From the NCBI RefSeq assembly GCF_021372645.1, contig NZ_JAJFUC010000015.1:62001-126000 (forward strand): a DNA stretch of 64,000 nucleotides. The letters run 5' to 3'. Below are positions 1 to 64,000 of the stretch, in pieces. The stretch comes from Clostridium sp. Lineage in GTDB: Bacteria; Bacillota; Clostridia; Clostridiales; Clostridiaceae. The position numbers and the translations under genes are program-made. Position 1 is the first letter of the stretch. The number at the start of each line of letters is the position of its first letter. The notes below the pieces were generated by a model. It made no database searches, had not been told where the DNA came from, and was given only the letters and a program-made list of their open reading frames with translations.

Positions 1-95
1 GTATCACAATTTATATATTCTTTAGATAATAAAATACAACCGTATTCTTTAAATTCATTATAAACTATTTCATATGTAAATTTTGTTTTTCCCAT
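1..95 (-). CDS. N-terminus of a zinc-ribbon/Vsr-like homing endonuclease (partial)
   Basis: Only about 31 codons lie in the window; the gene runs off the left edge. It starts at an ATG with a GGAGAAAT site upstream. The N-terminal pattern (K-F-TYE-x-V, then KEYGCILLSKEY) resembles the N-terminus of the complete endonuclease at 3378-4328 (WTYELVKETLLAKGYILI), so this is probably a second, paralogous free-standing homing endonuclease. The assignment rests on a short alignable stretch only. Confidence 0.45.
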   Translation of the reverse strand, partial: MGKTKFTYEIVYNEFKEYGCILLSKEYINCD

Positions 96-131
96 TAATT
101 TCTCCTTCCTTAATAAGAGACAAAATGGGAA

Positions 132-161
132 AGAGACTGTGCCTAAGGAAACACAGTCTCT
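132..161 (-). terminator. Hairpin between head genes and partial endonuclease
   Basis: A perfect 10-bp stem (AGAGACTGTG / CACAGTCTCT) with a 10-nt loop lies between the connector gene and the partial endonuclease gene. The leftward transcript continues with TTCCCATTTTG, a weak U-tract, so it may be a terminator or only a processing hairpin. Confidence 0.4.
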
Positions 162-209
162 ACTATTACCCCATATACGTTTCGAACCATATATGAGAAC
201 CATATTAAA

Positions 210-533
210 TTAATTTTTATATTTATCTATCAACTTTTTAATAATATCAATACACTTAAACACTTCAGATTTTATCACTTTATGAGTATATTGATTTTCG
301 GACAAAGATTGTAATGTAGCGATCAAAGATAAGAAACTAGCATCTTTTTTTAACTTCAAAATCAAATCCTTACTGCCTAATAATTCAAGCACTAAAGAAT
401 CCAAGTAAGACCTTAAAGTTTCAGGTTCGCCCTCACTTATAGGTAAAATTTTGTACACACGACCAATCAAAAAATTTAAATAATTTAAAAAGAACTCGTT
501 ATCTATAATGTTGTCAATGTTTACTTTAACCAT
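210..533 (-). CDS. Hypothetical head-region protein, 107 aa
   Basis: A mostly helical, charged 107-residue protein with no family I recognise. It overlaps the start of the upstream gene by one base (stop/start overlap at 533), so the two are translationally coupled. Its place two genes after the major capsid protein is where head-tail connector or completion proteins usually lie, so that role is inferred from position only. Confidence 0.6.
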   Translation of the reverse strand: MVKVNIDNIIDNEFFLNYLNFLIGRVYKILPISEGEPETLRSYLDSLVLELLGSKDLILKLKKDASFLSLIATLQSLSENQYTHKVIKSEVFKCIDIIKKLIDKYKN

Positions 534-982
534 TATGAATCTCCATAGGTATATAAAGTATAGTCAACGATCATTCTTGATATTTCCTTGTCGAGTTCCT
601 GATTTAAAACCGTAAGTCTCAATAAATGCTCACTTTGTGAAAACATCTTCCAATCTTTATTAGTCATCCTTTGTTGCAATAATTCAAGATTATAAATCTT
701 ATCATTCAACCAATATTTTCTCATTATTGTAGCAAGAATTAATTTTTCTTCTTCTGTAAGAGTTTCATTAAATTGTCCCTCTATTGCTAGTTCAGTTTCA
801 TTTGCTTCAATTGCTTCAGTTCTATCAGTTAAATCTTTTTGACAAGCCTTAAACCTTGTAATAGCTTTTATCCTTAAATCATTTAAAATACTTAATCTTT
901 CTGCTTCAGTAAAATCTAAAAAAGTATCATCTTTTATATCAGCAAGAAACATATTGTCAATTTCACTATATAGGGTTGCCAT
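533..982 (-). CDS. Putative head-tail connector/adaptor, 149 aa
   Basis: An all-helical, acidic protein of 149 residues. Size, predicted helicity and position downstream of the capsid gene fit a gp6/gp15-type head-tail connector. No diagnostic motif is visible, so this is a synteny-based suggestion. It is coupled to the 107-aa gene that follows. Confidence 0.5.
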   Translation of the reverse strand: MATLYSEIDNMFLADIKDDTFLDFTEAERLSILNDLRIKAITRFKACQKDLTDRTEAIEANETELAIEGQFNETLTEEEKLILATIMRKYWLNDKIYNLELLQQRMTNKDWKMFSQSEHLLRLTVLNQELDKEISRMIVDYTLYTYGDS

Positions 983-997
983 ATATTTCCAACCCCT

Positions 998-1711
998 TTA
1001 CTTTATATTAATAGAATTATCAACTGGTTTGCTATCAGATTGTAAAAGAATATCTAACTCAATACCCATTTCTTTTTCGATATAATTTTTTATCTTAATA
1101 GAATCAAGTTCACCATTCTTAATCATTTGTGCAGCTTGTTCTACTACTGAATTCTTATATCCACTAGGTAATTTATCAAATTTCTTTTTGAATTTATTAA
1201 AATCAAGTCTTAAAATATCTGATACATTTTTCAAACCAAGAATCTCTTCATAATGTTTAAATATGTTTGCATATTTCAAAATCTCAATTTCATCATCTTC
1301 AATGATTCTTACCCAAGGTTCTGTTACAAACCTAGAATCTGAGTTTTTAAGATTAATAAATTCGCCTAATTCTATATAATTGGTATCTCCTGGTTTTTCC
1401 CATTCAATCTTATATCCAATCTGACGTTTAGATACATAAATCAATTTACCACTTGCTATATTTTTAAGACAAATCATACGATTAAGATCAGGTTTAAATT
1501 GTTTTGTCGATTGTTTATTTGTATCACTTTTTTTAGATGAAGTGTCTAAATCAATCAAATCTGTTAAATTTAATGTTTCTTTTATCTTTTCAACTTGATT
1601 ATCTTCAAGATTTGATAAATGACTTTTAACATCTATATCTAATCCTTGTATGACTTCAAGTAATTCTTTACTTTCAACGTTCAATTCTTTTGCTAATTCA
1701 AAAACTTTCAC
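998..1711 (-). CDS. Structural-region protein with an IF2-N-like domain
   Basis: The first ~50 residues (KVFELAKELNVESKELLEVI, then a short linker and a VEKIKETL helix) match the small N-terminal domain of translation initiation factor IF-2. A low-complexity linker and a ~150-residue domain of unknown function follow. I prefer the GTG start at 1711 over the ATG at 1720 because AAAGG is well spaced from it and because the domain normally begins M-K-V-[FY]-E-L-A-K. The gene lies directly after the capsid gene and a terminator-like hairpin. An IF2-N module next to capsid genes may be a docking module; its function is unknown. Confidence 0.55.
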   Translation of the reverse strand: MKVFELAKELNVESKELLEVIQGLDIDVKSHLSNLEDNQVEKIKETLNLTDLIDLDTSSKKSDTNKQSTKQFKPDLNRMICLKNIASGKLIYVSKRQIGYKIEWEKPGDTNYIELGEFINLKNSDSRFVTEPWVRIIEDDEIEILKYANIFKHYEEILGLKNVSDILRLDFNKFKKKFDKLPSGYKNSVVEQAAQMIKNGELDSIKIKNYIEKEMGIELDILLQSDSKPVDNSINIK

Positions 1712-1743
1712 AATAAACATCCTTTCATTCCAATATAATTAAA

Positions 1744-1764
1744 AGGAGAGGATATACCTCTCCT
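1744..1764 (-). terminator. Terminator after the major capsid gene
   Basis: An 8-bp perfect stem (AGGAGAGG / CCTCTCCT) with a 5-nt loop, followed in the leftward direction by TTTTAATTATA. It probably acts as a partial terminator giving high capsid expression relative to downstream genes. Confidence 0.6.
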
Positions 1765-1792
1765 AAAAATTATATTTATAAATTAATTATAA

Positions 1793-2791
1793 TTATGCAG
1801 AAATTTCATATTTACCAAAGAGGTCAGTTATAACTACACCAGTACCATACTGGTTGGCACAGAAATGATCCTGAGTCAAATCTTGGTTAGCAAGAGCATC
1901 ACCAGCAATAATTCTCATTTCACCTTCAGTTACGAATTTTACAGGTTTTGCATCAGTAGCAACTATATAAATATCATTCTCAGAAAGTTTGAAAGTATAT
2001 GTGCCAACGGTATGAACCTGTTTAATTCTCATCATAGCAGTACCATTGAAACTACCATAGAATCCCATCTTATAAATATCTTCTTTGGCAGAATCGGAAA
2101 CTGTAGCAGTTGTGACTTTTCTTAAAGCCTTACGGGTTCCTGCAAGCATAGCAGTTTTGCCAGTTGATGCTTCAACATGCTCAATAACATCAAGCATTGA
2201 ATCTTCATCAAAAGAACCAGAAGCAGTAAATCCAGCAGGTAAACCAGAGAAAGCACCAGTGAATGCGGTGTAAACATCATCATTGATTTTAAGTCTAAAT
2301 GCTTTATCTAATGCTTGAAGCATTTCATTAAAATCTACTCTACCACTCAAGAGACGAGACAAATGTTCGTATATCTTGATGCCTTTCCAAGAAGTGGTAA
2401 TGGAAGTGTTAGTTCCAACGTCCATTCTCTGTCTACGGAGAGATTGGGTTCCGTCTGCAATTTGAGATATTACAAGCATAGTCTTGTCGGGGACGTAGAA
2501 TGAATTCTGATCGCCCAATGCGAGGTTTTTATACTCCACAAAGTTTTCAAAGAAATTATCTTCAGGAAGTCCTTCAAGAACGGTATTCTGAAGTATCTCT
2601 TCCATAATTTCAAACATCTGTGCACCATTTCTACGAAGGGATTTATAATCTAATTTGGTTGAACCACCGTTGAGTTCTATGAAATGCTGACGCAATGCCT
2701 CTGTTGCATCGGATTTACTAAATTTATCATGTGAAAATTTATTTTTATAAATATCTTTCGCTAATTTTACCAAAGTTTTATTATCTTCCAT
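1793..2791 (-). CDS. Major capsid protein
   Basis: The 332-residue protein has the size and features of an HK97-fold major capsid protein: a helical N-terminus, a long middle with QSLRRQRMDVG-type spine-helix sequence, a loop region around NDDVYTAFTGAF, and a C-terminal beta-rich part. It lies after the protease/scaffold and decoration genes and before connector genes, the standard order. It has its own strong ribosome-binding site and an AT-rich promoter-like 20-mer just upstream, plus a terminator-like hairpin downstream, as expected for the most abundant virion protein. No N-terminal processing site can be defined from sequence alone. Confidence 0.75.
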   Translation of the reverse strand: MEDNKTLVKLAKDIYKNKFSHDKFSKSDATEALRQHFIELNGGSTKLDYKSLRRNGAQMFEIMEEILQNTVLEGLPEDNFFENFVEYKNLALGDQNSFYVPDKTMLVISQIADGTQSLRRQRMDVGTNTSITTSWKGIKIYEHLSRLLSGRVDFNEMLQALDKAFRLKINDDVYTAFTGAFSGLPAGFTASGSFDEDSMLDVIEHVEASTGKTAMLAGTRKALRKVTTATVSDSAKEDIYKMGFYGSFNGTAMMRIKQVHTVGTYTFKLSENDIYIVATDAKPVKFVTEGEMRIIAGDALANQDLTQDHFCANQYGTGVVITDLFGKYEISA

Positions 2792-2810
2792 TTTACAATA
2801 TTCCTCCTTA

Positions 2811-2830
2811 TTATATTAATAAAATAATTA
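2811..2830 (-). promoter_or_regulatory. AT-only 20-mer upstream of capsid gene (copy 1 of 3)
   Basis: TTATATTAATAAAATAATTA (+ strand) lies directly before the capsid ribosome-binding site. The exact same 20 bases occur at 15200-15219 and 38665-38684, each upstream of a gene. It is either a promoter element or an operator. Confidence 0.5.
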
Positions 2831-3361
2831 CCTAACCATTTCCATTTCAATTACATTCAATACTTTTGTACCATTATAAACTTCTCTAGCAATTATTTTT
2901 CCACGAAAAACTTCTGTATTAAGAGATGTTGCCAGTATTTCTGTCCATTTGACACCAGTAGCAGAAGGAGTTACATAGTTATCAACGGCGGGAATGTCAT
3001 CCGTATCGTTAATTTCAGTAATCACATCATCAGAAATACTAAAAGTGTCACCAACTTCAAGGGGTACTAAAGTAATATTTGCTCCAGCCGCATTTTGAAA
3101 TTTATCTAATGCACCAGAACTTTTTAAAGTCTCGTCATAAATAATCTCCGGAGTTGCGACAATGTATAAATTTCCAGCCGTAATCGCGCCAGGAGCAACG
3201 ACTTTCCATAAATCTCTTTCACCGGAAATAAGAGAATCTAATTTTACTATACAACCATTATCAATAGCAGTAGGAGTAGTACCTACATAGTACCGTCCAC
3301 TCTTAATTCCACCAGCTTTAGTAGCTTTAACTGAATCTGTTCTTACGATTCCGTATGCCAT
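2828..3361 (-). CDS. Putative head decoration/stabilisation protein
   Basis: A 177-residue beta-rich protein with Gly/Thr/Val-rich composition and no Cys. Position (immediately upstream of the capsid gene and after the protease/scaffold) and size fit a lambda gpD-like decoration or capsid-stabilising protein. The predicted fold is inferred from composition and synteny, not from a specific motif. Confidence 0.55.
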   Translation of the reverse strand: MAYGIVRTDSVKATKAGGIKSGRYYVGTTPTAIDNGCIVKLDSLISGERDLWKVVAPGAITAGNLYIVATPEIIYDETLKSSGALDKFQNAAGANITLVPLEVGDTFSISDDVITEINDTDDIPAVDNYVTPSATGVKWTEILATSLNTEVFRGKIIAREVYNGTKVLNVIEMEMVR

Positions 3362-3377
3362 ATTATAAATTCCTCCT

Positions 3378-4328
3378 TTAAATTTTTAGTTCATTTTTTA
3401 AAATTTCCTCAATATTATCAAATTCCCAATAGGGAATACGAAGCAAAATTATATTATGCTTTTTACAATATTCATTTTTTAGTTCATCATGAATTTGTAA
3501 AGTTTCAAACTCCTTCTTGGTCATCATACCTTTAACCCATTCATAATGTTGTTTCCCGTCATATTCAATCAACATTCTTAATTGGGTTTTTTCTTTGTCC
3601 CAAAATACAGGGACATCAAATTTAAGTAAACCTCCTCCAACGCCCTTTAAATCATCAAAAGTATATTGGGTGTGATGTGGAATATCATATTTTGTAAGTA
3701 AAATATCTAATTGTTTCTCTCCTTTAGATTCTGCACACTGGGAACAACCTCTATTATTGCAACTTCTACTGAATATTTTTGCTTTCCATTCATACCCACA
3801 TTCTAAACATTTCCACCAAGCGTACTTATTACAACCATAAGTTATATCATAGGGAGTTAAATCACCATTTTTGGTAGGATGCCACTCTAAGGTTAGGTCT
3901 GGTCTTTTAGTAGCGAGACAGTTTGATAATGTTACTTGCGCCCCTACGCAAACACCACATCCATTACCACTATAAATACCACTCCAATCAGCTAGAAAAA
4001 TTTCTCCACAATCTTCTTTTAAACATCTCCATTGCATTTTAGTTTTTGCATTGCTATAATTTGTACTTATTAACTCAAAAGGTTTATTATTTAATACACA
4101 CCAATTTTTCATATTTTGAATTGTGTATGGATTAGAAACATCAAATTTCATTGGATTGCTTCTTAAAAATACCGATATACTTTGAAAATAATAATAACTA
4201 TCCATATCTTTAAATGTTAATTTTGAAAGCGCATTCTTATATTTCAAATCAATCAAAATATAACCTTTTGCTAATAAAGTTTCCTTCACTAACTCATAAG
4301 TCCATTTAGTACCACTTGTATAACCCAT
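3378..4328 (-). CDS. Homing endonuclease: zinc-ribbon repeats plus Vsr/EDxHD-type nuclease domain
   Basis: Two treble-clef/zinc-ribbon repeats occupy roughly residues 100-215 (paired CxxC motifs such as CGVC, CLECGYEW, CSQCAES). A Vsr-like restriction-endonuclease-fold domain follows (LLKFDVPVFW, IEYDGKQHY, then D-x2-KN-x-YC and LLRIPYWEF), which is the pattern of I-Bth0305I-type free-standing homing nucleases in Firmicute phages. I chose the ATG at 4328 because a perfect GAGGAGG lies before it; the upstream ATG at 4358 has no such site. It separates the protease/scaffold gene from the decoration gene and sits after a strong terminator, which fits recent insertion into the head operon. Confidence 0.75.
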   Translation of the reverse strand: MGYTSGTKWTYELVKETLLAKGYILIDLKYKNALSKLTFKDMDSYYYFQSISVFLRSNPMKFDVSNPYTIQNMKNWCVLNNKPFELISTNYSNAKTKMQWRCLKEDCGEIFLADWSGIYSGNGCGVCVGAQVTLSNCLATKRPDLTLEWHPTKNGDLTPYDITYGCNKYAWWKCLECGYEWKAKIFSRSCNNRGCSQCAESKGEKQLDILLTKYDIPHHTQYTFDDLKGVGGGLLKFDVPVFWDKEKTQLRMLIEYDGKQHYEWVKGMMTKKEFETLQIHDELKNEYCKKHNIILLRIPYWEFDNIEEILKNELKI

Positions 4329-4362
4329 AAATTCCTCCTCATCCTTGTTTACAAACAAAAAT

Positions 4363-4398
4363 AAGGAGAGGGAAGGTTTTTATCCTTCAAATCTCCTT
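4363..4398 (-). terminator. Strong intrinsic terminator after protease/scaffold gene
   Basis: A nested stem (AAGGAGA / TCTCCTT enclosing GAAGG / CCTTC) is followed by TTATTTTTGTTTG in the leftward direction. It lies immediately before the inserted homing endonuclease gene and would reduce read-through into it. Confidence 0.75.
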
Positions 4399-4463
4399 TT
4401 ATATAAAGAGGTAGTGGGAACATACCCCACCAGGAGTAACCTCCAAATCTTAATCAATATTAA

Positions 4464-5924
4464 TTATCTTTTTGAATATTTTTCAATAAATTCATCAACA
4501 TCATTTGTTTTAACATCAACCTTACCGAAATCTAACCTAACCTTATCATTCTTATTTTTATCTTTTGGTTTTGCTGAAAAATTTGCACTTTTCATACCAA
4601 GAATTACATAGCATTCTTTTTCTAAATCTTTAAGTTCAAACTCTGATGCAGTTTCTTTAAGTTTTTCATATTCTTCTACACCTTTAAGTTTTTCATCAAA
4701 TTGAGAGAAAAGAGTATCTTCTGCTTCTTTACGTACTTCGGTAAATACATTCTGTTGGAATTCACGCAATTTTTCAACTTCTGCTTCAAGAGCAGAATAA
4801 TTACTTCTCATTTTATCAAGATTATCTTTTTCTTCTTTGGTAAGTCTCTCTTGGAAAAGTTCAACTCTATCTCCTTCAAAAGATACAATATCATCTTCTT
4901 TTTTATACCCTTGACGATATATTTTTGTTCCTTCCCAATTCTCATATTCAAAACGATCATCATAAACCTGATCTACAAAATACCATTCATTATCTTCATT
5001 TTCTATAGGAGATAATAATTGATATAAAGCATATCTTATCTCTGAATGTGAAAGTTCAAAAGATTTTATGAATTTTTCAGGTTCATTATTATCTTCTTCT
5101 AAATTATTATTTGAATATAATTCTTTTAGTTTTTCCTCAATTTCTTCAAATTGCATTTCTTCTATATTAAAAGGTAATTCTTCTTGATTTACCTTATATT
5201 CAGAAAGCAAAGTAATTATCTTTTCATCCACTTTACTACCTCCTTCTTCAGTTTTATTTATATCATAATTAGAAAGAGTTTCTTTTAACTCTTCCATCAT
5301 TAAGATAAACCTTTGTTTTGTATTTTCTTCAAATGTTCCAGTAGTAGCTAAAGCATTTTCCATACCTGTACCCAAATCTTTGTTTAAAAATGTTATGCCT
5401 TGATATCTATAGTCGGTTATATTAAACACCTTTTCTTTGGCATTGAAATTATAGGCATCAACAAGAATTTCCATTGAGAGTTTAACATCTTCATCTCTCT
5501 CAATAATATCCTGGGCATAATTTGAATACTCTTTCCACACATACCCATCAACAAATACATAATTTTTCCCATTATATTCACTTATTTCATGATTGCATGT
5601 TTCTGGAATAAGACCAATCGGAACTTCTTTATAAATTAATTTATACTCTCCCTCTTTAACTTTACTAGATTCTAATTCCATATCATGACCACCAAATTGA
5701 GGTTGCCCATCTTCATCAAATATTACATTTGCAAGAATAGGAATATTTTTTATAGAACCTTTTGCATTTTCCATATCTGATACTACAAATGCTGATTTAT
5801 TAGGATTTACACCATCATGGCACACTCTAAGTCTCATTTTAATATATTTCTCAGAATCAAAGGATTCATCAACTTCATATGTAGTAGTAAGAGATAAATG
5901 TTGTAATTCTAGTGCCTCACTCAA
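4464..5924 (-). CDS. Prohead protease fused to scaffold-like coiled coil
   Basis: 486 residues. The N-terminal ~190 residues are a beta-rich globular domain with the size and position of a prohead maturation protease (no certain catalytic triad can be read). The C-terminal half is strongly acidic with long coiled-coil helices around residues 350-440, typical of an internal scaffold. The gene lies between portal and capsid genes. It starts with TTG at 5924 behind AAAGGTGG. Protease-scaffold fusions are common in tailed phages; the protease call is inference. Confidence 0.55.
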   Translation of the reverse strand: MSEALELQHLSLTTTYEVDESFDSEKYIKMRLRVCHDGVNPNKSAFVVSDMENAKGSIKNIPILANVIFDEDGQPQFGGHDMELESSKVKEGEYKLIYKEVPIGLIPETCNHEISEYNGKNYVFVDGYVWKEYSNYAQDIIERDEDVKLSMEILVDAYNFNAKEKVFNITDYRYQGITFLNKDLGTGMENALATTGTFEENTKQRFILMMEELKETLSNYDINKTEEGGSKVDEKIITLLSEYKVNQEELPFNIEEMQFEEIEEKLKELYSNNNLEEDNNEPEKFIKSFELSHSEIRYALYQLLSPIENEDNEWYFVDQVYDDRFEYENWEGTKIYRQGYKKEDDIVSFEGDRVELFQERLTKEEKDNLDKMRSNYSALEAEVEKLREFQQNVFTEVRKEAEDTLFSQFDEKLKGVEEYEKLKETASEFELKDLEKECYVILGMKSANFSAKPKDKNKNDKVRLDFGKVDVKTNDVDEFIEKYSKR

Positions 5925-5943
5925 TACCTTATCACCACCTTTA

Positions 5944-6120
5944 TTAAAAAATCATTTTGTTACTAAAAGTAAATTGGTTTTTATCTATATTATTAAAATT
6001 AAAAGATAGGGTAGGGGAGTTTTCAAAAATAAAAAAACCATTGGTAGAAACCAATAGTTTAAATCCTTTTTGTATTAATTTATCTTTTAATTCAGAATTA
6101 AAACAGTGAATAAATTTCAC
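5944..6120 (-). CDS. Small hypothetical protein, 58 aa (GTG start)
   Basis: A 58-residue gene beginning KFIHCFNSELKDKLIQKG. It starts with GTG at 6120 behind AGGAGGTATCCTAAT; an ATG just before it is immediately closed by TGA. The spacing fills the otherwise empty gap between the small structural gene and the protease gene, and codon use matches its neighbours. The family is not known to me. A hairpin plus T-run visible in this stretch (ACCAAT.. GGTTTTTTT) falls inside the reading frame. Confidence 0.65.
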   Translation of the reverse strand: MKFIHCFNSELKDKLIQKGFKLLVSTNGFFIFENSPTLSFNFNNIDKNQFTFSNKMIF

Positions 6121-6148
6121 ATTAGGATACCTCCTATAAATCTGTTAT

Positions 6149-6424
6149 TTACTCTAATCTACCAACTATACAATTTACACTTGCCGGAATTGTTACTGTT
6201 TTTCCAACTGTACCTCCAATTTTAGTTCTATAACCATTGGCAGGAACAGTTAATTCAATTCCGTTTACCGTGAATTTTTGTGCGGTAGTTTCAGAATGAT
6301 AGATTTCAATTGCATGAATGTCTTTAGTAAAAGTTATTATATTTGAAGATGCATCTGCTTGTGTTTTTTGTTCAACGAGGATACTACCTCTTGTATTTTT
6401 TAATACTTCTTCATAAAAACTCAA
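6149..6424 (-). CDS. Small beta-rich structural protein, 91 aa
   Basis: 91 residues, beta-rich, with a repeated Val/Thr/Gly pattern (TVNGIELTVPANGYRTKIGG). It lies between portal and protease genes. It resembles small head-fibre or minor capsid domains in general character; no specific family is claimed. Confidence 0.5.
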   Translation of the reverse strand: MSFYEEVLKNTRGSILVEQKTQADASSNIITFTKDIHAIEIYHSETTAQKFTVNGIELTVPANGYRTKIGGTVGKTVTIPASVNCIVGRLE

Positions 6425-6459
6425 ATTATTATCACCTCTTTATGGAATTAATTTAAAAT

Positions 6460-7977
6460 TTATATTCTGTTATCAGGGTTATTAGTATCAAGTTCCTGTC
6501 CTATTTCTGTATTACCCTCTATGTTATCACCCTTACTTGGTGCACCACCTTTATTAGAATCCTGGTATGCTGATTTAAGGGGAACAAACTTCTCTGTAAT
6601 TTTCATCACATCATTTTCCAACAACATTGAATTCATCACATCGGAAGGGGATAACCCCAATGAAGCACAATAATGACGTTTTACAGGAAGTCCAACTGTA
6701 CTTGCTTCTCTGTAAATAGTTGCTATTTCATTCTTGTTGTATCTTGTAATATCCAAGAAAGTAACTTTAAAATTAATTTTTTTATTTTCATCTTTTAATT
6801 TACGATTCAACCATCTTTCAAATTGACGAAGTACAGCAAACACCGTATTTTCATCATTAACAATAGCTTTATTTAAAGCAGCACCAGATGCTTTATCACT
6901 ATTGAAAATTAATTTAGGTACACCTGCAGAATTATAAATTGAATTCTCTGCCAAACTAACTCCGTCTAAATCTTTTTCACTTTTATTAAGTTTAATAGAT
7001 TCTACCGAATCGAAGGGTGAAAGGGCGATCCCGATTTGCTCAGGTAAATTATTTGCCATAAGACCATAATATTCTTTTGCAATATCTAAACTTAATGCCC
7101 ATGCATTTTCCCTATCTTTAGCATCTGCTTGATATGGAATCTTAGCAATAAGTAACAAATAATTCTCTAACTCAGATTTTGACATTTGCAAATCTTTATA
7201 TTCGTACAAACTATAAATATCTTCAAATATTCCTGCCAACGGGGGAATTGCATAATCTGTATTTGATACTTTAATACAAATAGTATTACGAGAATCTAAC
7301 TCTTGCCATCTATAATTTTTCTTGTCTGTTTTATATATTTCATATTTTTCTTGAAATTCAGGAGCAAATCTTTCTAATTCTTTAGGATAAGCATTAAAAT
7401 AACTAAAATCATAATTGTAATTATAGCAACCATCTTCAACACTACTTATAGCACAATAATCAGGATTAAGAATATCAAAAAAGAACGAATTTTTAGTAGA
7501 ATAAATATATCCATATACAACATCATCAATAAACGCTTTATATATTAGTTTAGAAAACTCATGTTTAATATTCATTGTTTCTAATAAGTTCAATGTTGCT
7601 ATATATTTTTTTTCTATAGTTTCTATTAATTCTTTTGTTACTTTATAGTCGGTTTGATTATAAATATCCACAATATAATCAAAAGTTAACATTGTAGCAA
7701 AATAATCAATTAATCTTCTATAGTGAGAAGAACTATCTAATAAAAACCTAGATAAATCTCTAAGTTTTTTTTCATACTTTTGAGGATTTGCCAACCATTT
7801 TACTACGTCTTCTTTTTTAAAAGATTTATTAAAAGTATAAGTTGGTTGGGTATTATTGTTTAAATCCTTCTTTATATATTTAGCAAATTGTGCAAAATGG
7901 AGCATCATGTGCTGAAACTGTTGATCGTCTTTACTTAATGGTTGGTCTGTTTTAATAATTTCTTCATTAGTGGGCAA
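6460..7977 (-). CDS. Phage portal protein
   Basis: 505 residues, directly downstream of the terminase large subunit and upstream of the capsid maturation gene. It has the helix-rich architecture expected of an SPP1/phi29-like portal: long central helices around residues 250-300, a stretch with GVSLAENSIYNSAGVPKLIF, and the region RQFERWLNRKLKDE typical of the portal wing/stem transition. The portal forms the dodecameric DNA channel at the head vertex. TTG start behind GAAAGGTGGTGA. Confidence 0.75.
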   Translation of the reverse strand: MPTNEEIIKTDQPLSKDDQQFQHMMLHFAQFAKYIKKDLNNNTQPTYTFNKSFKKEDVVKWLANPQKYEKKLRDLSRFLLDSSSHYRRLIDYFATMLTFDYIVDIYNQTDYKVTKELIETIEKKYIATLNLLETMNIKHEFSKLIYKAFIDDVVYGYIYSTKNSFFFDILNPDYCAISSVEDGCYNYNYDFSYFNAYPKELERFAPEFQEKYEIYKTDKKNYRWQELDSRNTICIKVSNTDYAIPPLAGIFEDIYSLYEYKDLQMSKSELENYLLLIAKIPYQADAKDRENAWALSLDIAKEYYGLMANNLPEQIGIALSPFDSVESIKLNKSEKDLDGVSLAENSIYNSAGVPKLIFNSDKASGAALNKAIVNDENTVFAVLRQFERWLNRKLKDENKKINFKVTFLDITRYNKNEIATIYREASTVGLPVKRHYCASLGLSPSDVMNSMLLENDVMKITEKFVPLKSAYQDSNKGGAPSKGDNIEGNTEIGQELDTNNPDNRI

Positions 7978-8027
7978 AATGTCACCACCTTTCTTGTAAA
8001 TAATATATAATATTTATATTTTACTTT

Positions 8028-9890
8028 TTATCTTTTATGTATCTGAGGTTTTTTAAATTGAAATATATCTTGAATATTGATATTACTATTGGTTTTCTTT
8101 TTGTTTTTAACTTCATAATATCTAGCAACCCACCAAATTGCTTGAGAAAAACTTGAATAACGGTCTTTTCTCTGAGATTTAGTCATTGTTTTTAATCCAA
8201 CATTATTGCCTTTCATATCAATTTCTAACTGCATCATCTCTTGAATAAGAAAATCACTTTGATAATACTGAACCAATAAATCACTTTTAATTTCAGGAGT
8301 AAGTTTCTTCCCATATTTAATTTCTAAATTATTTTCTGCTTCCATTGGTGTAGTTAATAATCTTACTGATTTTGTTTGTAAATGCCCTAATGTAGTATTA
8401 TGAATATCATTATATAATTCAGAAGTTACCACTTTCATCAAGTGTAAAATAGGTAAAGCACCCTCAGTCTTTTCTCCTTTTGATTCATCTCCATTTACTG
8501 AAACAACACTATAAGGTTTATATGTTTTACCATATTCTTCATCTTCAATTGTATCAGTTAAAAAATCGGTCAGTCCCTGCCCCACACCCCCTGCATCCAA
8601 CAGGACAGCCTTTACTTGATACTTATCGACCAATCTTTTAATTTCAATGGCTTGATTTTTAAAATGCATTATACTATTAATACTTGTATTATTCTTATTT
8701 GAATCTTCATAAGCATAAATAGCAACAACATTCTTATAAAAAGTACCATCTTTTTTAGGAGTACATCTAACAATCATTGCTATACTAGCATCATTAGCAC
8801 TACCACCCATTCTACTAACATCATAGGAAAGTATATAAAAATCATCTTTATGATTTTTAAAATCCGCTTCTAATTCACAATACTTAATAGTTCTACAAGA
8901 ATTAATAACATCTAATTTAAAGAACGATTTCTCAGAAAATTTTATCCAAATACTTCTATATTCTCTATCAAAAGATATTTGAGAAAAAGAAGGGTCTTTC
9001 TTAATAGAATCAATTTTAGATTGTTTTAACAATCCATGATATAAAGGCAATTCATAACTTGATCCTAAAACAAAATATGTACCATTACCTGTATATCTAG
9101 GAGTCTTACACATATTTTTTAAAAACTCAATTTGCTTTCTACAAATATCTGTATCATAGAATCCAGCGGTAGTAACATACCAAACCTGTTCATCAAATTC
9201 TACTGGATTCTCATACCCTGTACATGTCCTTCTTTTAACATTAAATAAAGGCAGTATAACCTCATTCATAGTTGTAACATCAATATCAAATGCTTCTTCA
9301 ATTGTGCCTAGGTGTTTTCTTCCACCACGAGAGGTGTTGTGACATCCAACAATGTTTAATTCAGAATTACTATATGTTTTTAAATCAAGATAGTCTTTAC
9401 CTATACTTAGACTCATTATTTCTTTTTCTAAAGCAGGAAATAAAGATTTAATTTCATTAAACTTTTCATTAGCAATATCTCTACCTTGTTGTTTTGAACC
9501 TGCTGCGGTAACACTATTTTTTAATCCAGGTTTCATAATATCTAATAAAAAGTTTGCTAATATCTCAACAAATGATTTACTCGCACCTCTAGTTAATGTA
9601 TCAAATACATATTGGTATCTAAAAAACACTCTAAGCATAATTCTTTGATAAGGATATAATTCAAAATGACTATCTGCTGGAGTAATCATATCAATGAAAT
9701 AATCTGGATATTTTAAGAAAAAACTTGCCCAAAGCATAAATTTATCTTGATTCGCTTTTAGTTTATTTAATTTATCTGCTTGTGATTTGTCTTTATTATA
9801 AAAACTATTAAATTCTGGATTATTTGTATTATATCTATTTTTAGTATATTTTTTATTATCAGTTTGAAAAGTATGATTATTAAACGCCAT
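8028..9890 (-). CDS. terL: Terminase large subunit (packaging ATPase/nuclease)
   Basis: 620 residues. The N-terminal ATPase carries a Walker A variant (TLTRGASKSF, residues ~98-107) and an acidic Walker B/catalytic segment (LGTIEEAFD). The C-terminal RNase H-fold nuclease shows its first metal-binding Asp in ILSYDVSRMGG and a second in VLLDAGGVGQG. These are the expected landmarks of TerL, which cuts and pumps concatemeric DNA into the prohead through the portal. The start overlaps the end of the TerS candidate by 11 nt. Confidence 0.9.
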   Translation of the reverse strand: MAFNNHTFQTDNKKYTKNRYNTNNPEFNSFYNKDKSQADKLNKLKANQDKFMLWASFFLKYPDYFIDMITPADSHFELYPYQRIMLRVFFRYQYVFDTLTRGASKSFVEILANFLLDIMKPGLKNSVTAAGSKQQGRDIANEKFNEIKSLFPALEKEIMSLSIGKDYLDLKTYSNSELNIVGCHNTSRGGRKHLGTIEEAFDIDVTTMNEVILPLFNVKRRTCTGYENPVEFDEQVWYVTTAGFYDTDICRKQIEFLKNMCKTPRYTGNGTYFVLGSSYELPLYHGLLKQSKIDSIKKDPSFSQISFDREYRSIWIKFSEKSFFKLDVINSCRTIKYCELEADFKNHKDDFYILSYDVSRMGGSANDASIAMIVRCTPKKDGTFYKNVVAIYAYEDSNKNNTSINSIMHFKNQAIEIKRLVDKYQVKAVLLDAGGVGQGLTDFLTDTIEDEEYGKTYKPYSVVSVNGDESKGEKTEGALPILHLMKVVTSELYNDIHNTTLGHLQTKSVRLLTTPMEAENNLEIKYGKKLTPEIKSDLLVQYYQSDFLIQEMMQLEIDMKGNNVGLKTMTKSQRKDRYSSFSQAIWWVARYYEVKNKKKTNSNINIQDIFQFKKPQIHKR

Positions 9891-10935
9891 CTATATCACC
9901 AATATCTTCATCAATTATATCTTCATTCATTTCTTCATCTGCAATTTGTTCTATATATGGGGTAAATACAATTTCCTGCCCTTTTTGATAATCATATGTC
10001 ATAAAATTTTTAACTTCACCTAAAGATATTTCTGGTAATCCTAATAATGTTCTATTGTAATTAATAAACATAAAAATAGCATAATCAATATCATCTATAA
10101 TTAAATCAGGAAAAGTAGGAATAAAATCATTACTCTTTTCAATATACTGAAAAAATGTTGCAAAATTAGTTACTCCACCCATTTTATCTGATTCAGATAA
10201 TTGACTAGGTTTTAACTTACCAGAAGCCATGTAATTATCAAATAATCCACCCCATTTACTTGCTTCTTGAGCATTTCCTTCTCTTATTGCTTCAATATTT
10301 CTTAATTGATATAAACAGGCTGTTTTTAGATATTCTTCTTGCGATCTATTATCAATATCATAACTATTAAATAGGTTTTGATATAAATCTTCCAGCATCA
10401 TATATTGTTCTGGCTCGAACCCATTCCCCCATTTAATAATCATATCTCTAGTAACTGTAAAATCATCGGCTATATCTACATAACCTACTTTATTACCATC
10501 AGTATTATTTTGATTAAAATTTATTTTACCAATTTTATTTTCTTCATAATTAAAAACAGAGTCTTTCCATGTAAAATTTTTATATTGTTTAAGACTGTTA
10601 ATGTTTTTGAAGTATAGTTGTATTGGATTTGCTTTTTGATATTTACCTTCTTTATTGCTTTCATCATATGCATACTGCAAAACATCTTTTAAAAATGGTT
10701 TGTCAATCTTTTGAAGCAATTCTGTAAATTTATTTATATTAAAATTATTATCTTCATCACAAGATAGTAAAATGCAACAATCTTTACAAAATTGGACTCT
10801 GCCAGTATTAGCATGATAAACACTTGCACTAGCATAGAAATCAGTTGCTTTTTTAGTGGTTTCACAATTTGGGCAATATATTTCTGCCACTAATGGTTTC
10901 TTCTTTTCTTGAGGTTTTCGCCCAAGTTTAGGCAT
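9880..10935 (-). CDS. Putative terminase small subunit with N-terminal zinc ribbon
   Basis: 351 residues, directly upstream of and overlapping terL, the normal place for TerS. An N-terminal zinc ribbon is visible (CPNCETTKKATDFY ... CKDCC, residues ~20-55), followed by a helical, Asn-rich body and an acidic tail. Large zinc-ribbon TerS-like proteins occur in low-GC phages. The role rests on synteny and the DNA-binding-type N-terminus. Confidence 0.6.
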   Translation of the reverse strand: MPKLGRKPQEKKKPLVAEIYCPNCETTKKATDFYASASVYHANTGRVQFCKDCCILLSCDEDNNFNINKFTELLQKIDKPFLKDVLQYAYDESNKEGKYQKANPIQLYFKNINSLKQYKNFTWKDSVFNYEENKIGKINFNQNNTDGNKVGYVDIADDFTVTRDMIIKWGNGFEPEQYMMLEDLYQNLFNSYDIDNRSQEEYLKTACLYQLRNIEAIREGNAQEASKWGGLFDNYMASGKLKPSQLSESDKMGGVTNFATFFQYIEKSNDFIPTFPDLIIDDIDYAIFMFINYNRTLLGLPEISLGEVKNFMTYDYQKGQEIVFTPYIEQIADEEMNEDIIDEDIGDIDGV

Positions 10936-10976
10936 ACCACCACTCTCCTTTAATCCAAATAAAAAGAAGTTAGTAT

Positions 10977-12020
10977 TTAACCAACTTCTTTTAAATCTTT
11001 ATACTTACCTTTGTTATAGTTATCTATAAATTCATAAAATTGTTCAGGTGTATTGTTACCGTAACCAAATTCCAAATGAAATTTTACATGATATTTATTT
11101 TGCATACAAATACCTAATGGATATCTATAATGTAATTCTAAACACTTATCTATAATTGTTTGTAATTCTTCTTGAGTATACCAACCAATACTATCATATA
11201 AGGGTAATTTAGTTTCACTTAATGCATCTTGTATAATATTATCAAGACTATATAAATGATGAATAACATCAAATCTTTCACCTGTAAAAAAACATTTATA
11301 ATTGGAATTTTTCATACTATCAAATTTCCACTGTTTTATATTTCTTCTAATTTCTAAAGATAAAACACTAATGCCACCTTTATAATTAGGATTTAATTCT
11401 CCAAATCTTTGACTATTATAAAAAGGATTATCCGAACCAATCCATTTATTTTCTTCCTTTTTCCTTATTGATATTAATTTACCTGCATCTTTATTTATTC
11501 TATTTTTAGTTTCTAAAGTTTTATATAATCCTAACTCTTTAGCCTTATGTTCTAAAGATGATACGTTTCTATCATTTAAAAATAATTCAATTATCTCTAA
11601 ATTTGAATAATAAGGATAATTGATTATCATCAAATTTATTTCTTCATCTGTCCAAGGTTTAATAGGTGAGTTTATTCTAAATAATTCCCCTTTACACTCT
11701 CTACAAACATTTCTCAATCCATCAATAGTTCCTTTAATATCCGTAGGAAAATAATCTTCACTACAAGGTAGATATCTTTCACATTGTTTACATAATTTAT
11801 ATTGAACATCATCAATATATTTGTGTTTAATTTCATCGTAATTTTTTATAACTTTCTTTTTTCTATGTATCCCAAACTTACTTAATTTATGTTGTACTGC
11901 TTTATGAGTTCTTTTAACTGATAATAAATTTATAATCTCATCAATTTCTAAATCTTTGCCCTTCTCTCTAATAATATTTAAATCTTCTTCACTCCAAGGT
12001 ATTGCATTTCCTATAATCAT
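10977..12020 (-). CDS. HNH-type homing endonuclease with SANT/HTH-like repeats
   Basis: 347 residues. Two Myb/SANT-like repeats (PWSEEDLNIIREKGK; PWTDEEINLMIINYP) flank a zinc-binding segment (CKQCERYLPCSEDYF ... CRECKGE). The C-terminal part (KCFFTGERFDVIHHLYS ... NKYHVKFH) is HNH-like. It sits alone between strong terminators and the packaging genes, a typical slot for a free-standing homing endonuclease. Confidence 0.65.
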   Translation of the reverse strand: MIIGNAIPWSEEDLNIIREKGKDLEIDEIINLLSVKRTHKAVQHKLSKFGIHRKKKVIKNYDEIKHKYIDDVQYKLCKQCERYLPCSEDYFPTDIKGTIDGLRNVCRECKGELFRINSPIKPWTDEEINLMIINYPYYSNLEIIELFLNDRNVSSLEHKAKELGLYKTLETKNRINKDAGKLISIRKKEENKWIGSDNPFYNSQRFGELNPNYKGGISVLSLEIRRNIKQWKFDSMKNSNYKCFFTGERFDVIHHLYSLDNIIQDALSETKLPLYDSIGWYTQEELQTIIDKCLELHYRYPLGICMQNKYHVKFHLEFGYGNNTPEQFYEFIDNYNKGKYKDLKEVG

Positions 12021-12076
12021 ATTTCATTACCTCTTTCTACACTTTTTATCTCTCTACACAAATAACCACAAAACAA

Positions 12077-12129
12077 AAAGAAGAGAGGTGTGCAGAGATA
12101 GGGAGCGACCCTAAAAACCTCTCTTCTTT
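12077..12129 (-). terminator. Long intrinsic terminator
   Basis: A 13-bp perfect outer stem (AAAGAAGAGAGGT / ACCTCTCTTCTTT) encloses a second small hairpin (AGGG..CCCT). In the leftward direction it is followed by TTTTTGTTTTG. Confidence 0.85.
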
Positions 12130-12157
12130 ATCCACAATATTTTTATGGATACAAAAA

Positions 12158-12184
12158 ACACCTGATTATTAACCAACCAAGTGT
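12158..12184 (-). terminator. Intrinsic terminator after the Cys-rich gene
   Basis: A 7-bp stem (ACACTTG / CAGGTGT, one G-U) followed by TTTTTTG in the leftward direction. Together with the next terminator it isolates the endonuclease gene from upstream transcription. Confidence 0.7.
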
Positions 12185-12242
12185 CTTATAATTCATAAAA
12201 ACTTATATTTATATTATAAAAAATCATTATAAAACTATAATT

Positions 12243-12794
12243 CTATTGATATTTAGCACCCATTGATTTAATCTGTTCATTTATACTTTTTAATAGATTA
12301 TTTAAACCTTCTTTTGATAAATTCTCAGTATTTATATTAATAGTTATATTAGGTGCACAATCTAGTGTATTAAGTTTATAATCAATTGCTTTTTCATATT
12401 TATTAAGTTCATTATCTAAATCTTGTAATGATAAATTATGTTTTTCTTCACTTTCAACTACAATATGATTAACAATCTCATTCATAAACTCAATCAAACA
12501 TTCCCTAATACACCCTGGACAACCACCAGTAATATCTACTAATTCATCAACATACCGTTCAAGTGTACAAATCGGGCAATCACATTGTTCGTTTATATCT
12601 TCATCTCGTTCTTCTTCACATTTACAATAATTTTCATCATTAATTTCTTCATCACATTCATCCTGAAAATTATTCAAACTATCCAACATCTCTGCATATT
12701 CATCAAAACCGCACTCATTGCCATCTATATAAAACTTAGTGGCAATATGGCTACCATCTTGATTATCGAAATAGTTATTAACTGTTAACTTCAA
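12243..12794 (-). CDS. Acidic Cys-rich hypothetical protein, 183 aa
   Basis: The middle (residues ~40-110) is very acidic and holds about nine Cys in CxC and CxxC pairs (CKCEEE, CDCPICTLE, GGCPGCIREC), suggesting metal binding. Family not recognised. It is followed by two intrinsic terminators, so it ends a leftward transcription unit. Confidence 0.6.
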   Translation of the reverse strand: MKLTVNNYFDNQDGSHIATKFYIDGNECGFDEYAEMLDSLNNFQDECDEEINDENYCKCEEERDEDINEQCDCPICTLERYVDELVDITGGCPGCIRECLIEFMNEIVNHIVVESEEKHNLSLQDLDNELNKYEKAIDYKLNTLDCAPNITININTENLSKEGLNNLLKSINEQIKSMGAKYQ

Positions 12795-12843
12795 AATATT
12801 AATCTCCTTTAATCCTTTTATTTTTATAATTTAAATAAAATTA

Positions 12844-13134
12844 TTATTCATCTTCATAATCTTCATCACAATACTCCTCATCTTCAGGAGCATTATATTC
12901 AAAACCAATTGCGTTAATTTGTTCTCTTATATGTTGATCACTCAATTCAGGATAATCTTTTAAGAGTTGACAATTGGTAGCCTGGATATTAGCATTGTGA
13001 AATACAATTTTTTCACTCTGTTTAGCAGTAAATACTTCTAAAACCATGTCCAGAGCAGGGAAGATATACTTCTCACAGAGCAATCCAAAAAATAATCCTA
13101 TAAATATGCCTAATAATATATTAATTAAGGTCAT
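12844..13134 (-). CDS. Small membrane-anchored protein, 96 aa
   Basis: One N-terminal transmembrane segment (residues ~3-20, INILLGIFIGLFFGLL) precedes a helical region and an acidic C-terminal tail (EDEEYCDEDYEDE). No known family. The topology suggests a bitopic inner-membrane protein with a cytoplasmic tail. Confidence 0.55.
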   Translation of the reverse strand: MTLINILLGIFIGLFFGLLCEKYIFPALDMVLEVFTAKQSEKIVFHNANIQATNCQLLKDYPELSDQHIREQINAIGFEYNAPEDEEYCDEDYEDE

Positions 13135-13171
13135 ATAAGTACCGTTTTTAACCTTCCAAATTAAATTTATA

Positions 13172-14365
13172 TTATCTATCTAGACGAATAGAATATGTAC
13201 ATTCTCTTCCTTCTTCTTTATTAAAAACCATAAACTTTTGTGCTGGCTTGCTGGTTTTTCTTAACCGTTTTGCGTACTCATCTGTCCCGCACAAGCTAGA
13301 ATTTACGATAACTTCACAACTATGTATTTCATCTTCTTGACTATGATGATAATGACTTAAAAAAACATAATCAGGGAATTGTTTAACCATCATTGCCAAA
13401 TCAGATGTAGCACTTTTTACACTGTCTTGATGACCGTGTACCATAAAACAAGTATATCCACAAACATCAACAACCCCAATACTACTATCTAATTCATTTT
13501 CAATAATAGAAATATTAGGTATATCTTTTAATCTAGGTTTTAAATACCAAGGAATAAAACGAGCAAAAGATTCATTATCTATTGCTTCTTTTTTATTAGG
13601 TGTAACTCTACTGTGATTATCTAAAACACTATAGAAATTAACTTCTTCAAATTCATTTGCAAATTTACATAATACTTCTGCTAAAATCTCTGAAATAAAT
13701 TGAGTTTGTTCAATCACATCTTCAGTATTTGCAATTCTAACGGTAACGTGAATTAATCCTGATACAAGATCATTGAGATTTACAACATGAAGTGTTTTAA
13801 TACCATGAAATTTACCATATTCTATAGTTTTCATAGTCAATCTATTAATTCTCTTTAAAAATTCTTCTTTGTTATATGTATTTAAAAAATTCTCAATTTC
13901 TAAACCAAAGTGAAAGTCTGAAATCAAGAGTATGCCTTCTTTATAATTACCAAACTTATAAATTGGTTCCCATTCTAAAGGTTTTTGTTTAGAAACATCT
14001 AAAGCAACTTTTTCTATGTGTTCTTTAATATGGTCTAATCTAGCACTTTCTCTTAGAAGATTAAAATACTCTCTTCTTTGGTCTTGAAACTTTATTTTTT
14101 CTTTTTCAAATTCAATTCGTTTATTATTCAAATCTTTTAAAACGTCATCTTCAGTAATATTTTCATATCCTTCTTCTTTAAGTTTAGATATAATTTTTCT
14201 TACACCATAAATACGTTTCCTAGATTCTTCTGAAGATAATTTTTCATTAAATAATAAATCCCATATTTCAGATTTATCAATATCAATAATATTATTTTCT
14301 TTTGCTTCTATAAGACGATCACAATAATCAAGAAAATTTTCATTATCTTTCCTTAAATATTCCAT
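13172..14365 (-). CDS. Calcineurin-like metallophosphoesterase, 397 aa
   Basis: An N-terminal helical region (~130 residues) precedes a metallophosphoesterase domain with the family's ordered motifs: SDFHFG (~150), NLNDLVSG (~200), LDNHSR (~250), VHGHQD (~310) and LSHYHH (~335). The second motif reads D-L where GD is usual, and the N-H motif reads DNHSR in place of GNHD. This family includes nucleases/phosphatases of the SbcD and DNA polymerase small-subunit type; the substrate is unknown. It lies just downstream of the tRNA gene. Confidence 0.75.
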   Translation of the reverse strand: MEYLRKDNENFLDYCDRLIEAKENNIIDIDKSEIWDLLFNEKLSSEESRKRIYGVRKIISKLKEEGYENITEDDVLKDLNNKRIEFEKEKIKFQDQRREYFNLLRESARLDHIKEHIEKVALDVSKQKPLEWEPIYKFGNYKEGILLISDFHFGLEIENFLNTYNKEEFLKRINRLTMKTIEYGKFHGIKTLHVVNLNDLVSGLIHVTVRIANTEDVIEQTQFISEILAEVLCKFANEFEEVNFYSVLDNHSRVTPNKKEAIDNESFARFIPWYLKPRLKDIPNISIIENELDSSIGVVDVCGYTCFMVHGHQDSVKSATSDLAMMVKQFPDYVFLSHYHHSQEDEIHSCEVIVNSSLCGTDEYAKRLRKTSKPAQKFMVFNKEEGRECTYSIRLDR

Positions 14366-14400
14366 CCTTTATCTCCTTTATTTTATTTAAAGGTTAATTA

Positions 14401-14476
14401 TGGAGCTGGATGTAGGACTTGAACCCACAACATTCTGAGTACAAAACAGACACTCTGCCAGTTGAGTTAATCCAGC
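14401..14476 (-). tRNA. tRNA-Thr (anticodon UGU)
   Basis: A complete cloverleaf on the minus strand: acceptor GCTGGAT / ATCCAGC, D-arm ACTC..GAGT, anticodon stem TCTG..CAGA with loop TTTGTAC (anticodon TGT, U33 and A37 correct), T-arm around GGGTTCAAGTCC, and an encoded CCA. UGU reads ACA, a frequent Thr codon in this AT-rich genome, so it may support translation of phage mRNA. Confidence 0.9.
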
Positions 14477-14479
14477 ATA

Positions 14480-14717
14480 AATTTAAAAAGTGGGTATCTG
14501 CCTACTTAAAGTAAGTCAAATCCCACTCTTTAAAGTTTCCCACTAAGGCAGGGACTCTCCATAATAGGTAAGGGTAGTTGCTACTAAAGTCAACTCCCAA
14601 CAAATTAATATTGCATCTACTCTTATACTTCATTGAGAACGCTCATCTCCATATAATTTCGATGCTACAGAGTCCATTTAAGGACAAATCAGTTTAATCG
14701 CCACAAGAGGAATATAT
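14480..14717 (-). other. Non-coding, structured stretch between Hsp20 gene and tRNA
   Basis: About 240 nt without an open reading frame. Inverted repeats occur in series (GCATC..GATGC, AGTTG..CAACT, AGTGGG..CCCACT enclosing CTTACTT..AAGTAGG). It may be an RNA processed together with the tRNA or a degenerate RNA gene. I see no match to a known RNA class. Confidence 0.35.
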
Positions 14718-15104
14718 TTATTCTTTCTCAATCAAAACTTTTTTCTTTTCAGGTTTATCTAATATCAAAGTAATAAAAGTTAATCCATTTTTACTTACTA
14801 CTTTAATTTTTTCAACTTCATTCATAATACTTTCGGCTATTGGTAATTCAATATCAGTATCATACGTAAAATCATTTATTACTGAAGAACCACTAACCTT
14901 AATACCATAATCAGTAGTTTCTACAATTACATCTTCAGGATTAATACCTAATGTTTTTACTGTGCAAAGATAAGTTTTATCATCTTTCTTTTGCCAGTAA
15001 GAGGGTAATAGGTCTTTAACTCTTGAGTTAAAAACAATTCTTTTAGGTTTACCAAATCCCAAAGTAAAAAATTCATCAAAAACATCATCAAAAATTCTAG
15101 TCAT
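14718..15104 (-). CDS. Hsp20/alpha-crystallin small heat-shock protein
   Basis: 128 residues with the compact beta-sandwich pattern of Hsp20: TYLCTVKTLGINPEDVIVE, then an IKVSGS strand, and the C-terminal LTFITLIL strand. Small heat-shock chaperones occur in some phages, where they may assist virion assembly. It lies 96 nt downstream of a shared AT-rich 20-mer that may act as its promoter. Confidence 0.7.
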   Translation of the reverse strand: MTRIFDDVFDEFFTLGFGKPKRIVFNSRVKDLLPSYWQKKDDKTYLCTVKTLGINPEDVIVETTDYGIKVSGSSVINDFTYDTDIELPIAESIMNEVEKIKVVSKNGLTFITLILDKPEKKKVLIEKE

Positions 15105-15199
15105 AAAAAATTCCTCCTTAAAAATTTAGTTTAAAATTAATATATTGATAATGCCCAAATAGAGCAATTATCCAAAATAAAAAGTAAAAAACTATAAAA

Positions 15200-15219
15200 T
15201 TATATTAATAAAATAATTA
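15200..15219 (-). promoter_or_regulatory. AT-only 20-mer upstream of Hsp20 gene (copy 2 of 3)
   Basis: Identical 20 bases to those at 2811-2830 and 38665-38684, here between the HU and Hsp20 genes. Orientation relative to the gene is the same as for the capsid gene copy. Confidence 0.5.
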
Positions 15220-15223
15220 AAAA

Positions 15224-15499
15224 TTATCCATTAACCAATTTCTTCAAAGTCTTCGATGGTTTAAACCGTATTTTCTTTCCTTCTGGAATTCTAATCTCTT
15301 CACCCGTGGCGGGATTGTGTCCCATGCGTGCAAGAGTAGGTACTACTTCTACACTCCAATTATCCATAAACTGAACCTTACCATCTGTTATAAGTGCCTG
15401 TTGCAAGGTTTTAAGAAAGGTATCTACTTCAATACCTGATTCTTTCTTGGTTTTGTTTGCTACCTTCGTGTATTCCTCAATAAATTGTGTTTTATTCAT
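15224..15499 (-). CDS. HU/IHF-family DNA-binding protein
   Basis: 91 residues matching HU throughout: N-terminal helices (MNKTQFIEEYTKVANKTKK), the strand region VQFMDNWSVEVV, the arm GHNPATGEEIRIPEGK and the KIRFKPSKTLKKLV C-terminus. It bends and compacts DNA. An HU gene near a YonO-like polymerase gene also occurs in SPbeta (yonN/yonO, from memory), which supports the lineage suggestion. Confidence 0.9.
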   Translation of the reverse strand: MNKTQFIEEYTKVANKTKKESGIEVDTFLKTLQQALITDGKVQFMDNWSVEVVPTLARMGHNPATGEEIRIPEGKKIRFKPSKTLKKLVNG

Positions 15500-15538
15500 A
15501 AAATTATTCTCCTTTTATTCTTAATTTTTATTTATTAT

Positions 15539-16759
15539 TTAATCAAACCAATCCATTTGACTTACCATTTTACTAATTTCACTTCTATAATCTTCTATCA
15601 TATTTACCTGTGCAGAATTTATTTTATCTTTAAAATTATCACTAGCAACAGTTAATCCGTTTCTATTTAAACAATATTTATTATCAATTTGAGCAGTAGA
15701 ACCATCTAACAAAGCAATAGTATCTTCTCCGATTCTTGATAATAATCTTTCCATTTCAGAAGGAATAAAGTCCTGACACTCATTAATATATAAAATTGAT
15801 TTACGAAGTGACCTGCCTTTTGCAAATTGAATAGGTAGTATTTCAAGTTTATTATTTCTAAGTAAGATATCAGTAAGATTGTCTTCTGAAGTGGTATCAC
15901 ACAAAACACCTAAAAGTGGTTCGCACTTATCTACTACATCACCAGGGATTGCAGGAAATTCTTTTCTACCTTTAGGTGGGGAATCACTTTTAACAAAATA
16001 TAATTTATTTACTTTTTCTTTATCAAGCATTTGCAATGCCCAATGTATCATAAGAAAACTTTTCCCTGCTCCCCAAGTTGAATCTGTAATTTTAATTTTT
16101 ACATCATCATTTTGAAGCATATGTATAAATGCTTTTTGATAAATATCTAGAGGTGTTATCTTATTCACATATTTATTAGTAATTGGTTTTATCTTTACTT
16201 CTTCAAGATACCTGTTATTCCAAACAAATAACTTCTGTTCATTGGATGTTATATTATTAATAATCACATATTCATTAGGATGAAGATTATAAAAATCTGG
16301 ATTTTCAATTAAATTAGTACATTCTTCTTTCGTTAATGATAATTCTCGAATGCCAGTATATTTCTCAAAATTCTCATCTTGCCCAAACTCCTCAATTGGC
16401 AACCCCAAGCATTCACACTTGTATTGAAAATTTAAATCGTTACTAAGACAAATCAAATTACTATCTTGGTTATATAAATCTCCATATATACTAATTATTC
16501 TATTATCATTACTATCTAACCCAAAAGAATCAGGTAATTTAAAATCACCATTCTTAATACAATACTTAATTTTATCTTTGTTTTGTTTAATTAATCTATG
16601 CGCTTGTCTTGCTTGAAATTGTTTATTTGGGTCTGAAGATGTTTTATGCTTATCTAGTTCAGATAAAACCACATCACAAATATAAATGGTGTTATCCTCA
16701 CTAAATAATTCTATTGAATGAGACATTAATACATTTGTATCTATGAAAAAATGTTTCAT
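15539..16759 (-). CDS. PIN-PhoH fusion (PhoH2-type ribonuclease/ATPase)
   Basis: 406 residues. An N-terminal PIN domain (FIDTNVLMSH, residues ~5-15; SELDKHK; further acidic residues around 60-100) is joined to a C-terminal PhoH ATPase with Walker A TWGAGKSF (~residue 229), a VKSDSPPKGRKEFPAIPGD segment, FAKGRSLRKS and Walker B ILYINECQDF. PhoH2 proteins act as RNA helicase/RNases in bacteria. The Walker A has W-G-A-G-K-S instead of the usual GTGKT. Confidence 0.85.
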   Translation of the reverse strand: MKHFFIDTNVLMSHSIELFSEDNTIYICDVVLSELDKHKTSSDPNKQFQARQAHRLIKQNKDKIKYCIKNGDFKLPDSFGLDSNDNRIISIYGDLYNQDSNLICLSNDLNFQYKCECLGLPIEEFGQDENFEKYTGIRELSLTKEECTNLIENPDFYNLHPNEYVIINNITSNEQKLFVWNNRYLEEVKIKPITNKYVNKITPLDIYQKAFIHMLQNDDVKIKITDSTWGAGKSFLMIHWALQMLDKEKVNKLYFVKSDSPPKGRKEFPAIPGDVVDKCEPLLGVLCDTTSEDNLTDILLRNNKLEILPIQFAKGRSLRKSILYINECQDFIPSEMERLLSRIGEDTIALLDGSTAQIDNKYCLNRNGLTVASDNFKDKINSAQVNMIEDYRSEISKMVSQMDWFD

Positions 16760-16783
16760 ATATTCACACCAATCTATAATTGT

Positions 16784-16957
16784 TTATGTTACTGTTGTCA
16801 TTAGCTTCAATTTCTCGAAACACTGATCAGTTACGTACCTGTTTTTCCGCTTACTCTTTCCATTCGTCACGATTACATCTATTAATCGTCCACTTCTTTG
16901 TTTAATATAGTTGTTAGATATTAACCATAAGAATTCAGTTTTTGTTATTGGTTTCAA
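16784..16957 (-). CDS. Small basic protein, 57 aa (TTG start)
   Basis: A 57-residue basic protein beginning KPITKTEFLWLISNNY, starting at TTG behind AAAGGAGAAAT and ending 25 nt before the PhoH2 start. Codon use is like its neighbours. Family unknown; the basic middle (NGKSKRKNR) suggests nucleic-acid contact. The rest of the 317-nt gap upstream (16958-17076) holds a hairpin (ATAGCGTT / AATGCTAT) and a promoter-like AT tract around 17035-17054. Confidence 0.6.
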   Translation of the reverse strand: MKPITKTEFLWLISNNYIKQRSGRLIDVIVTNGKSKRKNRYVTDQCFEKLKLMTTVT

Positions 16958-17076
16958 AAGTAAAATATTTCTCCTTTAAAGATTATTTTATTAATTTCAG
17001 TAGGGGATAGCATTATCGACCTGAACGCTATAAAAATATTATATTACTAATTTAATCCATACTGATAAATACCATT

Positions 17077-17949
17077 CTAAGATGTCTTAATTTTATTATA
17101 ATATCTTTTATTTGTTTGTTTTTTAAGTTCTTTCTTTCTTTTATCCAAACAAGAATGACAATATTTCTTCCTATTGCCCCCAACTATTTCAACACCGCAT
17201 ACAATACAATTTTTCTTTTTGATTTCTTTTGGTTGTAAATCTCTAATATAATTTCGCATATATCCAGTTAGACTCTTACAAAAATATTTTATAATATAAT
17301 TGTCTTCTGACCATCCATCAACTATCACATTTGCATCCCAACCATATTTTTTCTCATATTCTTCTATAGGAATATAGTTATCAAATATTTTCTTTATATA
17401 TGTATTTATTAACTTTTTATATTGGTCAAATTTGATATTATATTTCTTACTAATACTTTGTTCTTTTAAAATCTCTGCTTCTTTTAATGCTTGCTCAATG
17501 TTATTTTTAACTTCCTGATAATCAACATTATCTAAATTTCCATCAGTTTTCATAATCTTAGTAATTTTGAAATATTCTTTTTTTGGTTTCAATAAAAAAT
17601 TATAATAATTTTTATCATAATAAACATCTTTATCTACTAAATATCCATACATATTATTTATATGTACTCTAATATAATCAATAGGTTTTAACTTTTGATT
17701 TTTATAAAAACTCCTACAAACAGTAAATTCAATACATTTATATTTATTAAATAAATCAATCAAATCTATTCTGTTATCTAATAACTGTTCATTAATCTCA
17801 TATTTGTAATACTTTTTATATTTATGTAATGAAAATTTACTATTCCATAAAGTATCTAAAAACCTATTCAAAACAATATCTTTATCATCTGATTCTTTAT
17901 ATTCTTCAAGTATTTGGTTTAAAAACAAATATATCCTCCTATATTTCAA
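17077..17949 (-). CDS. Hypothetical protein with C-terminal zinc finger, 290 aa
   Basis: Lys/Tyr-rich, with a C-terminal zinc-finger-like segment (CIVCGVEI ... KKYCHSCLDKRKK). It overlaps the end of the RNA polymerase second exon by 11 nt, so it is translationally coupled to it. It may be an accessory factor of the polymerase, but this is inferred from coupling only. Confidence 0.6.
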   Translation of the reverse strand: MKYRRIYLFLNQILEEYKESDDKDIVLNRFLDTLWNSKFSLHKYKKYYKYEINEQLLDNRIDLIDLFNKYKCIEFTVCRSFYKNQKLKPIDYIRVHINNMYGYLVDKDVYYDKNYYNFLLKPKKEYFKITKIMKTDGNLDNVDYQEVKNNIEQALKEAEILKEQSISKKYNIKFDQYKKLINTYIKKIFDNYIPIEEYEKKYGWDANVIVDGWSEDNYIIKYFCKSLTGYMRNYIRDLQPKEIKKKNCIVCGVEIVGGNRKKYCHSCLDKRKKELKKQTNKRYYNKIKTS

Positions 17950-18613
17950 TTAATTTATAATATTTACCTAAAAATTCATATGTATCATTATCTACTTCCT
18001 GAACTTCTTCAATCTTACATTGTTTTTTATCAGGTGAATTATTCTTTAGATTTTTTAACATAATATCACTAAATAATGACCAACATAAAACTTTATCCTC
18101 ACTAATAGACCTATATGCTACTTTGATACAATAATTTGCTAACAATTCTCGATCTAAATTAATTTCATTTAACTTGTTTTTGTATTTATCAAACAATATA
18201 TCAAATTCTTTATTATCATCCTCTTTTTTCTCATCTAACAAGTTCTTTAAATCAAATTTAAATTGATCATAAATATATTTTATTTTTTTAATAATGTGTT
18301 TATTAGATAAATCTAAATCTCTATTAACTAATAAATGCCCATTATTTATAACTTTTTTATCCCAAACAATATTATGTTTTTCCCAATAACAAATATAATC
18401 ACATAATTCATTAAGCGGAGAAGGGGAACGATAAGCATTATATGGGATTCTATCTTCATTATTATTTTCTTTATTGATCCTGCGTATTTTATTATAGACA
18501 TTTAATTTTTTAGGATAATTATACAAAAGAAAATATGGCAATCTTTTTAAATGTTTACGTAAATTCTTAGTCAGTACCCATCTATAACCAACTTTGATAA
18601 AATCAATTTCTTT
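17939..18613 (-). CDS. YonO-like RNA polymerase, exon 2 (C-terminal ~224 codons)
   Basis: The frame entering this exon reads KEIDFIKVGYRWVLTKN and continues LRKHLKRLPYFLLYNY. It joins in phase with exon 1 (..LLRLYQG) when the group I intron at 18614-19692 is removed, giving a protein of about 859 residues, near the size of SPbeta YonO. Without splicing only a TTG-initiated fragment from 18541 would be made. In QDE-1/YonO-type enzymes the part after the catalytic DxDGD loop contributes the bridge-helix/trigger-loop region, so loss of splicing would give an inactive enzyme. Junction coordinates are my best estimate. Confidence 0.7.
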   Translation of the reverse strand, partial: KEIDFIKVGYRWVLTKNLRKHLKRLPYFLLYNYPKKLNVYNKIRRINKENNNEDRIPYNAYRSPSPLNELCDYICYWEKHNIVWDKKVINNGHLLVNRDLDLSNKHIIKKIKYIYDQFKFDLKNLLDEKKEDDNKEFDILFDKYKNKLNEINLDRELLANYCIKVAYRSISEDKVLCWSLFSDIMLKNLKNNSPDKKQCKIEEVQEVDNDTYEFLGKYYKLIEI

Positions 18614-19692
18614 CCTTTATACCCTCGGTTTCCCGATATTTATTAGGGGAGTAGACCATATCATTACCCACTAAGGGCAATCGGCACTTCGGAATAAGGA
18701 GTTTCACCTTAAACCTACTTCCTTACGGAATGGTCGTTACACTTTACTTTTAAATAAAAGTCTTAGCACGGGATTATCATATTATTTATATTATATTAAT
18801 AACATTAATTTATACTACAACATGTTTCCAACGATTATTATATTTTAATTGATAAGCATATGATTTTGGAATATTATATTCATCTTCAATTTGTTGAGCA
18901 GTATATCCATTTTTAAGTTTTAATTTTACTTCATAAATTAATTCCTCGGTATATTTTGAAGTTGGTTGTTTAGAACCTTGATTAGCAACTCTACATTTAT
19001 TTTTAGTTTCTTCTGAAATAGTCTTACCAGTTAATGATTTACTCAAATTCTGTCTATGTTCTTCTGTTTTTATATATCCCTTATGAGATTCAGACATTTT
19101 ATTTTTTGTTTCTTTAGAAAATTTTTTACCTATCATATTAATACGATTCTTTTCTCCAATAGTCTTTTTTGCTTCCTCAGAAAGTTTATGCCCTAATGTT
19201 CCTTCTCCACCAAGTGTTTGATTATATCCATTGTTATAAGCATCATATAAAGAAATATAATGTTTTTCTAATTCGTTAATATTATCATTTCTATTACATA
19301 TATGTAAAATTTCAAATTTAAAATTTTGTTCACCATATTTATTAAAAGACCTTTGTAAATGTTTATTATTATGAGTGCCATTTCTTAATAAACATCTATG
19401 ATGAATCATTCTATCATAAAATCTTTCTTCTGTTTTTCCAATATAAACTTTATTATTTATAAGATTTTTAATCATATAAATACCAAAATCATCCATATTT
19501 TATCCTCCTTCCTTGTATAATTCTTTTCTATTTATTTAATCAATTATATAATATAAATAACTTAGATTTTCCCCGTTAGCTAATTCATTACCCATCATTT
19601 CCTATGGGACACTAAACGCTGAATTAACACCCTAGATTTCTAGGTTCACCGATTTTTCTCTATATATTACTATATAGAGGGGCAATACATTT
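18614..19692 (-). other. Group I intron inside the RNA polymerase gene
   Basis: The intron core is readable on the minus strand. The P element (GCTAACGGGGAAAATC) is at ~19580-19565 and Q (AATCCCGTGCTAAG) at ~18776-18763, giving P4 ACGGG/CCCGT. R (GTAACGACCA) is at ~18740-18731 and S (GATATGGTCTAC) at ~18662-18651, giving P7 GACCA/TGGTC. The proposed 5' splice site follows U19693 (CAGGGU), which can pair with GCCC downstream through a U-G wobble; the 3' end is omega-G at 18614. The endonuclease ORF lies between P and Q, in a peripheral loop. Splicing restores the polymerase frame. Confidence 0.85.
18810..19496 (-). CDS. Intron-encoded GIY-YIG homing endonuclease
   Basis: 228 residues. N-terminal GIY-YIG nuclease domain (GIYMIKNLINNKVYIGKT, with catalytic R in ERFYDRM and a downstream LEKHYISLYD Glu helix), then NUMOD3-like repeats (LSEEAKKTIGEKNR, FSKETKNKMSESHKG, ISEETKNKCRVANQG) and a helix-turn-helix end (YTAQQIEDEYNIPKSYAYQL). 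This order is that of I-TevI/I-BmoI-type intron endonucleases, which move the intron into intronless alleles. Confidence 0.9.
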   Translation of the reverse strand: MDDFGIYMIKNLINNKVYIGKTEERFYDRMIHHRCLLRNGTHNNKHLQRSFNKYGEQNFKFEILHICNRNDNINELEKHYISLYDAYNNGYNQTLGGEGTLGHKLSEEAKKTIGEKNRINMIGKKFSKETKNKMSESHKGYIKTEEHRQNLSKSLTGKTISEETKNKCRVANQGSKQPTSKYTEELIYEVKLKLKNGYTAQQIEDEYNIPKSYAYQLKYNNRWKHVVV

Positions 19693-21597
19693 ACCCTGAT
19701 ATAACCTTAATAAACTAACTTTATCTGCATTAACTTTTTGCCAATATTCATCTTCAGTATGTTGATTTAAAATACTAGTTGCCACATTAGTAATTTCACC
19801 AATTCTATTATCTCTACTATTACATTCATAATTAATAATATTTTCCTGATTATATTTAACCGCATTAGATGATTTTTTATCATCAATGTCTACAACTATT
19901 GGTTTATTAATTTTAGAAGATACAATCAATGGGTCGTAACACAAATAAAAACTATCACCGTCAGCATCACAACCTCCTTGCTGTGGCATTGTCAAATCAT
20001 ACATATTTATCATACAAATATCTTGATCTTTAAAAAATGATAAATATTTTTTAGTTAAATTATTATGTACAATATTAATTTTATTCACTTCAGAAGGATC
20101 AACTAAAGGGCTTCTAAAAGATAAACATTCCCCTAGTGGGATAGTATCACAATAAAACTCTCCTGAATCCAAACATCCTATAACTTCTTTTCCAGCACAA
20201 TATTCTAGATATCCAATTATATCTCCAATTACTGTATGATAAAATCCTTTTGTATAAATCTTGCCATATTTCATTTGAGTAATAGTTTTTTCAAGTTTTC
20301 GTCTTAGCATATTTTTAATACAAGGGTCTTGTAGCATATCATCATTAATTAAAATTGCTTTAGCATATTTACCATTAATAGAATCTTTTTGAGTATTATT
20401 AATACCTAGAAATTTTAAAGTATAAAATTTATCTCCTTTAATAATTTTCTCAATTAAATCAGTAGAATATTTGGCAATTTCAATTATTTTCCCTGAATTA
20501 TTTTCATTAAGAATATTATATTTATTATGTTTATCTTTATACTGCTGAATATATTTATGATTATATAAATCTAAACATTGAAGATATTGGAAATTCATTC
20601 TTGAATATATATTTATATCATTTACATGGTGACTATATTTACTAATACCAATTTTATATTGATAATCACCTATTCTTTTTAAATATTCTTTCCAGGCATT
20701 ATCACCAAATTTGTTTTTAAAAATATCATATGCTTTCCACATACTAACATTCCAAATACAATCAATATCTTCAACCTTATGAGTTTTATTGAATATATCT
20801 GTTATTTCAGTTACACCTATATCTTGATAAAACTCCTTTATAGGTGCTTGAATACTCATGCCTTTCAGAAACGGTAATCTAATTTGGTAAGCAATAGGTA
20901 TATGATTTACATCACAATACTTTGAAAATAATTCACTTATTTCTTTAGTGTGACAACCAAATCCATCAAAAGGAGATAATTTTACATCATGTAAACCTTC
21001 TTCAATTACTCTTTGATTTTTATATATTTTTTTTTCATTAGTATTCTTATCAATATATTCTATATCTTTTTTAATAGCATAACGCACATATTGGTCTGGC
21101 AGAATCTTTGTATATTCATCTACCAAAACAATATTAGGTAATTTTTCTTCTGTAACCAATTGGCAAGCACTAAAAATGAGACAACGATAACTTTCATATT
21201 TTGATATTATACATTTGTCAATATTAATCCCTAATTGACTACGTTCCATCATTTCTTTATAAAAATCTTTATCAATAAAAACTGTAATTCCATCTTTTGC
21301 TTGTGAGTTTGATTTACCGAATCTAAGATAATGAATATCATTATATTTAAAACCATCTCTTAATAATTTTTCTAATTGTGGTTTGCGTTTTTTATTATGT
21401 TTGGCTTGCACAAAAATAAGTTCATTTATTTTATCTGTATCATAACCTCTAGTTAATTTAATCTGATCAAAAAGAGGGGATTCCTGTTGCCTAATTAAAT
21501 ATTGATATTCGTCTTCTTTTTGAATATGTAAATCAAAATCAGCATTTATGATATGGGAAATATTTATTTTAAAAATATCATATAATTTTATTGCCAA
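19693..21597 (-). CDS. YonO-like single-subunit RNA polymerase, exon 1 (635 codons)
   Basis: The C-terminal third carries the double-psi beta-barrel signature of the QDE-1/YonO/crAss-phage polymerase group: GECLSFRSPLVDP, then MINMYDLTMPQQGGCDADGD (DADGD, residues ~544-548, the three metal-binding Asp). This is the cellular beta-prime DFDGD equivalent and resembles the eukaryotic RNA-silencing polymerase pattern G-x2-L-x2-R-x-P plus GGDLDGD. Such phage enzymes transcribe phage (late) genes. The gene is cut by a group I intron just downstream of the active site; reading on gives a stop after ten foreign codons. Confidence 0.8.
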
Positions 21598-21609
21598 ATA
21601 AAAAACTCC

Positions 21610-21864
21610 TTAAATAGATAGTATAAAAACTAAAAACCAAAATGCAATAATACCAACTACTATATTTGCGATTGTATTTGTAACTGGATTAATATTTTGT
21701 TTTGAGTTTAAATGCGTATTTTTATTAGATGTATATTTCTTTCTATTATTATCTCTTAATGCATATGTAAGTCCTCTTGCTATTGATCTATTTAATACAC
21801 TGTAATTCCGAGGTCGCATCATCATGATAAAATATCTCCTTTCTTTTAATCTCTCCCGATCCAC
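21610..21864 (-). CDS. Small membrane protein, 84 aa
   Basis: A basic N-terminus (RERLKERRYF, then RPRNY) and one C-terminal transmembrane segment (IANIVVGIIAFWFLVFILSI). It overlaps the upstream zinc-finger gene; a better-placed start may be the ATG near 21825 behind a GGAGATATT site. Function unknown. Confidence 0.5.
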   Translation of the reverse strand: MDRERLKERRYFIMMMRPRNYSVLNRSIARGLTYALRDNNRKKYTSNKNTHLNSKQNINPVTNTIANIVVGIIAFWFLVFILSI

Positions 21865-22115
21865 TCTCTAAAACAATCATCCATATCACTTCTTAATTCA
21901 GCATAATAATCCTTTTTACATTCCCATGAGCAAAACATATCTTCGGATGGTTCTTCAAAATCCTTTCCGCACTTTTGGCAGAATTTATACAATATAACTT
22001 TCTGTTTACCATATGTATTTATATTACCATTATAATTATTATCATTATTATCAATATTTTTAATAATTTCACGATTTTCATAACTTTTTACATCATTTTC
22101 ATTAACTTTTACCAT
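21846..22115 (-). CDS. Small zinc-finger protein, 89 aa
   Basis: An Asn-rich N-terminus and a C-terminal treble-clef-like zinc finger (FCQKCGKDF ... MFCSWECKKDY). It overlaps both neighbours (14-19 nt), so it belongs to one translationally coupled group. Function unknown. Confidence 0.55.
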   Translation of the reverse strand: MVKVNENDVKSYENREIIKNIDNNDNNYNGNINTYGKQKVILYKFCQKCGKDFEEPSEDMFCSWECKKDYYAELRSDMDDCFREWIGRD

Positions 22116-22428
22116 ATAAACCCTTAGTTTTCCTTTCTTTTCTAACAGTAATTTCTAACACTTCATTCGTTTCATAAAACAATAATTTGCTCAGATTAAG
22201 TCCACAAATATAGAAGGACTCCACTCTCTGTTCATCCATAGCGATTGTTAATCGTCCATCTTCTTCAAACAATAAATTACCGCATTTTGCAACTCTAACA
22301 TAAACCAACGGTCTCAATTGTGAATCGAAAATATCATTTAATATTTTGCTTATATTAGTTGTACCGGCTTCGGTATGTATTATAAATTCACCATCATCAT
22401 TCATATCAAGTTTTCCGAAAAATTCCAT
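22102..22428 (-). CDS. Hypothetical protein, 108 aa
   Basis: A beta-rich protein without recognised family. It lies ~225 nt downstream of a TAATATAAATAT promoter-like motif at 22653-22673 and heads the small coupled group that continues to 21610. The 240-nt leader between (22429-22670) has no gene; it holds GC-richer segments (CTCCGGGG..GGAG) that may fold. Confidence 0.55.
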   Translation of the reverse strand: MEFFGKLDMNDDGEFIIHTEAGTTNISKILNDIFDSQLRPLVYVRVAKCGNLLFEEDGRLTIAMDEQRVESFYICGLNLSKLLFYETNEVLEITVRKERKTKGLYGKS

Positions 22429-22652
22429 ATAAATAAATCCTCCTTAATTATCTTTTAATTTTTGGTTGTTAAAATTTGTGGTTAATCCCATAAAAAAGTA
22501 GGGTAATTTTTATTGTATTTATAAGAAAATTTGCCTCCAGAATCATCGAAAAGGTATCAGGGAATGTAACTATACCCCGGAGATAATTTAGAGCGTTTTT
22601 AGAGGGTATTTTATTATTAAATTGATATAAACTTATGTATGTAGTTTTTAAG

Positions 22653-22673
22653 TATATTTATATTACTATTTTA
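22653..22673 (-). promoter_or_regulatory. Conserved TTAAAATA-N-TAATATAAATAT element
   Basis: Reads TTAAAATA-G-TAATATAAATAT on the minus strand at the end of the 109-aa gene, upstream of the 22102-22428 gene. It is one of at least eight close copies in the window and a candidate phage-specific promoter. Confidence 0.5.
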
Positions 22674-23000
22674 ATCAGTTTTAGATTTAACTTTCTTTTG
22701 TCTTGCTTGTTGCATCTTTTTCATTTTCTCATCTTTAATTTTCTTTTCTTCCTCAGTTGATTCTTTCTTCTCTCTTGGTGCTCTTGGATATGGAACTAAC
22801 TTTTTATCACAAATATATTCTCTTCCAACCAATTCATCTCCATCCATTTGATCACTAACATGTTTAAATGATTTTGGATATTGTTTACATAGTTTATCAA
22901 GTTTATTAGTCCAAGGTTTTATAAAAGAAATTATTTGTGCATCCTTAGAATCTTCATCAATTCCTATAAGAACATATCTTTCAGATTTTTCTAATGCCAA
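22671..23000 (-). CDS. Hypothetical protein with Lys-rich tail, 109 aa
   Basis: A ~70-residue globular part (YVLIGIDEDSKDAQIISF) and a charged, Lys/Glu-rich C-terminal tail. It starts with TTG at 23000 behind AAAGGAGGAAATAGATAAC, overlapping closely with the end of the 39-aa gene. Family unknown. Confidence 0.55.
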   Translation of the reverse strand: MALEKSERYVLIGIDEDSKDAQIISFIKPWTNKLDKLCKQYPKSFKHVSDQMDGDELVGREYICDKKLVPYPRAPREKKESTEEEKKIKDEKMKKMQQARQKKVKSKTD

Positions 23001-23001
23001 G

Positions 23002-23121
23002 TTATCTATTTCCTCCTTTCTTCAAATTTAATAACTTCAAAAACCGTTTACCGTATGTAGTGAGTCTGCCGTTTAGTACTAGGTAGTTTTTTGAACCTGG
23101 GGCAGTAGGGTAGAATAGCAT
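23002..23121 (-). CDS. Small protein, 39 aa
   Basis: A 39-codon gene (starting MLFYPTAPGSKNYLVL) with a strong AAAAAGGAGGAACACCC site 5' of its ATG. It is the first gene after the sigma-A promoter at 23214-23242 and a leader with no G. Its last codons contain the ribosome-binding site of the next gene, so it may be a leader peptide coupling translation. Confidence 0.6.
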   Translation of the reverse strand: MLFYPTAPGSKNYLVLNGRLTTYGKRFLKLLNLKKGGNR

Positions 23122-23242
23122 AATGGGTGTTCCTCCTTTTTATTGTTGTTTTGTTTGGGTTTTGGGTTGTTTTATTGAGTTATTATATTAGTTTTAGTTT
23201 TTTTATTAGTTATATTATATCAAAAATAAAGGTAAAATGCAA
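23122..23242 (-). promoter_or_regulatory. Sigma-A promoter followed by a G-free leader
   Basis: TTGCAT (23242-23237), a 17-nt spacer and TATAAT (23219-23214) on the minus strand. The ~75-nt transcript leader after the -10 box contains A, C and T but no G before the AAGGAGG site, so it should be unstructured. Confidence 0.7.
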
Positions 23243-23244
23243 GA

Positions 23245-23265
23245 TATATTTATATTAATATTTTA
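23245..23265 (-). promoter_or_regulatory. Conserved TTAAAATA-N-TAATATAAATAT element
   Basis: TTAAAATA-T-TAATATAAATAT on the minus strand directly after the helicase gene and next to the sigma-A promoter at 23214-23242. The small genes downstream may thus be driven from two promoters. Confidence 0.5.
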
Positions 23266-23266
23266 A

Positions 23267-25144
23267 TTAATCTGTTTTAATATCTTTCTCATCAAATATA
23301 TCATAAATAAAATCACTTATTTCCATATCTTTATCCCGATAAAACATTGTAGATGATATGTATAATTCTTTTTCTGCTCTGGTTAAACCTACATAAAACA
23401 ACCTGCGTTCTTCATTAATATTATTAGATTTAGCATGAGGCAACAAACCATCATTTACACCAACAATAAATACTATAGGGAATTCCAATCCTTTTGATTT
23501 GTGAATTGTCATTACTTTTACTTTATCTTCAATATCTGAATTTTTGGAAAAACCTAATAATCCATCTACCTCTTTAAGAAATAAATCAACTGTATTATAT
23601 TTATTTGCTAAATCAACCAAAGTATCCAAATTATCAATTCTTTCACTTTTTATATTCCCATCAACATCTTCTTTTAATATATATTTATCATAATCTAAAT
23701 CTTTCCTAATAATATTAATTAAATCTCCTACTTTATAATTTTTACGTTTTCTAATTTTTAAAATGATATTATTTAATTCACTAATACCTTTCTTATATCT
23801 CCATTCACCACTTCTAGGGAACATCTGCATACCATTAAATAAAGAAATATTATGCCTTTTTGCGTAAGTGGATACCTCATCTAAAAATACCGTTCCTAAA
23901 TATCTATTTGGAGAATTAAATATTTGTTTAAATGCGATATCATTATTAATATCCTGAACTAATCTAAGATAGGAAATCATATCTTTAATTTCTTTTAATT
24001 CATAAAACATAGTTCCACCAATTACTTCATAGGGAATATTATTTTTATATAAACCTTCCTCGATTGCCTGTGCTTGAAAATTTGTTCTTGTTAAAATAGC
24101 AAAATCAGAATAATTGTATTCTTGTGGTTTCAAACTAATGATTTTTTCAGCAATTTTACTTGCTTCTTCAAATTCATCTGAAAAATAAGCAAACGATGGA
24201 TTTATATACTTTGATGCGTTAGCTATAGATTCACAATAATTTTTGTGAGTAGTCTCTTTAGTATTTTCAACTAACTTATTAGATATTTCCACAATATCTT
24301 GTGTACTCCTATAATTAATATTTAAAGGAATTACTTTTGTATCTATCCAATCATTATAAAAATCAATAATATAACTGTTGTTGGCTAAATTCCACTCATA
24401 GATACATTGAAGAGGATCACCGACCACAAATACATTATTATGTTTTTTACCCAACAGTCTAAGAATTTCATATTGTGCCAAATTAGTATCTTGCATTTCA
24501 TCAACCAAAATAAATTTATATCTATCCTGATACTTTTCTCTTTCTGAATCATTACTGGTTAATAATTTATATGTATTAATTAACATATCATCAAAATCCA
24601 TTAATTTTTCATTTCTTTTCATTTCTTCATATTCTTGATATATTCTTCTCATAATATTAATACCATATGGCATTGCAGAGATAGATATTATCTCATCATT
24701 GTAATCTAGTAGATTATTTTTCTGATAAGATATAAATGATAAAATAGCATTAGTAGGGACATCATTTTCATTATTTTCTAAACCTAGAATTTTAACTACA
24801 ATATTATTTACAAACTGTTTTTGTTGCCAGAATTTAATCTTATTGTGATAATATTTATATTTACTTTCTTTAAGTATTTTATTACCTAAAGCATGAAAAG
24901 TTTCTATTGTAACTTTGTTTAAATCTTCACCTATTAAATCAATTAATCTATTTTGCATATTTTCTCTTGCTTTAACACTAAAAGTTATAGCAAGTATGTT
25001 TTTAGGATCAACTTTATATGTATTAATAAGATTTGCTATCCTGTTAGTTAAAACCGAAGTCTTCCCACTTCCTGCGGAAGCCATTACACAACAATTGCCT
25101 TTAAAATGATTAATCGCTTCTATTTGATTTTTATTAAATTCCAA
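23267..25144 (-). CDS. UvrD/Rep/PcrA-type superfamily 1 DNA helicase
   Basis: 625 residues with the ordered SF1A motifs: Walker A MASAGSGKTS (residues 21-30), motif Ia around ITFSVKARENM, motif II VDEMQDTN, motif III VFVVGDPLQCIYEW, motif IV LNINYRSTQ, motif V VMTIHKSKGLEFP and motif VI RRLFYVGLTRAEKELYI. It unwinds DNA 3'-5' and probably serves phage replication, next to the winged-helix replication protein that precedes it. It is somewhat shorter than host PcrA (~720), lacking part of the 2B or C-terminal region. Confidence 0.9.
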   Translation of the reverse strand: MEFNKNQIEAINHFKGNCCVMASAGSGKTSVLTNRIANLINTYKVDPKNILAITFSVKARENMQNRLIDLIGEDLNKVTIETFHALGNKILKESKYKYYHNKIKFWQQKQFVNNIVVKILGLENNENDVPTNAILSFISYQKNNLLDYNDEIISISAMPYGINIMRRIYQEYEEMKRNEKLMDFDDMLINTYKLLTSNDSEREKYQDRYKFILVDEMQDTNLAQYEILRLLGKKHNNVFVVGDPLQCIYEWNLANNSYIIDFYNDWIDTKVIPLNINYRSTQDIVEISNKLVENTKETTHKNYCESIANASKYINPSFAYFSDEFEEASKIAEKIISLKPQEYNYSDFAILTRTNFQAQAIEEGLYKNNIPYEVIGGTMFYELKEIKDMISYLRLVQDINNDIAFKQIFNSPNRYLGTVFLDEVSTYAKRHNISLFNGMQMFPRSGEWRYKKGISELNNIILKIRKRKNYKVGDLINIIRKDLDYDKYILKEDVDGNIKSERIDNLDTLVDLANKYNTVDLFLKEVDGLLGFSKNSDIEDKVKVMTIHKSKGLEFPIVFIVGVNDGLLPHAKSNNINEERRLFYVGLTRAEKELYISSTMFYRDKDMEISDFIYDIFDEKDIKTD

Positions 25145-25151
25145 AACTATT

Positions 25152-25655
25152 TTAATCCTCCTTAAATATACTTACCCATTTAGTTGTTTTAAATAAATCT
25201 ATAAGAGTATTACTTGCATATCTTCCTTTCATAAAAATATAAGGATTCATTGCAATATATGATTGACCTTCTGTTTTACATCGTGCGATTATACCTTTAT
25301 CTTCTAAACTTTTTAATATTTTATATGTGTAACTTGGTTTAAGACCACATTCATCCATAATGTCATCTATAGTAATACAATCCCCATTATCATTTTTTAA
25401 TATCCCAGAAGTATAATTTAAATATTTTAATAAATATGTTACAAACCAACCTTCAGGATTTGTAAGCATTGTACTTAATTTAAGAAGTGGTTTCACAAAT
25501 ATTTTTATAAATTCTTCTTTAGGATTTAATAAAGTATTATTTCCCGCAAACTTATCTTGTTCTTCTCGTCTAATTCTATCTCCTTGATACATAACATTAA
25601 TTAATTCTCCAGATTGAACATCAACAATATTAAATTTTGGTTGTTTATTTCCCAT
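25152..25655 (-). CDS. Winged-helix replication initiator-like protein (RepL-type)
   Basis: 167 residues. A winged helix (DIMDECGLKPSYTYKILKSL, then DKGIIARCK) is followed by the motif YIAMNPYIFMKGR and an LIDLFKTTKW end, as in Firmicute plasmid RepL and related phage replication proteins. It lies just upstream of the helicase gene (7-nt gap) and downstream of two identical 19-bp repeats that could be its binding sites. Confidence 0.65.
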   Translation of the reverse strand: MGNKQPKFNIVDVQSGELINVMYQGDRIRREEQDKFAGNNTLLNPKEEFIKIFVKPLLKLSTMLTNPEGWFVTYLLKYLNYTSGILKNDNGDCITIDDIMDECGLKPSYTYKILKSLEDKGIIARCKTEGQSYIAMNPYIFMKGRYASNTLIDLFKTTKWVSIFKED

Positions 25656-25690
25656 ATTTTACCTCCATAATTATAAAATCAGAATCATTT

Positions 25691-25709
25691 TTCCACAAAT
25701 AGCGGAATT
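25691..25709. repeat. 19-bp repeat, copy 1 (iteron/operator candidate)
   Basis: TTCCACAAATAGCGGAATT, itself with TTCC..GGAA symmetry. An identical copy lies at 25792-25810. The pair brackets the promoter region of the replication initiator-like gene. Confidence 0.6.
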
Positions 25710-25719
25710 CCGATTAAAT

Positions 25720-25740
25720 ATATTTATATTACGATTATAA
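25720..25740 (-). promoter_or_regulatory. Conserved TAATATAAATAT element upstream of replication gene
   Basis: TTATAATC-G-TAATATAAATAT on the minus strand, located between the two 19-bp repeats. It overlaps a TATAAT and could serve as -10 region for the replication gene. Confidence 0.5.
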
Positions 25741-25791
25741 TGAATTGCTTTAAATATCTCGTTTATACTAGTGTGTTTAAGTCTGAAATAA

Positions 25792-25810
25792 TTCCACAAA
25801 TAGCGGAATT
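25792..25810. repeat. 19-bp repeat, copy 2 (iteron/operator candidate)
   Basis: Identical to 25691-25709, same orientation, start to start 101 bp apart. Binding at both sites could loop out or silence the promoter between them. Confidence 0.6.
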
Positions 25811-25927
25811 TTGAACTCAAGGAATCCCTATATATCGGGTCTGGTTGACGGTTTTATATATCTTATCTTCTCACTACCACATCCTCTCATTTAATAATAT
25901 AATTTTCTATATAAATATCCTAATCAT

Positions 25928-25956
25928 ATTATACAAAATAAAAATATAAAAGTCAA
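25928..25956 (-). promoter_or_regulatory. Sigma-A promoter, leftward
   Basis: TTGACT, 17-nt spacer, TATAAT on the minus strand. It is the nearest strong promoter for the replication gene and helicase. The 452-nt gap 25656-26107 holds this promoter, the repeats and a TTGCC..GGCAA inverted repeat near 26085; no gene was found there. Confidence 0.7.
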
Positions 25957-26107
25957 TGGATATATTATTCTAATAAGTTAGACGATATATTTTACTAAAA
26001 GTTCCAATAAAAAATAAAAAAATATATAAACAATAAATTATTATAAAGTGGAAGGTTTTGCGGATGAGCAAAAACTGAACACTTTGCCCGTCTGGCAAGA
26101 CAATAAA

Positions 26108-26704
26108 TTACACAACCATTTTATTTCTTTTGGATTTAGGTTTTTCATCAAAATCAAATGAAAATGAATCTATTAAATCATCCATGTTATCCTGAGTAAT
26201 TCCTATATATCTTAAAGTAACTGATGGGGAAGAATGATTTAAAAACTTTTGAACAATAGTTACATCTTTATTTGCGTGAAGGTACATATGGTATCCAAAG
26301 GTCTTACGGAGCGAATGTGTACCGATTTCTTCATTGATTCCAACTTTTTTAGCAACATCATTTAATATTCTCCAGGCTTGCATACGTTGTATAGGTTGAT
26401 TAATTCCTTTTTGGGATTGAAAGAGATATTCATCATCTTTTAGATTCTGAAGATATTGATTTAATTCTTTTTTTAATGTTGGTTGAATTTTAATACGTTG
26501 AGTTTTACCAGTTTTTTGTTCTTTAAGATTGAAATAATCTTGATTGCGTAAATCTTTTGCTTTTAAAGATAGGATATCTGATATACGAAGACCTGAGTTG
26601 ATGCCTAAACGGAAAAGCATATAGTCTCTGGTGGATTGAGATTTTAATATTTTTTCAATTTGTTTGATTTGAGAGAGTGAACGAATTGGTTGTACTGTTT
26701 TCAT
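26108..26704 (-). CDS. Tyrosine recombinase (catalytic-domain-only integrase)
   Basis: 198 residues with all catalytic positions: R40 in GLRISD, K in the KTGKTQR hairpin, H130 and R133 in THSLRKTFG, H157 in FLNHSS and nucleophile Y166 in LRYIG. The usual arm-binding and core-binding N-terminal domains are missing or reduced, as in small XerD-like phage recombinases. It is the likely integration/excision enzyme, which marks the element as temperate. It has its own sigma-A promoter. Confidence 0.85.
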   Translation of the reverse strand: MKTVQPIRSLSQIKQIEKILKSQSTRDYMLFRLGINSGLRISDILSLKAKDLRNQDYFNLKEQKTGKTQRIKIQPTLKKELNQYLQNLKDDEYLFQSQKGINQPIQRMQAWRILNDVAKKVGINEEIGTHSLRKTFGYHMYLHANKDVTIVQKFLNHSSPSVTLRYIGITQDNMDDLIDSFSFDFDEKPKSKRNKMVV

Positions 26705-26765
26705 GGTGTAGGTTCCTCCTTTTGATTATTGATTAATTTTTATTGTTGGTTAATTTGTTAATATA

Positions 26766-26794
26766 ATATTATAACTAAATGATACATATGTCAA
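26766..26794 (-). promoter_or_regulatory. Sigma-A promoter of the recombinase gene
   Basis: TTGACA, 17-nt spacer, TAATAT on the minus strand, followed by a leader and AAAGGAGGAACC site before the recombinase ATG. Confidence 0.7.
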
Positions 26795-26973
26795 GAGAAT
26801 AATAAAATAAATTTAGAACGAATAGTTTAAAATTTATTAATTGATAAATAATCAGTAATCGGTAAGATTGGTAATTGAGTATAAAGATTATTTGTTTTAC
26901 CAGAGTTTATAAGGAGTTTTATGTGTTGAGGGTATTATATATAGAAGTTTTGTAAGGGTAGATTTTTATTGTC

Positions 26974-27207
26974 GTGAATGTAGGGTTAAGTGGGATAATT
27001 TTTGGTTGTATTTTTATTATATTTTGTAAGGGAAATTGAGTGGAGAAAAGGAGATTTGATGTGAGGTAAAGGGAAGTTAAGGGATGGGTGGAAAAGTGGT
27101 TTTTGAGAGGAGTTTTTAATGGTTTTTTGTTGGAGTAGGTTGGGTTGGGATTGATATGAGATGGTAAGTGGTTGAAAGGTAGATTTGTTGGGATTTGGGA
27201 GGTTAAA
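26974..27207. other. 234-nt tract with no C on the + strand
   Basis: Not one C occurs between C26973 and C27208, while G is about a third of the bases. A leftward RNA would be free of G and rich in C and A. One minus-strand frame is open over most of it but has no ATG, GTG or TTG start and a low-complexity product, so I read it as non-coding. Confidence 0.7.
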
Positions 27208-27262
27208 CGAAATTTAGTCGAAAGTCGATTTTAGGTAGGGTCTGTTGATGGAATAGATGTGC

Positions 27263-27274
27263 GAACATCTGTTC
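27263..27274. promoter_or_regulatory. LexA/DinR (SOS) box
   Basis: GAAC-ATCT-GTTC, preceded by C, fits the Gram-positive LexA consensus CGAACNNNNGTTCG closely. It lies in the divergence region between the leftward integrase arm and the rightward early arm. Confidence 0.65.
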
Positions 27275-27277
27275 TAC

Positions 27278-27289
27278 AAACATCTGTTC
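27278..27289. promoter_or_regulatory. Second, degenerate SOS box
   Basis: AAAC-ATCT-GTTC, 15 bp from the perfect box, one mismatch in the left half. The tandem arrangement suggests cooperative LexA control. Confidence 0.45.
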
Positions 27290-27299
27290 TTTTTGTGAA

Positions 27300-27701
27300 C
27301 TACCCGCCCACCTGAGTAAAAAAATATATTGATATCATAGTAAATAATAATTAATGGCCAAAAATGCCTATATATAGGCATTTATAAGCATTATAAAATG
27401 ATACACAATGTAATTAAGTATCATTTATGGGATTAATGATAGGTAGCAGGGAATAATAATATAAAGATATTGTACTGGATTAATATATGAAACATAAATT
27501 TTATAATGATATTTGAGGTTATCAGGCCGGAATAACCAGGATAATTGCTAATTAATAGCTGAGTAATGATCGAATTGGTACTAGACAAATAAAACTAGCT
27601 GCTAGAATGACTCAGATTGAACGAAAATAAGCAAGGTAATGTAAAATTATTAGGAATAGAATACCAACACGTTACAAGGGAATTAGAACCCTTGTTTTTT
27701 G
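27300..27701 (+). ncRNA. Possible non-coding RNA ending in an intrinsic terminator
   Basis: No gene-like frame is present. Ordered inverted repeats are: AAATGCC..GGCATTT (27362-27383), AAATGATAC..GTATCATTT (27396-27426), GGTTAT..ATAACC (~27513-27533) and CTGAGT..ACTCAG. The stretch ends with CAAGGG-N8-CCCTTG-TTTTTT (27675-27700). I did not find a convincing promoter, so its 5' end is open. Confidence 0.4.
27675..27700 (+). terminator. Intrinsic terminator in the divergence region
   Basis: A 6-7 bp G+C-rich stem CAAGGG / CCCTTG with an 8-nt loop followed by six T. It separates the control region from the rightward gene arm. Confidence 0.8.
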
Positions 27702-27769
27702 TTGCCTTGATATGTCGACAGGATCGGGGTTAATAACAGGGAATCATTGGTGGAAGACTTACTGTATTA

Positions 27770-27867
27770 ACTGTATATATACACTATATACAGTCTAACA
27801 TATTCCCACCATATAGACAATCTAATAATATACTCAAAAAGTATAGTTTAATCTATTCCCACTATAT
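27770..27867. repeat. Operator/origin-like repeats before the rightward arm
   Basis: A 10-bp inverted repeat (ACTGTATATA / TATATACAGT, 27770-27794) is followed by two copies of TATTCCCAC[C/T]ATAT (27801 and 27854). They lie 60-150 bp before the first rightward promoter, a natural place for repressor binding. Confidence 0.45.
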
Positions 27868-27926
27868 CACCGATTCAACCAAACCAAGATAATCATAAAC
27901 AAAATATAAAATAAACTAAAAAATCC

Positions 27927-27955
27927 TTGTATTAATATTGGTAGTATGATATTAT
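27927..27955 (+). promoter_or_regulatory. Sigma-A promoter of the rightward arm
   Basis: TTGTAT, 17-nt spacer ending in TATGA, TATTAT. The same spacer end (ATATGA or TATGA) recurs in the promoters at 30952, 35613 and 36740. Confidence 0.65.
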
Positions 27956-27988
27956 AATTATAGTAATTAAATCAAAAGAGGCCATTAA

Positions 27989-28246
27989 ATGAAAATATAC
28001 AGTTTCTGGTCAGCAGATACAACATACTTCACTAAATCAAAAAATCTCAAAAAAGCTCAAACTATAGGTAAAGAAAACATGGAGCATTACTTAGAAACTT
28101 GTGAATATTTAGGAGAACAACCCGAAGAATTAGAAAACTATTTTATCCCCGAAGAAGTGGAAGTAGTAACAAAAGAATGGTTTAAGCATCTTATAAAAGT
28201 TGATCCTGACACAATGATATTAGATGAAGAATTGTATAACATATAA
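27989..28246 (+). CDS. Hypothetical protein, 85 aa
   Basis: First gene of the rightward arm, 33 nt after a sigma-A promoter. An acidic, helical protein (starting MKIYSFWSADTTYFTKSKN) with no known family. Its stop codon directly abuts a hammerhead ribozyme, so its mRNA 3' end would be set by self-cleavage. Confidence 0.6.
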   Translation: MKIYSFWSADTTYFTKSKNLKKAQTIGKENMEHYLETCEYLGEQPEELENYFIPEEVEVVTKEWFKHLIKVDPDTMILDEELYNI

Positions 28247-28304
28247 ACCCTCTGATGAGCTTGTGAGATTCAAGCGAAACGGGCCATAACAAGCCCGTCA
28301 GGGT
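28247..28304 (+). ncRNA. Hammerhead self-cleaving ribozyme
   Basis: All core parts are present in order: stem I ACCCT/AGGGT, core CTGATGA (28252-28258), stem II GCTTG/CAAGC with a 7-nt loop, GAAA (28276-28279), stem III ACGGGC/GCCCGT with loop CATAACAA, and the cleavage triplet GTC with cutting expected after C28299. The loop III bases repeat the ATAACA motif enriched in this region. It lies between two genes of one operon, where it could split the mRNA. Confidence 0.88.
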
Positions 28305-28336
28305 AACAAAATAAAAAACAAAAGGAGTATGATAAA

Positions 28337-28714
28337 ATGATAATGGAAACTTTAAAAAAAAGGAATATCATCCGCAATACAAATTTTGAAGCAATATACA
28401 TATTATTTAACGGACAATATATAAACCAGGATTATTTTGATGACAATTACAAAAAATGCGAAGACTGCGGAGAATATCATGAAAATGATGAGATGACAGA
28501 TGTAGGTGGATCATCAGAATATAAATGGATTTGCGAATCATGTTTAGATGATTATGGTTTTTGTGAGTGCTGTAACCAATATACTCATACAGATAATATG
28601 GTACGTTGTGATTGGTGCGGAGAATATATCTGTAATAATTGTAGCCATGAAGATAATAACAATACGGTATTATGTGAGTCCTGTATTGTTTTGATTCTAA
28701 CCCTGATGGAGTAG
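28337..28714 (+). CDS. Zinc-binding protein with several CxxC pairs, 125 aa
   Basis: Residues ~40-115 hold at least five Cys pairs (KCEDCGEY, CESCLDDYGFCECC, CDWCGEYICNNC, CESC), a tandem zinc-ribbon/treble-clef pattern common in phage proteins. The last ~10 codons run into the sequence of the following amidotransferase-like gene in another frame, so the two look like an out-of-frame fusion. Confidence 0.6.
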   Translation: MIMETLKKRNIIRNTNFEAIYILFNGQYINQDYFDDNYKKCEDCGEYHENDEMTDVGGSSEYKWICESCLDDYGFCECCNQYTHTDNMVRCDWCGEYICNNCSHEDNNNTVLCESCIVLILTLME

Positions 28715-28719
28715 GTTTA

Positions 28720-29355
28720 ATGTACCAAGACAATAACAGTAACAAAGTAATAATCCAAAAAGGATTTATGTCCTTTGACGATCTTATAACAGCAGTTAAA
28801 AACCTAAACAGTAAAATTGATATAACAGCAAACAATATTGTATTACATTTCCGTTACGCTACACAGGGGAGTATAACAGAAGCAAATACTCATCCTTTCC
28901 CCATAACAGCGAATATAAAAGAGTTAAAGCAAACTACTATAACAACTAATACTGCTATGGTGCATAATGGTATAATTCCTTTTTGCTCAGACTATAACAG
29001 CATGAATAAATTATCTGACACACAAATATTTATTCGTGATTATTTGTCTAAAATGGATAACAGGACAATATTCAATCCTGCTGTATTAGCATTGATTGAA
29101 GAATTAACTAACAGCAAATTTATATTCATGGATAACAGCAGAGTTAAAATGTTAGGCCGTTTTATTGAAGACAAGGGTATATATTATAGTAACGATACAT
29201 ATAAAAAAACACGCTGGTATAAAACATCAAAAAGTAAAAACAGTAAAAAAATATATATGTACTCTATAATAGATTATTGTGCATATTGTGGGCAGTATGG
29301 CCATGTTGACAAATACAATGGTTTATGCTCACAATGTCAGGAAATATTAAAATAA
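28720..29355 (+). pseudogene. Class II glutamine amidotransferase-like protein lacking its N-terminal catalytic Cys
   Basis: In this frame the sequence upstream of the ATG also reads DSNPDGVGLMYQ, then IIQKGFMSFDDL, HFRYATQGS, NTHPFPI and MVHNGII, the order of Ntn-type class II amidotransferases. These enzymes begin Met-Cys, the Cys being the nucleophile; here ~25 N-terminal residues are missing and the zinc-finger gene runs in out of frame. A C-terminal zinc ribbon (YCAYCGQYG ... LCSQCQEIL) is intact. It is a truncated gene, or a -1 frameshift product joined to the zinc protein. Confidence 0.55.
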
Positions 29356-29371
29356 CTATAACAGCATAAAC

Positions 29372-29467
29372 TTAAATCTTTTACCGAGTGCTAATAATAT
29401 AACAACATACTATAACAGAACCATAACAGCATAACAGTAACCTATTAGCACTCCATTAAGGGTTTAA
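29372..29467 (+). ncRNA. Two-stem RNA element, copy A
   Basis: Outer stem TTAAATC / GGTTTAA (7 bp), internal loop TTTTACC / CATTAAG, inner stem GAGTGCTAATA / TATTAGCACTC (11 bp) and a long A/C-rich loop with three ATAACAG. The same architecture occurs at 30844, 32246, 33844 and 37006. Confidence 0.55.
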
Positions 29468-29499
29468 ATCCTTTAAAATCAATAACAGGAGGTAACACA

Positions 29500-29904
29500 A
29501 TGATAAATAACGATAAGAATTTAACTATCAATTACTTTGTAGAATACACCAATGAAGTAGAACGAGATCCCGATTTTGAAAACATCAAACAATTACCAAA
29601 GGTAAAAGACCTAGAGGACGCAATTAACCGTATGTTATCACTCAGGAAACAGAATAAGCATAACATTGCTATAGGTTATGAGATATCCGATAACAGCACA
29701 AATAAATTGGTTGTATCGGATGATGTATGGAATATGGAATATTTAAGAACAACCACTCATGAGGACGAACTACAAAAGGAAATAAACAAACAAAGTAATC
29801 TAATAACAGAACTAAGCCGGGAATTAGAATTACATCAAGAATTTTTAACTAAATACAATGCTATGGATCGATTTAATAAAGAAATGAAGAACCATAATAT
29901 ATAA
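29500..29904 (+). CDS. Hypothetical protein, 134 aa
   Basis: An N-terminal globular part and a helical, probably coiled-coil C-terminus (EDELQKEINKQSNLITELSR). Strong AGGAGG site preceded by the ATAACAG motif. No known family. Confidence 0.6.
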   Translation: MINNDKNLTINYFVEYTNEVERDPDFENIKQLPKVKDLEDAINRMLSLRKQNKHNIAIGYEISDNSTNKLVVSDDVWNMEYLRTTTHEDELQKEINKQSNLITELSRELELHQEFLTKYNAMDRFNKEMKNHNI

Positions 29905-29913
29905 TCTTTTTAG

Positions 29914-29941
29914 ATAGCACTATAACAGTAATATAGTGCTA
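29914..29941 (+). other. Hairpin with ACAG loop
   Basis: TAGCACTATA / TATAGTGCTA (10 bp) with a small loop containing ACAG, just after the 134-aa gene. An outer pairing (TCTTTT with AAAGGA) makes it look like a further, shorter member of the two-stem RNA elements. Confidence 0.4.
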
Positions 29942-29999
29942 TTTATAAAGGACTATAACAGCATAACAGAACTATAACAGGGAAGGAGGTATACTATAA

Positions 30000-30362
30000 A
30001 TGAATAACTATCCAGCATCAACATATGCTAAAATACATAATAACAGGAGGAAACACGGTAAAATGATTAATACATTTACATTAAACAATAAAACATACTC
30101 TATAAGACTAACAAATCACGCAGAGCAGAGATTAAACCAAAGGAACATTGACTTATTCCAGGTAACAGGCAGTATTCTCAGTTTAGGCCAAAAGACTATA
30201 ACAGATTACTCAGGCAGTAACAGAGACATTTTTATAATGGATAAAGAGCATAATTTTAGCGTAGTTTGCAACATAACCATAAACACAATAACTATTGTAA
30301 CCGTTATTGATAACTCCGATTGTTGGGTAAAAGATGGAACTATAGCCGTTAAATTAGTATAA
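30000..30362 (+). CDS. DUF4258-like protein, 120 aa
   Basis: The segment RLTNHAEQRLNQRNID and the following beta strands resemble the DUF4258 group of small phage and toxin-like proteins. Two starts are plausible: ATG 30000 (GAAGGAGG site) or ATG 30064 (AACAGGAGG site, 12-nt spacing); the longer form is given. Function unknown. Confidence 0.5.
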   Translation: MNNYPASTYAKIHNNRRKHGKMINTFTLNNKTYSIRLTNHAEQRLNQRNIDLFQVTGSILSLGQKTITDYSGSNRDIFIMDKEHNFSVVCNITINTITIVTVIDNSDCWVKDGTIAVKLV

Positions 30363-30400
30363 CAGGTTCTAAAATTTATTACTGAGGAGTTGGTATAAAA

Positions 30401-30835
30401 ATGAAGGGTTACAAAGCCACAAATGGAAATTATATAACTGGGAAAGAACTTGAATCAGCACAAAGAAAATTCAAAAAACAGCAAATTGAATACAGGAAAC
30501 AAAAAGAACAAGAGGAAGAAATTCAAAATCAAATTAATATAGCAAAATACATAGCCGAAAAACAAGAACAAAAACAATACCAGGAAAAACAGCAGGAATT
30601 ATTAAAAGTAAAAGATAAAATCTTATTAGCACTCCGGCAAAATAATCCTTTTACTTATAAACAATATCTCATTATATGGGATATCCTAACTACAAACTAC
30701 GATCAAATTTTCTCAGACCTAAATAAAAAACGTATTATAAAAGATGATATATTAAAGGTTATACAATATGTAAAAGGTTTTAGTTCTGAATTATTAAACC
30801 CGTACTGGGAGGAAAGATTAATAAATACACTATAG
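30401..30835 (+). CDS. Coiled-coil protein, 144 aa
   Basis: Residues ~18-75 form a long, very polar Gln/Glu/Lys helix (ESAQRKFKKQQIEYRKQKEQ and onward), followed by a small helical domain. Function unknown. Confidence 0.6.
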   Translation: MKGYKATNGNYITGKELESAQRKFKKQQIEYRKQKEQEEEIQNQINIAKYIAEKQEQKQYQEKQQELLKVKDKILLALRQNNPFTYKQYLIIWDILTTNYDQIFSDLNKKRIIKDDILKVIQYVKGFSSELLNPYWEERLINTL

Positions 30836-30843
30836 CAGCCGTT

Positions 30844-30918
30844 AATATCCTGTTAAAGTACATTAACACCAATATCACAAACCAATAACAGCCGTTAATG
30901 TACTTACTAGAGGATATT
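30844..30918 (+). ncRNA. Two-stem RNA element, copy B
   Basis: Outer stem AATATCC / GGATATT, internal loop TGTTA / ACTAGA, inner stem AAGTACATTAAC / GTTAATGTACTT (12 bp, perfect) and a 26-nt loop with AATAACAGCC. It starts 9 nt after the preceding stop codon. Confidence 0.6.
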
Positions 30919-30951
30919 ACAACCAAAAAATAAATATTATCATTTTAATAC

Positions 30952-30980
30952 TTGCGTTACTATTACCAATATGATAATAT
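30952..30980 (+). promoter_or_regulatory. Sigma-A promoter
   Basis: TTGCGT, 17-nt spacer ending ATATGA, TAATAT; nearly the same -35 and spacer as at 35613. Confidence 0.65.
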
Positions 30981-31019
30981 AATAGATAACAGGATAACAA
31001 AATGAAGGGATGGGATACA

Positions 31020-31208
31020 ATGTATAATTATTATTTTGTTACTTTTAAATGTAATGAGGAAATTCAAACTATTGAGGTTTGGCATCAATTTAGTAATATT
31101 GATGATATTAAACAAAAGTTTTTAAAAGATTGGAACCAAAGAGGTTATATGGACGTTGAAGTAATACATGTACAGCGGAAAAATGGTATTTATAAATTAG
31201 CATTATAA
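31020..31208 (+). CDS. Hypothetical protein, 62 aa
   Basis: A small alpha/beta protein (YYFVTFKCNEEIQTIEVWHQ). I prefer ATG 31020 because AAGGGATGG is correctly spaced from it; an in-frame ATG at 31002 would add six residues. It ends 8 nt before the pistol ribozyme. Confidence 0.55.
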   Translation: MYNYYFVTFKCNEEIQTIEVWHQFSNIDDIKQKFLKDWNQRGYMDVEVIHVQRKNGIYKLAL

Positions 31209-31216
31209 ACAATTTA

Positions 31217-31302
31217 ACTCGATCTGGCGAGTATAAATAGGTTTTAGGACGGAAGCGTTACAAGGCAATAACAGCAAACATTATAGCAGCCTTGTAGGTA
31301 AC
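31217..31302 (+). ncRNA. Pistol-type self-cleaving ribozyme
   Basis: P1 hairpin ACTCG-ATCTGG-CGAGT, then ATAAATAG, P2 5' strand GTT, AAGCGTT (31253-31259), P3 ACAAGGC/GCCTTGT, then AGGT and P2 3' strand AAC. This matches the order and conserved bases of pistol (hairpin, UAAAUAG, AAGCGUU, P3, AGGU, P2'). A short pseudoknot (loop TCTG with CGGA) is possible. Cleavage would be between G31298 and T31299. The P3 loop carries ATAACAG. P2 is short and the pseudoknot weak, which lowers certainty. Confidence 0.7.
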
Positions 31303-31330
31303 AAATAAAATATAAAAGGAGGATAACAGC

Positions 31331-31561
31331 ATGAATTATAAATCTCTTTTAAGAACCACTAAAGATCAAGCGGAAATTACAAGTTATATTTGTGGTAGGG
31401 ATTACAGAATTAAGGCCGGATATAGACAACCCGTATTAGATACAGGATATCAATATTTAATTAGTAAATTCCCAGAACTAAAAGAACAAATAAAAGACAA
31501 TTGGTTAAAAGGTTGGGAGCAGCAACACAAAATTATTCTAAGTGCATTTAAATTAGTATAA
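31331..31561 (+). CDS. Hypothetical protein, 76 aa
   Basis: Small helical protein (DQAEITSYICGRDYRIKAGY). The upstream site AAGGAGGATAACAGC shows the ATAACAG motif inside the ribosome-binding region. No known family. Confidence 0.55.
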   Translation: MNYKSLLRTTKDQAEITSYICGRDYRIKAGYRQPVLDTGYQYLISKFPELKEQIKDNWLKGWEQQHKIILSAFKLV

Positions 31562-31643
31562 CAGATTGATAACAGCATAATAGCCGGAAATAATCAGTTG
31601 AGACTATAACAGAATTATAAATATTGAGGAGGAATATAACAGA

Positions 31644-31868
31644 ATGAAAACATTTAAACAATTAACAGGTTACATGGGAAATCAATTTGTAAAAGAGGAT
31701 CATGTTTTTATATCTGGAGAAGGTTGTTTTTATGAAACAAAAGAAAAAGCAAGAGAAATCTATAATAACAAACCTAACTCAGCAAATGGAGCGAATTTTG
31801 AATTTACTGTTGCTATTGTTGATGGGGTAGAAGTTTATAACTATCACGAAACAAATATATACAATTAA
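31644..31868 (+). CDS. Hypothetical protein, 74 aa
   Basis: An alpha/beta protein (MKTFKQLTGYMGNQFVKED) with a GAGGAGG site 12 nt upstream that is followed by ATATAACAG. No family recognised. Confidence 0.55.
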   Translation: MKTFKQLTGYMGNQFVKEDHVFISGEGCFYETKEKAREIYNNKPNSANGANFEFTVAIVDGVEVYNYHETNIYN

Positions 31869-31964
31869 CCAGCAATAACAGCCTCCCTTTACTACTTGTG
31901 ACCAAAGATTGATTTTATCCCATAATTAAGAGAATAAAAAAATAAATATTAGCATAGAATCATA

Positions 31965-31994
31965 TTGACAATATGGATTGTAATTTGATAGAAT
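31965..31994 (+). promoter_or_regulatory. Sigma-A promoter
   Basis: TTGACA, 18-nt spacer ending TTTGA, TAGAAT, 35 nt before the 70-aa gene. Confidence 0.65.
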
Positions 31995-32028
31995 AAGATA
32001 ACAGATAAATTAAGAGGAGGTATTTTAA

Positions 32029-32241
32029 ATGAAGGTTAAAGATTTAGTTTTAAAGCTTGGTAATTCTGAAACAAAGTTTAAATTTGTTGAAGCAGATGAA
32101 GAAACATTAGTAGTTATATCGGATGTTGATAGCATGAAAAAGACATATAAGAATAGCACAATAGGAGAAGTGTTTAATAGAAATATTAAAAAGTGGATTA
32201 TTCAAGGAATGGGAGAAAGTATTTTAGTAATATTAAAATAA
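32029..32241 (+). CDS. Hypothetical protein, 70 aa
   Basis: Beta-rich small protein (MKVKDLVLKLGNSETKFKFV) with an AGGAGG site and its own promoter. Function unknown. Confidence 0.6.
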   Translation: MKVKDLVLKLGNSETKFKFVEADEETLVVISDVDSMKKTYKNSTIGEVFNRNIKKWIIQGMGESILVILK

Positions 32242-32245
32242 CAGA

Positions 32246-32315
32246 TTAATACTTGTTAGAGTGCTAATCAATCCAAACACAATAACAGCCGAATAGCACT
32301 CAATAGAGGTATTAA
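32246..32315 (+). ncRNA. Two-stem RNA element, copy C
   Basis: Outer stem TTAATAC / GTATTAA, internal loop TTGTTA / AATAGAG, inner stem GAGTGCTA / TAGCACTC and an A/C-rich loop with ATAACAGCC. The inner stem shares GAGTGCTA with copy A. It begins 4 nt after a stop codon. Confidence 0.6.
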
Positions 32316-32336
32316 TAATAACAGGAGGTGAATAGA

Positions 32337-32504
32337 TTGAAAACTAAAGAATTTAATAAAATGTATTGGATTAACAGAATAACAAAAGAGCTTGAAGAAA
32401 ATGGTGAACCAATATGGTATGATGCAGATTTAATTAAAAAACTGGATTATTTCAAAATACTTGAAACAGACTTAAATCGGATGTCATTAATCACATTTAG
32501 ATAA
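32337..32504 (+). CDS. Hypothetical protein, 55 aa (TTG start)
   Basis: A 55-codon gene (KTKEFNKMYWINRITKELEE) starting at TTG behind AACAGGAGGTGAATAGA. It fills an otherwise empty gap. No family recognised. Confidence 0.55.
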   Translation: MKTKEFNKMYWINRITKELEENGEPIWYDADLIKKLDYFKILETDLNRMSLITFR

Positions 32505-32557
32505 TAACACCAATAGCAAATTTTATGCACAGTAAATAATGGAAGGTGGAGTAAAAA

Positions 32558-32944
32558 ATGAATGAAACCATGATGGAGTCAGCAATGGTTAATAATAACG
32601 AAAAACTTGCAAAGACATTAAACTTAAAACCCATAACAAAACAAAGAAGTAAAGACCTGAACACGATATACAAATGGATTTCTAATAATCAGAACAAATC
32701 TATTTTATTATCGGTAATGGCTGGAAGTATTTGTTTTGATGTTGAAATGAAAAACGGTTATCGAATTAATGAAGGTGGAGGCATTGATGATATTGAATTG
32801 ATTGATAACATAACAGAAAATTCCTATCATATCATGTTATTTTCAAGCGATATTAAATATACTACAGATCAAAGCAAAATGGAATTTGAAGCAGATTTTC
32901 AGCTTGAGACCGATGAGGCAATAATTATTTTTATGTTTGTATAG
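32558..32944 (+). CDS. Hypothetical protein, 128 aa
   Basis: Mixed alpha/beta protein; a helical N-terminus followed by strands (ILLSVMAGSICFDVEM; DEAIIIFMFV). No known family. Confidence 0.6.
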   Translation: MNETMMESAMVNNNEKLAKTLNLKPITKQRSKDLNTIYKWISNNQNKSILLSVMAGSICFDVEMKNGYRINEGGGIDDIELIDNITENSYHIMLFSSDIKYTTDQSKMEFEADFQLETDEAIIIFMFV

Positions 32945-32983
32945 AACTGGTATATGGTAACGATATTTTAAGGAGGTTACAAA

Positions 32984-33139
32984 ATGAAAATTTATGTAGA
33001 GATTGAACTTGACGGAGTTATAACAGCAAAAAAATTAGAAATGCCTAACGATATTCGCCACACAGTAGAAGAAAATCAATATATCAGAGATTACTTTATT
33101 AATTTAGGTTACAAGGTAGGGTATATAAGAATTTGTTAA
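32984..33139 (+). CDS. Hypothetical protein, 51 aa
   Basis: MKIYVEIELDGVITAKKLEM start, strong AAGGAGG site at the usual distance. The 3' end of the gene pairs with the following spacer (TAGGTTACAAG with CTTGTAACCTA), so its stop codon lies in a hairpin. Confidence 0.55.
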   Translation: MKIYVEIELDGVITAKKLEMPNDIRHTVEENQYIRDYFINLGYKVGYIRIC

Positions 33140-33291
33140 CTTGTAACCTAATGACGATTAGGTTATGAATTAACATTTTAAAGGTTAACACAGCATAAAC
33201 ATAATATAAATAATAACAGCAATGTGTTAACCTCTGTAAGTGCTAATAAACTATAAAATAAAAAATCTAGTATAGAAAGGAGGTCAGGCCA

Positions 33292-33471
33292 ATGAATAAC
33301 AACCACACAAATTCCCGCCACATTGACGGAGTGAAAGCCTACTACAAGGCTGGCGTATGGTATGCAGATTATAATCAGTATCAGCAGGTAAGATGGCAGC
33401 AGGGGATTAAAACTAATATTGAAGTATTTTGCTCATGGTGTCAGAAGTGGGATTTATGCCCACAAGGGTAA
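33292..33471 (+). CDS. Small Trp/Cys-rich protein, 59 aa
   Basis: A 59-codon gene with an AAAGGAGGTCAGGCC site. It has a Tyr/Trp/Gln-rich middle (VWYADYNQYQQVRWQQG) and a short Cys pattern (CSWCQKWDLC) that may bind zinc. GC content is slightly higher than its neighbours. Confidence 0.55.
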   Translation: MNNNHTNSRHIDGVKAYYKAGVWYADYNQYQQVRWQQGIKTNIEVFCSWCQKWDLCPQG

Positions 33472-33516
33472 AGAAAAAATAATCAATAAAAAATCAATGA
33501 ATAATTAAAAATTAGT

Positions 33517-33545
33517 TTGACAATACTATTTATAACTGCTATACT
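33517..33545 (+). promoter_or_regulatory. Sigma-A promoter
   Basis: TTGACA, 17-nt spacer, TATACT; the -35 box is a perfect match. It drives the 83-aa gene at 33592. Confidence 0.7.
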
Positions 33546-33591
33546 TAGTACAACAGATAAACAAAATAAAAATATTAAGGAGTTGTTTTAA

Positions 33592-33843
33592 ATGACAGAT
33601 AATACTTATAACGGTTGGAAGAACAGACAAACTTGGAACGTGGCATTATGGATTAATAACGAAGAATCACTTTACCGGGCAGCAGTTGAATTTATGAAAA
33701 GTTACAAAGGTAAAGCACCTTATAAAATGTTTATTAAAAAGAACTATATGGAAGGTGATAGAACTCCAGATAATATAGCTTGGAATGGCACAAGATTAGA
33801 TTACAAGGCATTAAACGAAATGATGCAGGAATTAGTTAATTAG
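33592..33843 (+). CDS. DUF7249-like small protein, 83 aa
   Basis: The N-terminal YNGWKNRQTWNVALWINNEE matches the widespread small phage/bacterial family whose hallmark is YNGW(T/S)NY(E/Q)TWNV.LW. Function unknown. Confidence 0.7.
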   Translation: MTDNTYNGWKNRQTWNVALWINNEESLYRAAVEFMKSYKGKAPYKMFIKKNYMEGDRTPDNIAWNGTRLDYKALNEMMQELVN

Positions 33844-33884
33844 AACCTTTTAACCCTGCCCATTGTCGGGCAGTCTAAAGGGTT
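33844..33884 (+). ncRNA. Two-stem RNA element, copy E (short loop)
   Basis: Outer stem AACCTTT / AAGGGTT (7 bp, one G-U), internal loop TAACC / TCTA, inner stem CTGCCC / GGGCAG and a 6-nt loop. It begins at the stop codon of the preceding gene. It lacks the long ATAACAG loop of the other copies. Confidence 0.5.
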
Positions 33885-33915
33885 TTAAACTCTTAAATAA
33901 AAGGAGGTAATTAGA

Positions 33916-34455
33916 ATGGATCACAATTCAAGCAAAAACCAGGAAATTAAAAGGAAATTTGTTGAAAGAGAAGTTTATTGTTGTGTTAGTGGAATGGTAG
34001 AGTACATTTTATCAAAAGGGTATGAAGACGGGGAAGCCCCGTTTTGTATGGATGATGTAGAAAATATTTACATTGATAATAATGAAAAAATTGAGGAACT
34101 ACAAGACCAGAAAGAAGAATTAGAAAACGAATTAGAAGAATATGAAAACCAGGAAAATCCTGCTCCGGCTATTGAAGAAAAAATGGAACAATTAGAAAAG
34201 AAAATTTCTAAACTTGAAGACCGTATCGAAGAACTAGAAGACGAGCAAGAAGAACCGCAAGAAGTTTATGAATGGTGGATGTGTTCGGGTTGGTTAATAG
34301 ATAAACTTGCAAACCATAACGAGCCAGTGTTAAAAGATGAGGGCATATGGGGCAGAACTTGCACAGGTCAGGCTATTTTACTAGATGGGGTTATATCTCG
34401 CATATGTGAAGAATTAGAAATATTAGAAGGGCAGAGAAATGAATGGAAGATATAA
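33916..34455 (+). CDS. Coiled-coil protein, 179 aa
   Basis: A central acidic coiled coil (residues ~55-120, heptad pattern of EELEDEL-type repeats) is flanked by two globular ends with Cys and Trp (VYEWWMCSGWLIDKL). Function unknown; it overlaps the next gene by 13 nt. Confidence 0.6.
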   Translation: MDHNSSKNQEIKRKFVEREVYCCVSGMVEYILSKGYEDGEAPFCMDDVENIYIDNNEKIEELQDQKEELENELEEYENQENPAPAIEEKMEQLEKKISKLEDRIEELEDEQEEPQEVYEWWMCSGWLIDKLANHNEPVLKDEGIWGRTCTGQAILLDGVISRICEELEILEGQRNEWKI

Positions 34456-34595
34456 CAACATGGTACACATGCCCGAACTGTAAAACAAAACTATTCAAAT
34501 TATTACCCAATGCAACAGCAAACAATATTATAGTCTATTGTAAAAAATGTAAGCAGGAAATAACCGTAAACCTAACACCAAACACCACAAACTAA
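34443..34595 (+). CDS. Com/KTR-like zinc-ribbon protein, 50 aa
   Basis: A zinc ribbon spans CPNCKTKLFKLLPNAT ... YCKKCKQEI, like the Com translational regulator of Mu or the cysteine-rich KTR family. It overlaps the upstream gene and is followed by tandem ACAGAGCCAGAGCC repeats and a strong terminator. Confidence 0.6.
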   Translation: MEDITTWYTCPNCKTKLFKLLPNATANNIIVYCKKCKQEITVNLTPNTTN

Positions 34596-34596
34596 A

Positions 34597-34624
34597 ACAG
34601 AGCCAGAGCCACAGAGCCAGAGCC
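34597..34624 (+). repeat. Tandem 14-bp repeat
   Basis: ACAGAGCCAGAGCC occurs twice head to tail, directly before the terminator hairpin. It could be a slipped-strand duplication. Confidence 0.5.
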
Positions 34625-34659
34625 GACAGCCTATAAAAAGGTTGTCGGTTTATTTTTTG
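34623..34659 (+). terminator. Strong intrinsic terminator
   Basis: CCGACAGCC / GGTTGTCGG (9 bp with one G-U) with an 8-nt loop, followed by TTTATTTTTTG. It ends the first rightward block of small genes. Confidence 0.88.
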
Positions 34660-34808
34660 TTTATAGAGTAAAAAACAACCTCTCACAATGCGTTATAAGC
34701 AAAGATAAACCGCAAGGTAATACCTAACAAGCTAAAAATATATAAAACTACTTACAAAGCAAAATAGAAGGTAATAAAACGATATCAATAAAAAGAGGTA
34801 TTTATATT

Positions 34809-35249
34809 ATGGATTTAAAGCAGCAAAAAGAACTAATAATCCTTTACAATCAATACCAGGAAGTAGACCGGGACACCATCAAGGCTAACATTAAACAATA
34901 TATGGATCAGGTCAATATTAAACCTGCCCAACTATCACAGTTAACGGCAATTCCCTTACAGACTATTTACCAATTACGCAAGTTTAACGTGCCATATAAA
35001 CCAGATTTTATAACAGTCTTAATAATATGCAATGCGTTAAAAATTACAATAACAGCCGTACTTGCACCACTCCCAGGTTTACCAATAACAGAACATAAAA
35101 CCAAATGGACAAGCAATAAAAAGCAGCAATTTATAGATGACTATAACAGTTTACATATAACAGAACTGTGTAAAAAATACAGTATAACAGAAAGAACAGC
35201 AGGGGAGTATAACAGATTATTTAATGTAGATATGGAAGATAATGTATAA
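34809..35249 (+). CDS. XRE-like HTH protein with second HTH, 146 aa
   Basis: A lambda-repressor-like HTH (YMDQVNIKPAQLSQLTAIPL, IYQLRKFNVPYKPDF) at residues ~25-90, followed by a second possible HTH (ELCKKYSITERTAGEYNRLF). The gene contains six ATAACAG motifs in ~440 nt. The N-terminal 85 residues resemble the 98-aa protein at 38321. A likely transcription regulator. Confidence 0.6.
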   Translation: MDLKQQKELIILYNQYQEVDRDTIKANIKQYMDQVNIKPAQLSQLTAIPLQTIYQLRKFNVPYKPDFITVLIICNALKITITAVLAPLPGLPITEHKTKWTSNKKQQFIDDYNSLHITELCKKYSITERTAGEYNRLFNVDMEDNV

Positions 35250-35395
35250 CAGCAAGTCTTTTATTAATCAGCATAATACCTATTAACAGCCGATTGTAAA
35301 TTTTACTGAGGAAGCATAACAGCAATCTAAAATTTCCACAGCAAATTTTTAATAAAACATTAAAATAAACCATAACAGAAAGAAGGTATAATAGC

Positions 35396-35578
35396 ATGAC
35401 AATTACTAATCAAGATTATATAAACATGATTATATTACTTCTGATGTACTTCGCAACAGGTTGGATTTTAATCGGTATATCTGCGTTAACGGTTAAATAC
35501 TTTGATCCATTAAACAAAGCAACCAAACATATACAGACCGTAACAGCCGAACAGGATAAGACCAGGAGAGCAGCATAA
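35396..35578 (+). CDS. Small membrane protein, 60 aa
   Basis: One transmembrane segment (IILLLMYFATGWILIGISAL, residues ~10-32) followed by a charged tail. Function unknown. Confidence 0.55.
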   Translation: MTITNQDYINMIILLLMYFATGWILIGISALTVKYFDPLNKATKHIQTVTAEQDKTRRAA

Positions 35579-35612
35579 TTAAATAATTATAGTAAAAAAA
35601 TAAATTTAGTTG

Positions 35613-35641
35613 TTGCGTTGCTATTGTGAGTATGATATACT
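35613..35641 (+). promoter_or_regulatory. Sigma-A promoter
   Basis: TTGCGT, 17-nt spacer ending TATGA, TATACT, 34 nt before the 56-aa gene. Confidence 0.65.
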
Positions 35642-35674
35642 AATAAAAAGAGAACAGGAAAGGGGTATAACAGA

Positions 35675-35845
35675 ATGATAAATTGGGATGAGTTAACAGC
35701 AAAATTTATAGAGGTACGCAATACATTAAACCAAACAAAATATAAAACTGCATACCGTATGTCATTTAAACAGCCTTGGAAGTTTTACCGTAACAATACA
35801 CCAAAAGAAGCAATAGAAATTCTTATTGATACATATGGTGAATAA
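35675..35845 (+). CDS. Hypothetical protein, 56 aa
   Basis: Small basic protein (MINWDELTAKFIEVRNTLNQ) with an AAAGGGGTATAACAG site. It follows its own promoter. No known family. Confidence 0.55.
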   Translation: MINWDELTAKFIEVRNTLNQTKYKTAYRMSFKQPWKFYRNNTPKEAIEILIDTYGE

Positions 35846-35901
35846 AACTAAACTTATAACAGAATTCAGAGTTGGTCACGATTTTAAAAGGAGGTTTTAA
35901 A

Positions 35902-36081
35902 ATGTTGGCAAGCGAATTAATTAAAGAATTACAAGAACGAATTGAAATGTACGGAGATTGTAAGGTTATCTTATGGGATGAAGATACAAAGGAAAATAAA
36001 TATCATTTAATTAATGTAACCGCAGATGTGGCTGACGAAGGTGATAATTTAGAATCATTTATAGAATTAGAATTTGAATAA
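35902..36081 (+). CDS. Hypothetical protein, 59 aa
   Basis: Start chosen at ATG 35902 behind AAAAGGAGG; an earlier in-frame start (35872) has no site. Acidic alpha/beta protein (ELIKELQERIEMYGDCKVIL); this pattern resembles small phage proteins annotated as DUF-type, without a known role. Confidence 0.55.
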   Translation: MLASELIKELQERIEMYGDCKVILWDEDTKENKYHLINVTADVADEGDNLESFIELEFE

Positions 36082-36120
36082 AACTGACATTTTATTCAAA
36101 AATAGAAAGGATGGGTTATA

Positions 36121-36333
36121 ATGGAAAATTGGAATGATGAAAAACTAATGAGAAGTAAAGGTTTAGTAAAATATGAAGAGTTAGAAGATAAAGCACAAAA
36201 GGAAGCTCATGACAGATTTGCATGGGATTTTATTAACAATAAATGGAAAGATATAACAGAAGAAGAAGTTTTGATAAAGTTAAATAGATTTTGGTTTGAT
36301 AAAAATGGTGGAACATATATGGGAACTGCATAA
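36121..36333 (+). CDS. Hypothetical protein, 70 aa
   Basis: Acidic, Trp-rich protein (MENWNDEKLMRSKGLVKYEE) with a GAAAGGATGGG site. Function unknown. Confidence 0.55.
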   Translation: MENWNDEKLMRSKGLVKYEELEDKAQKEAHDRFAWDFINNKWKDITEEEVLIKLNRFWFDKNGGTYMGTA

Positions 36334-36419
36334 CAACATAAATCAGGCATTTCATTCAATATTTGGATTGAAAAACGGAGTATAACAGAGTATTAAAGAG
36401 ATTGCAGGAGGGTTTTATA

Positions 36420-36665
36420 ATGAAAAAATGTGCATGTGGTTTTGAAACTAAAAATTCAGAATTCAAACTTTGTCCTATGTGTGGGAGAGAACTGGAAGTA
36501 GATAATGGAAAAAGATTTTATACGATGGGGTTATCCGCAGAAGAAGATCATTTTGCAGAAATTGAAATGACACATGAAGAAGCAGAAATAGTGTCTAGGG
36601 TTTTGAAAGAGTTACATGAAAATAAACCGGGTTATTGTGGTAGTTGTTGGATTGATTTTGATTAA
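36420..36665 (+). CDS. Zinc-ribbon protein, 81 aa
   Basis: N-terminal CACGFETKNSEFKLCPMCGREL is a rubredoxin-like zinc ribbon; a second Cys pair (CGSC) is near the C-terminus. ATG 36420 has a GGAGGG site 10 nt upstream. Confidence 0.6.
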   Translation: MKKCACGFETKNSEFKLCPMCGRELEVDNGKRFYTMGLSAEEDHFAEIEMTHEEAEIVSRVLKELHENKPGYCGSCWIDFD

Positions 36666-36739
36666 ACCAAATAGGTATTTGGTCGATATAACTCCTGGGT
36701 AAAATTCCTGGGTATTAAAAATAAAATATAAAAATAGTA

Positions 36740-36769
36740 TTTACATTCATACTGTCAATATGATATAAT
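36740..36769 (+). promoter_or_regulatory. Sigma-A promoter
   Basis: TTTACA, 18-nt spacer ending ATATGA, TATAAT. The region just before it holds a twofold CCTGGGTA repeat (36693 and 36707). Confidence 0.65.
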
Positions 36770-36794
36770 TATAAAAAAGGTAAGGAGTGATTAC

Positions 36795-37007
36795 ATGTTA
36801 AAAGTTTATGAACAATTAGAAAACGGCAATTACAATTTTTATGTTTTAAGATCAAAATCCTGGGAGAAAGTTAATTATGCTGAGATAACAGATTTTAGTA
36901 AAATTGATGATGATGCAATACCAGTAAAGGAATTTTTGAACCAGGCTTTTGATACTGGAAACCACAAGGAAATTGATAAATTCATAAAGTTTAGACAGAT
37001 ATTATAA
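36795..37007 (+). CDS. Hypothetical protein, 70 aa
   Basis: Small alpha/beta protein (MLKVYEQLENGNYNFYVLRS). Its stop codon overlaps the 5' strand of RNA element F. Confidence 0.55.
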   Translation: MLKVYEQLENGNYNFYVLRSKSWEKVNYAEITDFSKIDDDAIPVKEFLNQAFDTGNHKEIDKFIKFRQIL

Positions 37008-37053
37008 TTCCTTGTTAAAGCCCATTTATAAAGTGGGCTTTATAGAAGGAATT
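37006..37053 (+). ncRNA. Two-stem RNA element, copy F
   Basis: Outer stem AATTCCTT / AAGGAATT (8 bp), internal loop GTTA / TATAG, inner stem AAGCCCA / TGGGCTT (7 bp). The internal loop matches copies B and C (GTTA opposite TAGA/TAG). Confidence 0.6.
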
Positions 37054-37080
37054 ATAATAAAACAGAAGGGAATTGATAGA

Positions 37081-37302
37081 ATGAAGAATAACAAGGAATA
37101 CCGCCAGGATCAGAAGCAATTTATTGAGAATTACAAAGGGGTGGATATTTATCACACCAGGAAAAATGGTTTTGAAATTGCAGGGTATTTTTTCACTTAT
37201 CAATCATTAGAGGAATGCCAGAAGGTTATTGATTACAGGTTAAATAAAGATATGAAGGTAAACGAGAATAAGAGTTTAATATTTGCTTGTATTCCTAGTT
37301 AA
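37081..37302 (+). CDS. Hypothetical protein, 73 aa
   Basis: ATG 37081 chosen; a longer in-frame form would run through RNA element F. Basic protein (MKNNKEYRQDQKQFIENYKG). Function unknown. Confidence 0.55.
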   Translation: MKNNKEYRQDQKQFIENYKGVDIYHTRKNGFEIAGYFFTYQSLEECQKVIDYRLNKDMKVNENKSLIFACIPS

Positions 37303-37336
37303 TAACAGATTAATAATATAAAGGGAGGTATAATAG

Positions 37337-37570
37337 ATGAAAGTAAGTGCTATAAGAAAAGCCATGATGTCTGCGTATGATAACGGAGGTAAATTAGCAG
37401 GGAAAACCAGATCACTTTATACATTAAGAGAAATTGAAAGATTTTGCACTTTGATAGACAGTAAGGGAGTTTATGAGTATACAACAATTAGTAAAGAAGT
37501 AGCAGATATTTTAACTCATTATGGAATAAATATAAAAGAAAAAGGAATTGGATACCAAGTAATAAAATAA
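37337..37570 (+). CDS. Hypothetical protein, 77 aa
   Basis: Basic helical N-terminus (MKVSAIRKAMMSAYDNGGKL) and a C-terminal strand region. GGGAGG site. No family recognised. Confidence 0.55.
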   Translation: MKVSAIRKAMMSAYDNGGKLAGKTRSLYTLREIERFCTLIDSKGVYEYTTISKEVADILTHYGINIKEKGIGYQVIK

Positions 37571-37610
37571 CAAAAGAATCGTTTTGTAATGAGTGAAAGG
37601 AGAGATTGAA

Positions 37611-37793
37611 ATGAGTAAAGAAATTTTTAAATCTGGTGATAAAGTATATAGTAAGTCTATGAAGAAGAATTTTGTGATTGCTAAGAGGGAAGGAGAATTT
37701 GCCTGTACTGTCATTGATATTAATATGAATAACTCTAATAATTTTGAAACTTACGTTTTATCTAATCATGATTTACAAAAAGGTTGGACATAA
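37611..37793 (+). CDS. Hypothetical protein, 60 aa
   Basis: A small beta-barrel-like protein (FKSGDKVYSKSMKKNFVIAK). Start at ATG 37611 behind AAAGGAGAG. SH3-like fold suspected from the GDKV opening, not certain. Confidence 0.55.
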   Translation: MSKEIFKSGDKVYSKSMKKNFVIAKREGEFACTVIDINMNNSNNFETYVLSNHDLQKGWT

Positions 37794-37844
37794 AATATTA
37801 ACGTCAAACAATCATTTGGATAAAATATGAAAGGTGGTTTAACA

Positions 37845-38261
37845 ATGAGTATTGAAAAATTAATTAAACCAGTAGAGATTAAATATAAAAATAGCGGTCT
37901 ATCACCTGAAGGGTTGGAAATATGGGAATTAGAAGACGAATATAGTTTAACAGAAGAACAACGTAATAATATTGAAGAAATTGAACACTTTGATTTAGAA
38001 TCATATGGTGAAATGGGAGTAGATTATTTTGGTTGTGAAAGTGGTTATATAGAACTTAAAGAAGGTATTTTTCATTTTGATTTTGAAAAACTTGAATTTA
38101 ATATTATTAAGTTATATATAACAGGTGAAGATAAAGAAAGATTCTTACAGGAAGATTATAGAGAGTTAATAGAGCATTGGGAAGAAGTGTATTATAATAA
38201 CTTTGATGAATACGAAGAAGACATAGAACAATTTAAGACTTTTGATGAATATTTTAAATAA
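37845..38261 (+). CDS. Acidic hypothetical protein, 138 aa
   Basis: Very acidic protein with Tyr/Phe (residues 20-135). ATG 37845 chosen (AAAGGTGG site). High acidity is typical of DNA-mimic or anti-host proteins, but there is no family evidence. Confidence 0.55.
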   Translation: MSIEKLIKPVEIKYKNSGLSPEGLEIWELEDEYSLTEEQRNNIEEIEHFDLESYGEMGVDYFGCESGYIELKEGIFHFDFEKLEFNIIKLYITGEDKERFLQEDYRELIEHWEEVYYNNFDEYEEDIEQFKTFDEYFK

Positions 38262-38320
38262 CATTATAAATCCTGGGATTGGTTAAATAATAAGATATAA
38301 TAAAATAGGAGTGATTAAAT

Positions 38321-38617
38321 ATGCAGACATTAGAAAATAGAATAAAGGAAGTTGACCAGATGGAAACACAGAGAAGATTTTTAGAATTAATCAATAATTA
38401 TAATTCAGCAGACCGTAAACTTATAAAGGCAAATTTCAAACGTATTCTAAAAGAGTTTAATATTCAACCAAAGGATATAATGGAACTAGGATATTCTAGT
38501 AGTAATACTTATGCTTGGGGTACAACTTGTAATAAAAATATACCACTTTTTAATCAAGCACTTCATATAGCTTGTGAATTCAATTTTGACATACAGGAAT
38601 TTCTAAAAGAAATTTAA
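38321..38617 (+). CDS. XRE-like HTH protein, 98 aa
   Basis: Paralogous to the first part of the 146-aa protein at 34809 (compare ADRKLIKANFKRILKEFNIQ with VDRDTIKANIKQYMDQVNIK). An HTH centred on IQPKDIMELGYSSSNTYAW. A probable regulator; the next gene has an operator-like element in its promoter. Confidence 0.6.
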   Translation: MQTLENRIKEVDQMETQRRFLELINNYNSADRKLIKANFKRILKEFNIQPKDIMELGYSSSNTYAWGTTCNKNIPLFNQALHIACEFNFDIQEFLKEI

Positions 38618-38636
38618 TTTTATTATTGATTTACTA

Positions 38637-38691
38637 TTGACAGTATGGATTATATCGCCTATAATTATATTAATAAAATAATTATAGGAGG
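38637..38691 (+). promoter_or_regulatory. Sigma-A promoter overlapped by an inverted-repeat operator
   Basis: TTGACA (38637-38642), 17-nt spacer, TATAAT (38660-38665). The -10 is in the left arm of CCTATAATTAT-N9-ATAATTATAGG, a perfect 11-bp inverted repeat. It includes the AT-only 20-mer found also before the capsid and Hsp20 genes (38665-38684). Confidence 0.75.
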
Positions 38692-38699
38692 TATCTTTA

Positions 38700-38936
38700 A
38701 TGGAAATATCAGAAATGTATCGTGTTAGAAGGAATGCTTTAAGAGCAGGAGAGAATACTAAACAGGCTGTTAAAGAATATTTAGAAGGATTAAATGATGC
38801 AGAAATCGAACAACATTTAATAGAAATAGAAAGTAGAAAAACCAAAAGACCAAAAAAGAGAGAAGATAAAATTAAATTAATTGCAGCTAGAGTATGTCAG
38901 GGAGATGTATTTTTAAGTAGTCAAAGTAATTATTAA
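38700..38936 (+). CDS. Small basic regulator candidate, 78 aa
   Basis: Basic helical protein (EMYRVRRNALRAGENTKQAV, then KTKRPKKREDKIKLIAARV). It follows the operator-bearing promoter, so autoregulation is plausible. No family recognised. Confidence 0.55.
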   Translation: MEISEMYRVRRNALRAGENTKQAVKEYLEGLNDAEIEQHLIEIESRKTKRPKKREDKIKLIAARVCQGDVFLSSQSNY

Positions 38937-38986
38937 ACTTTTAACAGAAGGTGGAATTGGATCAATATTTGAAAGGTGGAATAACA

Positions 38987-39205
38987 ATGAAACACGAAGA
39001 AATGATGGATAAGGCATGGAGGTTTATTAACGAAACAGGTATAACGGAAAGCAAAGAGGATTATGAAAAGAATAATGATTTAATCCTGGTGGAAAGTATT
39101 TATCAGGTTAGGGGTGCTTATTATGCGGATTTAGAAAATGGTAAAGATAAAGATTATGAAGATGTTTTTGAGTTTTTAAATAAACATGGGATTAAGTTTG
39201 AATAG
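38987..39205 (+). CDS. Hypothetical protein, 72 aa
   Basis: Acidic helical protein (MKHEEMMDKAWRFINETGIT). ATG 38987 has GAAAGGTGG at the right distance; the longer frame from 38951 does not. Confidence 0.55.
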   Translation: MKHEEMMDKAWRFINETGITESKEDYEKNNDLILVESIYQVRGAYYADLENGKDKDYEDVFEFLNKHGIKFE

Positions 39206-39241
39206 ATTAAGATATTCATTTTAAGTTAGGAGGCGTTTAAC

Positions 39242-39481
39242 ATGGATGAATTTAATAACTGGTTTAACACTGGCAATACGGAAAACGGATTAGAAATATG
39301 GTGTGCGGTAGATGTATTAGAAGGTGAAAAATATCTGAAGGTAAAGTATAAAAAAGATGGAAAGCAAGTAGATACTATACAAGTTTACCCGGTGAAAAAG
39401 ATAAAAATGCTTAGTAATCTTATTGATATCATCAATTATAAAACAAATTACCCACATATAGATTTAGTGGCGAGAAGGTAA
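39242..39481 (+). CDS. Hypothetical protein, 79 aa
   Basis: Starts MDEFNNWFNTGNTENGLEIW; a beta-rich middle and basic end. TAGGAGG site. Function unknown. Confidence 0.55.
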   Translation: MDEFNNWFNTGNTENGLEIWCAVDVLEGEKYLKVKYKKDGKQVDTIQVYPVKKIKMLSNLIDIINYKTNYPHIDLVARR

Positions 39482-39531
39482 TATTAAATCCAAACAAGGT
39501 TTCTATAACAAGTTAGGAAAGGAGAAAATTT

Positions 39532-39768
39532 ATGTATGTAATTTGTACAAACGATGTGCCTTTTGTAGTTTTAAATATTAATGATCCTGAAAAAGCAGAG
39601 AAACTAACTAAATTAATTCAAAAAGGTTTCGATTCTCGTAAGAAAACTGGTGGTTTTATGCAAAAAGTTTATGTGTATTTAAGAGAAATCCCAACTATAG
39701 ATTCAATAGACAATATAAAATTTCCAGGTTGGGATAACGAATGGCCTAGAGTTATAACAGAAGTATAA
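39532..39768 (+). CDS. Hypothetical protein, 78 aa
   Basis: Alpha/beta small protein (MYVICTNDVPFVVLNINDPE). GGAAAGGAG site. Function unknown. Confidence 0.55.
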   Translation: MYVICTNDVPFVVLNINDPEKAEKLTKLIQKGFDSRKKTGGFMQKVYVYLREIPTIDSIDNIKFPGWDNEWPRVITEV

Positions 39769-39798
39769 TTCCATAATGATAAATATAAGGGAGGAATT

Positions 39799-40203
39799 AT
39801 GATGAAAATAATTATTAAAGATCAATATCAAGGTGATGTTGAAATTGATGTTAGAAAAAATTATGGTGGAAAAGTTTACGAAAAAGGTAGTATGCTTTGT
39901 AGAGTATCACCGTGGAGTGCTTCTGGATGTCCGTTGACATTAGAAATAGCTATTACACCAACAGGAGAAATTTTATTTAGGGAATGGGATTGGTCGGGAC
40001 TTGGTAATTATTATTTACACACAATTGTTAATACTGATATTGAAGTTACTGAAGCTATGTCTGATACGGTATCAGGTTTATTTAGTGGTAGAATAAAATT
40101 TGAAGGTATTAAAATAGCAGTAGGTGCAAGTGTACAAGAAATATGCCCTATTAATATCGAAAAAGAAGAAAGGTTAATTGGTAAGAAAATTTATCTGGCA
40201 TAG
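39799..40203 (+). CDS. Hypothetical beta-rich protein, 134 aa
   Basis: Predominantly beta; Gly/Ile/Glu-rich (VEIDVRKNYGGKVYEKGSML). A following ATG (39802) is an equally possible start behind GGGAGG. No family recognised. Confidence 0.55.
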   Translation: MMKIIIKDQYQGDVEIDVRKNYGGKVYEKGSMLCRVSPWSASGCPLTLEIAITPTGEILFREWDWSGLGNYYLHTIVNTDIEVTEAMSDTVSGLFSGRIKFEGIKIAVGASVQEICPINIEKEERLIGKKIYLA

Positions 40204-40246
40204 TTTTAATAGAAAGTACATTTCATCATGAAAGGAGATAAATAAA

Positions 40247-40528
40247 ATGCAACAAATCCGATACAATAAGAAAATAAATCCATCAGCAATTTTGATTGAG
40301 GATGGCAAAGTAATAATATATGTTTTTGATTTGGAAAACGAACTAGGTGAATATAGTTACACAATGGAAGATTTCCAGAGATGGGGATTTAATAAACAGG
40401 GTAAATTTTTAAGGGATTGTTGGGATCATAAATACAGTTATCTATCAGACCAGGAAATAGAGGAATTTATAAACCAGATTGATATCTCAGCTTTTGAAAG
40501 AATTGTAATGGAAGTGAAATATAAATGA
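40247..40528 (+). CDS. Hypothetical protein, 93 aa
   Basis: Alpha/beta protein (SAILIEDGKVIIYVFDLENE). GAAAGGAG site; followed by an intrinsic terminator. Confidence 0.55.
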   Translation: MQQIRYNKKINPSAILIEDGKVIIYVFDLENELGEYSYTMEDFQRWGFNKQGKFLRDCWDHKYSYLSDQEIEEFINQIDISAFERIVMEVKYK

Positions 40529-40540
40529 TATTAACTATGT

Positions 40541-40573
40541 AAGGATAGGGCATTACACCACTATCCTTTTATT
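40541..40573 (+). terminator. Intrinsic terminator
   Basis: AAGGATAG / CTATCCTT (8 bp) with a 12-nt loop followed by TTATTAT. Confidence 0.7.
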
Positions 40574-40669
40574 ATAGGGATGATGTTATAAAACGATCCT
40601 AGTTATAGGTTGTGCGGAGTTGGGTATAAAAATTCTATGGAAAAATTTAGAGAAAATTTCATTTTACTA

Positions 40670-40713
40670 TTGCAAATATTAAACGTATCAATTATAATAG
40701 TAATATAATAAAT
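40670..40713 (+). promoter_or_regulatory. Sigma-A promoter overlapping the conserved TAATATAA element
   Basis: TTGCAA, 17-nt spacer, TATAAT (40693-40698); the -10 is embedded in TTATAATA-G-TAATATAATAAA, a variant of the recurrent element. It drives the DUF262-like gene. Confidence 0.65.
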
Positions 40714-40738
40714 TATAAAAATTAAGGAGTGATTTACA

Positions 40739-41752
40739 ATGCAGAGAAAGAGTTTATCATGGTCAGTAAAGCAGGTTAATACAATGATTAATAAGGAATC
40801 TATCATATTTGACAATCCTGTGCAAAGACCAGCAGGACAATGGAAAGATGAAGATAAGTCATTACTTATCCATTCTACACTAGAAATGTTTGTTCCTGAT
40901 ATCTATGCTATACAGGAGAAACATGAAACAGGGAACACCTATAGTATAATTGACGGACTCCAGAGACTTACTATTATTCATTCATTTTTAAATGATGAAT
41001 GGGCATTAACAGAACTCCCACAAATCAGACTTGAATCAACTGGTGAAAAGTTTAATATTTCAGGCAAGAAATTCACAGAACTTCCAGAAGAAGTACAGGA
41101 TGAAATTAAAGGGTTTATGCTCTCCTTCAAACTGATTGAACTTGAAGAAGATGATGATGAAGAAAGTATTGTAAATGATATTTTCTACCGTTTGAATAAT
41201 GGTAAACCTGTAAGCAAAGAACATCTTGCCTTAGTATCAGCAAAGAAGAATATACAGGAATTTGTACATAAGATCATAACAGAACATAAATTATTTACGG
41301 ACGTAGCACACTTTACAAATAATGCAGTAAAGAAATCAGATAAGCAGATGACGGTATTACAATCAATCATCTTAGTATCGGGGTTGGAATATAACACATT
41401 CAATACAAAGGATGTTGAGAAATTCTTTATGCAAAATGACATAACGGATGAAGTCTTAAACCGCACAGAGGAATTATTCACAACCATAGCAAGTAGTTTT
41501 GGTAATGAGTATAACAAATTCTGCACCAAGATTAATATAGTATCTATGGTAGGATTCTTAAACAGTCTGGACAATCAAGAACAGATTAAGAGTTTCCTCA
41601 CATGGTATCCTAAAAACAGTAAACCAGGAGATGTATATAAAAACAATTGTGGAGCAGGATCAACGAAGAAAGAGAGAATCAATGGCAGGATTAATGGATT
41701 GAAGGAAATTTATGATAATTGGATTAAAGATAATTTTAAGTTGACAGCATAA
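40739..41752 (+). CDS. DUF262-like protein with DGLQR motif, 337 aa
   Basis: The N-terminal ~110 residues match DUF262 (ParB/Srx-fold nucleotidase-nuclease group): WSVKQVNTMI near the start, then YSIIDGLQRLTIIHSFLN, where D-G-x-Q-R is the family's signature, and later NDIFYRLNNGKPVSKEH. Related domains (GmrS, BrxU) act in defence or anti-defence and phages carry solo versions. There is no C-terminal HNH (DUF1524), so this is the DUF262 domain plus a helical C-terminus. Function open. Confidence 0.7.
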   Translation: MQRKSLSWSVKQVNTMINKESIIFDNPVQRPAGQWKDEDKSLLIHSTLEMFVPDIYAIQEKHETGNTYSIIDGLQRLTIIHSFLNDEWALTELPQIRLESTGEKFNISGKKFTELPEEVQDEIKGFMLSFKLIELEEDDDEESIVNDIFYRLNNGKPVSKEHLALVSAKKNIQEFVHKIITEHKLFTDVAHFTNNAVKKSDKQMTVLQSIILVSGLEYNTFNTKDVEKFFMQNDITDEVLNRTEELFTTIASSFGNEYNKFCTKINIVSMVGFLNSLDNQEQIKSFLTWYPKNSKPGDVYKNNCGAGSTKKERINGRINGLKEIYDNWIKDNFKLTA

Positions 41753-41802
41753 GGGATACTTTAGTAAAATAAATATAATAACAAAAAAAGGAAGTGTATT
41801 GA

Positions 41803-41988
41803 ATGAGTGAACAAGAAGACATTTATCAAGAAAATGGTTACGATAACAGGGAAGATTATTTACAGGCAATGAGTGATGAGTACGGAGTACCTTTAGAAAT
41901 GGTAATGGAATTAGCAGACCTAATGCCAGGAGAAGAATTTGATGGCCTAATCTCAGCCTTAGAAGATGCAGAAGGAATGTTTGACTAA
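41803..41988 (+). CDS. Acidic helical protein, 61 aa
   Basis: All-helical with net charge near -16 (NREDYLQAMSDEYGVPLEMV). It might bind a basic partner; no family recognised. Confidence 0.55.
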   Translation: MSEQEDIYQENGYDNREDYLQAMSDEYGVPLEMVMELADLMPGEEFDGLISALEDAEGMFD

Positions 41989-42059
41989 TAATAGAACATA
42001 TAGGGAAGGTGAAACAATCCTTCCCTAAGAAACAAAATATAATAACAGGAGGAATACAT

Positions 42060-42401
42060 ATGATTGAAGATTGGATGAAAAATTGTAACCATTGCAGATT
42101 TTTTAGAGAAGGGTATTGTACTAAAGAAATTTTTGAAATTGATGTTGAAAATAACATAGATACTATTATAGATGATGGATTGATTGAAGAAGCAGTTCGT
42201 GAAGGATTCTCAGAAAAGGTATTTAACAGCATCAGTAAAAACAAAAAGAAGGTTTTTGACGAAGAATTAAATAATGCAATAATTAATTGGGTAGAAGAAA
42301 TTAGTGATCAAGTTGCAATAATGTTAAGGAATAATTTTAGTTATGAATATGGAGTAGTACCGAAGAATAGTAGAGAATTTTATTGCAGTTATTGGGATTA
42401 A
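42060..42401 (+). CDS. Hypothetical protein with Cys cluster, 113 aa
   Basis: N-terminal CNHCRFFREGYC and a C-terminal FYCSYWD suggest a metal site (C-x2-C-x7-C plus C-terminal C). ATG 42060 behind AACAGGAGG. A perfect 8-bp hairpin (AGGGAAGG / CCTTCCCT) precedes it at 42002-42026. Confidence 0.55.
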   Translation: MIEDWMKNCNHCRFFREGYCTKEIFEIDVENNIDTIIDDGLIEEAVREGFSEKVFNSISKNKKKVFDEELNNAIINWVEEISDQVAIMLRNNFSYEYGVVPKNSREFYCSYWD

Positions 42402-42512
42402 TACATAAGAAAATATGATATGTTAAAATAACATAATAGAAGTGGGGATTTATCATGATTTTTGTACGAGTGAGTATAACAGAGTATAAGGGAGAATAAA
42501 GGAGGTATAATT

Positions 42513-43343
42513 ATGAAGATAATAATATTGATGGGTTTACCTGCAAGTGGTAAAACTACTTTTGCTAAAAATTATATAAAAGAAAACGGAAGTAATAATT
42601 ATGTGAGAAAAAATAAACGCCTTATAGCACATATAGATATGGATAAATATAACGGAAGAAAAGATAAAGACCAAATTTTAAAAAGAGATGTTGCAAGTTA
42701 TTCAAGAAGTAAATACGATGAAGTAATTATAGATGGATTGTTTTTAACTAATGAAAGTATTTTTCATATAATTGACATTATTAAAAATAACATAAAGAAT
42801 GATAACCTAGAAATACATTATTGGAAACCAGATATTGAATCATGCCTTTATAACGATCAATATAGAAGAAATAAAGATTCAGCGATTACAATTAAAAATG
42901 CAAAAATAGAAGTAATAGACAAACAGTCTATCCAAGAAAAATATAGCATAGAAAACATAAATATTATTGAGCATAAAGTAAAAAGAAAATCTGATTTACA
43001 AATGTTTATAGACCAATATCATATTTATGTTAATGACCGCTATGAAATGACTTCTTCAAGTTGGTGTTTAGGTGGATCATGGGGTGATTGTTGGGGTGGT
43101 CATGGTACTGTGAGTGCCGAAGCACAACCTGTAGGATTTGAACAATTTGATTCTTTATTACAAGAAATATGTCCTCAAATAACATTCCTTCAGTATAAAA
43201 ATATTTATAATAAGTGTGTATCAACAGAAACTTCTTCGCAGGGTGATTATTATGGTGGAAGCACAGAACATGCCAATTTTGTTTGTAATGTTAGCATATT
43301 ATATAATGAATTAGTTGGTTTAGGATTAATTGAAACCAAATAG
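42513..43343 (+). CDS. P-loop kinase (polynucleotide kinase/zeta-like) with unique C-terminus
   Basis: 276 residues. N-terminal GLPASGKTTF Walker A, HIDMDKYNGR, DGLFLTNES and a YRRNKDS lid-like segment place it with the AAA_33/PNK group of small-molecule or nucleic-acid kinases. The last ~100 residues contain an unusual Trp/Gly/Cys stretch (SSSWCLGGSWGDCWGGHGT) and a helical end. It could phosphorylate RNA/DNA ends or a nucleotide-like substrate; not resolvable here. Confidence 0.65.
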   Translation: MKIIILMGLPASGKTTFAKNYIKENGSNNYVRKNKRLIAHIDMDKYNGRKDKDQILKRDVASYSRSKYDEVIIDGLFLTNESIFHIIDIIKNNIKNDNLEIHYWKPDIESCLYNDQYRRNKDSAITIKNAKIEVIDKQSIQEKYSIENINIIEHKVKRKSDLQMFIDQYHIYVNDRYEMTSSSWCLGGSWGDCWGGHGTVSAEAQPVGFEQFDSLLQEICPQITFLQYKNIYNKCVSTETSSQGDYYGGSTEHANFVCNVSILYNELVGLGLIETK

Positions 43344-43396
43344 AAATTTGGTTTGGAGTATAACAGATTTAAATTTAAAGAAAGAAGGAATTAGGA

Positions 43397-43747
43397 ATGA
43401 AAAGATTATTAATGTTAAAACCGAATATGTGTGCATCCGGTGATACTAAAGAAGGTAAAATATACGAAATTATTGAAGATTACTTGTCTATTCCCGATGA
43501 TGAAGAGAATGATAAAGTTGGATTTAGTATTGAATACAGTAAAGAAAACGCTTTGAAATATCTTGATGCTGAAAGATGGGTAAAAATAAAAGATGAGAGC
43601 AGCGAAGATGATTTTGAAGCGTATGAAGATGATGATAGATTTATTATTTTTGAAAACGATAAAGAGCTTGCTCATGAATTAATAAATAGAGTTGAAGGAT
43701 TAGATAAAGCAATTGTTAATGTAGCAGTTTTATTTATGAAAGCATAA
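43397..43747 (+). CDS. Acidic hypothetical protein, 116 aa
   Basis: Small N-terminal SH3-like part (MCASGDTKEGKIYEIIED) followed by an acidic middle and a C-terminal helix. Function unknown. Confidence 0.55.
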   Translation: MKRLLMLKPNMCASGDTKEGKIYEIIEDYLSIPDDEENDKVGFSIEYSKENALKYLDAERWVKIKDESSEDDFEAYEDDDRFIIFENDKELAHELINRVEGLDKAIVNVAVLFMKA

Positions 43748-43772
43748 CAGATTAAGAAAGGTGGAATTGAAA

Positions 43773-43949
43773 TTGTTAAGTTTATTATCAAAAGAACAAA
43801 GGGAGTTATTTGATCTTAAAAGAAACTTAATAGCAGATTCATATCATAGAATGGCTACTAATCGTTGTGTGGATTATAGAAAAGAACAAATAGATAAATG
43901 CGACCAATGGTTAGAAGAAATGACTAAAATTTTAGAAGAAGTTAAATAA
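43773..43949 (+). CDS. Helical protein, 58 aa (TTG start)
   Basis: TTG 43773 is spaced correctly from AAAGGTGG; GTG 43761 lies inside that site. Helical hairpin-like sequence (LLSKEQRELFDLKRNLIADS). Function unknown. Confidence 0.5.
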   Translation: MLSLLSKEQRELFDLKRNLIADSYHRMATNRCVDYRKEQIDKCDQWLEEMTKILEEVK

Positions 43950-43996
43950 CAACACCAAATCGTTGTTTGGAAGTATTTTAAAGGAGGTCTTAATAA

Positions 43997-44158
43997 ATGT
44001 TTAAAGTAAGAGATATTCAAACTAAAAAGGAATATAAGGTTTATGCGGTAAGCGATAAGGATGATGATAAAAAATATATCCCGCAAGATTTATGGTTTTT
44101 AATTTGGGATGATGATTGGATGTGGATCAATGCAGTAGACACAGAACCTATAGATTGA
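43997..44158 (+). CDS. Hypothetical protein, 53 aa
   Basis: A 53-codon gene (MFKVRDIQTKKEYKVYAVSD) with AAAGGAGGTCTTAATAA site. Typical phage YopX/SH3-like short protein appearance, no family claimed. Confidence 0.55.
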   Translation: MFKVRDIQTKKEYKVYAVSDKDDDKKYIPQDLWFLIWDDDWMWINAVDTEPID

Positions 44159-44200
44159 TATGAAATGGTTATTTGATAATAACAGGAAGGAAGGATAATT

Positions 44201-44311
44201 ATGAATTTTATAAAGTTTATCATAGTTTGGTTTTCAATGATATTAACAGCAGTATTTCTTCCATTGATTAGTACGTTATATAATGTGGAATTAGAGTTAA
44301 ACAGAAGATAA
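44201..44311 (+). CDS. Single-pass membrane microprotein, 36 aa
   Basis: A 36-codon gene with one hydrophobic helix (KFIIVWFSMILTAVFLPLIS) behind GGAAGGAAGG. Similar short membrane proteins in phages act as holin-like or host-modifying factors; the role is unknown. Confidence 0.5.
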   Translation: MNFIKFIIVWFSMILTAVFLPLISTLYNVELELNRR

Positions 44312-44337
44312 TAAGAGATTAAAACAAGGAGATTTAT

Positions 44338-44520
44338 ATGATAGAAATAGAATGTTACGACATAAGAAAAAGTGAACGATTTATAAGAAAATTTAAAAAT
44401 CCTTATAAAGCCAGAAATTTTCTATCTAGAGTATATCATTCAAAGAACATATTTACGGAAACAGTAAAAGCAGATAATAAAAAAGAATTTAATATTGCTA
44501 CATGTAATGGAATAATATAA
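44338..44520 (+). CDS. Hypothetical protein, 60 aa
   Basis: Small basic protein (MIEIECYDIRKSERFIRKFK). AAGGAG site. No family recognised. Confidence 0.5.
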   Translation: MIEIECYDIRKSERFIRKFKNPYKARNFLSRVYHSKNIFTETVKADNKKEFNIATCNGII

Positions 44521-44545
44521 TAATGAAGTGAGAGGAGAGAATTTA

Positions 44546-44974
44546 ATGAAAAATTACATAGAAGAAAGTCTTAAACTTGATAACATGGAACAAGATTTAA
44601 TTTACGCATGTAAATCCTGGTATGGTGGAAACGGTATTGAAAAAGTAATTGGTGATTATTGCGGATATGATGCTAGTAACGTTGGAGCAGAAGCAAAATA
44701 TCATTTTCTTTCAAAATTGTTAATCAAGTTAATTAAAAACAAAAATATAAACCTTACAGAATTATTTGATGATTTATCGCCAAGAAATATTAATGAATTT
44801 GGTGGATTAGGGAAACAAGATCAAAGAAATACTAATGAAATAATTTTTGGTAAGATGGTTTTATTAATATGTAATTTACAGGTCAAAGAAATGCGTAAAG
44901 ATGGAACGTATATAAATCTTGTTGATTTAGGCGAACCGAATGAAAAGTTTCGTAAGAAAGAAATTACTATGTAG
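44546..44974 (+). CDS. Hypothetical helical protein, 142 aa
   Basis: Helical protein with Trp/Cys in ACKSWYGGNGIEKV. ATG 44546 behind GAGGAGAG. No family recognised. Confidence 0.55.
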   Translation: MKNYIEESLKLDNMEQDLIYACKSWYGGNGIEKVIGDYCGYDASNVGAEAKYHFLSKLLIKLIKNKNINLTELFDDLSPRNINEFGGLGKQDQRNTNEIIFGKMVLLICNLQVKEMRKDGTYINLVDLGEPNEKFRKKEITM

Positions 44975-45020
44975 AAACATTACAAAATGTGAATTTGGAC
45001 ATAAGTGAAAGGAGTTTATA

Positions 45021-45308
45021 ATGAATAGGAATATAGACATTGAGAATTTAACAGATGAAGATATGAGATTACTTGAAGTTATTAATTGGCAAGGTAGAGT
45101 AGTTAGACATTTCAAAGGTGGTTTATATTTAATTGTAGACGTTCACGTTCAGCATACAGAAACTAATGAGAGAATGATTTACTACAAGGCATTATATGGT
45201 GAATGTAAAACATATATAAAACCATCAAAGATGTTTATAGAAAGATGTACGGAAGATCAATATAAACAATATAATCAAAAATATAGATTTCAACCAGTGG
45301 AGTTATGA
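45021..45308 (+). CDS. DUF1653-like protein, 95 aa
   Basis: The segment RVVRHFKGGLYLIVDVHVQH, then MIYYKALYGE and a KPSKMFIERC end resemble DUF1653 (YxHFKGxxYxV), a small SH3-like domain of unknown function often present in phages. Confidence 0.6.
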   Translation: MNRNIDIENLTDEDMRLLEVINWQGRVVRHFKGGLYLIVDVHVQHTETNERMIYYKALYGECKTYIKPSKMFIERCTEDQYKQYNQKYRFQPVEL

Positions 45309-45339
45309 TAAATAATAAAGAAGGAGAGATAATTAATAG

Positions 45340-45597
45340 ATGAATAATATTATTTTTGAATACAAACTTGAAGTGCCAGATAATTATCAAAAAATAGAAG
45401 ATATAATTAATAAACCATTTATTATTAATGAAATTCCGATTGGGATTATAAAAGAAGCAATTTTAGTAGATGAAGATGAGTCTAATAAATATTATTTATG
45501 TAAAGGTGTAATTTGGGAAAATTTTATTTATCAAGAATTTTATAAAGGTAAAAAAGAAAATAGTATTGCGTTAGCTTGTCTTGGTATTGATGAATAA
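45340..45597 (+). CDS. Hypothetical protein, 85 aa
   Basis: Alpha/beta protein (IFEYKLEVPDNYQKIEDIIN) with GAAGGAGAG site. Function unknown. Confidence 0.55.
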   Translation: MNNIIFEYKLEVPDNYQKIEDIINKPFIINEIPIGIIKEAILVDEDESNKYYLCKGVIWENFIYQEFYKGKKENSIALACLGIDE

Positions 45598-45654
45598 TGC
45601 TACAAATGATATATTCCACTACAATACATATAATAGAAAGGGTGGAATGTCAAA

Positions 45655-45816
45655 ATGAAAAGATTTATAATCCATTTTTATCTTATTTCAGAACCACTTA
45701 ATAAAAGAATGTTTATGGGAGAGTTTGAAAATAAAGATCAAGCAATAAAGCAACTTCGTTCCTATATTGATAATATTGATATTGTTATTTTTGAAATTGT
45801 CGAAATGGAAAATTAA
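45655..45816 (+). CDS. Hypothetical protein, 53 aa
   Basis: A 53-codon alpha/beta gene (MKRFIIHFYLISEPLNKRMF) behind AAAGGGTGG. No family recognised. Confidence 0.5.
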   Translation: MKRFIIHFYLISEPLNKRMFMGEFENKDQAIKQLRSYIDNIDIVIFEIVEMEN

Positions 45817-45831
45817 AAGGAGGAAACAAAA

Positions 45832-45969
45832 ATGTCAAACAACCAAATTAAAAAACTTGTTACCTGGGCAAAAAATCTTCCATCAGATTATCAATTTAAG
45901 AATATAAAAGAAGCACATGAATATCAATTATATTTAGATTTAAAATGGAGTGGATTAGTGTATGAATAA
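45832..45969 (+). CDS. Hypothetical protein, 45 aa
   Basis: A 45-codon gene behind AAAAGGAGG; it overlaps the next start by 8 nt. Sequence begins MSNNQIKKLVTWAKNLPSDY. Confidence 0.5.
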   Translation: MSNNQIKKLVTWAKNLPSDYQFKNIKEAHEYQLYLDLKWSGLVYE

Positions 45970-46147
45970 ATATAAAATAGATAAATTACCTACTGGTTGG
46001 ATTGTTTATAATAATCTATTCGACGCTTCACATTTAACAAAATGGCAAAAGTTTTATATATTTATTAGATATGACGTTTCATATTGGTTTATTATTAGAT
46101 GGGAAAGATTTAAAGATATATTTAGGAGGAAAAATTATTTTGAATAA
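45962..46147 (+). CDS. Hypothetical protein, 61 aa
   Basis: Aromatic-rich protein (KWQKFYIFIRYDVSYWFIIR). The ATG lies in the stop region of the 45-aa gene, so translation is coupled. Might associate with the membrane. Confidence 0.45.
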   Translation: MNKYKIDKLPTGWIVYNNLFDASHLTKWQKFYIFIRYDVSYWFIIRWERFKDIFRRKNYFE

Positions 46148-46304
46148 AGTTTTTGTGGGTAAAGAAGCAACTATATTAAATGGTAAATGTGCTGGAATTA
46201 CTGGTATGGTGGTAGGTGCAAATAGCGAAGATAAAATGGTGGAGATAAGGGTTGAAGTAGGCACTTACATTAGTACTACTTATGAAAATATATCTCAAGA
46301 ATAA
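46140..46304 (+). CDS. KOW/SH3-like small protein, 54 aa (TTG start)
   Basis: TTG 46140 behind TTTAGGAGG is preferred to the earlier in-frame ATG at 46071 lying in the upstream gene. Sequence FVGKEATILNGKCAGITGMV has the KOW/SH3-barrel pattern of small phage proteins. Confidence 0.55.
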   Translation: MNKVFVGKEATILNGKCAGITGMVVGANSEDKMVEIRVEVGTYISTTYENISQE

Positions 46305-46338
46305 TAACGTAAAAAGCCAATTCTATTTCAATATTTTC

Positions 46339-46372
46339 TTGACAACAATTAATTAAAAGTATAATATAAATA
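46339..46372 (+). promoter_or_regulatory. Sigma-A promoter merged with the TAATATAAATA element
   Basis: TTGACA, 17-nt spacer, TAATAT; the spacer and -10 read TTAAAAGTA-TAATATAAATA, a variant of the recurrent element with a consensus -35. Confidence 0.65.
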
Positions 46373-46390
46373 AAAGGAAAGAGAGATGAA

Positions 46391-46603
46391 ATGTTAAAAA
46401 TGTTTTTCAGAAAAAAATATTTAGTTATAATCAATCTTTTTATGAAGAGTACAGGCGAATTATTATATACACACAAATGTTTATGTTATGATAATGGTAA
46501 AAAACTTCAAGAAAAAATTGACAAAGAAATAATAAGACTTGCCGATATAATGCCTGGAGTAAATACGGAAGTTCTTTCTATAGAGGAAATTAAATGCATA
46601 TAA
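46391..46603 (+). CDS. Hypothetical protein, 70 aa
   Basis: Alpha/beta protein (YLVIINLFMKSTGELLYTHK). First gene after the promoter at 46339. Function unknown. Confidence 0.55.
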   Translation: MLKMFFRKKYLVIINLFMKSTGELLYTHKCLCYDNGKKLQEKIDKEIIRLADIMPGVNTEVLSIEEIKCI

Positions 46604-46664
46604 ATTGGGAATTGTAGCTTGTGGATAACTTTGATTTTTACGAAAAGGAGGTGCATTTAATATA

Positions 46665-47018
46665 ATGGAAAGTATAGAATTAGAAAAGAAAAGATCAAGT
46701 AAAATTCAAGAATTACTTAATCAAATTCCAAAAGTAGGGGATAGATTAAAATCACATATAGAATCGGATAGGTTCCCATACACATATGCGTATGATTTTG
46801 AAAGAAGTGGTTCCAGAAGTGATACGGGTACTAAATTAAGAGAGAAATTTAAAGAAGATATAAAAGGGTATGCAAGAGAAATTATTTCTAGAGCCTTTAG
46901 TTATATTGTAAAAGAATATTCATTTGATTTATTGTGGGATATTATAGACGAAGAACCTGGAGATAATATTAAAGAAACCTATCTTTATATTATGAATAAT
47001 TTTTCAATTTATAATTAG
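46665..47018 (+). CDS. Hypothetical helical protein, 117 aa
   Basis: Charged helical protein (MESIELEKKRSSKIQELLNQ). AAAAGGAGG site. No family recognised. Confidence 0.55.
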   Translation: MESIELEKKRSSKIQELLNQIPKVGDRLKSHIESDRFPYTYAYDFERSGSRSDTGTKLREKFKEDIKGYAREIISRAFSYIVKEYSFDLLWDIIDEEPGDNIKETYLYIMNNFSIYN

Positions 47019-47027
47019 ATAGAAAGG

Positions 47028-47303
47028 ATGGGAAAGATGTTTAAAGTCACAGAGAAAATAAACATTAAAGAAAATGTTTGGGAGTATATTTTTAATTTAA
47101 TTCAGGAATTTAAAACGGAATATGGATTTATAATTAAATCTTTAGGACACTTAGAAAAAGATATTTATTATTTTTCAATGGATAAATACACAATATATTT
47201 TGAAGTTAATTCAAAAGGATTTTGGTTAACATTAGAAGCAGATGTTAATTTAAAAGATTTTAATATGAAATATAATTTTATTTTCGGAAAAGATGAAAAT
47301 TAA
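47028..47303 (+). CDS. Hypothetical protein, 91 aa
   Basis: Aromatic alpha/beta protein (WEYIFNLIQEFKTEYGFIIK). ATG 47037 is an alternative start with better spacing from GAAAGGATGGG. Confidence 0.5.
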   Translation: MGKMFKVTEKINIKENVWEYIFNLIQEFKTEYGFIIKSLGHLEKDIYYFSMDKYTIYFEVNSKGFWLTLEADVNLKDFNMKYNFIFGKDEN

Positions 47304-47350
47304 CACCAAATAATCTTTTTGAACACTTTTATGTAGGAGGTGAAATCATA

Positions 47351-47512
47351 ATGAAACAACAAAATGTATCTTACTATAGTGACAAATTACAGAAGTTAAT
47401 CAGAGATGCAAAAAATAATAATATACATATGGAGGTAAGAACAAATACAATAATATTTGTTGATAAGAATACAGGAGAAATAATATCTCTTGATTTAACA
47501 AATATTAGATAA
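47351..47512 (+). CDS. Hypothetical protein, 53 aa
   Basis: A 53-codon gene behind TAGGAGGTGAAATCATA (MKQQNVSYYSDKLQKLIRDA). The C-terminal strand pair ends FVDKNTGEIISLDL. No family recognised. Confidence 0.5.
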   Translation: MKQQNVSYYSDKLQKLIRDAKNNNIHMEVRTNTIIFVDKNTGEIISLDLTNIR

Positions 47513-47531
47513 TTGGAGGTATCACAGCACA

Positions 47532-48050
47532 ATGAAGAAGTACATTCTTACACTATTACTAATAACCCTAATGGTGACAATAGGATTATGTCAAGTTCAA
47601 TCACAAATACAAACACAAAATATAAATACTGTTAAACATAAACCAAAACCAGAATTACAAGTTAAACCACAACCTAAAGAACCAAAAAATAATTATGTAA
47701 TAATGCAAGCAACGGCATATGATCTTTCAATTAGATGTTGTGGTAAATCTTATTCTAATCCATCTAGGGGTATTACCAGAGATGGAAGTAATCTAAACAA
47801 TAAATCTTATAGACAAGCACTAACAGTAGCCTCAAATAAATTTCCGTTAGGTACAAAATTAAAATTAGAATTTCCAGAATCACATAATAAATATAATGGA
47901 GTTTATACCGTACGTGATACTGGAAGTTTTGATAAAAATGTTTTAGATGTTTATGTGGGTGATTATGGGGAGAGGGTGAACCAGGATACTATTAATTTTG
48001 GAAGAGTAGATGTTAAAGTTTATATAATAAATAAGAAAGGAGAAATATAA
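47532..48050 (+). CDS. Secreted 3D-domain protein (cell-wall enzyme-like), 172 aa
   Basis: Signal peptide (KKYILTLLLITLMVTIGLC, a lipobox-like GLC is present), a Pro/Lys-rich linker, then the 3D (Asp-Asp-Asp) double-psi barrel domain: MQATAYD, TRDGSNLN, VASNKFPLGTKLKLEF, YTVRDTGSFDKNVLDVYV. The same domain occurs in YuiC, the RpfB C-terminus and MltA, which act on peptidoglycan. Roles could be cell-wall cleavage at lysis or exit. Confidence 0.75.
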   Translation: MKKYILTLLLITLMVTIGLCQVQSQIQTQNINTVKHKPKPELQVKPQPKEPKNNYVIMQATAYDLSIRCCGKSYSNPSRGITRDGSNLNNKSYRQALTVASNKFPLGTKLKLEFPESHNKYNGVYTVRDTGSFDKNVLDVYVGDYGERVNQDTINFGRVDVKVYIINKKGEI

Positions 48051-48051
48051 A

Positions 48052-48228
48052 ATGTGGGATGAATTATTACAATCTGTAATATTTGGTAAGAAAGTTACCT
48101 ATAATAACGAAGAATATTTTATAATACATAGTCTTGAAAAAGATTTCTATCTAACAGTTAAAGCAAAATCAGAATATCCAGCACAAGTATATTTATTAAA
48201 AGTTGAAAATATTGATATAAAATCCTGA
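48052..48228 (+). CDS. Hypothetical protein, 58 aa
   Basis: A 58-codon gene (MWDELLQSVIFGKKVTYNNE) starting at the third base after the 3D-domain gene's stop, behind AAGAAAGGAG. Coupled to it. Function unknown. Confidence 0.55.
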   Translation: MWDELLQSVIFGKKVTYNNEEYFIIHSLEKDFYLTVKAKSEYPAQVYLLKVENIDIKS

Positions 48229-48257
48229 TTTTATTATGAGTTGGAAAGGAGGTAAAT

Positions 48258-49154
48258 TTGGACAAAAAACCATATATAAAATATAAAGATTGCCATAAAA
48301 TTATTGACAATGTTGAACATAAAATGTGTAAAACATGTAAAAGTTGGTTTGAAATGAATAATAATAATTTTGTTGTTCAACCAAGTAAAAGAGATGGTTT
48401 TAGTGATAAATGTATTGTTTGTAACAATAAATATAAAAAAGAATATTATGCTAAAACAAGGGAACATCAAATCGCTTTAGCAAGTGAAAGGCAAAAGAAT
48501 AATAAAGATAAAAAAGCTATTTATAATAAAAATCACTACAAGCATGAATATGTAAGAATTAAACACAAAGAACAATTAAAACAACAAAAAGAAAGTGGTT
48601 ATCATGCTGAATATTTAAGAAAACATCCTGAGAAAATAAAACAATATGCTAAAAATCATAGACATCATGATATTACTAACAAAGAATGGATTGCATGTAA
48701 AGATTATTTTAAAAACGAAGATGGGGAATGGTGTTGTATTTATTGTGGTTTAACCGAAAAAGAACATAAGCAAAAATATAAAGAACAATTACATAAAGAT
48801 CATGTTGATAATGAGGGTTATAATGACATTAGAAATTGTGTTCCTGCTTGTAAGAATTGTAATAGTAATAAATGGGCGTTTCCGATGGAGGAATGGTATA
48901 AAAAGCAAGACTTTTATAATGAAGATAATATTATAAAAATAAATAAATGGTGTGATGGTGATTATAAAAAATACATAGAAAATAAACCTCAATATAAAAT
49001 AAAAAGAAGTAGGGTTAATAATGAGGATGGGACATATTACATGCAACATGAATTATGGACAGTGGATGAGAAAAGAAATCTAGTTGAATGTGTGGATATA
49101 GCTAAAAACAAAAAAGATTTAAATTTAGATTTAATAATTGAGAAAGGAGAATAA
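48258..49154 (+). CDS. HNH homing endonuclease, 298 aa
   Basis: Two zinc-binding CxxC segments (CKTCKSWFEMNN, CIVCNNKYKKE), a long basic helix, then an HNH core: CCIYCGLTE, LHKDHVDNEG, CVPACKNCNSNK. TTG start behind AAAGGAGG. It is a paralogue of the protein at 58353-59006. Its place next to the agr-like cassette could have helped move it. Confidence 0.8.
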   Translation: MDKKPYIKYKDCHKIIDNVEHKMCKTCKSWFEMNNNNFVVQPSKRDGFSDKCIVCNNKYKKEYYAKTREHQIALASERQKNNKDKKAIYNKNHYKHEYVRIKHKEQLKQQKESGYHAEYLRKHPEKIKQYAKNHRHHDITNKEWIACKDYFKNEDGEWCCIYCGLTEKEHKQKYKEQLHKDHVDNEGYNDIRNCVPACKNCNSNKWAFPMEEWYKKQDFYNEDNIIKINKWCDGDYKKYIENKPQYKIKRSRVNNEDGTYYMQHELWTVDEKRNLVECVDIAKNKKDLNLDLIIEKGE

Positions 49155-49162
49155 AACGTTAA

Positions 49163-49747
49163 TTGATTGAAACCTGGGTGTTAGCACTTTTATATAGTTG
49201 GCATAAGAAATTAAACATTAAATTACTCTTTGAGAGTTGGCCTATATATCTTCCTTTGTGCATGTTGTGCTTGTATATAATAGCTGAGATATTAATATTC
49301 AATGACCAATATTGGATTACTCAATATGGATCACAAATAAAACAAATAACCTTACTTAGTTATTTAGGATTAGTATTAAAATATAAACTTTATGATTCTG
49401 AAAATACAAACCAAAGTGAATTGAAAAGGTTTTTAACTTCACCATTTATAATAGCAATTATATGTTTAGTAATTGGTTATAGTATGAATTTCATAGCAAT
49501 CACTATGAATTCAGGACATATGCCAGTATTCCCATCCACTACGTATTTTACTGGTTACACGGACTCTAGTAGTTTTACTAAAGATAGTTTTTATGTATTA
49601 GGAGATAGTACAAGCAAGGCAATACCACTTTGTGATATATATGATATTTATTATAGTAATCTTAGTTTAGGAGATGTATTTGTTAGATGTTATGTGTTTT
49701 TATTAATATACCATTCTATTAGAAGAATTAATAAAAACATAAAATAA
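49163..49747 (+). CDS. DUF5317-like membrane protein, 194 aa
   Basis: Five hydrophobic segments. The extracytoplasmic part has the DUF5317 pattern: NSGHMPVFP, FYVLGDSTSKAIPLCD and LSLGDVFVRCYVFLLI. DUF5317 proteins are common near AgrB/AgrD loci in Clostridia. TTG start behind AAAGGAG. It opens the agr-like cassette. Confidence 0.7.
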   Translation: MIETWVLALLYSWHKKLNIKLLFESWPIYLPLCMLCLYIIAEILIFNDQYWITQYGSQIKQITLLSYLGLVLKYKLYDSENTNQSELKRFLTSPFIIAIICLVIGYSMNFIAITMNSGHMPVFPSTTYFTGYTDSSSFTKDSFYVLGDSTSKAIPLCDIYDIYYSNLSLGDVFVRCYVFLLIYHSIRRINKNIK

Positions 49748-49815
49748 TTATAGACAATTTATACAACATTGTGTTAATATGTAATAGAAGATAAAATATA
49801 TTACATATTAAGGAG

Positions 49816-50622
49816 TTGTTTGAAATGCAGAGTATTGTTAATGCGGTGTTGAATACGGTATTTGTTAGTATTCCAGAAAGTATAATATGGGTTTTATTTG
49901 TTTTATTTTTACTAAAACGTAATGATCTGTTAGACATTTACAGATGGAAAGATAATTTAAAACAAATAATGATTGCTGTTATTCCAGTATCTATTAGTAT
50001 AAATCTAATGAGATATATTTTACATATCGGCAATCTAATTAATTTTATCATTATTGAAGTTATGATGATTTTATTAATTACTTATATAATAAAGAAAAAT
50101 AATTTTCTACAAGAAAAAATTAATTATTTAAAAATTGTTATTTATGTATTACTGGCAGATTTTATTTTAATTTTTATTACAGAAGGTTTATTGGGTTTAA
50201 TAGTAATACAAATATTAAATATGAATATAGAAACAATTAATAATAACATTTTATTGAATATCGTTTTGTCATTCATTCCACGAAGTATACAAATCCTCTT
50301 GATAAGTTTTTGTATATATAAACAGAATATAGGAAAGATGATAAATTATATAGAATTAATAATAGAAAACAAAGTGTTATCTATATCAATGAGTATATTT
50401 TTAATTATGGTAATAATCTCTAATGCTATTTTAGATAGATTCATATTAGGAATGAATTATTTAAATCATTATATTATTCCTGTTAAAATTTCAATTACAG
50501 TTATAATAATTTTAATCCCGATAATTATGATTAGTTCTTATATTATCTCTATTTATAACTTATTGTGGATTAATTTAAAAATACAAAAAGAAAAAGATAA
50601 TATGCTAAATGATATTTATTAA
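49816..50622 (+). CDS. AgrC-like membrane receptor lacking the histidine kinase
   Basis: 268 residues with 6-7 transmembrane helices and no soluble domain. The end (SIYNLLWINLKIQKEKDNML) matches where an AgrC sensor would leave the membrane and enter its DHp/HATPase kinase; the gene stops there. Its stop codon overlaps the ribosome-binding site of the AgrD-like gene. It is either a peptide receptor that signals by another route or a peptide-binding/immunity protein. The AgrC relation is inferred from topology and context. Confidence 0.55.
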   Translation: MFEMQSIVNAVLNTVFVSIPESIIWVLFVLFLLKRNDLLDIYRWKDNLKQIMIAVIPVSISINLMRYILHIGNLINFIIIEVMMILLITYIIKKNNFLQEKINYLKIVIYVLLADFILIFITEGLLGLIVIQILNMNIETINNNILLNIVLSFIPRSIQILLISFCIYKQNIGKMINYIELIIENKVLSISMSIFLIMVIISNAILDRFILGMNYLNHYIIPVKISITVIIILIPIIMISSYIISIYNLLWINLKIQKEKDNMLNDIY

Positions 50623-50636
50623 AGGAGGTGAAATTT

Positions 50637-50756
50637 TTGAAGAAGTATGGTCTTATTGCTAGTATAGTTGTTATAGCAGCTACTATTTTTGGTACATGTG
50701 TTGCATCACATCTTTTGTTTAACGAACCCCGTGTCCCTTCCATGCTTTCTAAGTAA
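50637..50756 (+). CDS. agrD: AgrD-like cyclic lactone autoinducer pre-peptide, 39 aa
   Basis: Reads KKYGLIASIVVIAATIFGTC then VASHLLFNEPRVPSMLSK: an amphipathic N-terminal helix, a small ring region and the conserved charged tail (E-P-x-V-P-x-x-L). Aligned by the tail, the ring nucleophile position (five residues before the cut) is Ser24, giving SHLLF, with Cys21 upstream. TTG start 6 nt after AAAGGAGGTG. The partner AgrB lies at 52047. Confidence 0.8.
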   Translation: MKKYGLIASIVVIAATIFGTCVASHLLFNEPRVPSMLSK

Positions 50757-50767
50757 TGAAGCAAAAT

Positions 50768-50803
50768 ATTCTGTACAGTTTGTTTTTACACTCTGTACAG
50801 AAT
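50768..50803. promoter_or_regulatory. Twin CTGTACAG palindromes / 11-bp inverted repeat
   Basis: ATTCTGTACAG and CTGTACAGAAT, each containing the palindrome CTGTACAG, 14 nt apart. Together they form a hairpin after the AgrD-like gene. It may be a terminator/attenuator or two operator sites in front of the HTH-MazF promoter. Confidence 0.5.
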
Positions 50804-50831
50804 AAAAAAATAATAATTCTCAATAAAAGTA

Positions 50832-50860
50832 TTGTAAAAAATTACAAGAGGTGATACAAT
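50832..50860 (+). promoter_or_regulatory. Sigma-A promoter before the HTH-MazF gene
   Basis: TTGTAA, 17-nt spacer ending GGTGA, TACAAT, 32 nt before the ATG. It separates expression of toxin and AgrB from the receptor/peptide genes. Confidence 0.6.
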
Positions 50861-50891
50861 GATTACATAAAATATGAAGGAGTGATTATCA

Positions 50892-51743
50892 ATGATTAAA
50901 GAGAAAACCAGGGAGGAATTATCAAACGAACTTAGAAAGGCGATTGGTTACAGATCAATATCTCAATTCGCAAAAGATTGTAGGATGGTTGATGTTAGTT
51001 TAATAGTTAATATTTTAGACAAACGGATTGTTGTACTGCCTGAGAGAGAAGTGTTGAGGACTATTGAAAGAGCAAGTGAAGGTAGAGTAACTTATACATA
51101 CCTTTGTCAAATTTGCGGTTACTCAAAGTATGATTCTAATGAAGATAAAACCTGGGCAACTTATCAACCAGAGCGTGGTTCTGTTTACATGGCAGATTTA
51201 GGATTGAATAATATGGATTCAGAACAGGAGGGTGTTAGACCAGTTCTGATTGTCTCAAATGAAACAGGAAATAAATACGGAAGTATAATAACAGTTGCAC
51301 CTTTAACTTCACAAAGAAAACGTAAACTGCCTATACATGTTGAATTGAACGTAGATGACGGAATGCGAAGGGATTCTCTTATTTGTCTGGAACAGACTAG
51401 GGCAATAAGTAAACGTAGATTATTCTATAACGGTGTACCAATTAAAGTGCTTAAATTATCTGAAGCAAAAATAGAAGAAGTCAACACGGCAATAGAAAAA
51501 CAATTCGGTTTGATAGATTGTTTATTTAATAATGAAGTTGCTTTTGAACTTATTGAGCAGATTGAAACACTTGAACAAAATATAAAAACTAAAAAAATTA
51601 AACCTTCGTTCTTATCTGAATTGCTTAATGGTAAACGCAAGGAATTAATTGCCTACTATAAGAAGTATAACAAGAATGAAAACTCAGTTATTAAAAATTA
51701 TGAAGGGACGAGAGAATTTATGCCTTTAGTTGTAGGAGGTTGA
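50892..51743 (+). CDS. HTH-MazF/PemK fusion (toxin-like endoribonuclease), 283 aa
   Basis: Residues ~1-85 look like an XRE-type HTH (ELSNELRKAIGYRSISQFAK). Residues ~92-205 form a MazF/PemK domain with its ordered motifs: PERGSVYMADLG, GVRPVLIVSN, ITVAPLTSQ, DSLICLEQTRAISKRRL. The remaining ~75 residues are unknown. MazF enzymes cut mRNA at short motifs. Fusion of a DNA-binding N-terminus suggests self-regulation. It lies between the agrD- and agrB-like genes. Confidence 0.8.
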   Translation: MIKEKTREELSNELRKAIGYRSISQFAKDCRMVDVSLIVNILDKRIVVLPEREVLRTIERASEGRVTYTYLCQICGYSKYDSNEDKTWATYQPERGSVYMADLGLNNMDSEQEGVRPVLIVSNETGNKYGSIITVAPLTSQRKRKLPIHVELNVDDGMRRDSLICLEQTRAISKRRLFYNGVPIKVLKLSEAKIEEVNTAIEKQFGLIDCLFNNEVAFELIEQIETLEQNIKTKKIKPSFLSELLNGKRKELIAYYKKYNKNENSVIKNYEGTREFMPLVVGG

Positions 51744-51747
51744 ATAA

Positions 51748-52050
51748 ATGATTGATGAGTTAGAAATTAAAAGTTTTGATGTTAAATTTGGGACTAAATC
51801 AAAGGTGTTTCAATATAGTAATACGATTGTTGTTGAAACACCGTTGGATACATGGATGATAAAGGTTACTAATAGGCAGGTTAGACCAATCTGCCTATTA
51901 CATAAAAATAAATTTGGAAGAATTAATAAATTCCATATTCAAAATTGGAAGACATGTCTATATCACACATATGACTCTATTTACAGGCATAAAGGGATGC
52001 ATCTTGTAGGTGCATCCAATACATACAATAAAGGTAGTCAAGTAAAATGA
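51748..52050 (+). CDS. Hypothetical protein of the agr-like cassette, 100 aa
   Basis: Beta-rich basic protein (FDVKFGTKSKVFQYSNTIVV) with no family known to me. It starts 5 nt after the HTH-MazF stop and overlaps the AgrB start by 4 nt, so it is coupled on both sides; an antitoxin or cassette-specific factor is possible. Confidence 0.55.
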   Translation: MIDELEIKSFDVKFGTKSKVFQYSNTIVVETPLDTWMIKVTNRQVRPICLLHKNKFGRINKFHIQNWKTCLYHTYDSIYRHKGMHLVGASNTYNKGSQVK

Positions 52051-52640
52051 AAAAATATTTTCGGTACTTATACACTTTAAAATATATTAAACTTTTTAGT
52101 TACTGGAGTGCCAGATCATTACAGTTATCACGCAAGGAAAACCATCAACACAAATATATGTATTACTATGGATTTGAAATCCTCTATGGAGCAATAAACA
52201 AAGGATTACTACTATTATTAGCAGGTTTAATATTAGATATTTTACCTCAAATTCTTGTTACTACACTTTCATTCATGTTGCTTAGAATTTTTATAGGTGG
52301 TTTACATTTTAACAATTATACTAAGTGTGCCTGGATTTCATTAGTTACATTAGTTGGTATGGGACTGTTAGGGAAATACATTCCTTATAATAACTTGATG
52401 AATATAATAGTTTTCATATCATTATTTTTTATCATACTAAGATATGCTCCAATCCCACATCCTAACAGACCACTTAAAGATGGGGATAAAGGTAAATTTA
52501 AATGTATAGCATTTTGTTTATTAATCGCAATATATTGTGTTGAACTATTAAAAGGCAATCCCGATATCAACAATTCTATTATGTATGGTGTTTTGTTAGC
52601 AGGAATTATTGCCTTACCTATATTTAAGAATGTCGAATAA
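52047..52640 (+). CDS. agrB: AgrB-like peptide-processing membrane protease
   Basis: 197 residues, 5-6 transmembrane helices. Catalytic His87 and Cys94 lie in LRIFIGGLHFNNYTKCAW with the spacing of S. aureus AgrB (H77/C84), and the family's YAPIPHPNRPL motif follows. AgrB cuts the AgrD tail and closes the (thio)lactone ring, then the peptide is exported. Its presence with the AgrD-like peptide shows a full signal-production pair. Confidence 0.9.
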   Translation: MKKYFRYLYTLKYIKLFSYWSARSLQLSRKENHQHKYMYYYGFEILYGAINKGLLLLLAGLILDILPQILVTTLSFMLLRIFIGGLHFNNYTKCAWISLVTLVGMGLLGKYIPYNNLMNIIVFISLFFIILRYAPIPHPNRPLKDGDKGKFKCIAFCLLIAIYCVELLKGNPDINNSIMYGVLLAGIIALPIFKNVE

Positions 52641-52758
52641 AAGAATATAATGTCGGTAAGTTTAAATTGTAATATATAAATAAAAGTTTTACAATAGAAT
52701 TTATAAGAAATATGTCGTATTAATATGGTAAAGTAAAAAAATTTTAGTCTAAATAATG

Positions 52759-52810
52759 TTGTATTTATTTATTACAATGATTATAATAAAAAATAATCGA
52801 ACAAATGTTC
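52759..52810 (+). promoter_or_regulatory. Sigma-A promoter with LexA (SOS) box
   Basis: TTGTAT, 17-nt spacer, TATAAT (52782-52787), and 11 nt further GAAC-AAAT-GTTC (52799-52810, with C before it): a perfect core of the Firmicute LexA site at the expected start of transcription. It controls the 82-aa gene and probably the switch genes beyond. Confidence 0.75.
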
Positions 52811-52843
52811 TAATAATAATTTAATACAGGAGGGTTTAATTAT

Positions 52844-53092
52844 ATGCTAAATAAACAAGTAGGAGTAATCAGGAATCAAGATGGATACTTTGTTAATATG
52901 AGGCAGATAAAAGGAGGGCATTATTACACATTATATAATGGAATAACTACAGGATTTACATTCTATGAAAACAAAAAAACAATGGATAACGATTTAAAGA
53001 TACTTGGAGAAGGGTTTTATACGGAATACATAAGTTTAAAAGATATTCCAGATGGCATTAGAATTTCAACGAACAAAATAAACAAAATATAA
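52844..53092 (+). CDS. SOS-controlled small protein, 82 aa
   Basis: Gly/aromatic-rich beta protein (KQVGVIRNQDGYFVNMRQIK). First gene after the LexA box. A position like that of SOS-induced antirepressors, but no sequence family is recognised. Confidence 0.55.
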   Translation: MLNKQVGVIRNQDGYFVNMRQIKGGHYYTLYNGITTGFTFYENKKTMDNDLKILGEGFYTEYISLKDIPDGIRISTNKINKI

Positions 53093-53111
53093 TAATACAT
53101 GTTTAGAATTA

Positions 53112-53140
53112 TTGACACCTGTCAAGACTTATAATATAAT
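53112..53140 (+). promoter_or_regulatory. Strong sigma-A promoter of the DGQHR/MrpR-like genes
   Basis: TTGACA, 17-nt spacer, TATAAT, both boxes perfect. It includes CCTGTCAAGAC between boxes. It gives the switch genes a constitutive or repressor-controlled start. Confidence 0.8.
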
Positions 53141-53180
53141 TACATAGTAAATGTGATTAAGTATTTGGAGGTGTAAATAA

Positions 53181-54509
53181 ATGACCAGAGATAGGGAACT
53201 ACAATTAAAAAATAAGTTAAAAAATATTATTCGTGAATTTGGTTATGACAACAACATTAAACAATCTGTAATGGATGAATTCAAATCACGCAATCTTCCT
53301 GCATTACGTGCTGCATGGGTATTTTCAGAGAATCTTGATTTAGACACACTTACTGATTCAGAAGAAGATATCCAGTTTCTCTTCTTATTTAGTCTTGCCT
53401 TGAATAACGCATTAAAAGAAAAAGATATTGATATGTTAAAAGATTATCAGAACTATTTTACAAAGGTAGAAGTGTCTGAATGGGAAAACTATGCTGAAGA
53501 AAAAGAGTCTGACAATGTTTTCCCTTACAATTTTAAAGATGCACAAGAGATTGTTCCTGGCCGACAATGGCAAACTAAACTCACAGCACAACAATTAAAT
53601 GAGTTGTATAATGTGTTAATCTGGAACCCTAATTCTCAAAGGGGGTTCAAGGTAACAAAAAAGGCAATTAGAATTAATGAAGACCCTAATAAAGTTAAAG
53701 AGATAGCAAATAGTATGCTTGCTGGAACATATTATCCAGATCACTTAAAGATTAATGTTTTAAAAGGTGAAACAGCACCTATTTGGAATCCTAAAACCAG
53801 AATATTGACTTTAAGAGAGGGGACTATCCTGAATATTTTTGATGGTCAACACAGGAAATCAGCTACCGCTTTAGCTCTAATTGAAGAACCAGATTTAGAG
53901 TTTGTTTGGCCTATAGTTATTACACATTTATCAGAAATTGAAACACACAATGCAATGGTACAAATAAACAAGCAAACACCTATCAGAGAAGAAGTTATAG
54001 CACCGAAAGATTATAGCAAAAATGAAAATCTTGTTGTTGATAAAATTATGGATAGTCGTGGTGATTTAGCAAATGCAACTAAAGATACTGATAGTTTTGT
54101 GAAATCAGATAGGGGATTAACAACCAAGTCCATTCTTGCCGATGCAATCAAAGATAATTATGGAGATCAATTAGATTCTGCTATGCAACGTGACGAAGTT
54201 GCCAGTTGGATTGTTGAATTTACTAATTATCTCATGGGATATTACCAAAATGAGTTTATTGTTAATCCTTATGAGGTAAAAAAGAATAGTTATATTAACA
54301 ATTTAAATATGTTTTATGCTTATATTGCACTTTCCACAGTATTAAAAGATAATAAACAATGGAAAGAAGAACTTAAACAAGCGATTGAATCAATTGATTT
54401 TAGTATCGAAAATCCAATATGGAGAGAAATTGGGATTATTAAAGAGAATAAAATCAATAAAACCACTAAAAATAAACTGTATAACTTGTTTAAAGGTGGT
54501 GTGAAGTAA
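53181..54509 (+). CDS. DGQHR-domain protein (DndB-like), 442 aa
   Basis: DGQHR at residues 221-225 in LNIFDGQHRKSATA, then AMVQINKQTPI, as in DndB/DGQHR proteins with a ParB/sulfiredoxin-type fold. The first ~120 residues are helical. DndB represses dnd genes in host DNA-phosphorothioation systems; here no other dnd gene is present, so a stand-alone regulator role is more likely. It overlaps the next gene by one base. Confidence 0.7.
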   Translation: MTRDRELQLKNKLKNIIREFGYDNNIKQSVMDEFKSRNLPALRAAWVFSENLDLDTLTDSEEDIQFLFLFSLALNNALKEKDIDMLKDYQNYFTKVEVSEWENYAEEKESDNVFPYNFKDAQEIVPGRQWQTKLTAQQLNELYNVLIWNPNSQRGFKVTKKAIRINEDPNKVKEIANSMLAGTYYPDHLKINVLKGETAPIWNPKTRILTLREGTILNIFDGQHRKSATALALIEEPDLEFVWPIVITHLSEIETHNAMVQINKQTPIREEVIAPKDYSKNENLVVDKIMDSRGDLANATKDTDSFVKSDRGLTTKSILADAIKDNYGDQLDSAMQRDEVASWIVEFTNYLMGYYQNEFIVNPYEVKKNSYINNLNMFYAYIALSTVLKDNKQWKEELKQAIESIDFSIENPIWREIGIIKENKINKTTKNKLYNLFKGGVK

Positions 54510-55492
54510 TGGAATTTAAAGTAGATAATGAAATTAAACAAGAATATCTACTAAACAAACCAACGGGAACGGCAGAGAGTGATACTTTTGTGTTGCGAGA
54601 ATTTGATAATTATGAAGCAAAAGTTGGTAAACAGGTTTATAATCTTAGTATTCCTGAGTTAAATGAAATGTTTTCAATGTTACGCAATACTTCTAAACGT
54701 GGAGCAGGAAAAAACAAGTCAATTTTAATAAGTTATATTGATTTTTGCGTTGCTAAAAAAATAGTAGTCCATATGGAAAATAGAGCAAAGTATATTGATG
54801 TTGAAAAATTTGTGGCTAGGCAAGCATTATTAAACAAATATATTACTAAAGAAAAACTAATACAATACCAAAATATTCTGTTTAATGAGCAAGACCAATT
54901 ACTTTTATGGTTGCTTTTCATTGGTGTTAGGGGTAGAACAATTGAAAATGCTACAATGGAGGAAATAATTAATTTAACTATTGATGATGTATTCCCTGAA
55001 AAGGGCAGATTGATTTTAAAACAGAATGATGGTAAGGATAGGATATTAGATAATGTAGATGGTTTTATTATTGATTTGATTAAATCAGTCTACGAACAAG
55101 AGTTTTACGTTGAAAACAATGGAGAAATGACTAATAATCCTAGAGTTCCAGACCCTAGACGTAGTAAAATTAATAGAACTGGTGAATTTAGTAGACATAT
55201 TTTTAGAACACCTGGGAAAAACAAGTTTGATAGTTTTAGTCCTAGTTTGCTCAATTCAAGAATGAGAAAAATACAAACTTATTGTGATAATAAATATATT
55301 ACATGGAGTTCGTTGTATTTTTCAGGAATGCTTCAAATGGCATTTAATATTTATCACGAAAAAGGCGAAATTGATAAAGAAGATTTCATTAATATTTGTG
55401 ATAGGTATAATTATGGATCAGGTGATCCTCAAAAATACTGGCACGTTTTAAAAGAATTATTTGAGCAATATAAGGAAGTGTTGCGAAATTGA
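54509..55492 (+). CDS. Integrase-fold regulator resembling SPbeta MrpR/YopR, 327 aa
   Basis: Has a core-binding-like helical N-terminus and a region that mimics the tyrosine recombinase start (LLLWLLFIGVRGRTIENATM, then NLTIDDV, KQNDGKDRIL), but the later H-x-x-R and Tyr motifs are missing. MrpR of SPbeta is a 325-residue, catalytically dead recombinase-fold repressor that keeps lysogeny. The near-equal size and regulatory neighbourhood support homology, but I could not align it. It is the best candidate for the lysogeny master regulator. Confidence 0.55.
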   Translation: MEFKVDNEIKQEYLLNKPTGTAESDTFVLREFDNYEAKVGKQVYNLSIPELNEMFSMLRNTSKRGAGKNKSILISYIDFCVAKKIVVHMENRAKYIDVEKFVARQALLNKYITKEKLIQYQNILFNEQDQLLLWLLFIGVRGRTIENATMEEIINLTIDDVFPEKGRLILKQNDGKDRILDNVDGFIIDLIKSVYEQEFYVENNGEMTNNPRVPDPRRSKINRTGEFSRHIFRTPGKNKFDSFSPSLLNSRMRKIQTYCDNKYITWSSLYFSGMLQMAFNIYHEKGEIDKEDFINICDRYNYGSGDPQKYWHVLKELFEQYKEVLRN

Positions 55493-55878
55493 TTTTAGAA
55501 TCTATGTGGAAAAAGCATAAAATATTAACACATATAAAAACAGGACTAGTAGACAAGGGTTATAATTTTAAATCCTTGTCTACTCTTAATTCACAAATTG
55601 AATTACTAGATAAGTTAATCAAAGAGGAAAGTTTTAATCAGTTAGAACAACTTCTCAGAAAAACCAACTACCGTCTTCTTAAACAAATAGAAAAGGGCGA
55701 AGAATATTTAGTGAGTATTATAAATCATCCTGACCAATGGCAACTATGTAAAATTGACGAATATTGTGAAGAATGTTTGAATAATAATTCATTAATTTTT
55801 TGTACGGAACGGGGAGAAATATTGGCATTTAATAAGAATGATTATGGTCAAAAATACATTAATAATAAATGGCAATAA
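55489..55878 (+). CDS. Hypothetical protein of the switch operon, 129 aa
   Basis: Starts within the stop of the preceding gene (4-nt overlap). Helical N-terminus and a Cys-containing C-terminal half (KIDEYCEECLNNNSLIFC). Function unknown. Confidence 0.55.
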   Translation: MILESMWKKHKILTHIKTGLVDKGYNFKSLSTLNSQIELLDKLIKEESFNQLEQLLRKTNYRLLKQIEKGEEYLVSIINHPDQWQLCKIDEYCEECLNNNSLIFCTERGEILAFNKNDYGQKYINNKWQ

Positions 55879-55894
55879 GAAAGGAATGAATTAA

Positions 55895-56278
55895 ATGAAT
55901 ATAGGTCAAAAAATTGAAATATTATTTCAAAGATCGGACTATAAAAATTATGCTGATTGGGGAAGGGCAATGAATTTGTCTGGTGATTGGCTTAATGATA
56001 TGAAGAAAAAAGATACTATTAAAACTGTAGATATAACCAAATTAATTATATTTACAGAGTTTAATCATATCACTCTTGAAGAACTGTTAAAAAATGATAG
56101 ATCAATTGACTTTAACGATGATTTACCAGATAATGATATTAAACAAATGTTAAATAAAATTCAAATACAACTTAAAGATGAATCCAAGTTTGAAAATTTT
56201 ATCATGAATGAAGCAAGTAAAGAAATAACTTATGATGCAATTGATGTTTTAAAGGGATTAATTAAAAGTAACCTATGA
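55895..56278 (+). CDS. HTH (XRE-like) protein, 127 aa
   Basis: The N-terminus (IGQKIEILFQRSDYKNYADW, then MNLSGDWLNDMKKKD) looks like a Cro/CI-type HTH, followed by a helical domain. The last gene of the switch operon; a plausible partner of the MrpR-like protein. Confidence 0.55.
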   Translation: MNIGQKIEILFQRSDYKNYADWGRAMNLSGDWLNDMKKKDTIKTVDITKLIIFTEFNHITLEELLKNDRSIDFNDDLPDNDIKQMLNKIQIQLKDESKFENFIMNEASKEITYDAIDVLKGLIKSNL

Positions 56279-56369
56279 CATTGCTAAAAATTAATACTTA
56301 AATATTTCACTTAAGTCATTCAGTATTCCACACATTTAATACATATTTAACAAGAGTGGAGAATGGCAA

Positions 56370-56642
56370 GTGAAATTTACCAAAATCAAGAAAAGAAAAA
56401 TTTATGAGACTTGGTTCCACAAAAACAGGGAAACAGGTTTAATAAGTTATATTTTTCATCTACCTAACGGGAGTTATCATTTTCAAATTTCCTGTTTTAA
56501 AAAACGGTGTGGTTCAGAGGGATGTATGAAAGATGATTGTGCTATGTACATTTCATATAATTCTTTAGAATATGGTTTGCAATATGAAACTTTTGAAGAA
56601 TGCCGTGAAGCTGTTATCCAGTGGCATAAAGATAGAGAGTAG
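56370..56642 (+). CDS. Small Cys-containing protein, 90 aa
   Basis: Basic beta-rich protein with a Cys cluster (CFKKRCGSEGCMKDDC) suggestive of metal binding. GTG start behind AGAGTGGAGAATGGCAA. Function unknown. Confidence 0.5.
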   Translation: MKFTKIKKRKIYETWFHKNRETGLISYIFHLPNGSYHFQISCFKKRCGSEGCMKDDCAMYISYNSLEYGLQYETFEECREAVIQWHKDRE

Positions 56643-56661
56643 AGGGAATTTTTATTTTTAA

Positions 56662-56682
56662 TTAAAATATTAATATAAATGT
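56662..56682 (+). promoter_or_regulatory. Conserved TTAAAATA-N-TAATATAAAT element
   Basis: TTAAAATA-T-TAATATAAATGT, directly upstream of a sigma-A promoter (56684). Tandem promoters are suggested. Confidence 0.5.
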
Positions 56683-56683
56683 A

Positions 56684-56711
56684 TTGACAAATGGTATGAT
56701 TATGTTATTAT
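56684..56711 (+). promoter_or_regulatory. Sigma-A promoter before a structured leader
   Basis: TTGACA, 16-nt spacer, TATTAT. The transcript begins ~40 nt before the long hairpin RNA at 56756. Confidence 0.6.
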
Positions 56712-56755
56712 TTTAGTTAAGGATGAAAGTTTGAACAAAACTGATGTTTGATTTT

Positions 56756-56862
56756 ATATACTACTTAGATGGGTTAACTGCTGACTCATCAACCTTTTGC
56801 TTTAGGGGAGGTAGGTTCGCTACCTACTTCCCCGAATAAATTAACTTATCTAAGTGGTATAT
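56756..56862 (+). ncRNA. Long-stem structured leader RNA of unknown class
   Basis: A 15-bp closing stem (ATATACTACTTAGAT / ATCTAAGTGGTATAT, one G-U) encloses an 11-bp GC-rich hairpin (GGGGAGGTAGG / CCTACTTCCCC, 7-nt loop) and a segment able to form a pseudoknot (GATG-GGTT .. CATC-AACC). It lies in the 267-nt untranslated region before the 76-aa gene. Riboswitch, ribozyme or sRNA are all possible; I could not match it to a known class. Confidence 0.6.
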
Positions 56863-56908
56863 AAGAATAAAATCTTTAATTGGTTATAAAACTGGAAAGG
56901 AGAATTTT

Positions 56909-57139
56909 ATGGAAAAGTGTTATTTAGCAATTGAACAAACAATAGGACGTTTTTCAGATGTAGATGATAATTGGCGAGTTCTATATGTATTCAAAGATAA
57001 AGAAAAACTTATAAAAAAATTGACCGAAGAATTTGGAGAACCTGAATTAGATAGATTTTATAATAGAGGGTACATGTGGGATATAGATCAACATTTTCAA
57101 TCTAAGCATATTGAAATAAAAGAAAAAATATTATATTAG
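56909..57139 (+). CDS. Hypothetical protein, 76 aa
   Basis: Alpha/beta small protein (CYLAIEQTIGRFSDVDDNWR). Follows the structured leader; GAAAGGAG site. Function unknown. Confidence 0.55.
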   Translation: MEKCYLAIEQTIGRFSDVDDNWRVLYVFKDKEKLIKKLTEEFGEPELDRFYNRGYMWDIDQHFQSKHIEIKEKILY

Positions 57140-57179
57140 CACAAAACTTATATTTTGTATTGAAAGGAGGACGAGATAA

Positions 57180-57608
57180 GTGAAAACTTATACGATTTAT
57201 AAGTGTGAAATATGTGGTTATGAAGATACAAATATTGAAAAAGTAAAAGAATGCGAAGCACAAGGCAAACCTAAAATTCTTGTTAATATAAGTGATAAAA
57301 TTAAATTTAAAGATTGCGATGAAACACCAATTGCAAAAGAAATTTTGAATTATGATTCTTTTCGTTATATGGGAATGAATTATTCTGATAGAAGAAATTG
57401 GGATAAGTGTTATATTTATGGACAAGAATTAAAAGAATATACTGTTATTGATATTTTTTGTAACGGTCATTCTATTGAATATTATTTAGGAGGAGAAAAT
57501 TCTTCTGCTTTTCAATGGGGGACACATTTTAATCGCTATCAAGATAATTACTATCCTAAAATTATTGGGAATGAATTAATGAAAAAGATTTTGGATTTAT
57601 ATAATTAA
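57180..57608 (+). CDS. Rubredoxin-like zinc-finger protein, 142 aa
   Basis: N-terminal YKCEICGYEDTNIEKVKECE zinc finger (one more Cys than His visible), then a beta-rich domain. GTG start behind AAAGGAGG. Function unknown. Confidence 0.55.
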   Translation: MKTYTIYKCEICGYEDTNIEKVKECEAQGKPKILVNISDKIKFKDCDETPIAKEILNYDSFRYMGMNYSDRRNWDKCYIYGQELKEYTVIDIFCNGHSIEYYLGGENSSAFQWGTHFNRYQDNYYPKIIGNELMKKILDLYN

Positions 57609-57654
57609 TTCCAAATCGGTATTTTATAATGAATTAAATAAAGGAGATAAAATT

Positions 57655-57819
57655 ATGGATAACCTTAAAATTATTAAAATTGGTGATCAAGAATATGTTA
57701 AATTATTTGATTATACTTGCAGTAAATGTGGTAAGCCTATAAGCAAAAATGAATGGTGGGATTGGGATATGTGTGAAGAATGTATAATAAAAATTAATTC
57801 TAAAGTTAATTCCAAATAG
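57655..57819 (+). CDS. Zinc-finger microprotein, 54 aa
   Basis: A treble-clef-like C-x2-C .. C-x2-C (CSKCGKPI ... MCEECIIKI). AAAGGAG site 9 nt before the ATG. Confidence 0.55.
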   Translation: MDNLKIIKIGDQEYVKLFDYTCSKCGKPISKNEWWDWDMCEECIIKINSKVNSK

Positions 57820-57855
57820 ACATTCTGTTAGGTTTTAAGAAAGGATGTTAAATTA

Positions 57856-58101
57856 ATGAAAAATTTTAAATTTGAGAATGAAAAATACTTGTGTAACAAA
57901 TGTAATAAAGAAAATCCAGTAGTAATAATTACTGGTGGAAAAGTTTATTGGAATTTAGATGGATATAAAATGGTAGATGCCGAAGTATTTGATAAAAGAA
58001 AAATAGTGTTAGAGTGTACTTGTGGCAATACAGAAAATGTAACTGATGAAGTGAGAACTATGAATGACTACCTGTTTTTGAAAAAACAAAACCAAATGTA
58101 G
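57856..58101 (+). CDS. Zinc-ribbon protein, 81 aa
   Basis: Zinc ribbon with CNKCNKENPVV and a second pair CTCGN. GAAAGGATG site. Function unknown. Confidence 0.55.
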   Translation: MKNFKFENEKYLCNKCNKENPVVIITGGKVYWNLDGYKMVDAEVFDKRKIVLECTCGNTENVTDEVRTMNDYLFLKKQNQM

Positions 58102-58127
58102 ACTTAGTATTAATATTGGAGGTTAAT

Positions 58128-58286
58128 ATGAAAAAATTTAGAATTATTGAAAGAAGAGATGATTATAATTCTGCTCACTATATTGAATGTAATATATGTG
58201 AACAAATTAGTCCGTTTGCAGTAAAAATAGAAAATCAATTTATTATAATATTTATGGATGAAGTTATAAAAGTTGAAGAGTGTTAA
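58128..58286 (+). CDS. Hypothetical protein, 52 aa
   Basis: A 52-codon gene behind TGGAGG (MKKFRIIERRDDYNSAHYIE); a CNIC pair and C-terminal Cys may bind metal. Followed by a 12-bp hairpin (TTGGTTAAAAGA / TCTTTTAACCAA). Confidence 0.5.
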   Translation: MKKFRIIERRDDYNSAHYIECNICEQISPFAVKIENQFIIIFMDEVIKVEEC

Positions 58287-58352
58287 CACAAAAACATCAT
58301 TTGGTTAAAAGAACTCTTTTAACCAAGAAAAATAAGAAAGGAAATATAAATA

Positions 58353-59006
58353 TTGAGAAAACTTAATGAAAATATACGAGAAACGGATGTAGTAAAAGAA
58401 CGTAAATGTACCAACTGTAATGAATGGTTTCCTGAAACAGAAGAATACTTTTATATGAGAAATAAGAATAAACCCGAAAGAGGTTTTCAAACCGAATGTA
58501 GAAAATGCACAAGTAAAAGATCATATCAATATAAATTAAATAATCCTGAATGGGCAGCTATACAAAAGGAAAAATACCGACAAACAGAGAGTTTTAGTAT
58601 TTCAAATAGAAAAACTGCCCAAAAACGAAGAGAGATACAAAAAGAATGGCAAAGAAATAATAAAGATAAAATTAATCAATATAATTTAGAAAGAGACTTA
58701 CATAAAAAACATAAAATAACAAAAGAAGAATTAGATAGATTATATAATTATGCAAATTATTCTTGTATGTATTGTGGCATATCTGAATTAGAATCATTTA
58801 GATTATATCATGAACGATTACATAAAGATCATGCCTATAATAATGGTAGTAACAAAATAGATAATTGTATTTTGGCATGTAAGAGTTGTAATAGTTGGAA
58901 GCATACAAAGGATTGGGATGAATGGTATACCTCTGATAAATCAATATATACTCAAGAAAGATTTGATAAAATACAAGCATGGTTAAATCGAGATTTTAAT
59001 GATTAA
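58353..59006 (+). CDS. HNH homing endonuclease, 217 aa
   Basis: Zinc pairs (CTNCNEWFPETEEYF, CRKCTSKRS), a basic helix, then an HNH core (CMYCGISE, LHKDHAYNNG, CILACKSCNSWK). Paralogue of 48258-49154. TTG start behind AAAGGAAATATAAATA. Confidence 0.8.
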   Translation: MRKLNENIRETDVVKERKCTNCNEWFPETEEYFYMRNKNKPERGFQTECRKCTSKRSYQYKLNNPEWAAIQKEKYRQTESFSISNRKTAQKRREIQKEWQRNNKDKINQYNLERDLHKKHKITKEELDRLYNYANYSCMYCGISELESFRLYHERLHKDHAYNNGSNKIDNCILACKSCNSWKHTKDWDEWYTSDKSIYTQERFDKIQAWLNRDFND

Positions 59007-59037
59007 AGTAAACTATTGATTTTATTTTAATATTTTA

Positions 59038-59058
59038 GTAAAATGGTAATATAAAATA
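59038..59058 (+). promoter_or_regulatory. Conserved TAAAATGG-TAATATAAAATA element
   Basis: GTAAAATG-G-TAATATAAAATA, 25 nt before the 45-aa gene and ~7 nt before its ribosome-binding site. A variant of the recurrent promoter-like element. Confidence 0.45.
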
Positions 59059-59082
59059 ATTGAAAGGAGAGTATAATACATA

Positions 59083-59220
59083 ATGTGGGATAAACTACCG
59101 AGAGAAGAAAAGATAAAAATCGTTAATGCCAGATTAGAAGAAGTAGATATTCAAATCAAAGAGCTTTGTGATATAAGAGAAATATTAGAAGCTGGACAAT
59201 TAGAATTAAGGTTAAAATAA
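59083..59220 (+). CDS. Helical microprotein, 45 aa
   Basis: A 45-codon gene (MWDKLPREEKIKIVNARLEE) behind GAAAGGAGAG. A predicted coiled coil or helical hairpin. Function unknown. Confidence 0.5.
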   Translation: MWDKLPREEKIKIVNARLEEVDIQIKELCDIREILEAGQLELRLK

Positions 59221-59259
59221 AATAGAAAAATAAATATACATGGAGAAGGAGTAAATATA

Positions 59260-59514
59260 TTGAAACAACAAACTAATATAATAGATTATAACCCAGATGA
59301 TATTTTACTTATATGTAATAATGTAGAGCAAGCAATAGAACATCTTATCGTAGAATTTAAGACTTTGAATAAACAAGAAAAAGCTGAAATAATAGTTATG
59401 TTTGAAAATTCAAATACATATGTGGGACAATTATTAAAAACTATTTATGAAAACAGTAAACCGAAAAAGAAAAGTAAAAAGAGTAATAATGTAGATGAAA
59501 AAGTAAAGGAATAA
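59260..59514 (+). CDS. Hypothetical helical protein, 84 aa
   Basis: Helical body and Lys-rich tail (KPKKKSKKSNNVDEKV). TTG start behind GAGAAGGAG. It precedes the RNase H gene by 3 nt, so the two are coupled. Confidence 0.5.
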   Translation: MKQQTNIIDYNPDDILLICNNVEQAIEHLIVEFKTLNKQEKAEIIVMFENSNTYVGQLLKTIYENSKPKKKSKKSNNVDEKVKE

Positions 59515-59517
59515 ATT

Positions 59518-59973
59518 ATGGATAATATAATATATATCTTCAATGACGGTGGGTGTCGGGGAAACGGTAAAGAAAATAATATTGGAGGATGGGGTTGTGT
59601 TCTCCTATATAACGGTAAGATTAAAGAAATATATGGTAGTGCTAGAAATACTACAAACAATCAAATGGAATTAACATCTTGCATTGAAGCACTTAAAGCA
59701 ATTAAAAACAAATCAATCTCTGTAAAAGTTACTATGGATAGTCAATATGTAGTTAAGGGTATAACCGAATGGATTTATAATTGGATTAAAAAAGGATGGA
59801 AAACTTCAACAAAGAAGTCTGTTGAGAATAAAGAATTATGGAAAGAGTTATTAGAATTGAAAAATCAGTTTAGTGATATTAAGTTTTTAAATTGTAAAGG
59901 TCATTCAGATAATGAAGGTAATAATAGAGCAGATGAGTTAGTTAATATTGCTATGGATGAGATAGAAAGTTAA
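59518..59973 (+). CDS. rnhA: Ribonuclease HI
   Basis: 151 residues with all four catalytic acids: D10 (IFNDGGCRGNG), E51 (NNQMELTS), D74 (TMDSQYVVKG) and the C-terminal Asp in NNRADELV, plus the HxG-type GHSDNEGN loop and KNKELWKELL helix. It degrades RNA in RNA-DNA hybrids, removing primers or R-loops during phage replication. Confidence 0.92.
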   Translation: MDNIIYIFNDGGCRGNGKENNIGGWGCVLLYNGKIKEIYGSARNTTNNQMELTSCIEALKAIKNKSISVKVTMDSQYVVKGITEWIYNWIKKGWKTSTKKSVENKELWKELLELKNQFSDIKFLNCKGHSDNEGNNRADELVNIAMDEIES

Positions 59974-60019
59974 AACCAATTATTCGTTTGGATTAATTAT
60001 TTAAAAAGCAGGTGTATTA

Positions 60020-60268
60020 ATGGAAGATGAAAAAATTATTTATACTTTAAAATCCGGTTATGAAATGATGTTAGATAAAAATGCTCAGTTAAAAGCAGAA
60101 TTAAAATCTTTACAAAGATGTTATGATGTTACTAATCAATCATGGAAAGAAATACAAGAAGAGAATAATAAATTAAAAATAGTGATACAAAAAGCAATTG
60201 ATTATATAGAGGGAGAAAGAACGGCATATGATGCCTTAGGGTTGCTTAGAAGAAGTTTAAATAAATGA
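60020..60268 (+). CDS. Coiled-coil protein, 82 aa
   Basis: Helical coiled coil (QLKAELKSLQRCYDVTNQSW). AAAGCAGG site. Function unknown. Confidence 0.5.
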   Translation: MEDEKIIYTLKSGYEMMLDKNAQLKAELKSLQRCYDVTNQSWKEIQEENNKLKIVIQKAIDYIEGERTAYDALGLLRRSLNK

Positions 60269-60493
60269 TTGCTTTTGTTCAAATTTAAAGGAGATGATAT
60301 TATTAATATAAGAATATTTTTACGGACATTAGGTTGGTTTTATGCAATTGCTTATGGAATATTCTTTTTGGCTGCAACATCCATCGGGAATGAATTTGGA
60401 TTTATAAAATATACAGGTTTTAGTCAAGCAGATTTAGTATATCTATTATTTGCGGTAGGGGTAGCATTAGTAAGATCAAATAAAGAGGAATAG
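60269..60493 (+). CDS. Two-helix membrane protein, 74 aa
   Basis: Two hydrophobic helices (WFYAIAYGIFFLAAT; LVYLLFAVGVALV) separated by a short loop, a holin-like size and shape. The start is uncertain: TTG 60269 abuts the previous stop without a clear site, whereas AAAGGAG at ~60287 would suit an ATT near 60299. Confidence 0.45.
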   Translation: MLLFKFKGDDIINIRIFLRTLGWFYAIAYGIFFLAATSIGNEFGFIKYTGFSQADLVYLLFAVGVALVRSNKEE

Positions 60494-60510
60494 AAAGAAG
60501 GAATTGATTA

Positions 60511-61032
60511 GTGGAAAAATTTTTTATTGTTACCGAAGATTCAAAATTACATAATGAATATATAAAATACAAGAATAATATTGAGCAAATTAGATTATTA
60601 GTTAAAGAATTTTTAGAAGAAAATAATATTGAAACAACTTTATATGGTTATTCTGGAGATGAATTAGCTATTATTCCTACAGAAAATGATATAAATAATT
60701 TTGGTAAATTTCTAGGAAAAGAGTTTCAAGATGGTTTACGTTATTTTAAAAAGAACACTAAAATTGCAAAGATATGGGCAAATAAATTAGAAAGTAATAA
60801 TATAAAAGTATTGCATAAACCTTATGTGCAATTTTATTTTAGGACTAGTTTCAGTGGCAAAAGTTATACAAGATTATTTGATATTGATAATGTAGTTTAT
60901 TGTTCTTATAGACATGTAGGGGAAGGAGAAATAGATAATCCTGAAGGTATGACTGAGATTAAAGCAAGTAAGTTTTGGGAAATTATTGAGAATGAAGAAG
61001 AGAGAAGGAAAGAAAATAATACTTGTAATTAA
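60511..61032 (+). CDS. Hypothetical protein, 173 aa (GTG start)
   Basis: Helical N-terminus and a beta-rich second half (VQFYFRTSFSGKSYTRLF). GAAAGAAGG site. No family recognised. Confidence 0.55.
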   Translation: MEKFFIVTEDSKLHNEYIKYKNNIEQIRLLVKEFLEENNIETTLYGYSGDELAIIPTENDINNFGKFLGKEFQDGLRYFKKNTKIAKIWANKLESNNIKVLHKPYVQFYFRTSFSGKSYTRLFDIDNVVYCSYRHVGEGEIDNPEGMTEIKASKFWEIIENEEERRKENNTCN

Positions 61033-61044
61033 ATTTATATAGTA

Positions 61045-61065
61045 TTAAAATAATAATATAAATAT
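61045..61065 (+). promoter_or_regulatory. Conserved TTAAAATA-N-TAATATAAATAT element
   Basis: TTAAAATA-A-TAATATAAATAT, ending 4 nt before the AGGAGG site of the 104-aa gene. No sigma-A -35 box is visible at the right distance. Confidence 0.55.
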
Positions 61066-61081
61066 AAAAGGAGGTAAAATT

Positions 61082-61396
61082 ATGAATTTAGAATTTAATA
61101 TTTACGAACTTAAAGAAGATTCCAAGCAATATAATGCCCTAATTGAAAAATCCAAATCACCTAATAATTTTATTATTGTTGGCGAAGAAAAGGATTGGTA
61201 TAAAGCTCATATGATTGATGACAGAGGTCTTTGTTTGATTGATGGATTAACAGTAGATGAATTTTCATTATTGATTGATAAAAACGATCTACAAATTAAA
61301 ACTAATGGTTTTAGTAGAGAAATCATGGAAATGGACATACCTAAGAAATATCTTACCATAAATATTATTGAAAATATCCAAAGATTAAATACCTAG
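61082..61396 (+). CDS. Hypothetical protein, 104 aa
   Basis: Alpha/beta protein (FNIYELKEDSKQYNALIEKS), AAGGAGG site 8 nt from ATG. Directly behind a copy of the recurrent promoter-like element. Confidence 0.55.
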   Translation: MNLEFNIYELKEDSKQYNALIEKSKSPNNFIIVGEEKDWYKAHMIDDRGLCLIDGLTVDEFSLLIDKNDLQIKTNGFSREIMEMDIPKKYLTINIIENIQRLNT

Positions 61397-61471
61397 AAAT
61401 TGGCATTTGTAAAATAGAAAAACTACATAAAATGTTGTTTTTGTCTTAATTTAAGAAAGGAAAGTTTATTT

Positions 61472-61858
61472 ATGGATATAAAAACTAAATTATCAATAGG
61501 TGATAAAATAATTGTTATTTGGAGTAATACAAATACAATTCATGAAACTTGTTTAGTTTGTAATGGGCAAAAACGAGTTTCACTTAGTAATAAAGAATAT
61601 GAATGTCCTGAATGTTATGGAAATGGTTATTCTGAAAGATATGAACCTGAGTGTTGGAGAATAGCGGAAAGTGAATGGACGCCCAAAAGAAGCAAAGTAA
61701 AAAGAATAGAGGTTGATATTAAGAAAAATGAAATTGATATAAAATACTTCCCTTGGGGTGAATCAGGTAATTATTTTTATGAAAAAGATTGTTTTGCTAC
61801 AGTAGAAGAAGCTCAAACAGAATGTGACAAAAGAAATAAAATCATTACCAAAGCCTAA
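61472..61858 (+). CDS. DnaJ-type zinc-finger protein, 128 aa
   Basis: The CLVCNGQKRVSL ... ECPECYGNGYSE segment is a CxxCxGxG-type zinc finger like that of DnaJ. The rest is beta-rich. Function unknown. Confidence 0.55.
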   Translation: MDIKTKLSIGDKIIVIWSNTNTIHETCLVCNGQKRVSLSNKEYECPECYGNGYSERYEPECWRIAESEWTPKRSKVKRIEVDIKKNEIDIKYFPWGESGNYFYEKDCFATVEEAQTECDKRNKIITKA

Positions 61859-61883
61859 TTTCATTTTATGTTAGGAGGTAATA

Positions 61884-62243
61884 ATGAAATATTATTTTGC
61901 CAGTATGGAAGATTTTAATAATGTTGAACTTAAACCAAGAATACCTATAGATAGAATGAAAATAGAGAATGATTATACTGAAAGAATTTGTGTATCGCAA
62001 AGTATAGTGGGTTGCCTTACTGCTCTACGTAAATTTGACCTAAATGATATTGTTTATATATATGAATGTGAAAGTAATAATGTATATCAACCTACAACCG
62101 AAGAAGTTCCTGATGTTTGTTTTACAGGTGAAGAATGGATTCTAGAACCAGTTACTATGAAGTATTTTATGACTATAATAATCGTGAATAAAAAATGGTT
62201 TAAAATTAATAATATGGATTTAGCTGTTTATGAATTTAATTAA
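61884..62243 (+). CDS. Hypothetical protein, 119 aa
   Basis: An N-terminal part FASMEDFNNVELKPRIP and following CVSQSIVGCLTALR suggest a small phage domain related to toxin-like barrels; no confident family. TAGGAGG site. Confidence 0.5.
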   Translation: MKYYFASMEDFNNVELKPRIPIDRMKIENDYTERICVSQSIVGCLTALRKFDLNDIVYIYECESNNVYQPTTEEVPDVCFTGEEWILEPVTMKYFMTIIIVNKKWFKINNMDLAVYEFN

Positions 62244-62271
62244 AGAAATATTATAAAAGGATGATATGGTA

Positions 62272-62478
62272 ATGAGATGGAAATTTGAATTAACTAGTTC
62301 TCAAATAGATAAAATTAAACAATGGGATAACCCCAAAACTGGTCACAAATGCACCATAAATAAACAAGGTGATGTTACAGGTGCTAGATTGGAATATATA
62401 TTTATTCCTACGGGGTTAGGGGATATTGTTAGAGTTAAATGTGATTGTGGTGCAATGTTAGATGTTACTGAGTATTAG
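62272..62478 (+). CDS. Hypothetical protein, 68 aa
   Basis: Starts at ATG 62272 or 62266 (AAAGGATG site). Beta-rich C-terminus with CDCGA. Its stop codon is inside the outer stem of the RNA at 62471-62566. Confidence 0.5.
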   Translation: MRWKFELTSSQIDKIKQWDNPKTGHKCTINKQGDVTGARLEYIFIPTGLGDIVRVKCDCGAMLDVTEY

Positions 62479-62566
62479 GGTTAGAAATAAAAATGAGCCA
62501 AAATAAATTGACTCATTTTCACTCTCTTCATTAATCTATTAAATTAATGGTGAGAACCCTAATACT
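62471..62566 (+). ncRNA. Three-way-junction RNA of unknown class
   Basis: A perfect 12-bp outer stem (AGTATTAGGGTT / AACCCTAATACT) encloses two hairpins: AAAATGAG / CTCATTTT and CATTAAT / ATTAATG. Junction strands are AGAAATA, CACTCTCTT and GTGAG. It does not have hammerhead core bases. The first hairpin plus TTTT might also terminate transcription. Confidence 0.55.
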
Positions 62567-62664
62567 ATAATTAACAATTCTAGCATTATCTATACATGTA
62601 AATAATGGTAGATAAATTACAACCAATTTTCTCTTTGGTGTACTTTAAAAGAAAGGAGTTAATT

Positions 62665-62925
62665 ATGGATTTTAGTAACTTAAAAGATTATTATAAACGG
62701 ACAGAAATTGAGAATATTCATTGGGAAATATTTAAAGAATCTGGTGATTACAAAAATTATTTAATCGGAGTTGCACAAGGCTTATATAGTATTTATGATT
62801 TAATTAATACATATAAAGATCAAGTAAATGATAATGAAGATTGGTTAAAAGTTATTAAATATGCAGTTGGTCAAGATGAACAGGTAAGCGAATATTTTGA
62901 TAGATTGTCAAAGAAAAAATCTTAA
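62665..62925 (+). CDS. Hypothetical protein, 86 aa
   Basis: ATG 62665 chosen behind GAAAGGAG; a longer frame from 62605 lacks a site. Acidic helical protein (NLKDYYKRTEIENIHWEIFK). Function unknown. Confidence 0.55.
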   Translation: MDFSNLKDYYKRTEIENIHWEIFKESGDYKNYLIGVAQGLYSIYDLINTYKDQVNDNEDWLKVIKYAVGQDEQVSEYFDRLSKKKS

Positions 62926-62981
62926 TCAATTCTAGTCTTTATCATGATTTAGATTACTATTGCTATTTTTCAACTGTTGTA

Positions 62982-63002
62982 TTAAAATGATAATATAAAT
63001 AT
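62982..63002 (+). promoter_or_regulatory. Conserved TTAAAATG-N-TAATATAAATAT element
   Basis: TTAAAATG-A-TAATATAAATAT, 19 nt before the 87-aa gene and just 5' of its GAAAGGAG site. Confidence 0.55.
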
Positions 63003-63020
63003 ATAGAAAGGAGAATACAT

Positions 63021-63284
63021 ATGAAACAAATAGATATTCTTTATATGGTTAAGGATTTAAATGATGAATTATGTAATCTAAGTCCTGAATTATATGATGA
63101 TGGGTCATGCTATAATTTCGTATCTACAGGATGGGTTGATGTGGTTACATTTTGTGATCATTGTTTGTATTGTTCTGAAATTGATTCCGAAGAAGATATA
63201 GAAAATGCTGGTGGGTTTAAAGAGTATCTTATTCAACAAAGAGATAGGTTTATAGATTTGTTGGTTAAGATGAAAGGTAACTAA
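63021..63284 (+). CDS. Hypothetical protein, 87 aa
   Basis: Acidic protein with a Cys pair (CDHCLYCSE). First gene after the promoter-like element at 62982. Function unknown. Confidence 0.55.
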   Translation: MKQIDILYMVKDLNDELCNLSPELYDDGSCYNFVSTGWVDVVTFCDHCLYCSEIDSEEDIENAGGFKEYLIQQRDRFIDLLVKMKGN

Positions 63285-63288
63285 TAAT

Positions 63289-63459
63289 ATGAATGATAAA
63301 ATTTTAAATCTATTAACTAAGAATGGATTTTTCAAATTAACCAGAGAAGAAAGATTAGAGAAACATAAGGAATTTATTAAAAATATTCCTTACGTGTTAA
63401 GTAGTGAAGAAAAAGAAGAATTAGTGAAAATAATCAATAATGAAAATACCAATATATAG
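63289..63459 (+). CDS. Hypothetical protein, 56 aa
   Basis: A 56-codon helical gene (MNDKILNLLTKNGFFKLTRE) starting 4 nt after the previous stop. No strong site, so probably translated by coupling. Confidence 0.45.
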   Translation: MNDKILNLLTKNGFFKLTREERLEKHKEFIKNIPYVLSSEEKEELVKIINNENTNI

Positions 63460-63516
63460 GCATTTGTAAATAAAAATAATTGAACCAAATGAATGTTTTA
63501 TTGAAAGTGAGAATAT

Positions 63517-63732
63517 ATGAAAAAATTAAAATGGTTAATGACAGAAGAGGAAAAGAGTAATGAAGTAAAAAAGAGGATAAAGAGAGCTGTTACTGCTATG
63601 TATAATGCTTGTAAAACATCTTATGCGGATAATGGGTGTAAAGGATGTCCATTTAGCGTGTCTATAGGATGTAAATTATATGGTCATCCTATTGAATGGG
63701 AAGATAAGGTTAAAGAATTGAAAAATATATAA
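63517..63732 (+). CDS. Small Cys-rich protein, 71 aa
   Basis: Basic helix (EKSNEVKKRIKRAVTAMYNA) followed by four Cys in CKTSYADNGCKGCPF and GCKLYG, suggesting metal binding. Function unknown. Confidence 0.5.
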   Translation: MKKLKWLMTEEEKSNEVKKRIKRAVTAMYNACKTSYADNGCKGCPFSVSIGCKLYGHPIEWEDKVKELKNI

Positions 63733-63771
63733 AAGATAACTATGGTAATGATTTGGAAAGGAGAAATTATT

Positions 63772-63999
63772 ATGCCAGATGTATATATAAATTCAATAAA
63801 AGAAGTAGTGGCTAAAGATGGAGATTTATCTTGGAAATATGTAATTAAAGATATTGGGGATGAAGGTGTGTTTATAGAATATTATGAGATAAGTCTTGAC
63901 GGTAAAAGAAATTGGGAAAAGAAATCTGATTTTAGAATTGATTTGTTTTGTGCAAAACAGGTTTTTGAAACAGGTCTTAAAGTTTTTAGTGAAATTTAA
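63772..63999 (+). CDS. Hypothetical protein, 75 aa
   Basis: ATG 63772 chosen behind GAAAGGAG; the frame from 63742 lacks a site. Beta-rich protein (VYINSIKEVVAKDGDLSWKY). It ends one base before the window end. Confidence 0.5.
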   Translation: MPDVYINSIKEVVAKDGDLSWKYVIKDIGDEGVFIEYYEISLDGKRNWEKKSDFRIDLFCAKQVFETGLKVFSEI

Positions 64000-64000
64000 T

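Follow-up and report, generated by a model that had tools for sequence, protein, structure and literature searches.

A cassette of agr-type genes lies directly before the repressor genes of what is probably a large SPbeta-like phage of clostridia, within a window of 64,000 nucleotides (the whole stretch of DNA analysed) from a draft Clostridium sp. genome. On balance we read this cassette as feeding a peptide signal into the phage's lysogeny switch, via a MazF effector. We infer the wiring of the signal to the switch and its direction. Agr genes in phages, including kinase-less ones, were already known; the full combination of agr-type cassette, MazF and DGQHR-MrpR was not found in searches of open papers.

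A broader design is put forward tentatively. SPbeta-like switches might be of a plug-in type, with a core (MazF, p100, a LexA-controlled small protein, DGQHR and MrpR) and exchangeable signal modules, namely cyclic peptides of agr type plus a receptor without kinase, or TPR sensors that are possibly AimR-like; phage MazF would read the signal and use the UACAU content of messages to tell lytic ones from those of the repressor. If true, phages would have a second language for this decision, chemically unrelated to the first. Among phage peptide signals that decide between killing and dormancy, arbitrium is the one worked out best, and machinery for cyclic peptides at the corresponding place in related phages would suggest that such solutions are convergent or exchangeable. 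The locus would also offer a reason for kinase-less phage agr genes, and its phage-encoded MazF would make testable a role in lysogeny that is called uncharacterised in the available sections of PMC10769878.

Gene order and phage setting

The 149-kb contig of the locus also encodes a serine integrase, a portal protein and a helicase, in agreement with the original prediction that the cassette is phage-borne. All genes named in that prediction are open frames at the positions given, and the gene set proved genuine and conserved. In 8/8 distinct phage loci (the window and seven viral contigs) the genes run AgrC-like membrane protein, AgrD, HTH-MazF, AgrB, DGQHR, MrpR, so that the proposed linkage of the cassette to the switch genes held throughout, at MrpR identities of 31-75%. 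Chance does not account for this order, since it is found again in seven other distinct viral contigs. MazF and AgrB distances correlate weakly with DGQHR and MrpR distances (r 0.25-0.33, p 0.07-0.11), and because of this weak co-inheritance cassette and switch genes look like exchangeable modules.

Seven of the eight loci were drawn from a collection selected for viral sequences. The single scan of genome contigs was queried with DGQHR, not with the cassette, and returned one truncated relative and one relative without agr. DGQHR matches occurred in eight other genomes, of which G529, G076, G444, G096 and G160 were inspected and G159, G186 and G322 left out. Also left out of the counts were L037, L102 and L108 (contig 3300005405_000144, a near copy of L035); L005, L006, L029, L031, L034, L036, L038-L040, L103, L105, L107, L109, L111 and L112 (the same contigs again); L033 (a 5-kb contig with MazF only); L042 (contig starting just before p82); L125-L127 (DGQHR with no MrpR match); and L022 and L023 (C. 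difficile phages, examined for DGQHR only). L024 and L025, from Bacillaceae phages, served as comparison only, outside the counts.

All genes described here lie on the forward strand. The first encodes a 194-aa membrane protein (49163..49747) whose predicted DUF5317-like character was confirmed (PF17248, E 4.8e-13); it adjoins the cassette in 7/8 agr loci, with a fragment at the contig end in L027 and none in L104. Searches of named phages by blastn with positions 49100-52700 and by tblastn with AgrB and the AgrC-like protein gave no match, nor did a plasmid search with AgrB; these searches are short in reach, since the known AgrB of phage Davies was also missed.

Switch genes and the arbitrium position

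The DGQHR/DndB-like protein (53181..54509; phrog_5732) was correctly named at the outset (PF14072, E 6e-14) and is the counterpart of SPbeta YopQ, with 26.9% against SPBc2 yopQ in tblastn. The adjoining 327-aa protein (54509..55492; phrog_5830) is a predicted MrpR-type repressor with a tyrosine-recombinase fold, as had been proposed. It scores 42.5 bits with PF22822 (cut-off 27), and a seven-member profile matches the solved SPbeta MrpR (YopR; PDB 8a0a) over nearly the full length with E 2.6e-25; this profile was built without any Bacillus row, one with the SPbeta row being circular. Unlike SPbeta MrpR, it falls below the cut-off of 27 with the catalytic-domain model PF22823 (22.1 bits). Candidate repeats elsewhere in the phage are not tied to MrpR, and repeats near CCTATATATAGG were absent at the cassette. 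An HTH gene had been placed directly after MrpR; a 129-aa gene (p129; 55489..55878) lies between MrpR and the protein concerned, p127 (55895..56278), each being present in 5/8 agr loci. The p127 family has HTH_26 matches in 5/9 relatives (best 1.8e-5), whereas the 127-aa member in the window itself has no HTH match.

An SOS-boxed promoter had likewise been expected before DGQHR. The LexA box exists (CGAACAAATGTTCT, 52798-52811, one mismatch, just behind TATAAT; 0/200 shuffles as good) and is better than shuffles in 7/8 agr loci, but it precedes an 82-aa gene (p82; 52844..53092) with relatives in 7/8 agr loci. DGQHR-MrpR has its own promoter-like site, a perfect TTGACA-17-TATAAT (53112..53140; 12/12 matches). 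The first reading did not mention that the SOS-controlled gene is the 82-aa one, that a hairpin follows agrD, or that MazF is the likely effector.

In SPBc2, aimR-aimP lie upstream of the same DGQHR-MrpR pair (yopQ-yopR), and the agr-type cassette therefore occupies the arbitrium position. In SPbeta-like Bacillus phages, aimR-aimP-aimX stand in this slot, upstream of yopMNOPQR/sro with MrpR. Common to both systems are a signal gene directly upstream of an SPbeta-type repressor operon and a short peptide gene with a stem-loop between it and the next gene (here in 8/8 loci). In phi3T, too, arbitrium works through MazF: it is bound by AimX and YosL, and fewer lysogens form in its absence, according to the available sections of PMC10769878. 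The differences are that AgrB/AgrD and the membrane protein stand in for AimR/AimP, that MazF is here encoded by the phage itself and joined to an HTH-like domain, that the hairpin lacks a T-run, and that a YopP-type recombinase was not recognised among ten scanned neighbours. The promoter regions of aimR and yopM are targets of MrpR in SPBc2, as stated in the accessible part of PMC10516654. The expected replacement of arbitrium by a cyclic-peptide cassette agrees with the shared slot and with the lack of an AimR (NF038310) match in the source draft genome, which is 93.5% complete; that the peptide informs the decision would be a further step.

Two groups of phages with agr genes invite comparison. 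Clostridioides phage phiCDHM1 also has phage-borne AgrB and AgrD and no response regulator, but its AgrC has an HATPase domain, unlike the 268-aa protein here, and the available parts of its description note no MazF or MrpR neighbourhood. The Brevibacillus phages Davies, Emery and Abouo (named Paenibacillus phages in the accessible text of the source paper) have AgrB with kinase-less membrane proteins (Davies gp44-gp46). Davies is a 46-kb phage with no MazF or MrpR annotated beside its agr cassette, and AgrB alone of twelve query proteins of the locus matches it at E 1.

The predicted peptide and its candidate receptor

The AgrD-like propeptide (50637..50756; 39 aa) most likely starts at TTG 50637, with AGGAGG about 9 bases before it. 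Its predicted ring, S-H-L-L-F, is followed by N-E-P-R-V-P. The ring position is Ser in 8/8 loci, the other seven predicted rings being SHTLF, SAAWL, SAWTF, SRFFF, SFMWL, SFMGL and SLMWL, and the tail reads [QE]P[KR]xP in 8/8, its end being absent in L032. AgrB (52047..52640; 197 aa; PF04647, E 6.2e-36) has the motif GG-x-H-x6-C, with the conserved His and Cys, in 8/8 loci. The agr type claimed for the pair is supported by the Ser ring position, the P-x-x-P type tail and the PF04647 match; an AgrA (LytTR) response regulator was not found among ten neighbouring proteins scanned. Behind agrD stands a hairpin of 11 perfect pairs (50768..50803, forward strand; z -5.3) with no T-run behind it. It occurs 3' of agrD in 8/8 loci and is not terminator-like. 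Such folding is not unique to this place, since in several loci the stretch ahead of the AgrC-like gene likewise outdoes its shuffled versions.

The 268-aa membrane protein (49816..50622; 8/8 loci), proposed as peptide receptor, has 6-7 hydrophobic helices and lacks the AgrC histidine kinase. The kinase-less membrane protein stands as described; its kinship with AgrC is not supported by sequence. A Pfam scan of the window's member found no family, and hhalign of its family against seven clostridial-type AgrC sensor domains gave a probability of 0.3%, the reversed control giving 0.2%, which leaves AgrC identity unsupported by profile comparison. The structure model is poor (pLDDT 62, pTM 0.51), nothing being readable beyond all-helical. 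When their profiles were run against the PDB, the AgrC-like, DGQHR, N-terminal MazF, p127 and p100 families gave nothing convincing.

Sequence statistics suggest both the ring chemistry and the receptor role. Ring variation correlates at r 0.53 (p 0.011) with the AgrC-like protein and not with AgrB, MazF, DGQHR or MrpR; the value drops to 0.03-0.11 once close pairs are reduced to a single member. For the AgrD tail the correlation with AgrB (0.59) is little better than those with MazF (0.50), the receptor (0.48) and DGQHR (0.44).

The cassette could instead be directed at the host, as a lysogenic-conversion or anti-competitor module whose peptide modulates or blocks host agr and whose place by MrpR would only mirror the part of the prophage that is expressed. 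We think this rather unlikely. The host genome does have a further agrB-agrD locus, on whose parts a phage neighbourhood without kinase and response regulator could lean, and the weak co-inheritance with the switch genes fits; host-directed roles have also been proposed for the phiCDHM1 agr genes (Hargreaves et al. 2014, available sections). However, the cassette fills the arbitrium slot and adjoins DGQHR-MrpR in 8/8 loci, with MazF inside, and the phage rings (S-x-x-x-F/L) differ from those of the main host AgrD type, which have Cys (26/26), though a second host type has Ser. The Ser ring is ruled out as a phage-only mark, since Ser also occurs in 12 chromosomal AgrDs of this second type, 11 of which have no Cys close by.

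MazF and a possible route from signal to switch

The HTH-MazF fusion (50892..51743; 283 aa) has a C-terminal extension. Its MazF part is firm (PF02452, E 8e-23, and present in 7/7 members scanned; PDB MazF match E 2e-26), and its predicted HTH part is weak (phrog_18248 in 3/8 members, best 4.5e-5). Sequence predicts the MazF fold; the catalytic Arg is present in 8/8 and the catalytic Thr in 5/8, replaced by Ser in 3/8. MazF is a constant neighbour of the switch, a point missed in the first reading: a MazF-type gene is also found upstream of DGQHR in 4/6 relatives without agr, two of which carry a TPR protein instead of agr and retain both MazF and p100. As a genome query MazF was uninformative, matching 135/147 genomes. 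The p100 gene (51748..52050) is present in 7/8 agr loci (assigned by eye in L124) and in the two TPR-type relatives; its family has invariant W, H, N, H, Q and H across 9 aligned relatives and no PDB match.

UACAU is the usual site of Gram-positive MazF and the putative site of the phage enzyme. In the DGQHR-MrpR coding sequence, TACAT was observed 8 times against 21.2 expected (rank 2 of 474 pentamers) by a synonymous-codon test, a Markov expectation overstating the depletion; the flanking genes are not depleted. Neither four relatives (6 versus 8.8) nor the switch genes of the window taken by themselves (2 versus 3.0) nor SPBc2 show a significant depletion. UACAU is present in the leader of the DGQHR-MrpR genes, where TACAT follows the promoter.

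If the cassette is indeed an input to the switch, AgrB would cut and cyclise AgrD, and the peptide, probably a five-residue serine lactone (S-H-L-L-F), would leave the cell. The kinase-less membrane protein would receive it and relay its occupancy to HTH-MazF, encoded behind the agrD hairpin, with p100 as a possible partner of MazF. By analogy with phi3T alone, MazF would act as effector and, when active, would favour lysogeny, UACAU-containing phage messages being cut and the DGQHR-MrpR message largely spared, a sparing to which the TACAT statistics point. On DNA damage, LexA would leave the promoter of p82, whose product, at a guess from its gene position, would counteract MrpR or MazF and render the phage inducible.

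We give less credence still to a role of HTH-MazF and p100, with AgrBD as dose sensor, mainly in stabilisation or abortive infection, in which loss of the prophage or entry of a rival phage would lead to killing or stalling of the cell, LexA and MrpR running the switch separately. The retained catalytic Arg is in its favour, as are the match of MazF to a known phage moron family (phrog_1936) and the TPR-type relatives with MazF and p100 but no agr. It leaves unexplained, however, the AgrB, AgrD and membrane protein genes in 8/8 loci, the repressor messages avoid UACAU, and no MazE-like antitoxin gene was recognised among ten neighbouring proteins scanned. Least credible is a chance neighbourhood, in which one phage recently picked up a host agr operon: AgrB matches are common in the genus (34/40 genomes, the source genome included), but we take it as refuted by the gene order, which recurs across the whole range of MrpR identity, and by the phage AgrBs, which form their own clade with a long stem against 50 host AgrBs (support 100/99).

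Gene organization and phage setting

The cassette consists of genes for an AgrC-like membrane protein (49816-50622), AgrD (50637-50756), an HTH-MazF fusion (50892-51743), the 100-aa protein p100 (51748-52050) and AgrB (52047-52640), and is preceded by a DUF5317-like gene (49163-49747). Behind it follow a LexA box (52798-52811), p82 (52844-53092), the switch genes DGQHR (53181-54509) and MrpR (54509-55492), and finally p129 (55489-55878) and p127 (55895-56278), all p-names giving lengths in aa. The gene set named in the original prediction was borne out, with further genes and elements added. Its SOS box, assigned there to DGQHR, belongs elsewhere: the box lies behind a TATAAT and in front of p82, and a separate promoter-like site with a perfect match precedes DGQHR (53112-53140).

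The window is part of a contig (C25) of 149,326 bases in a draft genome of 3.12 Mb, 93.5% complete. To judge by the AgrD type, the host is probably clostridial. The gene content of C25 fits an SPbeta-like large temperate phage: it encodes an integrase-type large serine recombinase (phrog_95, E 5e-75) as well as a portal protein (phrog_2739) and three DNA enzymes, namely a helicase (phrog_1967), a ligase and a methylase. The plus-strand gene block also encodes a 337-aa protein with a GmrSD N-terminal domain (40739-41752; PF03235, E 6e-14). At 18602-18676, about 60 bases match phage terminase genes at up to 93% identity (best 20 of 211 matches); this stretch falls between two frames and is adjoined by a homing endonuclease (18813-19496), and perhaps marks a terminase split by a mobile element.

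The predicted MrpR-like integrase fold was upheld: a profile of seven MrpR sequences, none from Bacillus, matched the solved SPbeta MrpR with E 2.6e-25, and also the core-binding protein 9rd5 (E 1.2e-34). The gene order in the SPbeta reference SPBc2 is aimR (yopK), aimP (yopL), yopM, yopN, yopO, yopP, yopQ (DGQHR) and yopR (MrpR); arbitrium thus stands upstream of DGQHR-MrpR, and it is this position that the agr-type cassette takes here. AimR (NF038310) had no match in the 93.5% complete draft genome, in a search of four genomes in which B. subtilis, the control, was matched. In phi3T, AimX and YosL bind and inactivate host MazF, and fewer lysogens form without MazF or with an RNase-dead MazF (PMC10769878). 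Phage phiCDHM1 carries agr genes, and the Davies, Emery and Abouo cassettes are described as kinase-less (Hargreaves 2014, PMC3901668); a review, in the passage concerned, mentions agr homologs in SPbeta-like phages in passing and without a gene set (PMC11945551). The agr genes are also mentioned in a survey of C. difficile prophages (PMC10778935). A search of mainly open-access papers found no description of AgrB and AgrD combined with MazF beside an MrpR-type switch. The cassette at this switch would represent a new form of phage peptide communication that experiments can test; the central step of its mechanism is inferred.

Conservation, relatives and apparent module exchange

Viral contigs were scanned with HTH-MazF, MrpR, DGQHR and AgrB queries, and the cassette was found on seven other distinct contigs (L026, L027, L030, L032, L035, L041 and L104; one near copy of L035 was left out of the counts), the collection being selected for viruses, so that these counts are compatible with the cassette occurring in host chromosomes too. 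The order AgrC-like, AgrD, HTH-MazF, AgrB, DGQHR, MrpR is kept in all eight loci. The DUF5317 gene adjoins the cassette in seven (as a fragment in L027) and p100 stands between MazF and AgrB in seven, both being absent from L104; p82 relatives occur in all except L041, and p129 and p127 in five of the eight. Between pairs of loci, MrpR is 31 to 75% identical, DGQHR 31 to 81% and AgrB 40 to 76%. In a tree with 50 host-genome AgrBs the eight phage AgrBs form one clade (support 100/99), with a program warning that the branch of this clade and one long host branch, L082, meet. The cassette is real, conserved, switch-linked and phage-borne at every locus found. The DGQHR family was detected at E 1e-20 in one of 68 genomes of the genus, namely the window's own, and at E 1e-15 in 7 of 391 genomes when the class was searched and in 4 of 225 when the order was, the own genome counted in each. 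Individual loci carry additional genes: one of 246 aa, HNH endonuclease-like by eye, between p82 and DGQHR (L026, 9160-9900), and one of 359 aa between MazF and p100 (L032, 10222-11301). L030 (5202-5651) and L041 (2718-3140) have, in addition to the fusion, a MazF-like gene standing by itself about 2 kb upstream.

Six loci lacking agr were compared, each with DGQHR and an MrpR-sized gene directly downstream that matches MrpR in L043, L106, L110 and L123 and is match-less in L124 and L028. A MazF-type gene lies upstream of DGQHR in four of the six (absent from L123 and L028). MazF is thus often found next to the switch in loci without agr as well, and agr and TPR genes look exchangeable. In L110 and L124 a MazF with a C-terminal extension is followed by a small TPR protein in the agr slot (7606-8205 and 8529-9053, respectively; weak Pfam matches, 4e-6 and 7e-4) and then by a p100 relative, recognised by eye in L124. 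These TPR proteins are possibly AimR-like sensors; no peptide gene was recognised beside them. L106 and L043 have MazF alone, with neither agr nor TPR, and since host-like genes flank L043, its MazF may be chromosomal.

Protein distances covary within blocks (MazF-AgrB, r 0.84; DGQHR-MrpR, r 0.87) and weakly between the MazF/AgrB and DGQHR/MrpR blocks (r 0.25-0.33, p 0.07-0.11); the receptor candidate gave r 0.47 with DGQHR (p 0.04). In L027 the switch is near that of the window, and MazF and AgrB are near those of L030 and L041. The weak block correlation and this mixed kinship argue for exchange of cassette and switch between loci and against a tight protein-protein dependence between AgrB or MazF and MrpR.

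Predicted regulatory sites and candidate MazF targets

Between AgrB and DGQHR, a LexA box with at most 2 mismatches to CGAACRNRYGTTYG is present in seven of the eight agr loci, each better than at least 196 of 200 shuffles; L026 retains the GAAC-N4-GTTC core in a long interval (117/200 shuffles as good, not significant). The box also occurs in L110 and L106 (0/200 shuffles as good) and more weakly in L043 (5/200) and L042, a contig starting just before p82 (19/200); the same shuffle-tested search found none in L124. Elsewhere in the window, two LexA-type boxes lie side by side (27262-27290) in the gap that separates the minus-strand genes from the plus-strand genes; a copy of a repeated palindrome near CC(T/A)ATATATAGG is about 80 bases away. 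This palindrome was seen at window positions 25827, 27367 and 63449 and at C25 positions 10905, 17054, 24445, 26217, 138832 and 139748; at four C25 sites a ATCATGATAAAA-like element follows 22-27 bases on, making the pair a candidate phage operator-promoter.

A hairpin of 10-16 pairs with differing arm sequences stands behind the agrD stop in all eight loci (z -2.4 to -6.3), in the same place as the stem-loop annotated behind aimP in SPBc2. Since a T-run is absent, a usual terminator was rejected. Control gaps before p82 and DGQHR folded mostly like shuffles. Good folding was also seen, in five of the seven loci, for the gap before the AgrC-like gene (49748-49815 in the window; z -2.0 to -6.4), which may therefore hold another structured site; it contains an inverted repeat.

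The cleavage site is U^ACAU for the MazF enzymes of B. subtilis, S. aureus and C. difficile, and the Symbiobacterium enzyme has a preference for UACAUA (PMC10893535). TACAT was chosen as this known site after sightings in leaders, and the window's MazF may differ in specificity. In five of the eight loci the stretch from the agrD stop to the hairpin contains CTACATA. In six, TACAT directly follows the -10 element of the promoter of DGQHR, as it does in L042, L106 and L110; L030 and L041 have it elsewhere within the interval, and it is absent from the DGQHR leader interval of L043 and L124. Against synonymous-codon shuffles, TACAT is rarer in the DGQHR and MrpR coding sequences of the eight loci (8 vs 21.2 expected, sd 3.6), ranking 2 of 474 pentamers in depletion, the rank being a better guide than the z-score because the loci are related. 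Counts were 72 vs 63.4 expected in flanking genes, 41 vs 48.6 in agr genes, 6 vs 8.8 in L106, L110, L043 and L042 pooled, and 2 vs 2.0 in SPBc2; in the four switch genes of the window alone, depletion was not significant (2 vs 3.0).

Predicted peptide signal and receptor candidate

When the AgrDs are aligned on their [QE]P[EKR]xP tails, the ring residue is Ser in each of the eight phage sequences (SHLLF, SHTLF, SAAWL, SAWTF, SRFFF, SFMWL, SFMGL and SLMWL). Host AgrDs with this type of tail have Cys in 26 of 26 cases; a second host type (12 sequences) likewise has Ser, which rules out the ring Ser as a phage invention. Serine-lactone peptides occur in other Gram-positives.

For the kinase-less AgrC-like receptor originally proposed, the lack of a kinase and 6-7 hydrophobic helices (seven members counted) held; kinship to AgrC was not supported, as the profile comparison with seven host-locus AgrC sensor domains gave 0.3% and the AlphaFold model was poor (pLDDT 62), so that 'AgrC-like' is a working name. 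Ring covariation is the best argument that the membrane protein is the peptide receptor, and is suggestive only: ring distances covary with this protein (r 0.53, p 0.011) and not with AgrB (-0.11), MazF (-0.02), DGQHR (0.19) or MrpR (0.14). It is most evident in L035 and L041, which, with rings SFMWL and SFMGL, have receptor candidates 55% identical, AgrB being 43% and MazF 37% identical. The covariation may instead come from neighbouring genes travelling together, and it was lost when one member per close pair was dropped (0.03-0.11, n = 6). The AgrD tail has no ring-like preference, because its distances correlate with MazF (0.50), the receptor candidate (0.48) and DGQHR (0.44) besides AgrB (0.59, p 0.003). 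The host genome holds a further agr locus (L079, G000:C9:3060-3640), in which the AgrB match is in two separate pieces.
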